This document shows, in pieces, positions 1 to 36,690 of a stretch of DNA of 36,690 nucleotides. Numbering within the stretch: position 1 is the first letter of the stretch; every line of letters starts with the position of its first letter. The DNA is taken from assembly GCA_902788995.1 (NCBI GenBank), contig CADAMO010000009.1:1-36690 (forward strand), in the 5' to 3' direction. Below the pieces are notes generated by a model, which was given only the letters and a program-made list of their open reading frames with translations, ran no database searches and was not told the origin of the DNA. The position numbers and the translations under genes were made by a program. The stretch is from Oscillospiraceae bacterium (lineage in GTDB: Bacteria > Bacillota > Clostridia > Oscillospirales > Acutalibacteraceae).

Positions 1-581
1 CACTGATCGTCGCCGCCAAACTGCATGTTGCAGCCGTAGTGCTGGAACAGGTAGTAGAAGTCGTAGCTCTGCATGATCATGTAGTTGAACTCCAGGAAGG
101 AGAGCCCCTTCTCCATGCGCTGCTTGTAGCACTCGGCTCGGAGCATGTTGTTCACGGAGAAGCAGGCGCCCACCTCCCGAAGGAGCTCCACGTAGTTCAG
201 GTTCAGCAGCCAGTCGGCGTTGTTGACCATCATGGCCTTGCCCTCGCCGAACTCGATGAACCGCTCCATCTGCCGCTTGAAGCAGGCGGCGTTGTGGTCG
301 ATGTCCTCCCGGGTCAGCATCTTGCGCATGTCGGTGCGGCCCGAGGGGTCGCCGATCATGGTGGTGCCGCCGCCGATGAGGGCGATGGGCTTGTTGCCCG
401 CCATCTGCAGCCGCTTCATCAGGCACAGCGCCATAAAGTGGCCCACGTGGAGCGAATCCGCCGTGGGATCGAAACCGATATAAAAGACCGCCTTGCCGGT
501 ATTGACCAGCTCGCGGATCCGTTCCTCATCGGTCACCTGCGCGATCAGTCCCCGCGCTTTCAGTTCCTCATAAATTCCCAT
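1..581 (-). CDS. tyrS: Tyrosyl-tRNA synthetase, N-terminal part (runs off left edge)
   Basis: This enzyme charges tRNA-Tyr with tyrosine in the cytoplasm. About 193 N-terminal residues are visible. They include the class I signature LHVGH inside the tyrosine-enzyme context [11 protein letters not shown], followed by a [13 protein letters not shown]-type segment of the Rossmann catalytic core. The C-terminal half, with the KMSKS loop and S4 domain, lies outside the window. The ATG at 581 is preceded by AAGGAG at good spacing. It sits 17 nt downstream of the preceding membrane-protein gene, so it is probably co-transcribed with it. No T-box leader is visible directly upstream. The assignment is secure; only completeness is unknown. 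Confidence 0.95.
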
Positions 582-598
582 ATGAAAAATCTCCTTGT

Positions 599-1648
599 TT
601 ATCCGAAAATCAGTTTGGCGGCCAGCACGTCGAAAATAACGATGAAGCCCACCAGCAGATCCACCGCGAAGGCGGCGATCAGCAGTTTTTTATTGATCTG
701 AGGCAGCTCCCGCTTTTCCGCTGAGAGCACGCCCCGCATCCACAGCAGCAGGATCACGGGCATGGCGTAGACCATGATTTTCAGCACCGTGAACAGCGGC
801 GAGGAAATGGTGACGGAATAATTGGCCACCCCCTGCGAGGCCATCTCCGCCTGGGCGCCGGTGAACATCATGCTGCGCACCGAAAGGCAGACGAAATACA
901 GCACCGTCCAGACGCCGTAGACCGCCAGGTTCAGCACCGTCGTCACGAAGGAGAAACGGCTTTTGCCGCCCTTGGTGGTTTTGACGGGCCGTTCCGCCCG
1001 GCGGGTTTTCTTTTCTTTCTTCCGGCCGTGCGCGCCGGTCACCCGAGGGTCGTCCAGATCGGGATACAGCTCGGGGTTCGGCACCGCGTTCTGCCAGTCG
1101 CCGCCCATATAGCCGGACGAGGGCTCCGCGTAAGCAGGTTCCGCGTAAGCTGGCGCGGCGTAGGGGGCGGGCCCGGCGTACCGGACCGGCTCAGCGTAAG
1201 GGGTCCGGACATAAGAAGGGCCGAAGGCCTGGGGCGCCGGCTGCCCTGCGGGGGCGGCGTAATCATAGGCCGGCGGCAGATCGTCCCGCGTTTCATACAC
1301 AGGCTCCGTCTGTTCCGGGTCCATAAACACAAAGCCGCTTTCCGGCGCGGCGCCGGGCTTCGCGGCAACGGCAAACGGGATCCCCTCTTCTTCAGGGGAC
1401 GCCTCGTCAAACGCCTCCGTTCCGACGGAAGGCGCCGCCTGCTGCGGCTGCTCCTCCGGCTCGCCGGTCAGTCGGCGGTTCAGGTCGGTCAGATAGGCGT
1501 TGATATTTTTCAGATAGTCGTCAAGCGATTCGCTTCCGCCACGACGGAAAACGTCCTCCGTCTCCCGCGCCAGCTCCGGGCGGAAGGAACGGCCCTGCGG
1601 GGCTGCGCCCGCCGGCCTGTCGTTGGCGGGCATGCCGTCCTGATTCAC
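599..1648 (-). CDS. Hypothetical three-helix membrane protein with Pro/Ala/Tyr-rich cytoplasmic region
   Basis: I do not recognise this family. I place the start at the GTG at 1648 because a full AAGGAGGT lies 8-9 nt upstream; an in-frame ATG further upstream would overlap that site. The product is about 349 residues. Residues 1-205 are low-complexity, with AYAEP-type repeats around 150-180 rich in Pro, Ala and Tyr. A Lys/Arg-rich stretch follows at 208-230, then three predicted membrane helices near 234-258, 286-306 and 321-345. The layout (disordered N-terminus, basic stop-transfer, membrane domain) suggests the N-terminus is cytoplasmic. A small GCGGC/GCCGC hairpin (1666-1679) lies just 5' of the ribosome binding site. 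It sits between an exporter-like gene and tyrS; no function can be inferred from this. Confidence 0.7.
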
Positions 1649-1714
1649 CTGTGGGCACCTCCTTCGCGGCAAAGGCCGCCGTTCTGAAACAACAATTCTG
1701 CAAAAGGGGCAGGA

Positions 1715-2221
1715 TCAGAAACCGAAAATCGCGCCGGTTCCGTAGGTGAGCACGGACATGATCACGTCCGCGATGAATACGCCCAGCGCCACGATGGGCA
1801 GCGCCTTCTTGAAGTCGATGTTCAGCAGCGCCGCGAACAGCGAACCGGTCCAGCCGCCCGTGCCGGGCAGCGGGATGGCGATGAACGTCAGCAGGCCCCA
1901 CTCTTTGTAGCGTAGCACCTTTTCCTGATTCTTCGCGGTCTTGCCCTCCAGCTTTTCAATAAAGCCGGTGAGGATATTGTGGGATTTCATGAACGCGAAA
2001 ATCTTTTTGATGAATAAGATGATAAAGGGCATGGGCAGCATATTGCCGAGATAACACAGGGCAAACGCCTTGAAGAAATTGACCTGAAAGGCCTTGGCGA
2101 TGATCATGCCGCCGCGGCACTCGATGATCGGCAGGAGCGAGGCAAGGAACGCGATGACCTCTCCCCCCACGCCTTTGCCGGAAAACAGATCCATGAACCA
2201 CTGCGCAAAATGTTCTGTCAT
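1715..2221 (-). CDS. Small multidrug-export family membrane protein (COG2426/PF06695 type)
   Basis: This is a 168-residue integral membrane protein. The N-terminal segment LLPIIECRGGMIIAKAF matches the hallmark P-x-x-E-x-RGG motif of the family annotated as small multidrug export proteins. A central hydrophobic hairpin and a GTGGWTGS-containing loop are followed by two more helices, as in other members. The ATG at 2221 is chosen because AAGGAG lies 6 nt upstream, whereas the in-frame ATG 15 nt earlier overlaps that site. The real substrate of the family is poorly established, so the export label is family inference only. It is probably transcribed together with the Nudix gene upstream and the unknown membrane protein downstream. 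Confidence 0.75.
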   Translation of the reverse strand: MTEHFAQWFMDLFSGKGVGGEVIAFLASLLPIIECRGGMIIAKAFQVNFFKAFALCYLGNMLPMPFIILFIKKIFAFMKSHNILTGFIEKLEGKTAKNQEKVLRYKEWGLLTFIAIPLPGTGGWTGSLFAALLNIDFKKALPIVALGVFIADVIMSVLTYGTGAIFGF

Positions 2222-2239
2222 GTGAGTCTCCTTCATTCC

Positions 2240-2259
2240 GCCGCGGTTCTGTCCGCGGC
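2240..2259 (-). other. Intercistronic hairpin
   Basis: A 7-bp perfect stem (GCCGCGG/CCGCGGC) with a 6-nt loop lies between the Nudix gene and the exporter gene. There is no T-tract, so it is unlikely to be a terminator. It may mark an RNA-processing or stability site. Confidence 0.35.
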
Positions 2260-2267
2260 CGTTCTGA

Positions 2268-3023
2268 TCAGGCTTCTTCGGTAACCACGGGGCCGATCCC
2301 GTGCTCCTCCATATACGCCCTGACGGATTCGAGAATCTCTTTGTCGTTCTCGAATTTCAGCATATCATAGGCTTCTTTGTACCTCAGCCAGATGTAATCC
2401 TCGATCTCTTCCCGCTGGATCACGGTCTGGGTATCCTCCGTGGAGGCCAGAAACACCTCCACACGCTTTTCGATCTTTGACCCGATGCGGTACTGGGATT
2501 CCGAACAGAAGCCCTCATAGATATGGATATGAATGCCGGTCTCTTCCAATACCTCGCGGATGGCGGTCTCTTCTCTCGTTTCGCCTTTTTCCATGTGGCC
2601 TTTGGGGAAGCCCCAGTGGGTGCTGCGGCGGTTCTTGATCAGCAGGAAGCGGTACTCGCCCTTGATCTGACGGAAGACCACCGCCCCGCAGGAATGCTCG
2701 TAGAGGCATTCCAGATTGTAGGAATCCCGCGGCTCGTTGAACGCGAGAACGTCGCGGATCTCGTAGTCGATCCGGCGCATGTTTTTCGGCGCGACCACCA
2801 GCGCCGATTTCTTGATATTCTTATAGTGAATGACCGCGATGATTTTCCCCTCAAACACGCGCACGGGATGATTCACCCCGAGAATATACGCGCCCAGAAC
2901 GAAGCTGCGCTTCTCATTCTGCACTTCCGCTATACCGTAATTGATGATATACCTCGTATTCGTGCGTGCGTCGAGATAATTGCACGGCCGGGTCACCTTC
3001 ACCCTGACCATTTTTCCTAACAT
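2268..3023 (-). CDS. Pyrophosphatase-like domain fused to a Nudix hydrolase
   Basis: The 251-residue product has two parts. Residues 1-105 begin MLGKMVRVKVTRP and include INYG, AYILGV, GKIIAVIH and VVAPKN. I recognise this pattern from the small Clostridia proteins annotated as inorganic pyrophosphatase. Residues 108-240 are a Nudix domain with a complete Nudix box at 142-164 (Gly142, Glu148, Arg156-Glu157, Glu160-Glu161, Gly163) and the HWGFPKGH lead-in typical of diadenosine tetraphosphatases. The likely activity is hydrolysis of Ap4A or another nucleoside diphosphate derivative. The start at 3023 has GGAG 6 nt upstream; an in-frame upstream extension reads through the promoter region and is rejected. 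It is the first gene of the tyrS-proximal operon. Confidence 0.8.
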   Translation of the reverse strand: MLGKMVRVKVTRPCNYLDARTNTRYIINYGIAEVQNEKRSFVLGAYILGVNHPVRVFEGKIIAVIHYKNIKKSALVVAPKNMRRIDYEIRDVLAFNEPRDSYNLECLYEHSCGAVVFRQIKGEYRFLLIKNRRSTHWGFPKGHMEKGETREETAIREVLEETGIHIHIYEGFCSESQYRIGSKIEKRVEVFLASTEDTQTVIQREEIEDYIWLRYKEAYDMLKFENDKEILESVRAYMEEHGIGPVVTEEA

Positions 3024-3061
3024 TATTCTCTCCGACTTCCAAAAGGCATAAAGCCCATATT

Positions 3062-3179
3062 CCGGCGACAAAAAGCCCGCCGTTATTTCACAAATATAGA
3101 CCATTATATAAAAGCTTGTCGTTTTTTTCAAGGCTTTTTTAAACATTTGAAAATATTTCATGTCGCCGGCGGGCTTTTT
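3062..3179. repeat. Inverted repeats flanking the operon promoter
   Basis: AAAAAGCCCGCCG at 3070-3082 has its exact reverse complement at 3167-3179 (13 bp, 84 nt apart). The adjacent CCGGCGAC at 3062-3069 also has an exact inverted copy at 3162-3169, overlapping the first. The minus-strand promoter lies between the arms. This could be a long-looped terminator/attenuator or an invertible promoter segment; the sequence alone does not decide. Confidence 0.6.
3103..3131 (-). promoter_or_regulatory. Promoter of the Nudix-exporter-tyrS operon
   Basis: On the minus strand TTGAAA (3131-3126) and TATAAT (3108-3103) are separated by 17 nt. Both are close to the sigma-A consensus. Transcription would start near 3096, leaving a leader of about 70 nt before the start codon at 3023. 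Confidence 0.7.
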
Positions 3180-3202
3180 TCAGCTTTTTTGCAAATATCC
3201 TG

Positions 3203-3231
3203 TTGTATTATGATCCATAATCGATTAAAAT
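3203..3231 (+). promoter_or_regulatory. Candidate promoter of the LCP gene
   Basis: TTGTAT (3203-3208) and TAAAAT (3226-3231) are separated by 17 nt in an AT-rich stretch ahead of the LCP gene. The -10 is good (5 of 6) and the -35 is weak (3 of 6). The predicted start is near 3238, about 40 nt before the ATG. Confidence 0.45.
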
Positions 3232-3278
3232 AGAAAAAGATGATCGAAATTTACGAAACAAAGGTCTGAACCACCGAT

Positions 3279-4742
3279 ATGGCAAACGATATTTACTTCG
3301 GCAGCAAGCGCCCCACGACCTCCCCGCCGACCGCGCAGAACGGCGCGGAGAACCGCGCTGCGGCGGCCCGCGAACCGCAGAACGGCGCGGCCTGGTCCCG
3401 GACGGATCCGGCGAAGACGGACCCGATGACGGAGAGCATGCGCTCCCTCGGCGCTTCCGCCGGGCAGCGCCGGACGCCGAACGTCACAGTCCGCCGTCCC
3501 TCGGCCGACCGCGGACAGAGCGGCGGCGCCGCGTCCCACCGCTCCCCCATCGTCCGTGAACGGCCCGGCGATTATCCCTACCGCCCCGCCCCTTCCGGAA
3601 GCGCCCCGGAGGCGCATCCGATCGCGGAGCAGATCGACAGCGAGCTGCTGCACCGCGCCCCCACCCAGATCCCGTTCAATTATATCGACACGGAGGACAG
3701 CTTTGCCGCCGGAACGGAAGGCGGAAAGCGGCTGTCTGACAGAAAAAGAGAAAAACTGAAAAACAAGCGGATGAAGGAAGCGCGCCGCAACGCGAAGAGA
3801 AACGGCAGGCGCAGGAAAAAATCCGGTTTCGGACGCTTTCTGAAGGCGGTGATCTGCCTTGTGCTGGCGGTGATCCTGCTGGTCTCCGGCGCGTCCGTCT
3901 ACGTCATTTCCGGCTCCGATACCATGCCGATGGCGGCCAACGCCTACGTGGACGAGGGCACGCTGATGCAAAGCCCCGCCGTCTATAACCTGCTGCTGAT
4001 GGGCATTGATATGGAGTCCTCCTCCGGCACCTCCCGTTCCGATTCCATGATCCTGCTGTCCATCGACAACGCCCACATGAAGCTGAAAATGACCTCCTTC
4101 ATGCGGGACAGCTACGTCTATATCCCCGGCCACGGCGAAGCCAAGCTGAACGCCGCCTGCACCTACGGCGGGGCCCAGCTGGTCTGCGACACCATCGAGT
4201 ACAATTTCGGCGTCCGCATCGACGGCTGCGTCAAGGTGGGCTATGAGATCCTGATGGGGCTGGTGGACGGCGTCGGCGGGATCACGGTTCCCGAAGTGGA
4301 CGCAACGGAGGCCGCCGCGCTGGCGGCGGAAGCGGCCGCCCTCGGCAGGGAGGACATGACCGTCCCCATGGGGACCGACGTTAAGCTCAACGGCTTCCAG
4401 ACCATGATGTACTGCCGCATCCGCAAAGGGCAGGACGACTTCTACCGCACGGAGCGCCAGCGGGAAGTGCTGGGCATTCTGATCCGGAAAGCCCTGCTGA
4501 CCAATCCCGTCAAACTGGCGACGCTGGGAAGAAAGCTGATCGCCAAAGCCCAGTGCAGCATTCCGAAGGCCCAGCTGCTGGCGCTGGTCTTCCGCGTGGC
4601 CGCCTGCCTGCCGGGCGGAACGGCCTCCGCCCGGATCCCTCAGGACGGCACCTGGTACGACGATATGCGGAATTCACAGGCGGTGCTGGTGGTGAACTTT
4701 GAAGAGAACAGAGCGTATCTGGAGGATTTTATTTACGGATAA
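3279..4742 (+). CDS. LytR-CpsA-Psr (LCP) family envelope protein
   Basis: LCP proteins transfer lipid-linked glycopolymers (teichoic acid, capsule) to peptidoglycan on the outer face of the membrane. The 487-residue product has an unusually long disordered cytoplasmic N-terminus (about 1-150), a very basic segment (151-183), one membrane helix (about 187-210) and an extracellular LCP domain from about 237. Within that domain are NLLLMGID, a SRSDSM segment, SFMRDSYV with the conserved arginine, and the later RTERQR. The family usually has a much shorter N-terminus. The ribosome binding site is weak (AAAGG, 13 nt upstream), but no better start exists. It points away from the Nudix operon and shares a short intergenic region with it. 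Confidence 0.88.
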   Translation: MANDIYFGSKRPTTSPPTAQNGAENRAAAAREPQNGAAWSRTDPAKTDPMTESMRSLGASAGQRRTPNVTVRRPSADRGQSGGAASHRSPIVRERPGDYPYRPAPSGSAPEAHPIAEQIDSELLHRAPTQIPFNYIDTEDSFAAGTEGGKRLSDRKREKLKNKRMKEARRNAKRNGRRRKKSGFGRFLKAVICLVLAVILLVSGASVYVISGSDTMPMAANAYVDEGTLMQSPAVYNLLLMGIDMESSSGTSRSDSMILLSIDNAHMKLKMTSFMRDSYVYIPGHGEAKLNAACTYGGAQLVCDTIEYNFGVRIDGCVKVGYEILMGLVDGVGGITVPEVDATEAAALAAEAAALGREDMTVPMGTDVKLNGFQTMMYCRIRKGQDDFYRTERQREVLGILIRKALLTNPVKLATLGRKLIAKAQCSIPKAQLLALVFRVAACLPGGTASARIPQDGTWYDDMRNSQAVLVVNFEENRAYLEDFIYG

Positions 4743-4744
4743 CG

Positions 4745-4900
4745 AGTCGGAAGTGGGAAGTCGGAAGCCGAACGAGGAAATGGCATTTTTCCTTTTCGGG
4801 AGACTATTGCAGTGACATTCCCTTCCCATAACGGAACGTCATTCCTTTTGCCGCCCCATTCGACAGGACTTCCGACTTCCCACTGACGACTTCCGACTTA
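4745..4900. repeat. Inverted heptad-repeat element A
   Basis: The left arm (4745-4772) is four 7-bp units: AGTCGGA, AGTGGGA, AGTCGGA and a degenerate AGCCGAA. The right arm (4869-4900) holds the complementary heptads ACTTCCG, ACTTCCC, ACTGACG, ACTTCCG. Sixteen nucleotides pair exactly between the arms. The left arm begins 2 nt after the LCP stop codon. The right arm ends 19 nt before the next start codon. The roughly 95-nt middle carries no gene. Confidence 0.8.
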
Positions 4901-4918
4901 TAAAGAAGGAGATACTTT

Positions 4919-6418
4919 ATGGAAAAGCACGCATCCCTCACCCTTGCCTCCGTCTACCGCGTGGGCAAAACGGATCCCCGGATCTTCGGCTCCTTTATCG
5001 AGCACCTGGGCAGAGCCGTTTACGGCGGCATCTATGAGCCCGGCCATCCGGCGGCGGACGCAAACGGCTTCCGCAAGGACGTGATCGGCCTGATCAAAGA
5101 ACTGAACGTCCCGCTGGTGCGCTATCCCGGCGGCAACTTCGTCTCCGGCTATAACTGGGAGGACGGAGTCGGCCCCGTGGCAAGCCGCCCGAAACGCATG
5201 GAGCTGGCCTGGGGCACCACCGAGACCAACGAGTTCGGCACGGACGAGTTCATGCGCTGGTGCAAAGAAGCGAACACCGCCCCCATGATGGCGGTGAATC
5301 TGGGCACCCGCGGCGCGGACGCCGCCCGGGAGCTGGTGGAATACTGCAACCATCCCGGCGGCACGTATCTCAGCGATAGGCGCAGGAAGAACGGCGCGGC
5401 CGATCCTTACGGCGTGAAGCTGTGGTGCCTGGGCAACGAGATGGACGGTCCCTGGCAGATGGGCCACAAGGACGCGACGGAATACGGCAAGCTTGCCAAC
5501 GAGGCCGCCAAGCTGATGAAGTGGACGGACCCCTCCATCGAGCTGGTGGCCTGCGGCTCCTCCAGCTGGGGCATGGGCACCTTCGGCGACTGGGAGCGCA
5601 CCGTGCTGGATATCGCCTGGGACAACGTGGACTATATCTCCATGCACCAGTACCACGGCAACGGCGACGATTATCTGGAAAACTTCCTTGCCAAGGGCGT
5701 GGAGACCGAAGGCTTCATCAAGAGCGTGATCGCCGCCTGCGACTTCGTGCAGGGCAAGCGCCGCAGCAAGAAACAGATCAACATCTCCTTTGACGAGTGG
5801 AACGTATGGTACCACTCCCACGGGGCGAAGTTCGAGAAGTGGTCGAAAGCCCCGCACATCCTGGAGGATATCTACGACTTCTCCGACGCGCTGGTGGTGG
5901 GCACCATGATGAACGCCATCCTGCGCCACTGCGACCGGGTGAAGATCGCCTGCCTCGCCCAGCTGGTCAACGTGATCGCCCCCATTATGACGGAAGACGG
6001 CGGCCGCGCCTGGCGGCAGACCATTTTCTGGCCCTTCTATTATGCCTCGCAATACGGCAGGGGCTACGCGCTGGAGGGCATTTACGATGCCAGCACCTAC
6101 GACACCAAGTGGTATGCCGACGTGCCGGACGTGGACAGCGCCGCGGTACTCTCCGAGGACGGCAGCCGCCTGACGGTGTTCGCCGTCAACCGCGACCTGA
6201 AGGACAGCGTTCCCTTTACGCTGAAGCTGCTGGATTTCGACGGCTTCACCCCCGTGATATACAAAGCGTTGGAGGGCTTCGCCCCCGACGATATCAACAC
6301 CGCCGACTGCGAGAAGGTGGCCCCCTGCGACAAAGCGCTGCCCGCCATTGAGGACAGGCGCGCCGTTATCGACCTCTCCCCCATGTCCTGGAATATGCTC
6401 GTGTTTGAAAAACGCTGA
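4919..6418 (+). CDS. Intracellular alpha-L-arabinofuranosidase, GH51
   Basis: This enzyme removes terminal arabinofuranosyl units from arabino-oligosaccharides. It is about 499 residues, the normal size for GH51, and has no signal peptide, so it should act on imported oligomers in the cytoplasm. The general acid/base is Glu174 in WCLGNEMDGPWQ. The nucleophile is Glu293 in SFDEWNVWY. The N-terminal GSFIEHLGRAVYGGIYEP and the RYPGGNFVSGYNWEDG segment are family signatures. The C-terminal 130 residues form the beta-sandwich domain. AAGGAG lies 7 nt before the ATG. No transporter or regulator for arabinan lies next to it, so it appears to be a stand-alone gene. Confidence 0.95.
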   Translation: MEKHASLTLASVYRVGKTDPRIFGSFIEHLGRAVYGGIYEPGHPAADANGFRKDVIGLIKELNVPLVRYPGGNFVSGYNWEDGVGPVASRPKRMELAWGTTETNEFGTDEFMRWCKEANTAPMMAVNLGTRGADAARELVEYCNHPGGTYLSDRRRKNGAADPYGVKLWCLGNEMDGPWQMGHKDATEYGKLANEAAKLMKWTDPSIELVACGSSSWGMGTFGDWERTVLDIAWDNVDYISMHQYHGNGDDYLENFLAKGVETEGFIKSVIAACDFVQGKRRSKKQINISFDEWNVWYHSHGAKFEKWSKAPHILEDIYDFSDALVVGTMMNAILRHCDRVKIACLAQLVNVIAPIMTEDGGRAWRQTIFWPFYYASQYGRGYALEGIYDASTYDTKWYADVPDVDSAAVLSEDGSRLTVFAVNRDLKDSVPFTLKLLDFDGFTPVIYKALEGFAPDDINTADCEKVAPCDKALPAIEDRRAVIDLSPMSWNMLVFEKR

Positions 6419-6437
6419 CCAAACGGCAGACTCGGAC

Positions 6438-6466
6438 TTGATTTTTTCCGGAATGGTGTGTATAAT
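6438..6466 (+). promoter_or_regulatory. Promoter of the alcohol dehydrogenase gene
   Basis: TTGATT (6438-6443) and a consensus TATAAT (6461-6466) are separated by 17 nt, followed by AAGGAG and the ATG at 6500. Confidence 0.75.
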
Positions 6467-6499
6467 GTAAAAAATTGAAGAAAAGGAGAAGCAAAACGT

Positions 6500-7708
6500 A
6501 TGTCATTCCTGTTCAAAGCGTATTGCAGGGCGTATCAGAAGACGCTGAAGCTGGCGATGAACTTTCTGGACTGGTCCGAGCCGGAGCTGATCCAGGGCGC
6601 CGGCGCGGTCAAGCGTCTGCCCGCCGCGGTCAAAGCCAAGAACGTAAACAACGTGCTGGTGGTGACGGACAAGGGTCTGACCGGTCTGCATTTGCTGGAC
6701 GGCCTGTATGAGAGCCTTGACGCGCAGGGCGTGAAATACACCGTTTACGACGGCGTACAGCCTAATCCCACCATCGACAACATCGAGACGGCGGTGGAGC
6801 TTTACAAGGACAATCACTGCAACGGCATCATCGCCTTCGGCGGCGGTTCCCCCATGGATTGCGCCAAGGCCTGCGGCGCCCGCATCGTGCGGCCGAAGAA
6901 ATCAGTGCCCGAGCTGCGCGGCCAGCTGAAGGTCCTCAAGAAGCTGCCGCCCCTGTTCGCGGTGCCCACCACCGCCGGCACCGGCAGTGAGACCACCATC
7001 GCCGCGGTGGTTTCCAACCCCGTGACCCATGAAAAGAACGCCATCAACGACCCGCGTCTGCGCCCGATGATGGCCGTGCTGGATCCCGAGCTGACCGTCG
7101 GCCTGCCGCCGAAGATCACCTCCACCACCGGTATGGACGCCCTCACCCACGCGGTGGAGGCCTACATCGGCCACTCCAACACCAAAACGACCCGCCGGGC
7201 CGCCGAGACCGCCACAAAGCTGATCGGCGAGAACCTGCTGACCGCCTATGAGGACGGCAAGAACATCCAGGCCAGAGGCAACATGCTGGAGGCCTCTTAT
7301 CTCGCCGGCATCGCCTTCACGAGAGCCTACGTGGGCTATGTCCATTCCATCGCCCACAACCTCGGGGGCATGTACGGCACCCCCCACGGCCTTGCCAACG
7401 CCGTGATCCTGCCCTACGTGCTGGACTACTACGGCAAGACCGCCTGGAAGCCGCTGGCCAGGCTGGCGAAGATCTCAGGCTTCGTGTCCGCCGAAGGCAC
7501 CAATGAAGAGATCGCCAACCGCTTCATCGCCCGCATCCGCGAAATGAACGCTGCCATGAACATCCCGGAGAAGTTCGACTTCATCAAGGAAGAGGACGTC
7601 CCGCTGCTCGCTCAGCGCGCCCTGAAGGAGGGCAATCCTCTCTACCCCGTGCCGAAGATCATGGATCAGGCCGACTGCGAAGCGGTCATCCGCCGACTGA
7701 TGGCGTAA
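6500..7708 (+). CDS. Iron-containing alcohol dehydrogenase
   Basis: This is a group III (Fe-dependent) NAD(P)-linked alcohol dehydrogenase of 402 residues. The cofactor loop GGGSPMDCAKA is at about 114-124, followed by PTTAGTGSE at 156-164. Metal-site residues are visible as Asp213 and His217 in GMDALTHAVEA, with further histidines in VHSIAHNLGG and PHGLANA. The first 20 residues are a short non-family extension; AAGGAG lies 11 nt before the first ATG, and the later in-frame ATG at residue 20 has no better site. The substrate cannot be read from sequence; butanol, 1,3-propanediol and lactaldehyde enzymes share these motifs. It has its own promoter and terminator, so it is monocistronic. Confidence 0.9.
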   Translation: MSFLFKAYCRAYQKTLKLAMNFLDWSEPELIQGAGAVKRLPAAVKAKNVNNVLVVTDKGLTGLHLLDGLYESLDAQGVKYTVYDGVQPNPTIDNIETAVELYKDNHCNGIIAFGGGSPMDCAKACGARIVRPKKSVPELRGQLKVLKKLPPLFAVPTTAGTGSETTIAAVVSNPVTHEKNAINDPRLRPMMAVLDPELTVGLPPKITSTTGMDALTHAVEAYIGHSNTKTTRRAAETATKLIGENLLTAYEDGKNIQARGNMLEASYLAGIAFTRAYVGYVHSIAHNLGGMYGTPHGLANAVILPYVLDYYGKTAWKPLARLAKISGFVSAEGTNEEIANRFIARIREMNAAMNIPEKFDFIKEEDVPLLAQRALKEGNPLYPVPKIMDQADCEAVIRRLMA

Positions 7709-7751
7709 GAACCTACGCATTTTCAAAGCATGACTTTGTTCATAAGAATGT

Positions 7752-7782
7752 GGCGCCGCTGTTGCAACAGCGGCGCCTTTTT
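7752..7782 (+). terminator. Rho-independent terminator after the alcohol dehydrogenase
   Basis: A perfect 26-nt palindrome (7752-7777, starting GGCGCCGCTGTTG) is followed by TTTTT. It sits between two convergent genes; the T-tract favours termination of plus-strand transcription. Confidence 0.9.
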
Positions 7783-7811
7783 ACTTTGCGGAATAACAAG
7801 AACATGTCGGC

Positions 7812-9920
7812 TCATCCGTCAACACGTCTGACCCAGTTCTGCTGGAAGTAACTGTACCAGGTCGCCGTACCATATCGAGTCCCGAAGTTAATTTTTACGT
7901 TTTTGTAAACCTTGTCGTTATACAAAGCCATTTCTGCCCTTTTTGCGGAAAGGTCCACATAATAATCATAGCCTGCGAGATCAGACGGCATGACGTTGCT
8001 TCTTGTCAATATAATCGGTTCATTAGAGGGGGAATCCGTATAAATATATACCATTGCAGCTTCTGCATTGCCGCAGCGCCAATAAATCCTGTCATTTTCA
8101 TACAGACAGGATGCGTCAACCACAAAAAACTCCGTCGTCGAGGTCTTTCTGTCCACACCACGCATTACAACCTTGTAAGCGCCGGGGATCAGCCCGTTTT
8201 CCGGGTCTCCCATCACGAAGTCCTTGACGGTTGAGCGGGTTTCCAGCAACTCATAATCTCTGTCCGACCGTTCATAATCAATGGGATGCACACTGTCTCG
8301 ATATACCTGAATTGCGTAATAATCCTCCTTGTTCAGCACGTTGATCGTCACTTCCCGTTCAAACGCGGCGGCGGAACCGTTGCCTCCCATCAGTACCGCC
8401 TTATCTCCGAACTCACACATGATATCGGGGTAATCGATCGGTTCGACGGCTTCGCCTTCCTTGGCGACAACATAGGGAGACGGTTCATACGGTACACGGG
8501 AAACGCCTTTGTACCGGTAAAAATCATAATTTCCCTTTTCAAGCAATGCCACAAAATCCTCATACGTTACCATGGCAGTCGTAACAAGAGGATAAACGGC
8601 ATGGGTATATGTTACGGCATGAACGACGCCGAATTCATCCCGATAGATATCCGTAATCAGCATTACGTGTTGAGGGCTGATAAGGAGATCACCGACTTCC
8701 ATATTATCAAGCGATTTTTCGTAAGTTGCGTTGCAACGTGAACTGTTCAGATACTGCGACGGCAAAAACCAGGGAAATCCATTGGCGTAATCCGCAAAGG
8801 CGGAGCACACGGTTCCATAAAATGTTCTTGCATTAGGAGACCCCATGCAACGCGTATAAAGAACCGACCTGGGATTATTGACCGCTGTCAGAAACGTATA
8901 TAACGACACGTTCTGCCCTATCATTTTATCAGTTGACCGAACGGAAGAGTAAGGCAGACCTATTATTTTCATTGGTTTTCCATCCGCATCTGTTCCGGGA
9001 ATGATCCCTTCTTCCGTCTGGGCAGGTAAATCGCCGTGCAATTCATATTGAATTGACGCAAACTGACGAGCCCTCGCCAAAAGATTGGCAAGTCCCGGAT
9101 CGGTGTTCTTCTCCGCGTCGCTGAAAACAAAACGCAGGTCCTCCGGCGTATCCGCATGCATCTGCCGGTACAAATCGAGCTCTTCCGCAGGGGAAACACT
9201 AAAAGCCTCACGGAGAATCTGTTCCGTCAGCTCCTGACGGTTGGTTTTTACCGATTCCTGCACAAAAGCGACTGTAATACGGATCGCTTCACAGTCCTCG
9301 GAAAAACGGTAGAGATACCTGTCCCCACGCCGCAGAAGAAATTTTCTGCGCAGCAGGTTGTCCGACCCGATTTCCGGATATTCAAAAACATACGCAACCA
9401 GAATACTGTCGTCATATGCTTCCAGGCCGGAATAAAAGAAATCTCCGATTTCGTTCCGGGAGATGTAATCCGTACCGGCGACATATTCATAATCCACCCC
9501 TTTGATGCTGAGCGGAGTCGATTCATCATCTGTTTTTCTGAATTTGCCGGTTCTTGAAATGCCCAGCCCGATCTGAAAGCGGTCATAGATATCAATTTTT
9601 GTCAGTTGCGGCGGTACCTCTGCCATGGCGTCGCTTACCGTTGCATCCCCCGCGAAAGTCACCCCATTCGCATCCTGACTGCCATTATCCGCAGTGATTT
9701 CTTCCGGTTGACCCGTATTGCCCGGAATGGCCCCGATCTCTGTCTCTGCTGCCGTCTGCGCAACCGTGCTATCCAACACCGACAATCCCTCTCCGCTCTT
9801 TTCAAGATCGATCTCATGGAACAAATCAAACCGACAGCCGGACATAAAAACGCACAACGAAAGCACAACAGACGTCAGTATTACATAAATAAGTTTTAAT
9901 TTAATTCTCAACCGGAACAT
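7812..9920 (-). CDS. Putative lipoprotein with papain-like (NlpC/P60-type) core
   Basis: The predicted product is 702 residues. Residues 1-29 form a lipoprotein signal peptide (basic MFRLRIKLKL, hydrophobic core, lipobox MSGC with Cys29), so it should be anchored on the outer face of the membrane. Around 365-445 there is a pattern like a papain-fold cysteine peptidase: Cys372 in FYGTVCSAFADYANG, then GDLLISPQHVMLI with His418, then VTYTHA. This resembles NlpC/P60 or CHAP enzymes that cut peptidoglycan peptides, but the similarity is weak. The last 200 residues look beta-rich and may be a binding domain. The ATG at 9920 has GGGAG 7 nt upstream. Base composition is clearly more AT-rich than its neighbours, which suggests transfer. 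Confidence 0.6.
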   Translation of the reverse strand: MFRLRIKLKLIYVILTSVVLSLCVFMSGCRFDLFHEIDLEKSGEGLSVLDSTVAQTAAETEIGAIPGNTGQPEEITADNGSQDANGVTFAGDATVSDAMAEVPPQLTKIDIYDRFQIGLGISRTGKFRKTDDESTPLSIKGVDYEYVAGTDYISRNEIGDFFYSGLEAYDDSILVAYVFEYPEIGSDNLLRRKFLLRRGDRYLYRFSEDCEAIRITVAFVQESVKTNRQELTEQILREAFSVSPAEELDLYRQMHADTPEDLRFVFSDAEKNTDPGLANLLARARQFASIQYELHGDLPAQTEEGIIPGTDADGKPMKIIGLPYSSVRSTDKMIGQNVSLYTFLTAVNNPRSVLYTRCMGSPNARTFYGTVCSAFADYANGFPWFLPSQYLNSSRCNATYEKSLDNMEVGDLLISPQHVMLITDIYRDEFGVVHAVTYTHAVYPLVTTAMVTYEDFVALLEKGNYDFYRYKGVSRVPYEPSPYVVAKEGEAVEPIDYPDIMCEFGDKAVLMGGNGSAAAFEREVTINVLNKEDYYAIQVYRDSVHPIDYERSDRDYELLETRSTVKDFVMGDPENGLIPGAYKVVMRGVDRKTSTTEFFVVDASCLYENDRIYWRCGNAEAAMVYIYTDSPSNEPIILTRSNVMPSDLAGYDYYVDLSAKRAEMALYNDKVYKNVKINFGTRYGTATWYSYFQQNWVRRVDG

Positions 9921-10035
9921 TATCATTCTCCCTATGGAATCCAAGAACCAACAATAACAACAAAAGGCCATCTCAATATTGACACATCGGGGAATGGCAC
10001 TCCATTTTATTCTTCCGATCCCGATTTTCTGACTT

Positions 10036-10064
10036 ATTATATCTCATTTCAATTCCCCCGTCAA
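10036..10064 (-). promoter_or_regulatory. Promoter of the lipoprotein gene
   Basis: On the minus strand TTGACG (10064-10059), 17 nt, then TATAAT (10041-10036). This is near-consensus. The leader is about 110 nt and can form a small AATGG/CCATT hairpin. Confidence 0.8.
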
Positions 10065-10087
10065 GTATATTTTATTTATTCTTTTTA

Positions 10088-10116
10088 TTGATTTAATAAA
10101 AGTCTTGTGATATAAT
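10088..10116 (+). promoter_or_regulatory. Promoter of the Gfo/Idh/MocA gene
   Basis: TTGATT (10088-10093), 17 nt, then TATAAT (10111-10116), followed by AAAGGAG and the ATG at 10146. It is divergent from and close to the lipoprotein promoter. Confidence 0.8.
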
Positions 10117-10145
10117 GGACCATATTAAAATAAAGGAGTGTTGGT

Positions 10146-11309
10146 ATGTCAGATAAATTAAAGCTCGGCATCATCGGCGTCGGCAACATGGGTTCCAGCC
10201 ATCTGCGCGACTTTACCAAAGGGAATTGGCCGGAGATTGAAGTGACCTGCGTCGCGGATATCGACGAAAAAAGATTGGAATACGCCCAGGAACAGGTCCC
10301 CGGCGTCAAGTGCTTCGGCACCGCCACGGAGCTGATCCACAGCGGCCTGTGCGAGGCGGTCATCATCGCCACGCCCCACTACTTCCATCCCCCCATCGCC
10401 ATCGAGGCGCTGCAGGCGGGCCTGCACGTCATGAGCGAAAAGCCCGCCGGCGTTTACACCAAGCAGGTGCGCGAGCTGATCGAAGTATCCAAGACCACCG
10501 ACAAGACCTACGCCATCATGTTCAACCAGCGGACCAACTGCGTGTACCGCAAGGTGAAGGAACTGATCGACAGCGGCAAATACGGCGAGATCAGACGCGT
10601 CAGCTGGATCATCACCGACTGGTACCGCACCCAGGCCTATTATAATTCCGGCGGATGGCGCGCCACGTGGGCCGGCGAAGGCGGCGGCGTGATGCTGAAC
10701 CAGTGCCCTCACCAGCTGGACCTGTGGCAGTGGCTGTGCGGCATGCCCAGCAAGATCAAGGCGATCTGCCACGAGGGCAAATGGCACGACATTGAGGTGG
10801 AGGACGACGTTTCCATCTACGCAGAATACCCCAACGGCGCCACCGGCACCTTCATCACCACCACCGGCGACTGCCCCGGCACGAACCGGCTGGAGATCAC
10901 CCTGGACGGCGCGAAGATCCTGGTGGACGACGCCGCGAAGATCACCCTCTACGAACTGGAAAAGCCCCTCTCCGAGCATATATACAGCGCTCAGGGCGGA
11001 TTTGACCGCGACCACGTCACCGTCAAAGAGGTGGAAACCGACGGCAAGAACGAGCAGCACGTGGGCGTAATGAACGCCTTTGCTTCCCACATTCTGCACG
11101 GCACGCCGCTGGTGGCGGAGGGTGCCGAGGGCATCAACGGCCTGACCATCTCCAACGCCGCGTTCCTCTCCAGCTGGCTGGACGAAACCGTTACGCTTCC
11201 CATCGACGAGGACCTCTACTATGAGAAGCTGCAGGAGAAGATCAAAAACTCCACTTACAAAAAAGTCGTCGTGGAGCAGGTACAGGCGGATATGAGCTCT
11301 ACCTTTTAA
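10146..11309 (+). CDS. Gfo/Idh/MocA family NAD(P)-dependent oxidoreductase
   Basis: This 387-residue cytoplasmic dehydrogenase probably acts on a sugar, inositol or a sugar derivative. The N-terminal Rossmann fold has GIIGVGNMGSSH at 8-19. The catalytic lysine lies in EKPAG at 98-102. The second domain has the motif GGGVMLNQCPHQLDLW, with His189 and Asp192 in the positions used for substrate binding. Length matches the family. AAAGGAG lies 8 nt before the ATG. Neighbours give no sugar pathway, so the substrate is unknown. The gene ends exactly where heptad element B begins. Confidence 0.9.
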   Translation: MSDKLKLGIIGVGNMGSSHLRDFTKGNWPEIEVTCVADIDEKRLEYAQEQVPGVKCFGTATELIHSGLCEAVIIATPHYFHPPIAIEALQAGLHVMSEKPAGVYTKQVRELIEVSKTTDKTYAIMFNQRTNCVYRKVKELIDSGKYGEIRRVSWIITDWYRTQAYYNSGGWRATWAGEGGGVMLNQCPHQLDLWQWLCGMPSKIKAICHEGKWHDIEVEDDVSIYAEYPNGATGTFITTTGDCPGTNRLEITLDGAKILVDDAAKITLYELEKPLSEHIYSAQGGFDRDHVTVKEVETDGKNEQHVGVMNAFASHILHGTPLVAEGAEGINGLTISNAAFLSSWLDETVTLPIDEDLYYEKLQEKIKNSTYKKVVVEQVQADMSSTF

Positions 11310-11430
11310 GGTTTGAGGTAATAGGTTTGAGGTTTGAGAATACGTTTCCAACGCAAAACTGATTGCTTTTATTCAGCTTATTTCTCACACCTCACACCTC
11401 ACACCTCACACCTCACACCTCACACCTCAA
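11310..11430. repeat. Inverted heptad-repeat element B (GGTTTGA / CTCACAC)
   Basis: The left arm (11310-11337) is four heptads: GGTTTGA, GGTAATA, GGTTTGA, GGTTTGA. It starts at the first base after the Gfo stop codon. The right arm (11384-11429) is six exact CTCACAC units plus a partial one. The arms are complementary at 6 of every 7 positions. The array ends 20 nt before the mreB start codon. The heptad sequence is unrelated to that of elements A, C and D, but the layout is the same. Confidence 0.8.
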
Positions 11431-11449
11431 AAGAAAAGGATAACAAACC

Positions 11450-12451
11450 ATGATCTTTTCACAGGATATCGGCATTGATCTGGGCACCACCAACACCGCC
11501 GTTTGCGTCAAAAGCAAGGGCGTCGTGCTGCGGGAACCCTCCGTCGTTGCCGTGGACATCAAGAACACCCCGCCCAAAGTGGTGGCCGTCGGAGAAGAGG
11601 CGAAGCTGATGGTGGGCCGGACGCCCGGCTCCATCACTGCGGTGCGCCCGGTCAAGGAGAGCATCATCGCCGACTTCAACACCACCGCCGCCATGCTGCG
11701 GGAGTTCCTGCGCAAGGCCACCAGCAGCAACGCCTCCTTCAGCCGTTCCCGGGTGCTGATCGGCATTCCCGCCAATCTGACGGAGGTGGAGCGCAAGGCC
11801 GTTCACGACGCGGCAAAAACGGCGGGCGCCCGGTACGTCAGCCTGATCGACGCCTCCATGGCCGCCGCCATCGGCGCGGGATTGCGGGTCTCGGAACCCA
11901 CCGGGAGCATGATCGTGGATATCGGCGGCGGCGCGGCGGAGGTCGCAGTGATCTCCCTGGGCGACATCGTCGCCTCCCGCGCCATCAAGACCGCCGGAGA
12001 CGCCTTTGACGAGGCCATCGCCCAGTACGTCAGGCGCACCTTCAACCTGCTGATCGGCGAACGCACCGCGGAAGAGATCAAGCTGGCGATCGGCTCCGCC
12101 CTTCCCTATGAGGGCGAAGCGGCCATGAACATCAAGGGCAGAAGCCTTTCCGACGGGCTGCCCCATGAGGTGGAGATCACCTCCGCCAACGTCAGGGAAG
12201 CCCTGACGGAGCCCGTCAACCGGATCATCGAAATGATCCGCACCACGCTGGAAAAGACCCCGCCGGAGCTGGCGGGCGACATTATGGACGCGGGCATCAC
12301 CCTGACGGGCGGCAGCGTACTGCTGCGAGGCCTTGACAAGCTGATCGCCACCTCCACCGGCATTCCCGTGCGCATCGCGGCCAAGCCGCTGGACTGCGTC
12401 GTCACCGGCATCGCCATCTGCCTGCAAAAGAACACTTTGAACCTGAGATAA
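11450..12451 (+). CDS. mreB: Rod-shape-determining actin homologue MreB
   Basis: MreB forms membrane-associated filaments that guide lateral-wall synthesis. The 333-residue product has the actin-fold phosphate-1 motif IGIDLGTTNTAVC at 8-20, phosphate-2 motif IVDIGGGAAEVAVIS near 159-173, and the adenosine motif ITLTGGSVLLRGLD near 284-297. Length matches the family. The start follows AAAGGA at 7-9 nt. Its stop codon overlaps the mreC start by one base (TAATG), so mreB and mreC are translationally coupled. Standard order mreB-mreC-mreD-PBP follows. Confidence 0.97.
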   Translation: MIFSQDIGIDLGTTNTAVCVKSKGVVLREPSVVAVDIKNTPPKVVAVGEEAKLMVGRTPGSITAVRPVKESIIADFNTTAAMLREFLRKATSSNASFSRSRVLIGIPANLTEVERKAVHDAAKTAGARYVSLIDASMAAAIGAGLRVSEPTGSMIVDIGGGAAEVAVISLGDIVASRAIKTAGDAFDEAIAQYVRRTFNLLIGERTAEEIKLAIGSALPYEGEAAMNIKGRSLSDGLPHEVEITSANVREALTEPVNRIIEMIRTTLEKTPPELAGDIMDAGITLTGGSVLLRGLDKLIATSTGIPVRIAAKPLDCVVTGIAICLQKNTLNLR

Positions 12452-13293
12452 TGATGAGAAGCTTTTTTCACGGAAAAATCTTCAGGATCCTGCTCTGCGT
12501 CTGCGCCGCGCTGCTGCTGGGGATCTTTGCCGCTGCTGTCTCCGACAGCGGCGCGAACCCCGTTTCCGCCGTCGTCGGCTTTCTGACCCAGCCGCTGGAA
12601 AAAGCCGCGGCGGGGCTGGCGGAAAAGACGGCGCAGTTCTGCGACCGGTTCCGCTCCGCATCCTTTTACAAAGAGCAGGCGGAGCAGCTCCGGGAGACGG
12701 TGGCCTCTTACCGGGAGGAGCTGGTGGACTATGAAAATCTCAAATACAAGCTGGACGCCTACGAACGTTTTCTGGAGGTCAGGCAAAACAATCCCGATTA
12801 CGGCTATCTGCCCGCCTCGGTGATCTCCAGAGACGCCAACGACGTCTACGGCACCTTCACCATCAACGTGGGCGTCAACGACGGGGTTGAGCTCAACGAC
12901 CCTGTGATCTACGGCAAAACGCTGGTAGGCGTGATCCGCGCCGCGGGTGAGACCACCAGCACGGTCTATACGCTTCTCAATCCCGAGGTCAGCGTCGGCG
13001 CGTATGAGATCCGCACGCGCGAGGACTGCTACGTGGAGGCGGAAAACGCCCTTTCGCTGAAGGGCCTGCTGCGGCTCTCCGGGCTTGCCAAAACCACGCC
13101 CATCGTCCCCGGCGGCATCGTCTGCACCTCCGGCACGGGCGGCGTCTTCCCCCGGGATTTCATCATCGGCACTGTGACGGACGTTCACACGGACAACACC
13201 TCCGTTGCGGCCTACGCCACCGTCGAACCGGACGTCGCTCCGGCGACGCTGACGGACGTTTTCGTCATCACGTCTTTCGAAGGGAAGGAATAA
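12451..13293 (+). CDS. mreC: Rod-shape-determining protein MreC
   Basis: MreC is a membrane-anchored extracytoplasmic scaffold of the elongasome. The 280-residue product has one N-terminal membrane helix (about 10-32), a coiled-coil-like stretch (about 65-105, with EQAEQLRETVASYREEL), and the beta-barrel domain with VISRDANDVYGTFTINVG and GKTLVGVI segments. Length and order are typical. Two adjacent methionines begin the frame; either could be used. Confidence 0.95.
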   Translation: MMRSFFHGKIFRILLCVCAALLLGIFAAAVSDSGANPVSAVVGFLTQPLEKAAAGLAEKTAQFCDRFRSASFYKEQAEQLRETVASYREELVDYENLKYKLDAYERFLEVRQNNPDYGYLPASVISRDANDVYGTFTINVGVNDGVELNDPVIYGKTLVGVIRAAGETTSTVYTLLNPEVSVGAYEIRTREDCYVEAENALSLKGLLRLSGLAKTTPIVPGGIVCTSGTGGVFPRDFIIGTVTDVHTDNTSVAAYATVEPDVAPATLTDVFVITSFEGKE

Positions 13294-13369
13294 GCCTTTC
13301 CCCTTCCGCCGCCGCACGCGGCCGAATCCCCATCAAAAAAACAACACAAAAAAAGGAGGCGACGCGTAC

Positions 13370-13891
13370 ATGCATCGCGGCAACCGATACGTTAAAGGCG
13401 CTGTACTCGCCGCCCTGATCCTGTTCACGGCGCTGATGCAGAACTCCTTTCTGCCGGCCTTCGGCGCGCGCCATACGGCGTGGCTGCTGACGGCGCTGAT
13501 CACCGCCGTCGCCATGCACGAGCCGGAGCTGAACGCCGCCGGGTACGCGCTGCTGGCAGGCGTGCTCTGGGACGTGACCTCTCCCCTGCCGGACGGAACG
13601 ATCACCCTCTTCCTGACGGTCTGCGCCTGCGCCTGCAGCCTGTTGGCCCGCTGCCTGTTCCGGCGGACGATGCTGACGGCCATCGTCTTCTGCGTGGGGT
13701 GCAACACCCTGTTCTGCATTCTGACGCTGGCCTTTCAATACGCCGTCAAGGATTTTTCCGCGCTGCCCGGCGTAGTGCTGCAGCGCTTTCTGCCGTCTTT
13801 TCTGTTGACGGTTCCCGCCCTGCCCGCGTTTTATCTGCTGATCAGGGCCGTTGAAAAACACTTGAGCGTCAAGGCAGGGACAACGATATGA
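13370..13891 (+). CDS. mreD: Rod-shape-determining protein MreD
   Basis: MreD is the small polytopic membrane partner of MreC and PBP2. The 173 residues are almost entirely hydrophobic, with about five predicted helices and a conserved-looking AGVLWDVTSPLPDGT segment, which corresponds to the G-x-x-x-D motif of the family. AAGGAGG lies about 10 nt before the ATG. The 76-nt gap after mreC shows nothing beyond this site. Its last codon overlaps the PBP start by 4 nt. Confidence 0.9.
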   Translation: MHRGNRYVKGAVLAALILFTALMQNSFLPAFGARHTAWLLTALITAVAMHEPELNAAGYALLAGVLWDVTSPLPDGTITLFLTVCACACSLLARCLFRRTMLTAIVFCVGCNTLFCILTLAFQYAVKDFSALPGVVLQRFLPSFLLTVPALPAFYLLIRAVEKHLSVKAGTTI

Positions 13892-16008
13892 AACTACACA
13901 GACTGAACCGGCGCGTGCTGCTGATCGCGCTGCTCTTCACAGCGGTCACACTCTTCTTCTTCGTTCTGATCGGCTACGATATGACCGCCGCGGAGGGGAC
14001 CGCCGTCAGCGCCGAGGCCGGAAAAACCTATACCGTTTCCGTGGAGGGCACCCGCGGGGACATCCTCGACGTCAACGGCAATTACCTCGTCTACAACCAA
14101 TCGGTCAACGTGCTCACCTTCGACTATCTCGAATTCCCCACGGAGCAGCAGGACCGCAACGTCCTGATCGACCGGCTGATCCACTGTCTGGCGTCCCGGA
14201 ACGAGACCTGGCTGGATCCGCTGCCCCTGGAATTTGACGAGACGGGCACGCTGCGCTTCAAGGACAAGCAGGCGACGGAGATTCGCCGGCTGAAATCCGC
14301 CGATTTTCTGGACGTGAACGACTACGCCACACCCCAGAACTGTCTCGACGTGCTGTGCGAGCAATACGGACTGGAATCCTACGATCCCGTCACGGCGCTG
14401 CAGATCGCTTCCGTCTGCTACGGTATGCAGAAAGAAGGTTTTTCCGCCTACCGCCCCTATACCTTCGCGGAGGACGTGTCCATCGAGACCGTCTCCTATA
14501 TCAAAGAAAACAGTTACATGTTCCGCGGCGTTGACGGCGACGTCACCTCCAAGCGGAAATATATCGGCGACGGCTCCATCGCCGCCCACATTCTCGGCAT
14601 GACGGGCTCCATCAGCGCCGAGGAATATAACGAACAGAAGGAAAAGACCGACGAGGCCCTGGCCGCGCCGGACCTGACGGAAGATCAGGCGCAGAAGATC
14701 AAGGCCCGCAGCTACACCTTCAACGACACAATCGGGAAGAGCGGCATCGAGGCCGTGATGGAGGAGTACCTGCGGGGGGAACGCGGTCAGAAGATCGTCT
14801 CCGTCAACAAGGACGGTTCCTCCGACGTCAGCTACGCCTATCCCCCGTCCCAGGGGAACACGGTCATACTGACCATCGACCAGCACCTGCAGGAGATCGC
14901 CGACGCCTCGCTGAAAAAGAGGATCCTTGAGATCTCCGAAGAACAGGCGGAATCCATCGCCAAAGGACTGACCCCCGCCGGCGCAGTGGTGGTGCAGGAC
15001 GTGAATACCGGCGCCGTGCTGGCGGCCTCCTCTTATCCCAATTACTCGCTGACGACCTACTACGACGACTATAACGAGCTGGCGCAGGACCCCGGCAAGC
15101 CGCTGTGGAACAGGGCTTTCCAGAGCGCCTATTCCCCCGGCTCCACCATGAAGCCGGTCATTGCCATCGCCGCGCTGGAGGAAGGCGCCATCGGTCTCAA
15201 CGAAGGGATCTACTGCTCGGGCACCTATCAGTATTACGACATCACCTTTGCCTGCTTCAACAACACCGAACACGGCTACGTCACCGTGGAAACGGCGCTG
15301 GAACACTCCTGCAACATCTTCTTCTACGAAATGGCCAAGCGGCTGGGCATCGACAAGATGAATAAATACGCCACGCTGTTCGGTCTGGGAGAAAAGACGG
15401 GGCTGGAGGTCAACGAGGCGAAAGGCATTCTGGCCGGCCCCAAACGCCGCGACGAGTTAGGCCTGCGCTGGCAGAGCGGTGAAACGCTGCTGGCCGCCAT
15501 CGGCCAGTCTGATAACTCCTTCACCCCCATCCAGCTGTGCAACTACGTGGCCACCATCGCCAACGGCGGCACCCGCTACGTGCCCTATCTGGTGGAACGC
15601 GTCACCTCCGCAGATCTGACGAAAACGCTCTATGAGCACAAGCCGAAGGTGGCCGTCAATACCAACATCGCGGAAAGTACGCTGCAAGCGGTGCGGTACG
15701 GCATGTATCTGGTGGCCAACGAAGGCTCCTGCGCCGATACGCTGGGGGACCTGGCCTACACCGTGGCCTGCAAAACCGGCACCGCCGAAAAGACCCGTAT
15801 CATTGACGGCAACATCGTGGAAGGCACCGACGGTTTCCTCATCACCTTCGGCCCCTATGAAGACGCAAAGATCGCCATCACCGTGGTGGTGGAAAACGCC
15901 GGCAGCGGCTCCTCCACCGCGCAGGTGGCCGCCGACATCTACGACTACTATTTCTCAACGCTGAACAACGACAATACGCTGCAGAAGCAGAATACGCTTC
16001 TGTGGTGA
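13888..16008 (+). CDS. Elongation-specific penicillin-binding protein 2 (class B)
   Basis: This transpeptidase cross-links peptidoglycan during lateral growth as part of the elongasome. The 706-residue product has an N-terminal membrane anchor (about 10-30), the pedestal domain with TRGDILDVNGNYLVYN, and the transpeptidase domain with all three active-site motifs: Ser419 in SPGSTMK, SCN at 474-476, and KTG at 629-631. The ATG overlaps the end of mreD. The usual partner rodA is not in this window. Annotated in other species as pbpA, mrdA or spoVD-like; the mre context favours the PBP2 role. Confidence 0.93.
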   Translation: MKLHRLNRRVLLIALLFTAVTLFFFVLIGYDMTAAEGTAVSAEAGKTYTVSVEGTRGDILDVNGNYLVYNQSVNVLTFDYLEFPTEQQDRNVLIDRLIHCLASRNETWLDPLPLEFDETGTLRFKDKQATEIRRLKSADFLDVNDYATPQNCLDVLCEQYGLESYDPVTALQIASVCYGMQKEGFSAYRPYTFAEDVSIETVSYIKENSYMFRGVDGDVTSKRKYIGDGSIAAHILGMTGSISAEEYNEQKEKTDEALAAPDLTEDQAQKIKARSYTFNDTIGKSGIEAVMEEYLRGERGQKIVSVNKDGSSDVSYAYPPSQGNTVILTIDQHLQEIADASLKKRILEISEEQAESIAKGLTPAGAVVVQDVNTGAVLAASSYPNYSLTTYYDDYNELAQDPGKPLWNRAFQSAYSPGSTMKPVIAIAALEEGAIGLNEGIYCSGTYQYYDITFACFNNTEHGYVTVETALEHSCNIFFYEMAKRLGIDKMNKYATLFGLGEKTGLEVNEAKGILAGPKRRDELGLRWQSGETLLAAIGQSDNSFTPIQLCNYVATIANGGTRYVPYLVERVTSADLTKTLYEHKPKVAVNTNIAESTLQAVRYGMYLVANEGSCADTLGDLAYTVACKTGTAEKTRIIDGNIVEGTDGFLITFGPYEDAKIAITVVVENAGSGSSTAQVAADIYDYYFSTLNNDNTLQKQNTLLW

Positions 16009-16024
16009 GCGCGGCAAGCCGCGC

Positions 16025-16184
16025 AGTCGCCAGTCGCCAGTCGTAAGTCGCCAGAAGCCCTCCGGGCGCTCCCATGGAAACAGCGCCTCCATCAAAAACA
16101 GGACTTCCGACTTCCGACTTCCGACTGATGACTTCCGACTTTCATTCTTACGACTTACGACTTACGACTCACGACTTACGACTG
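16025..16184. repeat. Inverted heptad-repeat element C
   Basis: The left arm (16025-16052) is AGTCGCC, AGTCGCC, AGTCGTA, AGTCGCC. The right side has two blocks: 16103-16141 (ACTTCCG x3, ACTGATG, ACTTCCG) and 16148-16184 (ACGACTT x2, ACGACTC, ACGACTT, ACGACTG). The array ends 18 nt before the minD start. After the left arm, AGAAGCCCTCCGGGCG forms a 4-bp hairpin that recurs with a compensatory change in element D. Translated, the right arm gives a repetitive false N-terminus for minD. Confidence 0.85.
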
Positions 16185-16202
16185 AAGAAAGGGGGTCCCG
16201 CC

Positions 16203-16937
16203 ATGACAAGAAGCATCCTGATCGCCTCCGGGAAGGGAGGCGTCGGCAAATCCACCGTCGCATCGCGTCTGGGCAGGATTTTGTCCGCGCAGGGAAAAAA
16301 GATCCTGCTGGTGGACTGCGACGCGGGCCTTTCCTCGCTGGACGTGATGCTGGGCCTGTCGGAGGACGTGGCCTTCAACTGGTATGACGCCTATACCGGC
16401 CGCTGTGAGATTGAAGAAGCGGTCATTCACAACGAAAACGGCCCGGACCTGCTGCCTGCCCCCCGCATGCCGCTGGAAGAAGCAGCACACGACGCCGTCA
16501 GGCAGGCGGTGGAAGCGTTGGCGGACGACTACGATATCGTGCTGATCGACGCGCCGGCGGGACTTTCCGCCGGGCTGGAACGGGCGGCGGCCGCCGCCAA
16601 AAAGGCCATCGTCGTGGCCACGGCGGACGATATCTCCGTCCGGGGCGCCGCCGCGCTGGCGGAGCTGGTGCGGAACCGGGGCGTGGAACAGTGCCGTCTG
16701 CTCATCAACCGCTACGATATCCTGGCGGCAAAGAAGGGAAAGCTGCTGACGGTGGACGAGCTCATCGACCGGACCTGCGTCCGCCTGCTGGGTATCATCC
16801 CGGAAGACCCCGCCATCACCTACAGCACCGTCACCGGGGCGTACAGCCCGAAGAGCAAAAGCGCCGCAGCCTTCCGCCGGATCGCCTTCCGCATCGAAGG
16901 ACAGAACGTACCGCTGAAGCTGAAGCAGCTCAGATAG
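16203..16937 (+). CDS. minD: MinD-family septum-site ATPase
   Basis: MinD recruits the division inhibitor MinC to the membrane. The 244-residue product has the deviant Walker A motif GKGGVGKST at 10-18, the Walker A-prime segment LLVDCDAGLSSLDVMLGL, and VLIDAPAGLSAGLERA as Walker B. The ATG at 16203 follows AAAGGGGG; longer in-frame reading upstream is repeat sequence. The C-terminus ends RRIAFRIEGQNVPLKLKQLR and could form a short amphipathic helix, but less clearly than in standard MinD. No minC or minE is adjacent, although both usually are in Clostridia. A FlhG-like or other MinD-family role cannot be excluded. Confidence 0.85.
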   Translation: MTRSILIASGKGGVGKSTVASRLGRILSAQGKKILLVDCDAGLSSLDVMLGLSEDVAFNWYDAYTGRCEIEEAVIHNENGPDLLPAPRMPLEEAAHDAVRQAVEALADDYDIVLIDAPAGLSAGLERAAAAAKKAIVVATADDISVRGAAALAELVRNRGVEQCRLLINRYDILAAKKGKLLTVDELIDRTCVRLLGIIPEDPAITYSTVTGAYSPKSKSAAAFRRIAFRIEGQNVPLKLKQLR

Positions 16938-17015
16938 ACGGTTCCCGGAGCCGTCGATCCATCCGATATATTTCATTTGGAGATATATAAAAAGGGAGAA
17001 AAAGGGAGAAGAAAC

Positions 17016-17411
17016 ATGAACATTGCCTTGATCGCACACGATTCCAAAAAAGAACTGATGACTCAGTTCTGCATCGCCTACTGCGGCATTCTGAGCCATC
17101 ATTCCCTCTGCGCCACCGGCACAACCGGCAAGCAGGTGGAGGCCGCCACAGGACTGCCGATCACCAAATTCCTCGGCGGCGCCCAGGGCGGCGCCCAGCA
17201 GATCGGCGCGCTGATCTCCTGCAACGAGATCGACCTGCTGCTGTTTTTCCGCAACCCGCTGAACCCCAAGCCCTACGAGCCCAACGACCACGACCTGCTG
17301 CGGCTGTGCGACATGCACAACATCCCCGTGGCCACCAACATCGCCACCGCCGAATCGCTGGTACGCGGCCTCGAACGCGGCGACCTCGACTGGCGTGCGC
17401 TGGTAAAATGA
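17016..17411 (+). CDS. Methylglyoxal synthase homologue lacking catalytic residues
   Basis: The 131-residue product aligns along its length with MgsA, which converts dihydroxyacetone phosphate to methylglyoxal. The start IALIAHD, the phosphate-binding CATGTTGKQ, and NIPVATNIATAE near the C-terminus are all conserved. The catalytic positions are not. Against E. coli MgsA, Asp71 is Ala60 (in GGAQQIGALI), Asp91 is Asn80, His98 is Tyr87 and Asp101 is Asn90. I expect a phosphate-ligand-binding protein without synthase activity. The position after the mre/PBP/min block matches that of mgsA in many Clostridia, so it is probably the orthologue rather than a transferred gene. The ATG at 17016 follows GGGAG. 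Confidence 0.85.
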   Translation: MNIALIAHDSKKELMTQFCIAYCGILSHHSLCATGTTGKQVEAATGLPITKFLGGAQGGAQQIGALISCNEIDLLLFFRNPLNPKPYEPNDHDLLRLCDMHNIPVATNIATAESLVRGLERGDLDWRALVK

Positions 17412-17436
17412 AAGCTTTTGCCTACAAAAGCTTTCA
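17409..17436 (+). other. Perfect stem-loop at the mgsA-like stop codon
   Basis: TGAAAGCTTTTG (17409-17420) and CAAAAGCTTTCA (17425-17436) form a 12-bp perfect stem with a CCTA loop. The stem contains the TGA stop codon. There is no T-tract afterwards, so it may protect or process RNA ends rather than terminate. Confidence 0.6.
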
Positions 17437-17612
17437 GTCGCAAGTCGTAAGTCGTGAGTCGCAAGAAGTCCTCCGGACGTTCCTGATGGATAGATGAACA
17501 GAGACTTCCGGCTCCTCTTATCTCGGAACTGAGGCTCCGTGCTGCGACTTACAACTTACGACTTACGACTTACGACTTACGACTTACGACTTACGACTTA
17601 CGACTTACGACT
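17436..17612. repeat. Inverted heptad-repeat element D (long ACGACTT array)
   Basis: The left arm (17436-17463) is AGTCGCA, AGTCGTA, AGTCGTG, AGTCGCA. The right arm (17544-17612) is GCGACTT, ACAACTT, then seven exact ACGACTT units and a partial one. The right arm ends 28 nt before the hisS start. AGAAGTCCTCCGGACG after the left arm is homologous to the hairpin in element C. This is the largest perfect tandem array in the window. Confidence 0.87.
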
Positions 17613-17640
17613 ATAAAAACACCGAAAGGTTCTGATAACA

Positions 17641-18990
17641 ATGGCTTTACTGACCAAGGCGCCGAGAGGCACCGCCGATATTCTGCCGGGCGACAGCTAT
17701 AAGATCCGGTATATCGAAAACTCTCTGGCCGAGATCGCGGGCAACTTCGGGTTCCGCGAGATCCGCACCCCCGTGTTCGAGCACACGGAGCTGTTCAACC
17801 GCTCCGTGGGCGAGACCACCGACGTGGTGCAGAAAGAGATGTACACCTTTGAAGACAACGGACAGCGCTCCATCACGCTGCGCCCCGAGGGCACGGCAGG
17901 TGTGGCGCGGGCTTTTCTGGAGCACGGCCTGTTCAACGAGCCCATGCCCCAGAAATATTTCTACCACACCTCCTGCTACCGCTATGAAAAGCCGCAGGCG
18001 GGAAGGCTGCGCGAGTTCCACCAGTTCGGCGTGGAGTGCATGGGCACCCAGTCCCCCGCCGCCGACGCAGAGATCATCGCGCTGGCCCGTCAGGTGTTCG
18101 ACTTCTTCGAGCTGGACGACATCAGCCTCGAGATCAACTCCATCGGCTGCCCCCGCTGCCGCAAGGACTACCACGCAGCGCTGCTCTCCTACTTTGAGGG
18201 CAAAAAAGACCAGCTTTGCGAGACCTGCCAGTCACGGCTATACCGCAACCCCATGCGGATCCTCGACTGCAAATCTCCGGTGTGCTCCGCCATCGCCAAG
18301 GACGCCCCCGTGGTGCTGGACTTCCTCTGCGAAGAGTGCAGCGACCACTTCAAGGCCGTTCAGAAGCACCTTGACGCCATGGATATCGACTACACGATCA
18401 ACCCCCGCATCGTGCGCGGGCTTGACTATTATACAAAGACCGTCTTTGAGTTCGTCTCCACCGCCATCGGCGCTCAGGGCACCGTCTGCGGCGGCGGCCG
18501 CTACGACGGGCTGATCGAGCAGTTGGGCGGCAACGCTCTGCCCGCCAGCGGCTTTGGTATGGGCATAGAGCGGCTGTTGCTGCTGCTGAACGCCCAGCAC
18601 AAGGAGCTGCCGGAGGAGCCCCGCGTGCAGCTCTACATCGCCCCCGCCACACAGGATTTCACGGTGGAGGCCATGCGCATCATCAACGAGCTGAGGGAAG
18701 AGGGCGTTTCCGCCCTGACGGACCTGGAAAACCGTTCCATCAAGGCCCAGATGAAGTACGCCAACAAAAAGAACGTGATGTTCACCATGATCCTCGGCCC
18801 CGACGAGATCGAAAACCGCAAGGCGACCGTCAAGAACATGGACAACGGCGAGACCGCGGAGATCTCGCTGGATACCTTCTCAGAGGACTTCATGCACTTC
18901 ACCATCAACGCCGCGCTGGCCGATCTGGATCTGGGCGCGGGAGATATCGATCTGAACAATCTGACTCTTTTAACCGGAGGAAAAGAATAA
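17641..18990 (+). CDS. hisS: Histidyl-tRNA synthetase
   Basis: This class II synthetase charges tRNA-His. The 449-residue product has APRGTADILPGDS at the N-terminus, motif 1 (REIRTPVFEHTELFNRSVG), motif 2 with RYEKPQAGRLREFHQFG, the histidine-specific RGLDYYTKTVFEF, and motif 3 with GFGMGIERLLL. The C-terminal anticodon-binding domain follows. Length is typical. AAAGG lies 12 nt before the ATG, a weak site. The upstream region is the heptad element D and not a T-box. It is followed after one base by aspS, the usual Firmicutes pair. Confidence 0.97.
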   Translation: MALLTKAPRGTADILPGDSYKIRYIENSLAEIAGNFGFREIRTPVFEHTELFNRSVGETTDVVQKEMYTFEDNGQRSITLRPEGTAGVARAFLEHGLFNEPMPQKYFYHTSCYRYEKPQAGRLREFHQFGVECMGTQSPAADAEIIALARQVFDFFELDDISLEINSIGCPRCRKDYHAALLSYFEGKKDQLCETCQSRLYRNPMRILDCKSPVCSAIAKDAPVVLDFLCEECSDHFKAVQKHLDAMDIDYTINPRIVRGLDYYTKTVFEFVSTAIGAQGTVCGGGRYDGLIEQLGGNALPASGFGMGIERLLLLLNAQHKELPEEPRVQLYIAPATQDFTVEAMRIINELREEGVSALTDLENRSIKAQMKYANKKNVMFTMILGPDEIENRKATVKNMDNGETAEISLDTFSEDFMHFTINAALADLDLGAGDIDLNNLTLLTGGKE

Positions 18991-18991
18991 C

Positions 18992-20764
18992 ATGGAATTT
19001 TTAGCAGGAATGAAACGTACCGACTACTGCGGCAATTTCCGCGCCTGCGACGCGGGTAAGGAAATCACCGTATTCGGATGGGTGCAGCGCACCAGGAATC
19101 TCGGCAGCCTGATCTTCATTGATCTGCGCGACCGCACAGGCGTCATTCAGCTGGCCTTTGACGAGACAACCGATAAAGAGGTGTTCGACAAGGCGGCCGC
19201 CGCCCGCAGCGAATACGTGCTGGCGGCCAAGGGAACCGTGCGCGAGCGCTCCGCCAAGACGGACAAGATCCCCACGGGCGATATCGAGGTGTTCGTCACC
19301 GAGCTGCGCATCCTCGCCAAGAGCGAAACGCCGCCCTTCGAGATCGTGCCCAACTCCAACACGGCGGAGACCACCCGTCTGAAATACCGCTACCTTGACC
19401 TGCGCCGCCCCGACCTGCAGGGCAACATTCTCATGCGCAACAAGGTGGCCAAGATCACCCGCGACTATTTCTATGACAACGGCTTCATCGAGATCGAGAC
19501 CCCGATCCTGATGAAATCCACCCCCGAGGGAGCGAGGGACTTCCTGGTCCCCAGCCGCCTGCACAACGGCGAGTTCTACGCCCTGCCCCAGTCCCCGCAG
19601 TTGTATAAGCAGCTCTCCATGGTGGCCGGCTTCGACCGCTACATCCAGATTGCCCGTTGCTTCCGGGATGAGGACCTGCGCGCCGACCGTCAGCCGGAGT
19701 TCACCCAGATCGACCTGGAAATGTCCTTCGTGGATGTGGACGACGTGCTGGAGCTGATCGAGGGCTTCATGAAAAAGCTGTTCAAGGAGGCCATCGGCGT
19801 TGACATCGAAACGCCCCTGCCCCGTCTGAAATATAAGGACGCAATGGACCGCTACGGCTCCGACAAGCCGGACACCCGCTTCGCCATGGAGCTGTTCGAC
19901 CTGTCCGAGATCGTCAAGGACTGCGGCTTCAGCGTGTTTGAGGGCGCCATCGCAAACGGCGGCACCGTGCGGGCCTTTACTGCAAAGAACGCCGTTTCCA
20001 CCCTCACCAGAAAAGAGATCGACAAGCTGACCGAGCACGCCAAGGGCATCGGCGCCAAGGGCCTCGCCTGGATCCGCTGGACCGACGACGGCGTCGCCTC
20101 CTCCTTTGGAAAATTCCTGGGCGAGGGCAAGATGGACGAGATCCTGGCCGCCGCGGGCGCCGAAAAGGGCGACGTGGTGCTGATCATCGCCGATACCAAA
20201 AAGACGCTGGCCCTGACCACGCTGGGAACGCTCCGCTGCGAAGTGGCCAAGAAGCTGGATATCATCGGCGAGGGCTACAACCTGCTGTGGATCGTGGAGT
20301 TCCCCTTCTTCGACTGGGACGAGGAGACCCAGTCGTGGGTAGCCATGCACCATCCCTTCACCGCTCCCCTGGACGAGTGCCTGCCTTATCTTGAGAGCGA
20401 CAAGGGCGCCGTCAGAGCCAAGGCCTACGACCTGGTGCTCAACGGCATCGAGCTGTCCTCCGGCTCTATCCGGATCACCAACCCCGAGCTGCAAAGCCGC
20501 ATCTTCTCCCTGCTGGGCCTGTCCGAAGAGGAAGCCCAGGCCAAGTTCGGCTACCTGCTGGACGCCTTCCGGTTCGGTCCGCCCCCCCACGGCGGCATGG
20601 GCATCGGTCTCGACCGCCTCGTGATGCAGATGCTGGGTGCGGAGAGCCTGCGCGACGTGATCGCCTATCCCAAGCTCAAGGACGCCACCGAAGCCATGAC
20701 CGAGTGCCCCAGCCCCGTGGACGACGACCAGCTGAAGCTGCTGGGACTTTCGATCAACGGATAA
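18992..20764 (+). CDS. aspS: Aspartyl-tRNA synthetase
   Basis: This class II synthetase charges tRNA-Asp (and possibly tRNA-Asn; the sequence does not settle this). The 590-residue length is that of bacterial AspRS. The N-terminal OB fold (GWVQRTRNLGSLIFIDLRDR), the catalytic core (QSPQLYKQLSMVAGFDRYIQIARCFRDEDLRADRQPEFTQ region), the inserted GAD domain in the middle and motif 3 (GIGLDRLVMQMLG) are all visible. The ribosome binding site GGAGG lies inside the hisS tail, and the two genes are one base apart, so they are co-transcribed. Confidence 0.97.
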   Translation: MEFLAGMKRTDYCGNFRACDAGKEITVFGWVQRTRNLGSLIFIDLRDRTGVIQLAFDETTDKEVFDKAAAARSEYVLAAKGTVRERSAKTDKIPTGDIEVFVTELRILAKSETPPFEIVPNSNTAETTRLKYRYLDLRRPDLQGNILMRNKVAKITRDYFYDNGFIEIETPILMKSTPEGARDFLVPSRLHNGEFYALPQSPQLYKQLSMVAGFDRYIQIARCFRDEDLRADRQPEFTQIDLEMSFVDVDDVLELIEGFMKKLFKEAIGVDIETPLPRLKYKDAMDRYGSDKPDTRFAMELFDLSEIVKDCGFSVFEGAIANGGTVRAFTAKNAVSTLTRKEIDKLTEHAKGIGAKGLAWIRWTDDGVASSFGKFLGEGKMDEILAAAGAEKGDVVLIIADTKKTLALTTLGTLRCEVAKKLDIIGEGYNLLWIVEFPFFDWDEETQSWVAMHHPFTAPLDECLPYLESDKGAVRAKAYDLVLNGIELSSGSIRITNPELQSRIFSLLGLSEEEAQAKFGYLLDAFRFGPPPHGGMGIGLDRLVMQMLGAESLRDVIAYPKLKDATEAMTECPSPVDDDQLKLLGLSING

Positions 20765-20775
20765 AATGACAAAAG

Positions 20776-20879
20776 CGTAGCACGGCGCCTCGCGCCGCTA
20801 ATCGACCGGGAATGAATCTTTTTTCAACGTTTTGATTATTGTTTATGCCCGGTTTAACGGCGCAAGGCGCCGTGCTACG
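20776..20879. repeat. REP/BIME-like inverted pair E
   Basis: The left arm (20776-20810) begins CGTAGCACGGCGCCTCGCGC. The right arm (20848-20879) is its reverse complement with two substitutions and a 3-nt gap. Each arm is GTAG followed by its own hairpin (CGGCGC-CTC-GCGCCG). The pair starts 12 nt after the aspS stop and ends 26 nt before the next start codon. Confidence 0.8.
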
Positions 20880-20905
20880 TAAATTTCCATCAGGAGACAT
20901 TTGAT

Positions 20906-22036
20906 ATGTATTCCGAACCGCTGCGCTTCCACAACGGCGCCTTCAAACTCATGCAGATCTCCGATATTCAGGAGCTGGCGACGATCAATCCCGATTCCAT
21001 CAAGCTCCTTACGCTGGCGCTGGAACGGGAAAAGCCCGACCTGGCGGTGTTCACCGGCGATCAGGTCTACGGGATCCATCCCTCCTTCCGGCTGGGCGAT
21101 ACCCGCCATCTGATCGCGAATACCATCCGGGCCGTCCTCGCCCCCTTTGAGGCGGCGGGGGTCCCCTTTGCCGTCACCTTCGGCAATCACGACGAACAGT
21201 GCGGCGTTTCCAACGCGCAGCAGGCGGATCTCTACAGTCAAAGCCCTTATTACGTCGGCGGAGACTACCGCAGCAAAGACGACAAGGGCACCTACCGGGT
21301 GCCGCTGTTCGGCGAAAAGGGCCATGCGTTCGACGTGTTCCTGATCGACTCCAACGGACAGGAGGGCGCCACCGGGGCTTATCTCCCCGTCAAGGAGGAG
21401 CAGTTGGCGTGGTTCAGAGAAGAGCGTCGAAAAACGGCGGAAGCGGATGGAAAGAGCGTCCCCGCGCTGGTGTTCCAGCACATTCCCGTGCCGGAATATT
21501 ACGACGTGCTGCAGCGGGTCAAGCGCGGCACGAAAGGGGCCGTGGAAGCCTTCCGCACCCACAAAAACGAGTTTTATGTGCTGCCGGAGGTCTACCGGAA
21601 GACCGGCGGATTTCTGAAGGAATCCCCCGCCACGCCGGACCGCAATTCCGGCGAATTCGCGACGCTGAAAGCGGACGGAAACGTGCTGGGTCTGTTGGTT
21701 GGCCACGACCACATCAACTCCTTCGTGGCCGAAAAGGACGGCGTGAAGCTGATCTACACCCAGGGCAGCGGCTTCAACGTCTACGGCCCGGGGCGGCAGC
21801 GGGGCGTGCGGATCGTCACCTTGCGGGAAGACGACCTCACCCGTTTTGAGACCCACACCGTCACTTTCGATGAACTGACAAGCGACCCGGTCAGCCATCC
21901 GCTGAAGGAATTCGTACTGACCCATATCCCCTCCAGCTTCGAGCAGGTCAAACGACTGATCCTGATAGGGGCGGCAGGCGCGGCCCTTGCGGGCGGCCTC
22001 GCGGTGAGCGCGTACCTCAAAATCCGCAAAAAATAA
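20906..22036 (+). CDS. Tail-anchored calcineurin-like metallophosphoesterase
   Basis: The 376-residue product has the metallophosphoesterase motifs in order: SDIQE (Asp20; Gln22 where many members have His), GDQ (Asp52), GNHD at 93-96, FQHIP, and GHDH near 240. The substrate is unknown; the family covers phosphomonoesters and diesters. There is no signal peptide. A C-terminal hydrophobic helix (about 350-371) ending in KIRKK suggests a tail anchor that keeps the enzyme on the inner face of the membrane. AGGAG lies 9 nt before the ATG. The next gene starts 22 nt downstream and is probably co-transcribed. Confidence 0.87.
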   Translation: MYSEPLRFHNGAFKLMQISDIQELATINPDSIKLLTLALEREKPDLAVFTGDQVYGIHPSFRLGDTRHLIANTIRAVLAPFEAAGVPFAVTFGNHDEQCGVSNAQQADLYSQSPYYVGGDYRSKDDKGTYRVPLFGEKGHAFDVFLIDSNGQEGATGAYLPVKEEQLAWFREERRKTAEADGKSVPALVFQHIPVPEYYDVLQRVKRGTKGAVEAFRTHKNEFYVLPEVYRKTGGFLKESPATPDRNSGEFATLKADGNVLGLLVGHDHINSFVAEKDGVKLIYTQGSGFNVYGPGRQRGVRIVTLREDDLTRFETHTVTFDELTSDPVSHPLKEFVLTHIPSSFEQVKRLILIGAAGAALAGGLAVSAYLKIRKK

Positions 22037-22058
22037 ACCGTAAAAAGGAACCGTCACC

Positions 22059-23318
22059 ATGCTGAAACGGATCAAAATCAGAAGCAACGGCCTGACCTTT
22101 TTATACGACCAGAACCAGAGCGCCGGCAGCGTGACCGCGGCGCTCTTTTTCAAATCCGGCGTGATTTATGAAAAGGAGCGGGAACTGGGCGTGAGCCGCT
22201 TTGTGCAGGAGCTGTTGTTCCGGCAATACGCCTCCGGCTTTTCCGCCGACCTGTTGACGGAGCAGTCCGCCGGACGGGATCATGCCGCCTTTCTGTTCAC
22301 CGCGCCGCCGGAGTGCGCCGGTGAGGCCGTTGAACGCCTGCTGCGGGTCTTCGACGAGGAGCCCTTCGGGCCTGCACAGATCGAAACGGTGCGGTCAGAC
22401 ATGATCCGGGCGGCGCAGACCTGGAAGCCCTCGCCGGAAGAGACACAGGAAGCGCTTTTGTTTGACCGCCCGCAATACGCGGCCTCCCCCTTCGGGACGG
22501 AACGATCGCTCTTTTCGCTGACGGAAGACAAACTCCGTCAATGGAGAAACGCCTATTTCGCCCCCTCCAACGCCTGCCTCGTCGTCACGGGAGCCGTATC
22601 CAACGACGATCTGAACGCCGTCACGGCGCTGCTGCGTTCCCTGCCCGCCCGGAAACGAAAGACGATCAACACAAAGCAGCTGTTCCCGGCGGATCAGTTT
22701 TTCAGGACCTCCGCGTCAGACCGGCTGCTGCCCACGGAAGAACCGTTTGCCTCCGTCTCGCTGCAGTTTGAGATCGATCTGGGCGAAACGAAACCCGTCT
22801 GGGCGGATCTGCTGCGGCGGCTGTTGACGGAACCGCCCGAAGGCGCGGTCCACACGGCGCTGACGGGCCGAAAGCTGACGGACGCCGTGGACGGCGGCTT
22901 GCGCCTGTACCGGGGATTTGCAACGCTGTCACTCTCCTGCTTCACCTTTCACGCTAACGCGGCGGAATGCGCCCTGCTGATGGCGGAGAGCGCGGCGGAA
23001 TTCAAAGAGAAACTCCGGGAGGAGACCGTTGCGCCGCTGCTGAAGGATTATGCCGTCAACCGGCTCTACCGCACCGACGACAACGCCCATTACGCCTACG
23101 ACGTAGGGCTGCACAACTTCATTCTGTTCACCGACGATCTTCTGCTGCCGGAGGATATCAGCGCTGAGGCCGCCACGGAGGCGCTGCTGACCGCCGCCGA
23201 TCTGATCCTGCTGCCCGACAACGCCGTTTTCACTTTATATTATAATGAAAAGCGCGGGGCGGACCCTGCCGCCATCAAAAAGAGGCTTGCCGCAGCGCGG
23301 ATCCGGCTGTTTCTATAA
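22059..23318 (+). CDS. M16 (insulinase/YfmF-like) peptidase homologue without a zinc site
   Basis: The 419-residue product shows the two-lobe pattern of the M16 family, including the N-terminal GSVTAALFFKSG, the YFAPSNACLVVTGAVS segment, and a C-terminal half of similar size. The inverted zinc motif HxxEH should lie at residues 47-51, but the sequence there reads RFVQE. It is therefore probably a non-catalytic partner, as in paired M16 systems where one subunit keeps zinc and the other does not. The active partner gene is not in this window. It follows the metallophosphoesterase by 22 nt. There is no signal peptide. Confidence 0.8.
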   Translation: MLKRIKIRSNGLTFLYDQNQSAGSVTAALFFKSGVIYEKERELGVSRFVQELLFRQYASGFSADLLTEQSAGRDHAAFLFTAPPECAGEAVERLLRVFDEEPFGPAQIETVRSDMIRAAQTWKPSPEETQEALLFDRPQYAASPFGTERSLFSLTEDKLRQWRNAYFAPSNACLVVTGAVSNDDLNAVTALLRSLPARKRKTINTKQLFPADQFFRTSASDRLLPTEEPFASVSLQFEIDLGETKPVWADLLRRLLTEPPEGAVHTALTGRKLTDAVDGGLRLYRGFATLSLSCFTFHANAAECALLMAESAAEFKEKLREETVAPLLKDYAVNRLYRTDDNAHYAYDVGLHNFILFTDDLLLPEDISAEAATEALLTAADLILLPDNAVFTLYYNEKRGADPAAIKKRLAAARIRLFL

Positions 23319-23347
23319 GATTTTTTTGAAAAATTTACAAAAAAGAC

Positions 23348-23375
23348 TTGCATTTTTATTTTTTTGCGCTACAAT
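23348..23375 (+). promoter_or_regulatory. groESL promoter
   Basis: TTGCAT (23348-23353) and TACAAT (23370-23375) are 16 nt apart. The predicted start near 23382 falls inside the CIRCE operator, as usual for HrcA-controlled genes. Confidence 0.8.
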
Positions 23376-23379
23376 ATAC

Positions 23380-23406
23380 TTAGCACTCAAAAAGATAGAG
23401 TGCTAA
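23380..23406 (+). promoter_or_regulatory. CIRCE operator (HrcA binding site)
   Basis: TTAGCACTC, a 9-nt spacer and GAGTGCTAA form a perfect consensus CIRCE element. It predicts HrcA repression of groESL relieved by heat shock. hrcA itself is not in the window. Confidence 0.98.
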
Positions 23407-23451
23407 AAATCGACACGATTTCGTAGATTATATCTCAGGAGGGATTTTATT

Positions 23452-23736
23452 ATGACGTTGAAACCACTCGGCGACAGAGTCGTACTCAGATTTACGGAAG
23501 TGGAAGAGACTTCCAAGGGCGGCATCATTCTGGCCGCCTCCGCGCAGGAAAAGCCCCAGGTGGCGGAGATCCTGGCAGTCGGCCCCGGCGGCGTTGTTGA
23601 CGGCAAAGAAGTCAAGATGGAAGTCAAGGTCGGCGACAAGGTCATCCTCAGCAAGTATTCCGGCACGGAAGTAAAGCTGGGCAAGGACGAGTACGTGATC
23701 GCCAAGCAGAGCGACATTCTCGCCGTCGTCGAATAA
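23452..23736 (+). CDS. groS: Co-chaperonin GroES
   Basis: GroES caps the GroEL cage during folding. The 94-residue product starts MTLKPLGDRVVLRF and contains the mobile loop (about 16-32, with EETSKGGIILAASAQEKPQ) and the ending DEYVIAKQSDILAVVE, all typical. AGGAGG lies 9 nt before the ATG. It is the first gene of the CIRCE-controlled operon; groEL follows after 31 nt. Confidence 0.98.
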   Translation: MTLKPLGDRVVLRFTEVEETSKGGIILAASAQEKPQVAEILAVGPGGVVDGKEVKMEVKVGDKVILSKYSGTEVKLGKDEYVIAKQSDILAVVE

Positions 23737-23746
23737 TTCACAATAG

Positions 23747-25411
<1,665 letters not shown>

Positions 25412-25412
25412 T

Positions 25413-25465
25413 GTAGCACGGCACCTTGCGCCGTTTCAGTCGGAAGTCATCAGTCGGAAGTCGGA
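25413..25465. repeat. Composite half-element: REP-like unit joined to a heptad left arm
   Basis: GTAGCACGGCACCTTGCGCC starts at 25413, 2 nt after the groEL stop, and matches the REP-like arms seen at 20776. It is followed at 25438-25465 by four heptads: AGTCGGA, AGTCATC, AGTCGGA, AGTCGGA. This 28-nt block is the exact reverse complement of a stretch of the right arm of element C. No complementary right arm is found nearby. Confidence 0.75.
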
Positions 25466-25523
25466 TGCCACATAGGACGACCGGTTCCGGAATGACAATC
25501 GCATCATCATAACAGCAAAACAA

Positions 25524-25565
25524 CACCCCGGATGTTCGGAACACCGTTCATCTGGGGTGATTTTT
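25524..25565 (+). terminator. groEL terminator
   Basis: CACCCCGGATG (25524-25534) pairs with CATCTGGGGTG (25549-25559), with one G-T pair, and is followed by TTTTT after one base. On the other strand the stem is followed by a T-rich stretch, so it may also serve the convergent fumarase operon. Confidence 0.85.
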
Positions 25566-25628
25566 CTGCTTTATCAGGGAAAAAATGTAAAATGAGGCAA
25601 TCAGCATTTGTGCGGTCTTTTGCCCATG

Positions 25629-25781
25629 CGGTAGCGCGGCACCTCAGTGCCGCTATTCACAAAAGCTACATTTCGGAAACCTGAAATGCAGTTCATTCCT
25701 TTTCAATCCCATATAGCAAAACTTTTTACGATGCCAAAAAGTTGTTTGTCCTACGAGCGGCACTGAGGTGCCGCGCTACCG
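25629..25781. repeat. REP/BIME-like inverted pair with perfect 26-bp arms
   Basis: The arms 25629-25654 and 25756-25781 are exact reverse complements over 26 bp. Each reads GTAG followed by a hairpin (CGGCAC-CTCA-GTGCCG). The 101-nt interior is AT-richer and folds into two further hairpins: CATTTC/GAAATG at 25669-25688 and AACTTTTT/AAAAAGTT at 25720-25743. There is no open reading frame inside. Confidence 0.85.
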
Positions 25782-25788
25782 ACTCGTA

Positions 25789-26646
25789 TCAAAGCTCTAC
25801 TGTTGCGATGCGGGGCTCAAAGCAGCAGGTGGGGCGCAGGCTGACGATGCGCACGCCGGAGGCGCGCTGGGGCCCCACCTTCATGAAGGTGGCCAGCACG
25901 CTGGTATTGCCGTGCAGGCCCAGCGGGCCGATATCCGCCTCGTTGACACGACGGGTAATCTCCCGCTCCATCTCGCTCTGGACGTTGTAGTTGCCGTCCA
26001 CCTGCGCCTGCAGCATCAGGGAGGCCGCCTCAAAATGGCTGCGGCCCACGCCCACGGCCAGCGTACAAGGGGAACAGCCCAGCTCGGAGACGGACTGCTT
26101 CGCCCAGCTGACGATCTCTTCCAGCACCACCTGCGTGTTGTGCTTGTGGAACACCCGGTAGGTCTTGCCGCGGATGGCGGGACCGCCGCCGAACATGAGG
26201 ATATGCAGCCGCAGCACGTTATTCTCGCAACGGCGCAGCAGGATCGGCGAGGGCTCCACACCGGCGCTGTCCGGGTTCAGGCCGCCGGACTGGTCGATCC
26301 GGTGACTGTCGTCCCCCATGATGCCCATGGGGCGGCCCGGCAGCTGGCGCAGGCCCGTTGCCACGCCCTCCCGGATGGCGTCCAGCAGCTTGCCGGTAAC
26401 GGCCCGGTCCTCGCCCACCTCCAGAACGAGATGGGGGATGCCGGAATCGTCGCACAGGGGGCTGCGGTTTTTCTCCGCGGCCTCGGCGTTTTCCAGCACC
26501 GTTTCCAGCACCCATTTCGCCTGGGGATTCTGTTCCGCCGCGATGGCCCGTCGGTAGGCGTCTTTTTTATCATCACGGAAGGTGGAGCCGGCGCTCACCA
26601 GCGTATCCGCCACTTTCGCGACGATGGCTTCATAGTTCTCAGTCAT
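25789..26646 (-). CDS. Class I fumarase/tartrate dehydratase-type hydratase, alpha subunit
   Basis: This is the Fe-S subunit of a two-subunit class I hydro-lyase; substrates in the family are fumarate, tartrate or mesaconate-type acids. The 285-residue product keeps three well-spaced cysteine regions that could bind a [4Fe-4S] cluster: Cys65 in SPLCDDSGIP, Cys191/Cys194 in LGCSPCTLAVGVG, and Cys274/275 near the C-terminus. Other segments (RLHILMFGGGPAIRGKTY) depart from ordinary fumarase, where a GSEN-type motif is expected, so the substrate may not be fumarate. The ATG at 26646 follows GGGAGGAG and overlaps the beta gene by 8 nt. Confidence 0.8.
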   Translation of the reverse strand: MTENYEAIVAKVADTLVSAGSTFRDDKKDAYRRAIAAEQNPQAKWVLETVLENAEAAEKNRSPLCDDSGIPHLVLEVGEDRAVTGKLLDAIREGVATGLRQLPGRPMGIMGDDSHRIDQSGGLNPDSAGVEPSPILLRRCENNVLRLHILMFGGGPAIRGKTYRVFHKHNTQVVLEEIVSWAKQSVSELGCSPCTLAVGVGRSHFEAASLMLQAQVDGNYNVQSEMEREITRRVNEADIGPLGLHGNTSVLATFMKVGPQRASGVRIVSLRPTCCFEPRIATVEL

Positions 26647-27148
26647 AGATGCTCCTCCCATGGGCGGCGCCGATGATGGCGGGGTATTTATCCACCTTGA
26701 TCAGATGCAGCGCTTCCATGCCAAGCTCGGGGAAGGCCAGCACCTTCCGCTCGGTGGTCTTTGCCTCCAGCAGCGCCGTCACCGGCGGGATCACCGCGTA
26801 GACCGCGTTGTATTTGTCCAGGGCTTCGATGGTCTCTTGATGCAGCGCGCCCTTGCCCAGGTGCAGCTTGATCCCCGCCGCGGACAGCGGCGAGATGCTG
26901 CTTTCGATCTCCAGCTTGTTGCTGGAGGTAGGGCCAACGCCCGCAGGGCTGACGGCGGTGTGGAAGATCACCTGGCCGCGCAGATCCACGCCCAGCTCCC
27001 CTGCCGTTCCGTCCTCGATCATTTTCAGCACCTTCGGCAGCACGGCGTCCCGGCCACAGAGAATATAACCGCTGATTTCCACGGTATCACCCACCTGCAG
27101 CGCTTCCGCCGCCGCTTCGCTGATGGGGGTCGTCAACTGTATTGCCAT
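26639..27148 (-). CDS. Class I fumarase/tartrate dehydratase-type hydratase, beta subunit
   Basis: The 169-residue product is the second subunit of the hydratase encoded just downstream. It has the family pattern: VGDTVEISGYILCGRDAVLPK at the N-terminus, VIFHTAVSPAGVGPTSSNKLEI, the KGAL segment and a C-terminal KYPAIIGAAHGRSIYD. Length is standard for the split enzyme. The gene order beta then alpha is the reverse of the common alpha-beta order. GAGGT lies 6 nt before the ATG. The CitE-like lyase gene lies 80 nt upstream. Confidence 0.8.
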   Translation of the reverse strand: MAIQLTTPISEAAAEALQVGDTVEISGYILCGRDAVLPKVLKMIEDGTAGELGVDLRGQVIFHTAVSPAGVGPTSSNKLEIESSISPLSAAGIKLHLGKGALHQETIEALDKYNAVYAVIPPVTALLEAKTTERKVLAFPELGMEALHLIKVDKYPAIIGAAHGRSIYD

Positions 27149-27164
27149 ACGTTTACCTCAAGAA

Positions 27165-27216
27165 TCCCGGCGGGCCATATCCATACCGCCACGCGGTACG
27201 GCGGCTGCCGCCGGGA
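27165..27216 (-). other. Structured intercistronic region between the lyase and hydratase genes
   Basis: An outer 9-bp stem (TCCCGGCGG at 27165-27173 with CCGCCGGGA at 27208-27216) encloses a 6-bp hairpin (TACCGC/GCGGTA, 27184-27198). There is no T-tract. It could set the ratio of lyase to hydratase expression. Confidence 0.45.
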
Positions 27217-27228
27217 ATGATGTTTTCT

Positions 27229-28374
27229 TTATTCGTTCACCGCGAAGAGCTTCACATAGGCGCCCTCGTTTTCGATCACGCCGAAGGCTCTCGCCCGGTT
27301 ATAGATTTTTTTCGCCCAGTTGGTGTGGGGCTTGATCTCGTTCATCTTGTTGCCGCCGGCCCCCTTGACCACGCCGCCGCCGGTGTGAAGGATCTGGCAG
27401 GCGTCGTCGTATTCCTCCTTCGTCACCGCCATCATGGCGTTGACAAACTTGACGTGGGTGGGATGGATCACCGTTCTGCCGACGAAGCCGTTGGCCTTAT
27501 CGAGAATGACCTCCCGCAGCAGGCCGTCGATCTCGTTATTGACCAGCATTTTCCGGCGCATCAGGTAATCCTCCAGGCCGTGGCTGGGCAATTCCTCAAA
27601 TTTCAGCTCCTTGGGGGCGCGGAAATACTCCCAGACGGGGCCGGAAATCACGTAGGCGTTATTGCGGCCGCAGACGTTGAGAATGTCGCAGAGACACTCC
27701 CGCACCGTCATGATATCGTAAAGGGAATAGTCTACGCCCCGGCGCACGCCGAACACGGAGCTGAAATCCGTACCGCCGACCCGCACTTGCAGCACCAGAT
27801 CGTGGAACTCGTCGAGGATTTTCTTGATCCCCAGCAGCTCTTCCATCCGCGTCTCTTTATAGGCAACCTCCGGGTCCTCAATGATCGGCATACCGTACAG
27901 CACCTCGCCGAACCGCTCGTTCAGCTCCTGCAGATAGGCGAAATAGGCGTGACCGTTTTCCGCGTTGAACTTCGGGAAATTGATGCCGCAGAGCGAACGG
28001 ACCTGATGCTTCGTCAGCTCTTCACCGAAGGCTCTGAACTGGTCGAGATTGCGGATACGCACGAAAATCAACGGCACCTTGTCGCCATCCAGCGTGCCCT
28101 CCTCCACGGCGCTTGTCACCGTATCCAGCAGCCGGTGGACGTTGGCCATGGCCTCCGGCACCTTTTCTTCGGGGCAGGCGTCCTCAAAGCAGAGCACAAT
28201 GGTGGTCAGCCCCGGCATGGCATTGTTCAGGATCTTCGGGGTGAAGTCCTTGAACCCGGGCATATACATGGCCGCGCCGAGGCAGTATTGCAGCATCTCA
28301 CGGTCCGTATATTTATCGAAGCTCTCCGGCTCCACCACAAAGGGGAAATCCGGATTGTATCTGTGATGTCTCAT
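27229..28374 (-). CDS. HpcH/HpaI aldolase / citrate lyase beta-like C-C lyase
   Basis: The 381-residue product belongs to the longer CitE-like TIM-barrel group, beginning MRHHRYNPDFPFVVEPESFDKYT and containing LTTIVLCFEDACPEEKV (metal-binding acidic residues), IFVRIRN, and a PIIEDPEV segment. Members cleave or form C-C bonds of malyl-, citramalyl- or citryl-type compounds. There are no citrate lyase alpha (citF) or acyl carrier (citD) genes here, so it is not a standard citrate lyase. Similar long CitE-like proteins also occur in tellurium-resistance-associated operons, but no ter genes are seen. AAAGGG lies about 9 nt before the ATG. It follows the U32-like gene by 24 nt. Confidence 0.75.
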   Translation of the reverse strand: MRHHRYNPDFPFVVEPESFDKYTDREMLQYCLGAAMYMPGFKDFTPKILNNAMPGLTTIVLCFEDACPEEKVPEAMANVHRLLDTVTSAVEEGTLDGDKVPLIFVRIRNLDQFRAFGEELTKHQVRSLCGINFPKFNAENGHAYFAYLQELNERFGEVLYGMPIIEDPEVAYKETRMEELLGIKKILDEFHDLVLQVRVGGTDFSSVFGVRRGVDYSLYDIMTVRECLCDILNVCGRNNAYVISGPVWEYFRAPKELKFEELPSHGLEDYLMRRKMLVNNEIDGLLREVILDKANGFVGRTVIHPTHVKFVNAMMAVTKEEYDDACQILHTGGGVVKGAGGNKMNEIKPHTNWAKKIYNRARAFGVIENEGAYVKLFAVNE

Positions 28375-28398
28375 CTTGTCAGCACCCTTTCAAGGAGA

Positions 28399-29301
28399 TC
28401 ACACCAGACTGCCCTTGGGAGACCAGACCGCTTCGGGATAATATTCGTCGATCATGCGCTTGACCAGCACGCACTGCTTGGCGCGTTTTCTGGCGTCGTC
28501 CTCGGTGGAATCCCAGCTGTGGGTCTGCGCCACGGAACCGCCTGTTTTCAGATAGATGGGCGCGGCGATGCGGATCATCTCCGGCACCTCGTAGTGACGG
28601 ATAAAGCCACCGGTGGACTTGGGATTTTCCGTGTGGATGTCGATCGGGATATCGATCGCCTGACGGAGAGCGGCCAGCATCTGCAGCTGGATATCGCGCA
28701 CCGGGTTCAGGGAGTCGGCGCCGATGCTCTCCAGCAGCTTGCCGGAGGCCGGGTTGCCGTGACCGGCGTGAGCGGAAAGCTTGAAGTGGCTGTCCGCCGG
28801 GATCACGCCCGCTTTTCTGGCTTCGTTCAGCACCCAGAGGCACCCCTCGTCATAGACCAGATAACCGCGGCAGCCGAGTCTTGCGGCGCGTTTGGCGTCC
28901 TCCAGCGCTCTCACCACCTGCTCTTCGCCGCGCAGACGGTATCCCATGCGCACGCCCTCCTCCGTATGAACGGAAGCGGAGGTATCCGTGGTGGCTCTGG
29001 GGCCGATGGCAAGGATCAGGTCGGTCTTCCACTGGTCGGCCAGCTCCACCATTTTGGAGATCTCTTCGTCCGTCAGGCGCATGATGCCCTGGGTCTGGGT
29101 CACTCTGTGGAGATAGATGCCGTAGGAATCCATCGCCTCCAGCAGCGCTTTCATGACCTTGGGGCCCTGAATGCCGGGCACTTCAAAACGGTACTGACCG
29201 CCGTCCTTGAACCGCTTTTCCGAAGTGGGCAGATCATAGGCGTCGCCGCCGGGCAGACCGAGGGTCTTTAAAAATTCTCTGGTTTGATCCATACTGTTCA
29301 T
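28399..29301 (-). CDS. TIM-barrel protein, possibly U32-peptidase-like; function unknown
   Basis: The 300-residue soluble product has a repeating beta-alpha pattern of a TIM barrel: YRFEVPGIQGPKVMKALL, IGPRATTDTSASV, GCRGYLVYDEGCLWVL, HFKLSAHAGHGNPASGKLLE, IPIDIHTENP, and GGFIRHYEVPEMIRIAAPIYLK. From memory this resembles a small group annotated as U32 family peptidase, but I am unsure. Conserved His and Glu residues (HAGHGNP, HTENP, RHYE) suggest an enzyme site. AAGGAGG lies 11 nt before the ATG. It is the first gene of the lyase-hydratase set, so it may act in the same pathway. Confidence 0.5.
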   Translation of the reverse strand: MNSMDQTREFLKTLGLPGGDAYDLPTSEKRFKDGGQYRFEVPGIQGPKVMKALLEAMDSYGIYLHRVTQTQGIMRLTDEEISKMVELADQWKTDLILAIGPRATTDTSASVHTEEGVRMGYRLRGEEQVVRALEDAKRAARLGCRGYLVYDEGCLWVLNEARKAGVIPADSHFKLSAHAGHGNPASGKLLESIGADSLNPVRDIQLQMLAALRQAIDIPIDIHTENPKSTGGFIRHYEVPEMIRIAAPIYLKTGGSVAQTHSWDSTEDDARKRAKQCVLVKRMIDEYYPEAVWSPKGSLV

Positions 29302-29387
29302 TCGTCAGATAACCTCCTTGACGTCGTTTGATCGGAAATGTTTCTATATCATCAAAGCAGGCGGCAAACCGCCGCCCGCGGGCCCCG

Positions 29388-30407
29388 TCACCGGTTCCCG
29401 TACATTTTTTCGTAATAATTCTGGTATTCGCCGGAGATGATGTTCTCCCACCACGCACGGTTGTCCAGATACCACTGAATGGTCTTCTGAATGCCGTCGG
29501 CGAATTTCGTCTCCGGCAGCCAGCCCAGCTCATTGTGGATCTTCGTGGGGTCGATGGCGTAGCGCATATCGTGGCCCTTGCGGTCCGTCACGTAGGTGAT
29601 CAGGCTTTCGGGCTTGCCCAGCGCCTTGCAGATCAGCTTCACGATGTCGATGTTCTTCATCTCGTTGTGGCCGCCCACATTATAGACCTCGCCCACGCGT
29701 CCCTTGTGCACGATCAGGTCGATGGCCTTGCAGTGGTCCTCCACATACAGCCAGTCCCGCACGTTCAGACCTTCGCCGTAGACCGGCAGAGGCTTGTCGT
29801 TGAGGCAGTTGGCGATCATCAGGGGGATCAGCTTCTCCGGGAAGTGATAGGGGCCGTAGTTGTTGGAGCAGCGGGAGATGGTCACCGGCAGCCCAAAGGT
29901 GCGGTGATAGGCCATCACCAGCAGGTCCGCGCTGGCCTTTGAGGCGCTGTAGGGGCTGGAGGTGTGGATAGGCGTCTCCTCGGTGAAGAACAGGTCGGGG
30001 CGGTCCAGGGGCAGGTCGCCGTAGACCTCGTCCGTGCTCACCTGATGATAGCGCTGAATGCCGTACTTCCGGCAGGCGTCCATCAGCACGCTGGTGCCGA
30101 TAATGTTGGTCTGCAGAAACACGGAGGGATCCTCGATGCTGCGGTCCACGTGGCTTTCCGCCGCGAAATTGACCACGATATCGGGCTTCTCCTCTTCAAA
30201 GAGCTTATAAACGCCCTCTCTGTCGCAGATATCCAGCTTCACGAAGCGGAAATCCGGATGATCCATCACGTCTTTCAGCGTGGAAAGATTGCCCGCGTAG
30301 GTAAGCTTGTCAAGACACACGATCCGGTAGCCGGGATGGGCCTTGAGCATATGAAAAATAAAGTTGCTTCCGATAAAACCGGCGCCGCCGGTCACAATGA
30401 TCGTCAT
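29388..30407 (-). CDS. rfbB: dTDP-glucose 4,6-dehydratase
   Basis: This enzyme makes dTDP-4-keto-6-deoxyglucose from dTDP-glucose. The 339-residue product has the NAD-binding TGGAGFIGSN at 6-15, the dehydratase STDEVYGDL segment and the catalytic YSASK motif. RDWLYVEDHCKAI and NVGGHNE are typical of RfbB/RmlB. GGAGG lies 8 nt before the ATG. It is the last gene of the glycan cassette. rfbC and rfbD (rhamnose steps) are absent here, so the keto-sugar may go to the aminotransferase encoded two genes upstream. A GGCGG/CCGCC hairpin follows the stop codon. Confidence 0.95.
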   Translation of the reverse strand: MTIIVTGGAGFIGSNFIFHMLKAHPGYRIVCLDKLTYAGNLSTLKDVMDHPDFRFVKLDICDREGVYKLFEEEKPDIVVNFAAESHVDRSIEDPSVFLQTNIIGTSVLMDACRKYGIQRYHQVSTDEVYGDLPLDRPDLFFTEETPIHTSSPYSASKASADLLVMAYHRTFGLPVTISRCSNNYGPYHFPEKLIPLMIANCLNDKPLPVYGEGLNVRDWLYVEDHCKAIDLIVHKGRVGEVYNVGGHNEMKNIDIVKLICKALGKPESLITYVTDRKGHDMRYAIDPTKIHNELGWLPETKFADGIQKTIQWYLDNRAWWENIISGEYQNYYEKMYGNR

Positions 30408-30434
30408 ATCACAGTCCTCCGCTGCTTTCGCTGC

Positions 30435-31319
30435 TTAATATACCAGTTTATCCTCGGCCACCCGCATCAGGTGCGCGCCGTAGGGGCTTTTGCCGTAGAG
30501 CTTTGCCGATTCGACCAGCTGCTCTTTCGAGATCCACCCTTCCAAAAAGGCGATCTCCTCCAGCGCCGAGATGACCACGCCCTGACGGTTCTGTACCGTC
30601 TGCACAAAGGTGCTGGCCTCCATCAGACTATCCATGGTGCCGGTATCCAGCCACGCAAAGCCGCGGCCGAGGATCTGGACCTTCAGGTTGCCGTCTTCCA
30701 GATACAGCCGGTTCAGGTCGGTGATCTCCAGCTCGCCCCGGGCGGAGGGCTTCACCTGCTTCGCCTTCGCGGCCACCCCCTTGGGGTAGAAGTAAAGGCC
30801 GGTGATGCAGTAGTTGCTCTTGGGGTTCTTCGGCTTCTCCTCCACCGAGATCACGTTTTTCTGCTTGTCGAATTCCACGATGCCGAAGCGCTCGGGATCG
30901 TTCACGTAGTAACCGAAGATCGTGGCGTTGCCCGCCTTTGCGTTCCTGACCGCCTCGGACAGGTTCCGTCTGAAATAGCCGCCGTAGAAGATATTGTCGC
31001 CGAGGATCATGGCGCAGGTATCGTCGCCGATGAAGTCCTCGCCGATCAGAAAGGCCTGCGCCAGGCCGTCAGGGCTGGGCTGCACGGCGTAGGAAAGGTT
31101 GATGCCGTAGTGGCTGCCGTCCCCCAGCAGTTCCTCAAACCGGGGCGTATCGGTGGGGGTGGAGATGATCAGGATATCCCGGATCCCCGCCAGCATCAGC
31201 GTGCTCAGGGGATAGTAGATCATCGGTTTGTCATAGATGGGCAAAAGCTGTTTGCTGGTCACCCGGGTGAGCGGATAAAGCCTTGTGCCGGAACCGCCGG
31301 CAAGAATAATACCTTTCAT
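30435..31319 (-). CDS. rfbA: Glucose-1-phosphate thymidylyltransferase
   Basis: This enzyme makes dTDP-glucose from glucose-1-phosphate and dTTP. The 294-residue product begins [18 protein letters not shown], the nucleotide-binding signature, followed by [17 protein letters not shown] and LGDNIFYG. Length is standard. GGGGAG lies 5-6 nt before the ATG. It supplies the substrate for the rfbB product, 27 nt downstream. Confidence 0.96.
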
Positions 31320-31361
31320 GGAAACTCCCCTTTCTGTTTGCTCAGATCAATGGTTACGGTG

Positions 31362-32474
31362 TTATTTCCCGCAGTTCAGAATGATATCGCAGATGCGGTC
31401 CACGTCGGCCAGCGCCAGATCGGCGTACAGCGGCAGCGTCAGCACCCTGTCGGCAAGATAGGCCGCCACAGGCGTTTTCTCCGCGCCCGCCGTGGGCAGC
31501 GCCGCATAGCATTCAAAGCTGTTTGTGATGGGATAAAAATACTTGCGCGCGGTCACGTTCTGCTCCTTCAGGGCGGCAAACACCTCGTTGCGGTCGGCGC
31601 CGAAGCCGTCGAACACCACCGGCAGATAGGCGTAGTTGGGTTCCACGTCCTGCTGCGGCGCGCACAGACGAATCCCCTTCACCCCGTCAAGGTGAGAACG
31701 GTAGCGCTCCACCACCGCCTTGCGCTTGGCGATCTCCTCGTCCAGATGGCGCAGGTTGCATACGCCCATGGCCGCCTGAAACTCATTCATTTTCGCGTTG
31801 CCGCCGACGTAGACGACGTTTTCAGGCCCGCTGATGCCGAAATTCTTCAGCTTGTTCAGCGTATCCACCAGCGCGTCGTCACGGCAGCAGACCGCGCCGC
31901 CCTCGATGGTGTTGAACACCTTGGTGGCGTGGAAGCTGAACATGGCCGCGTCGCCGAAGCAGGCGGAGGAAACGCCCTTGTACTGCACCGCAAAGGCGTG
32001 GGCCGCGTCATAGATGACCTTCAGCCCGTGCTTCTTGGCGATGGCGTCGATCGCCTCCACGTCGCACAGATTCCCGTAAACGTGCACGGGCACGATAGCG
32101 ACGGTTTTTTCCGTGATCAGCGGCTCGATCAGATCCGCGTTCATGGTGTAATCGTCCTCCCGCACGTCGCAGAAGACGGGCGTCAGCCCGTTGCGCACGA
32201 TGGCGTGGGTGGTGGAAGCGAAGGTAAAGGGCGTGGTGATGACCTCACCGCCTTTGGGGAACTCCATGGCGGCGATGACGTTTTCCAACGCCAGATGGCC
32301 GTTGGTGTAAAGCGTCACGTGGGGGCAGCCCAGCTTTTCTTCCAGCTGCCGCTGCAGCGCCTGATGCTCCACACCCATGTTGGTCAGCCAGTGGCTGTCC
32401 CATAACTTTTTGATTTCCTCGCAATACTCCTCAAAGGAGGGCATGGAGGAGCGGGTCACTAAAATCTGTTCCAT
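31362..32474 (-). CDS. DegT/DnrJ/EryC1/StrS-family sugar aminotransferase
   Basis: This PLP-dependent enzyme transfers an amino group to a keto-sugar nucleotide. The 370-residue product has Asp156 in IYDAAHA and the PLP lysine Lys185 in SFHATKVFNTIEGG. With rfbA and rfbB directly downstream, the likely substrate is dTDP-4-keto-6-deoxyglucose, giving a 4-amino-4,6-dideoxy sugar (VioA-like); a 3-amino product would need a ketoisomerase gene, which is not seen. GAGG lies about 9 nt before the ATG. It is probably in one operon with its neighbours. Confidence 0.9.
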   Translation of the reverse strand: MEQILVTRSSMPSFEEYCEEIKKLWDSHWLTNMGVEHQALQRQLEEKLGCPHVTLYTNGHLALENVIAAMEFPKGGEVITTPFTFASTTHAIVRNGLTPVFCDVREDDYTMNADLIEPLITEKTVAIVPVHVYGNLCDVEAIDAIAKKHGLKVIYDAAHAFAVQYKGVSSACFGDAAMFSFHATKVFNTIEGGAVCCRDDALVDTLNKLKNFGISGPENVVYVGGNAKMNEFQAAMGVCNLRHLDEEIAKRKAVVERYRSHLDGVKGIRLCAPQQDVEPNYAYLPVVFDGFGADRNEVFAALKEQNVTARKYFYPITNSFECYAALPTAGAEKTPVAAYLADRVLTLPLYADLALADVDRICDIILNCGK

Positions 32475-32567
32475 TCGATATTCCTCATAAAACCGGTTTC
32501 CGGAGCAATATGCGCGTGCCGCCCGCCTTCAGTCGCGTCGCACCCGCCGCAATCCGTCCGACAGACG

Positions 32568-33573
32568 TCAGACGGCAGTTCCGTTAACCTTTTTATTCTT
32601 TACACGTTTCAGTAATTGTTTCATCTTTACGTAGCCGATGGAAACCAGCGCAGCGTCAAACAGGCACAGCAAGGGCATGGCGTAGACGGCGACAGGATTG
32701 TCATCAAGGTGCACCAGCGCATACGCCTTTTCCAGCAAGTGCCATACGGCAGGATGAAAAACATAGATATACAGGGAATATAAGGCGCCGAATTTGGTCA
32801 GATACCGTTTTTCACCCCAGGACGGATTGTTGATGCATAAGACAAACAACGTTATGACCTGCCCGAAGGAAACAATATTGACGCCGAAATCCCGCCCCAT
32901 AAGAAGCCGTTCCACCGGGCAGAGAACCGTAAAAACAACAAAGCCGGTTATCAACCATTGATTGGAAACATTGATCTTATTACGGTGCAGCCGCAGCCGG
33001 TAGCCCAGGCAAAACAGCGGCAAACCTTCAATCAGGAAATTACGATAAATCATATTGGGGATTGATTTTCCCATCAGATGCGCGCCCTGCGCCAACAGAA
33101 TATAAGCCGCAATTCCCACCGGGATGATCACATTGACAAGCTTTTGCCAATGCAATTTGTCAATGATCGCAAAAATGATGTAATCATAAAGCAATGCGTA
33201 TAAGAACCACAACTGCCCGGCGATGTAGTAGGGCTGATTAAACAGGATCCAGCTGCCCAGTGCCTTTATGGAGGGTGCAGGTGGCAATATCCCCCCCCCC
33301 GTTCCATATAAAGGTAATCAATAAATACAGGACAGAGGAGCCAAGCGTAATCATCCCGATATGCTTGATTTTTTTGACATAATCAACCGTTCCGGATTCC
33401 TTATAACAGAAATACCCGCTGACCATAAAGAAAAAAGGAACACAAAACCGTGAAACGCACTGTACCAGAACGCCGAATCGGCCGGGGAACTCGCAGTGCA
33501 TAAAAACGATGCAGATACAGGCAGCCCCTTTGACAAAATTCATCAAATAGTTGATTTGTCTTTTGTTCTCCAC
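32568..33573 (-). CDS. Membrane O-acyltransferase (acyltransferase-3 type), frame-interrupted at a G10 tract
   Basis: The gene encodes a polytopic membrane acyltransferase, probably O-acetylating a surface glycan. The N-terminal part (from GTG at 33573) has the first helices with VFMHCEF (the active-site-type His) and FFFMVSGYF. The rest (ending at 32568) has GQLWFLYALLYDYII and later helices. In this sequence the two parts are in different frames. The break is at ten consecutive G (plus strand C, 33291-33300); reading through ten G gives a 111-residue truncated product. With nine or twelve G the frame is continuous, at 334 residues for nine, the normal family length. This is what a phase-variable gene looks like. 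TGAGGG precedes the GTG. Confidence 0.8.
33291..33300 (-). repeat. Homopolymeric G10 tract (candidate slippage site)
   Basis: Ten identical bases lie inside the acyltransferase coding region at the exact point where the reading frame shifts. No other homopolymer of G or C this long is seen in the window. Slipped-strand mispairing here would switch the gene on and off. Confidence 0.85.
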
Positions 33574-33688
33574 ACAATCACCCTCAACTTCAATCAGATC
33601 CGCGATATGATACGATGGACGGAGTTTTCCGCCGTTGGGTCCGCTTTCCTAAACGGGTTCTTCCGGGAAGCCGGAGGACCGATGCCGT

Positions 33689-34810
33689 TCAGTCCCGGAC
33701 GTAGTACCTGCAAACGCGCTTACTGATCCCGCAAACGACCTCATATCCGATGGTCCCGTACAGATGCGCCAGTTCGTCCGCCGTCAGGATCTCATCCCCG
33801 CTTTGGCCGATCAGAACGACCTCCGTGTCAATACCGATCCCGTCGACGGCCGTCACGTCCACCATCATCTGATCCATGCAAACGCTGCCGATCACAGGCG
33901 CCCGACTGCCGTTAATCAGCACCCAGCCTTTACCGGCAAGCATACGGGCGTAGCCGTCTGCATACCCGGTGGGCACGGTGGCAATTCTCATCGGCTTTGA
34001 GACGACAAAGGATCTCCCGTAGCCGACGGTATCGCCGGGCAACACAGTTTTTACCATGCTGACAACGCTCTTCCAGGATAATACCGGCCTGATTCCCGCG
34101 GGAAGCGAATTCTCATATTCCGGCTTCAAACCGAAAAGCACGATTCCCAAACGCACCATATCGGAAGCGGCCGATGCGTGCCACAAACCTCCCGCAGAAT
34201 TGAGGCAATGGCGATACGGCAGGGAAAGATCCGCCACGCGGGCGCAAACGTCCTCAAATAAACGGATCTGACGCGCTGTAAATTCATTTTCTTCCGGCGA
34301 GCCAGCAGCGCACAGGTGCGTAAACAACCCATCCAGCCGCAATTGTCCTGCAAACCGGCGGATCGCCCGTTCGCAGGCCTCCGGGGCATCCGCGTTCAGA
34401 CCGATGCGCCGCATACCGGTATCGATCGCAAACTGGCATCTGACAGGCAGCCCTTCCGCCGCCATTCCCGCGGCATATTCTTCTGAAAGCAACGTCTGCG
34501 TAATGTCATATCGGACAAGGTCCTGCGCCCTTGAAAAAGGGGTATACCCCAGCACAAGGATCTGTCCCTCAGGCGCCGCCTGACGGACCCGGATCGCTTC
34601 ATCGATATTGGAAACAGCAAAATGCCGCACACCGATTTCAGACAGCACCCGCGTCACTTCCAAATCGCCATGTCCGTAGGCGTCCGCCTTCACGACTGCC
34701 ATAACGGCGCCGTCAGGGTTCAGGTGGGCATGCGAACGGTAAATCTCATAGTTTCTTTCGAGATTCGACAGGTTGATTTCAACCCACGACCTGTAGCCTC
34801 TGTTCACCAT
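33689..34810 (-). CDS. alr: Alanine racemase
   Basis: This PLP enzyme interconverts L- and D-alanine. The 373-residue product has the PLP lysine Lys41 in AVVKADAYGHG, the second catalytic residue Tyr264 in TVGYGRSF, and the C-terminal GSVCMDQMMVDV and GTIGYEVVCGISKRV segments. Length is standard. The ribosome binding site is weak. It starts 21 nt after the ATP-grasp gene, so the two are co-transcribed. Its place in a glycan cassette suggests that D-alanine may be used locally for glycan decoration, although a general cell-wall role is equally possible. Confidence 0.93.
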   Translation of the reverse strand: MVNRGYRSWVEINLSNLERNYEIYRSHAHLNPDGAVMAVVKADAYGHGDLEVTRVLSEIGVRHFAVSNIDEAIRVRQAAPEGQILVLGYTPFSRAQDLVRYDITQTLLSEEYAAGMAAEGLPVRCQFAIDTGMRRIGLNADAPEACERAIRRFAGQLRLDGLFTHLCAAGSPEENEFTARQIRLFEDVCARVADLSLPYRHCLNSAGGLWHASAASDMVRLGIVLFGLKPEYENSLPAGIRPVLSWKSVVSMVKTVLPGDTVGYGRSFVVSKPMRIATVPTGYADGYARMLAGKGWVLINGSRAPVIGSVCMDQMMVDVTAVDGIGIDTEVVLIGQSGDEILTADELAHLYGTIGYEVVCGISKRVCRYYVRD

Positions 34811-34831
34811 TTCAGTCTTGTTTTCTGTTTA

Positions 34832-36001
34832 TTACCAATCTCTGGTTTTGAAAGCGTTGAGATTATACTTGTTCTTTCTGAACGGGAAGAAGTTTTCGAG
34901 AATACGTACCTGCCCGTGGCTGTTGATCTCCAACAGATCAAAACCGTCGTCCGTGGGGATGATATCCATTACCAGATACGGCGTCATCGCCAGATGGGCC
35001 GAGACCTTTTTGACAAGGTCAGTCAGTTCGTCAAAACGCGGAACCGTCAACGTTTCAAGATCCACCCCCGTATCAGGATGCGCCTTGACGGGCGTTCCGA
35101 TAATGATCCCCTGATCGTCTCCGCCTCTCATCACCGGACCGAACAATTTTCCGGTCTCCAGATCAACGCCGCAGTTGATACATCCGTCGTAATCGCTTAC
35201 CAGCCCCGCGGCAGAAGAACCGAGCCGGATCAGAATGGCGGTGATCTGCGGACCGTCGTTTTTATCAAACACTGACACCGTACGAAGCACCGCAAAGCTG
35301 TCCTCTCCGCAGGCGTCCCGGAATACCTTATGCGGGACGCTGTATTCCGTCAGGATATAATCGTCCAGCGACGCGATCAGCGAGGAAACGTCCTGCGCGC
35401 TTGTCTCTTTATTGTTGACGTAATACTTTCCGCTGCGCTCAACCAGCTTGTAAAAACCTTTGCCGTGTCCGCCGGAGCAGGATTTCAGCGCAATAGGGGT
35501 TTTCGTGACCAATTCAAAAACGTCTTCCGCCTTGCCGTACCGGTTCAGCTCAATATCCATAGGAACCAGTTCGCCGTGTTCGATATAAAAGAAATGTTGC
35601 GGCATAAACGCCTTGAACGGACTCAGCACATAATAAGTCGTGAGCTTATAATCAAACCAACGAATCAGCTGTCTGTTGTGAAGATAATTGTCCGCGTTAT
35701 AAAAATCGAAATCTGAAATAAAATCGTTATAATTGTCTTTTGTAAGCCCGTACCAGTCTTTTTTGAAGGTAGGAATCCCCCGCTGGTAATACCATTCTTT
35801 TTCCGGTCTGCTGACGCCGGTATCGGCAAAATAGTCGTCCGTATACTCGGTGGAAATCCGTTCCAGCCGCGAATTGGCGACGCCGTTCTTGTAAGCCAGA
35901 TTATAAAAATGACAGAACTTGATTTTTCTTTCAAGCCCCTGCTGTTTTTTCAGATACTTTTTCAGATATTTCAACTTCTGATAATAGCTGTTTTTTTTCA
36001 T
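34832..36001 (-). CDS. Sugar-transfer-associated ATP-grasp protein
   Basis: ATP-grasp enzymes join a carboxylate to an amine or similar nucleophile using ATP. The 389-residue product has a basic N-terminal region, then the ATP-grasp core: TPIALKSCSGGHGKGFYKL (glycine-rich loop) and VMDIIPTDDGFDLLEINSHGQ (metal-binding Asp/Glu/Asn). The family is often found in polysaccharide loci. The donor and acceptor are unknown; D-alanine and an amino sugar are reasonable guesses from the adjacent genes. AAAGGAG lies 6 nt before the ATG. It is the first gene of the cassette. It is more AT-rich than the core genes. Confidence 0.8.
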   Translation of the reverse strand: MKKNSYYQKLKYLKKYLKKQQGLERKIKFCHFYNLAYKNGVANSRLERISTEYTDDYFADTGVSRPEKEWYYQRGIPTFKKDWYGLTKDNYNDFISDFDFYNADNYLHNRQLIRWFDYKLTTYYVLSPFKAFMPQHFFYIEHGELVPMDIELNRYGKAEDVFELVTKTPIALKSCSGGHGKGFYKLVERSGKYYVNNKETSAQDVSSLIASLDDYILTEYSVPHKVFRDACGEDSFAVLRTVSVFDKNDGPQITAILIRLGSSAAGLVSDYDGCINCGVDLETGKLFGPVMRGGDDQGIIIGTPVKAHPDTGVDLETLTVPRFDELTDLVKKVSAHLAMTPYLVMDIIPTDDGFDLLEINSHGQVRILENFFPFRKNKYNLNAFKTRDW

Positions 36002-36071
36002 TGCAATCTCCTTTCCGGTTTCAGACTTAACCGGATCGCGATAGGTGACAACGCCCCGGCAGGCGGCGTAC

Positions 36072-36100
36072 TGAATAGCAATCTCCCGCCATTATGTCAA
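36072..36100 (-). promoter_or_regulatory. Candidate promoter of the glycan cassette
   Basis: On the minus strand a perfect TTGACA (36100-36095) is followed after 17 nt by TATTCA (36077-36072), a weak -10. It lies about 70 nt upstream of the ATP-grasp start. Confidence 0.45.
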
Positions 36101-36178
36101 AGGAAGCAGACGAAGCTTGTCACGCTTTTCCGTTGGGAAAGGCGGCAAAAAATGATCTCCGCCCGCACGCTCCGCCTC

Positions 36179-36690
36179 TCATTGACCCCGGTCGGTATAG
36201 GCAAAAAGCATTTCCTTCTTTTTGGTCAGTTCTTCTTTTGTCATCGGGTTTTCCGGATCGCCTTTCGCATAGTCGACCTGCTTTGTCACGTCGGTGCCGT
36301 CTTTGAAGAAAACCGTCACGGCGGCGATCCTCTTTTGATCGCTTTGAGCGCTGAACGACTCGTTTTCCGTTACGTTCACTTTCTTCGCCAGCGCCAGCAC
36401 GGCGTCGTCCAGCGGCTCGAATACGGTCAGGTCCGCCCGTCCGTACAGCAGCGCCGCGGCCACGGCGTAGGGGGTGCTCAGCTTAGCGGAGGCGACGCCT
36501 TTTATCTCCGTATGATCGTGGCCTTTCACCCCGAGCCGATAGGTCTCCACCAGCACCCGCTCCACCTGTTCCGGCGATACAGCCGGGTGCAGCGTGATCG
36601 CCGCCTCCACCGCGGAGTGGCTGTGACGGCAGGAGGCGTAGGGCTTCACGTAGATCCGCTGGATCTCATAATAATCCGTCCCGCCCGTCA
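36179..36690 (-). CDS. MmgE/PrpD family protein, C-terminal part (start beyond right edge)
   Basis: About 169 C-terminal residues are visible and the frame remains open to the window edge. The segment YEIQRIYVKPYASCRHSH followed by SAVEAAITL is characteristic of MmgE/PrpD proteins (2-methylcitrate dehydratase, cis-aconitate decarboxylase and many of unknown substrate). GHDHTEIKGVASAKLSTPYAVAAAL and GDPENPMTKEEL are also typical of the C-terminal domain. The substrate cannot be told. No prpB or prpC gene is seen in the visible flank. The gap to the ATP-grasp gene holds a candidate promoter but no clear terminator. Confidence 0.85.
   Translation of the reverse strand, partial: TGGTDYYEIQRIYVKPYASCRHSHSAVEAAITLHPAVSPEQVERVLVETYRLGVKGHDHTEIKGVASAKLSTPYAVAAALLYGRADLTVFEPLDDAVLALAKKVNVTENESFSAQSDQKRIAAVTVFFKDGTDVTKQVDYAKGDPENPMTKEELTKKKEMLFAYTDRGQ

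Follow-up and report, generated by a model that had tools for sequence, protein, structure and literature searches.

What places inverted arrays of 7-nt repeats between neighbouring genes of an Oscillospiraceae bacterium, following one plan but using different words? The question arises at four junctions of the window (the whole stretch of 36,690 nt analysed here), for which a preliminary description had proposed either an active generating or copying process or a function of the RNA leader maintained by selection. Our analysis indicates that the junctions probably hold short, non-autonomous mobile elements of a foldback-like kind.

Four junctions with inverted heptad arms

Direct reading of the window confirmed four junctions with inverted heptad arms. 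J1 (4745-4899) has AGTCGGA-type heptads in both arms. Its left arm (4745-4779, plus strand) lies 2 nt past the stop, at 4742, of a LytR-CpsA-Psr gene, and 19 nt separate its right arm (4867-4899, minus strand) from the ATG of the arabinofuranosidase gene at 4919. The shared inverted plan holds, but not the longer right arm that was said to belong to it, since at J1 the right arm measures 33 nt and the left one 35 nt. At J2 (11309-11429), the AGGTTTG-type left arm (11309-11338, plus strand) overlaps a TAA stop codon and reads AGGTTTG, AGGTAAT, AGGTTTG, AGGTTTG and AG, its second heptad being divergent; the right arm, 6.6 units of AGGTGTG (11384-11429, minus strand), ends 20 nt before mreB (11450).

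J3 (16025-16183) also follows the array plan, except that its supposed single right arm is in fact two stacked arrays of two families. The AGTCGCC-type left arm (16025-16054, plus strand; four AGTCGCC/AGTCGTA heptads and AG) begins 16 nt past the stop, exactly where the hairpin GCGCGGC-AA-GCCGCGC (16009-16024) ends, and runs into a sub-terminal box, AGAAGCCCTCCGGGCGCTCC (16053-16072, plus strand), a small hairpin of the A1 family. On the right, an AGTCGGA-type array of the A2 family (16102-16141, minus strand) is followed by an AGTCGTA-type array (16147-16183, minus strand), 19 nt from the minD-like ATG at 16203. The sister species G153 has a similar double array at this place. J4 (17436-17612) begins 24 nt past the stop of an MGS-domain gene. 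That stop codon opens the 5' half of a perfect hairpin, TGAAAGCTTTTG-CCTA-CAAAAGCTTTCA (17409-17436), whose 3' end abuts the left arm of four AGTCGNN heptads (17436-17465, plus strand). Compared with copies that have GCCC..GGGC, the adjoining box AAGTCCTCCGGACGTTCCTG (17466-17485, plus strand) has both partners of a stem pair altered, and the right arm, 9.7 units of AGTCGTA (17545-17612, minus strand), ends 28 nt before hisS.

A fifth, one-armed relic was found 3' of a Cpn60 gene (25436-25466, plus strand). It is a decayed single arm of AGTCGGA type with the second word of A2, AGTCATC, preceded by a GTAG-footed REP-like hairpin. RNA folding z-scores of the J1 to J4 elements were -6.4, -7.6, -5.7 and -7.3, and Rfam gave no match in the window at gathering cut-offs.

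Heptad arrays are numerous and specific for period seven

The genome was sampled through the window and 21 other stretches (about 401 kb). In these 400,881 bases, which include sequences already known to contain at least one array (the window and contigs C1-C4, C12, C15 and C33), we found 57 arrays of period 7, 0-2 arrays for each of the periods 4, 5, 8, 10, 11, 13, 16 and 17, and 3-10 for multiples of three. In G153, where 18 of the 20 stretches were chosen blind, 320 kb yielded 56 arrays of period 7, 1-2 of periods 4, 5, 8, 10 and 11, and 8 of period 13. Period-7 counts thus far exceed those of other periods, which argues that the arrays are not due to chance. The pattern AGTCGNNAGTCGNNAGTCG was counted 97 + 75 times in this genome (reversed-pattern control, 0) and 98 + 78, 152 + 113 and 31 + 18 times in its relatives G152, G153 and G179. 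This recurrence shows that the arrays are not an artefact of one contig, and the same element type is present in a Clostridia MAG from goat omasum.

Arm length peaks at 30-32 nt, i.e. four heptads plus 2-4 nt (75 of 165 arms). Neighbouring arms match in the inverted sense in 49/60 pairs here, 20/31 in G153 and 12/25 in G073 (null expectation, 16-19%), and 75 of the 165 arms are unpaired. Between the two arms lie structured cores, mostly of 26-120 nt; in 3 of 49 pairs the gap does not exceed 25 nt, and 58 of 64 inverted pairs from this genome and G153 measure 87-329 bp from end to end. A folding z below -3 was obtained for 66 of 67 paired elements. We rejected a reading of the arms as three-frame stop-codon cassettes: among 23 distinct heptads, 12 hold stops inward versus 4 outward, and shuffled heptads equal the inward count (11.9 ± 2.0), so that composition suffices.

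Dispersal versus generation in place

Such arms might arise without anything moving. A process working in steps of 7 nt, by slippage with one arm serving as the template of the other, or by staggered cutting and filling, would expand the stem of an existing hairpin, both arms together, and the heptads would be local. We consider this possible but rather unlikely. It would agree with the very high diversity of heptads within one genome, the matching of paired arms, the specificity for period 7, and the occurrence of arrays up to 225 nt long and of mosaics of several heptads. Hairpins at the arm edges also speak for it, as they do for mobile elements: a hairpin ends exactly at the outer edge in 34 of 158 arms, whereas shifted positions give 1-3 and random intergenic ones 58 of 2000. 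As 16 of these 34 share a (T)GTCG-type stem, they are not independent, and without this type 18/158 remain versus 3 (p 0.001). Moreover, hairpins formed with a stop codon can mirror species-specific coding changes (at C36, GATCTGCCGGTAAACCGGCAGATC here and GGATTTGTCGGTAGAATACCGACAAATCC in G153).

Three observations stand against generation in place. First, cores are common to elements at unrelated places. The L050 element (19136-19291) has matches of 88% over some 155 nt at two unrelated places of G153, and one cluster takes in 17 cores from two genomes. Among 21 A1 copies, the arms had a likeness of 0.87-0.96 and the flanks one of 0.41-0.59; because copies were selected by their arms and most of the inner box, only the drop in the flanks and the unselected motifs GTTCCTG and AACAACT count as independent. 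Second, several sites have A2 arms with exactly the same order of words over 32 nt. Third, elements occupy spacers that in congeners are short and lack arrays. The MGS|hisS spacer measures 20-92 nt in 13 congeners, where no array was seen; in this genome it has 229 nt and in G153 155 nt, with arrays in both. Here mreB overlaps mreC by 1 nt, and in G153 a small heptad palindrome separates the two genes. The elements are thus dispersed, and this lineage acquired them in spacers whose counterparts in congeners are short and carry no array. By lengthening spacers inside operons (from 20-92 to 155-229 nt at MGS|hisS), they may alter mRNA structure in the core operons of mreB, the minD-like gene and hisS.

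There are several element families with different heptads, and homologous cores are able to carry unlike ones. Among the 123 distinct pairs of matching cores, 15 combine elements with heptads that differ at three or more of 7 positions, and in two genera homologous cores bear unlike heptads. Such unlike arms on one core are atypical of ordinary terminal repeats, and this counts against the foldback-element reading that we favour, as do the 75 unpaired arms.

Placement and the RNA leader

Coding sequences cover 81% of the genome sampled and 84% of G153, and contain 11 of 165 and 6 of 106 arrays. In the genome under study, density per kb of spacer was 0.29 between divergent, 0.67 between co-directional and 0.95 between convergent genes. 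An array edge lies within 5 nt of a stop codon in 29 of 104 cases, and of a start codon in 1 of 84. The preliminary description had asked for a tabulation of orthologous junctions: at 86 junctions compared with G153, 10 have arrays in both species, with unlike heptads at 7 of them. When only spacers of at least 80 nt are considered, this co-occurrence is weaker (odds ratio 5.1, p 0.024).

Could the arrays be intercistronic or leader hairpins tuning mRNA stability or translation, kept for structure rather than sequence? The placement between stop and Shine-Dalgarno sequence in operons, the occupation of shared junctions by different sequences, the strong folding, and core hairpins with paired changes (GCCC/GGGC, GTCC/GGAC, and GACC/GGTC in L143) would suit this proposal, but the 13 congeners in which no array was seen at MGS|hisS, and the highest density in convergent spacers, stand against it. 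Inverted arms would fold strongly in any case, and the placement can follow from the loss of insertions at other places. A selected RNA function appears improbable. The active generating or copying process, the other half of the original proposal, is supported, because the arrays are numerous, mostly confined to spacers, closely similar at unrelated places, not seen at MGS|hisS in 13 congeners, and different in heptad at 7 of 10 shared junctions.

Search for an autonomous copy and a trans-acting factor

In the 29% of the genome examined, we found neither an autonomous copy nor a resident transposase-bearing element with the same terminal repeats. Five same-family arm pairs lie more than 1 kb apart, all around ordinary genes: the C21 pair is two separate elements with a MATE transporter between them, and the other four enclose nine ORFs (QueG-like, hydrolases, N-acyltransferase, glycosidases, MFS, radical SAM and a weak PHP). 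We therefore rejected them as autonomous elements. No obvious target-site duplication was seen in the flanks on inspection by eye.

No trans-acting factor was found either, the six families tested not tracking the arrays. Y1, DDE_Tnp_1, Transposase_mut, Transposase_20 and rve, each examined in 24, 14 or 11 genomes, were discarded as drivers, as their distribution does not follow that of arrays; congeners counted as array-free on the basis of the AGTCG pattern and of one stretch of 9-20 kb each. IS256 is absent from 14/14 genomes tested, DDE_Tnp_1 and Transposase_20 from G153, G179 and G073, and rve from G152 (69% complete), G153 and G179 (58% complete). A UG26-type reverse transcriptase is encoded in the genome under study (PADLOC, E 1.5e-170), with relatives in G152, G153 and, partial, G179. 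It was set aside as the writer of arrays, being full-length also in G154, G156, G158, G159, G161, G165 and G183, which are free of AGTCG arrays, and absent from the array-rich G073, whose reverse transcriptase is not UG26.

By eye, REP-like hairpins GTAGCGCGGCACCTCAGTGCCGC and GTAGCACGGCGCCTTGCGCCGTT frequently adjoin arrays; GTAG-footed hairpins near arrays are a repeat separate from the tandem-heptad arms. That HUH (Y1) RAYT proteins, which move such GTAG-footed hairpins, mobilise heptad elements as a by-product is very improbable: the neighbouring REP-like hairpins, two Y1-like ORFs in G153 (one flanked by REP arrays) and one Y1 match each in G152 and G073 would favour it, but no Y1_Tnp match at E<=1e-3 exists in the assembly under study (92.7% complete) or G179, the AGTCG-free congeners G155, G163, G161, G158 and G076 do have matches, and edge stems are mostly not of the GTAG type.

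Coming back to mobile foldback-like elements, the unit would be a palindrome in which two arms of about four tandem heptads (about 30 bp) surround a structured core. A putative trans-acting factor would recognise the arm, perhaps together with the abutting hairpin, and then copy or insert the element. Insertions may survive mainly in the interval from a stop codon to the following ribosome-binding site; this would account for the gene-bounded layout, and for the reuse of permissive junctions by different families in sister species.

Comparison with known systems

Bacterial MITEs, REPINs and BIMEs are short, palindromic, non-autonomous, intergenic and multicopy. The elements described here resemble MITEs in having terminal inverted repeats, a size under about 600 bp, no coding content and dispersed copies. 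They differ from all three classes in that their terminal repeats are tandem heptads, which vary between elements with homologous cores, and in that no cognate transposase was found. They also lack the GTAG or CGTC foot of the palindromic units of REPINs and BIMEs, and the absence of a RAYT from the assembly holds at the threshold and completeness given above. Inverted arms made of short tandem direct repeats, with an optional core, define Foldback elements, and this is the structure observed. Drosophila Foldback and Galileo (PMC3573991) are eukaryotic, and Galileo has a P-type transposase, whereas the elements here have no known one.

The inverted, gene-bounded heptad layout, for which the preliminary description knew no family in Clostridia, has a precedent in Xanthomonas (PMC4692102), and tandem-repeat sites paired across the two strands have one in Geobacter metallireducens (PMC2700814); for Clostridia, titles and abstract openings, a scope outside which most subscription papers fall, contained no heptad-armed element. 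The GGGAATC / GGGANTN repeats of Xanthomonas (Rehm et al. 2015, PMC4692102) occupy 186 and 183 loci per genome, mostly with four units, and form 70 and 75 convergent inverted pairs. They are 89-93% intergenic, with few between divergent genes, and their mean distance is 28 nt to the neighbouring ORF on the 5' side and 160 nt to the following one; prominent repeats stand at different genes in two species. The elements here are likewise heptad-based, mostly four-unit, inverted, stop-proximal and intergenic. However, the account in PMC4692102 concerns one G-rich heptad type, read as a G-quadruplex, whereas here there are many heptads, mostly without a GGG tract (AGTCGTA, AGGTTTG, AGTTAAA, AATGCGG and similar), with structured cores, cores common to different heptads, and abutting hairpins.

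In G. metallireducens, class 1-3 sites consist of three to five tandem hepta- or octanucleotides each, mostly paired on opposite strands at variable distance as here. They were interpreted as sites of a global regulator or of IHF/HU, and ISGme8/9 stand at a fixed distance from class 1 (PMC2700814); no exchange of heptads is described in the passages considered. The TAACTGA repeats of Beggiatoaceae are similar in their heptad unit, their two to six copies, their intergenic position close to start codons and their patchy distribution; they differ in having one heptad, 169 direct-repeat sets and one indirect, and in overlapping the position of the ribosome site (PMC4679880).

It is tempting, though doubtful, to see in all these a general foldback class in bacteria of many phyla, whose arms are interchangeable heptad cassettes, a 7-nt system writing or replacing matched arms, each of some four units, to either side of a structured core where a hairpin has its base, so that a single core could carry many words; the heptads of Xanthomonas, Geobacter and cyanobacteria would then belong to one phenomenon. 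If so, quadruplex repeats, regulator sites and translational signals would be arms of one kind of element, since the same inverted plan occurs with G-tract-free words, and the question becomes which process, in unrelated bacteria, builds matched arms seven nucleotides at a time up to about four units. Compared with the known systems, what is new here is the many heptads per genome, the unlike words on one core, the abutment of hairpins and the words free of G-tracts.

Heptad arrays within and beyond the window

In the window, contig C9 of a 3.38-Mb assembly (299 contigs, 92.7% complete), the four junctions with heptad arrays, LytR|AraF (4745-4899), GFO|MreB (11309-11429), PBP|MinD (16025-16183) and MGS|HisS (17436-17612), have the layout given in the preliminary description, with small corrections only. 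The flanking genes are all ordinary, coding for LytR-CpsA-Psr, arabinofuranosidase, GFO/IDH/MocA oxidoreductase, MreB, penicillin-binding protein, MinD/ParA-type ATPase, an MGS-domain protein (MGS), HisS and Cpn60; a fifth, decayed arm lies 3' of the Cpn60 gene. Further spacers (20764-20905 and 25411-25800) are filled by inverted pairs of GTAG-footed REP-like hairpins (GTAGCGCGGCACCTCAGTGCCGC.., GTAGCACGGCGCC..), and at the AspS| junction a REP pair is found in this genome (G000) versus a heptad element in the sister species G153.

In the window and 21 other stretches of G000 (400,881 bases), 57 arrays of period 7 (2267 bases) were found, against 0-2 for each of periods 4, 5, 8, 10, 11, 13, 16 and 17, and 5-10 for each multiple of three from 9 to 24. 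Because most sampled contigs were already known to carry at least one AGTCG array, this density is biased, while the comparison between periods is not. For G153, where 18 of 20 stretches were picked blind, 320 kb contained 56 arrays of period 7 and 1-2 of periods 4, 5, 8, 10 and 11; period 13, with 8 arrays, stood above neighbouring periods. Pattern AGTCGNNAGTCGNNAGTCG matched 97 + 75 times across G000 and its reversed control not once, so that the arrays are not confined to the window's contig.

Anatomy and placement of the elements

The following counts come from a larger sample (984 kb of G000, 720 kb of G153), which includes 19 G000 stretches chosen for carrying arrays. Heptad types are many: AGTCGTA, AGTCGGA, AGTCGCC, AGGTTTG/AGGTGTG, AGTTAAA/AGTTGAA, AATGCGG/AATTCGG, AGGCAAT, AGAGCGG, AGATGAA, AGCAATT, AGTGGCT and others. 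The commonest arm length is 30-32 nt, seen in 75/165 G000 arms, and arms of 29-33 nt make up 57/90 paired and 30/75 single arms in G000, 19/36 and 35/70 in G153. By eye, without a count, the second heptad deviates in many arms, as in AGTCGTA AGTCGTG AGTCGTA AGTCGTA AG, AGTCGGA AGTCATC AGTCGGA AGTCGGA AGTC, or AGGTTTG AGGTGAT AGGTTTG AGGTTTG AG. Adjacent arms were inverted matches (distance ≤2) in 49/60 cases in G000, 20/31 in G153 and 12/25 in G073, a genome of another genus, for a null of 16-19%. The gap between arms is mostly 61-120 nt (31/49 G000 pairs), and 58 of 64 pairs from both species measure 87-329 bp end to end. Mosaic arrays, contiguous or nearly so, were also seen: AGATGAA, AGTCGGA, AGTCGTA, then reversed AGTGGTT and AGGCAAT types (L065, 4610-4834), and AGAGCGG, AGTCGCC and AATGCGG types (L047, 3272-3481).

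Few arrays lie inside CDS (11/165 in G000, 6/106 in G153, for a CDS coverage of 81% and 84%). Their density per kb of divergent, co-directional and convergent spacer was respectively 0.29, 0.67 and 0.95 in G000, and 0.23, 0.94 and 1.44 in G153. In 29/104 and 24/81 cases no more than 5 nt separate the array edge from a stop codon; for start codons the figures are 1/84 and 3/57. This placement is consistent with random arrival followed by loss from genes, promoters and ribosome sites; targeting of stops is unnecessary. At L267 (14411-15796), the final codons of a MATE transporter gene enter a heptad arm, and the C-terminus is partly array-encoded.

Gain and reuse of junctions

No closer relative than G153 was found; its MGS protein is 91% identical, and the window DNA that it matches is 70-88% identical. 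When array presence was tabulated at 86 orthologous adjacent junctions, arrays were found in both genomes at 10, in G000 only at 5, in G153 only at 11 and in neither at 60 (odds ratio 10.9, p 1.5e-4). When only junctions with a spacer ≥80 nt in one genome were kept, the numbers became 10, 5, 9 and 23 (odds ratio 5.1, p 0.024); part of the association therefore comes from tight junctions that accept no insertions. Heptads are unlike at 7 of the 10 junctions with arrays in both genomes: LytR|AraF (G000 AGTCGGA, G153 AGAGCGG), GFO|MreB (AGGTTTG versus AGTCGTA), MGS|HisS (AGTCGTA versus AGTGGCT), and contig positions C3 9734, C32 3658, C11 5112 and C11 7331. Both are AGTCG-type at PBP|MinD, C3 7233 and C36 4811, and the first two look orthologous.

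The MGS|HisS spacer is 229 nt in G000 and 155 nt in G153; in 13 other congeners it is array-free and only 20-92 nt long. In 8 congeners the PBP2|MinD spacer is 12-116 nt, with weak A-rich period-7 signals in two (G159, G162). Taken together, elements were gained in lineages and some junctions reused, through either permissiveness or insertion preference.

Dispersed copies and modularity of arms and cores

The element at L050 19136-19291 matched two separate G153 places (L222, L225) at 88% over ~155 nt, and L063 5176-5342 matched L225 at 89% over 168 nt. Core-against-core comparison placed 17 elements (11 from G000, 6 from G153) in one cluster, every one AGTCG-armed. In 21 aligned elements of the AGTCG-armed family A1, with 60-nt flanks, similarity was 0.87-0.96 in the arms and 0.90 in box AAGCCCTTCGGGCGTTCCTG, but ~0.6 for the middle and 0.41-0.59 for the flanks; since copies were selected on arms and most of the box, the independent evidence is the edge drop and the unselected motifs. 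Among 27 AGTCGT-armed pairs taken without this selection, loose patterns found a box-like motif in 20, an AACAACT-like motif at the opposite end in 13, and both in 11. The box hairpin shows paired changes (GCCC/GGGC, GTCC/GGAC, and GACC/GGTC in L143, from a goat omasum Clostridia MAG). The L143 copy is AGTCG-armed too, and its left arm directly adjoins a perfect hairpin.

Among 74 cores with arms trimmed off (E<1e-3), 15 of 123 distinct core-core matches carried unlike heptads (at least 3 positions different), involving 13 elements (5 from G000, 1 from G153, 7 from G073). Core CGGAAGGGCTTCGCCCTTACCCATT..TGCCGGCCGCAGGCCC occurs with AGATGAA, AGTTRAA and AGCAATT arms, its left half having heptads alongside in 9 of 10 copies; in G073, core GGGACACCC occurs with AATTCGG, AGTGAAT, AATGAAT, CAGTTTT and CAGTCGG arms. 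In the core-against-core comparison the A1 core came with AGTCG arms only, and the arm of A2, another AGTCG-armed family, is constant across many cores. Homologous cores with unlike heptads, and the A2 arm on many cores, imply that arms and cores have partly separate histories.

Hairpins at arm edges

Of 158 AGTCG- and AGGT-type arms, 34 had a stem (score ≥7) whose end lay no more than 3 nt from the arm's outer edge, and in 27 of these the offset was exactly 0 or +1, compared with 1-3 at positions 25-150 nt farther out and 58/2000 at random intergenic places. A recurrent outer repeat, a stem of the (T)GTCG type, accounts for 16 of the 34, and two loci are near copies; without the 16, 18/158 remain versus 3 (p 0.001). 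Some hairpins start within the gene and include its stop codon. Stems ≥8 starting in CDS occur at 6/79 G000 gene ends with an array versus 1/406 without (p 1e-4), and at 4/62 versus 4/297 in G153 (p 0.03), where at least one, among the matches listed, is the array itself. In C36, coding differences between the two species are mirrored in the hairpin's non-coding half; by eye, the MGS stop in congeners G161 and G166 has no such stop-codon hairpin. Elements of different heptad families also lie within a common outer palindrome, GGGATTTGTCG .. CGACAAATCCC (L069 4645, L063 5186, L068 7515, L057 5237), and L060 ~400-640 and its G153 orthologue hold a series of hairpins with unlike stems, differing between species, and a constant GTGATAT linker.

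Mobile elements or heptads written in place

Dispersal, gain in lineages, matched arms and modularity are shown, and an active generating or copying process, one of the two readings first proposed for these arrays, is supported. We consider it probable that they are non-autonomous mobile elements of foldback-like build: a trans factor would act on the elements by recognising the arm, and selection would act after insertion. The main rival, in which heptads are written in place in steps of seven, appears rather unlikely. No trans factor was found among the families searched, nor an autonomous copy in the 29% of the G000 genome covered; for Y1, DDE_Tnp_1, Transposase_mut, Transposase_20, rve and RT (with UG26), occurrence does not follow that of the arrays. 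G000 contig C15 has a reverse transcriptase (L048 5203-6411; PADLOC group RT_UG26, E 1.5e-170) kept in several congeners. In G153, a Y1/HUH RAYT-like ORF (contig C17, L233 17376-17906) lies between tandem GTAGCACGCTGCC / ACGGAGCTGAGGCTCCGTGCTAC REP-like hairpins on both sides, and L217 11155-11763 is a second Y1-like ORF.

Distribution and comparison with known repeats

AGTCG arrays were found in 4 of 25 genus genomes (G000, G152, G153, G179) and, among 150 sampled at family level, in G000 and G073 only. G073 has 60 period-7 arrays of other words in 283 kb, the remaining periods tested giving 0-6. In G159, an AGTCG-free congener, the reversed control pattern (GCTGANN x3) matched 16 + 12 times, perhaps as its own heptad family. 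At least 119 stretches carry AGTCG x4, the 80 record titles listed covering many phyla. These 119 contained 201 further period-7 arrays versus 1-27 for periods 4-6 and 8-14; four whole units was the most frequent size (80/224), and 115 adjacent pairs included 45 inverted and 28 direct matches, for an inverted null of 19%. AATKCGG x4 is present in 15 IMG/VR stretches, and by eye some IMG/VR arrays lie directly 5' of a ribosome site.

The plan had been thought undescribed in Clostridia. This stands as far as no report of heptad elements of Clostridia was found in the literature searched; the plan itself is not new, a report on Xanthomonas GGGAATC repeats (PMC4692102) describing the same one, down to the inverted pairs and the predominance of four units. 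Its authors interpret the repeats as quadruplexes, which cannot be the general reason for the plan, because words without G-tracts follow it here. Next closest are the Geobacter (PMC2700814) and Beggiatoaceae (PMC4679880) reports. Ordinary terminal repeats, unlike the present elements, do not have partly separate arm and core histories.
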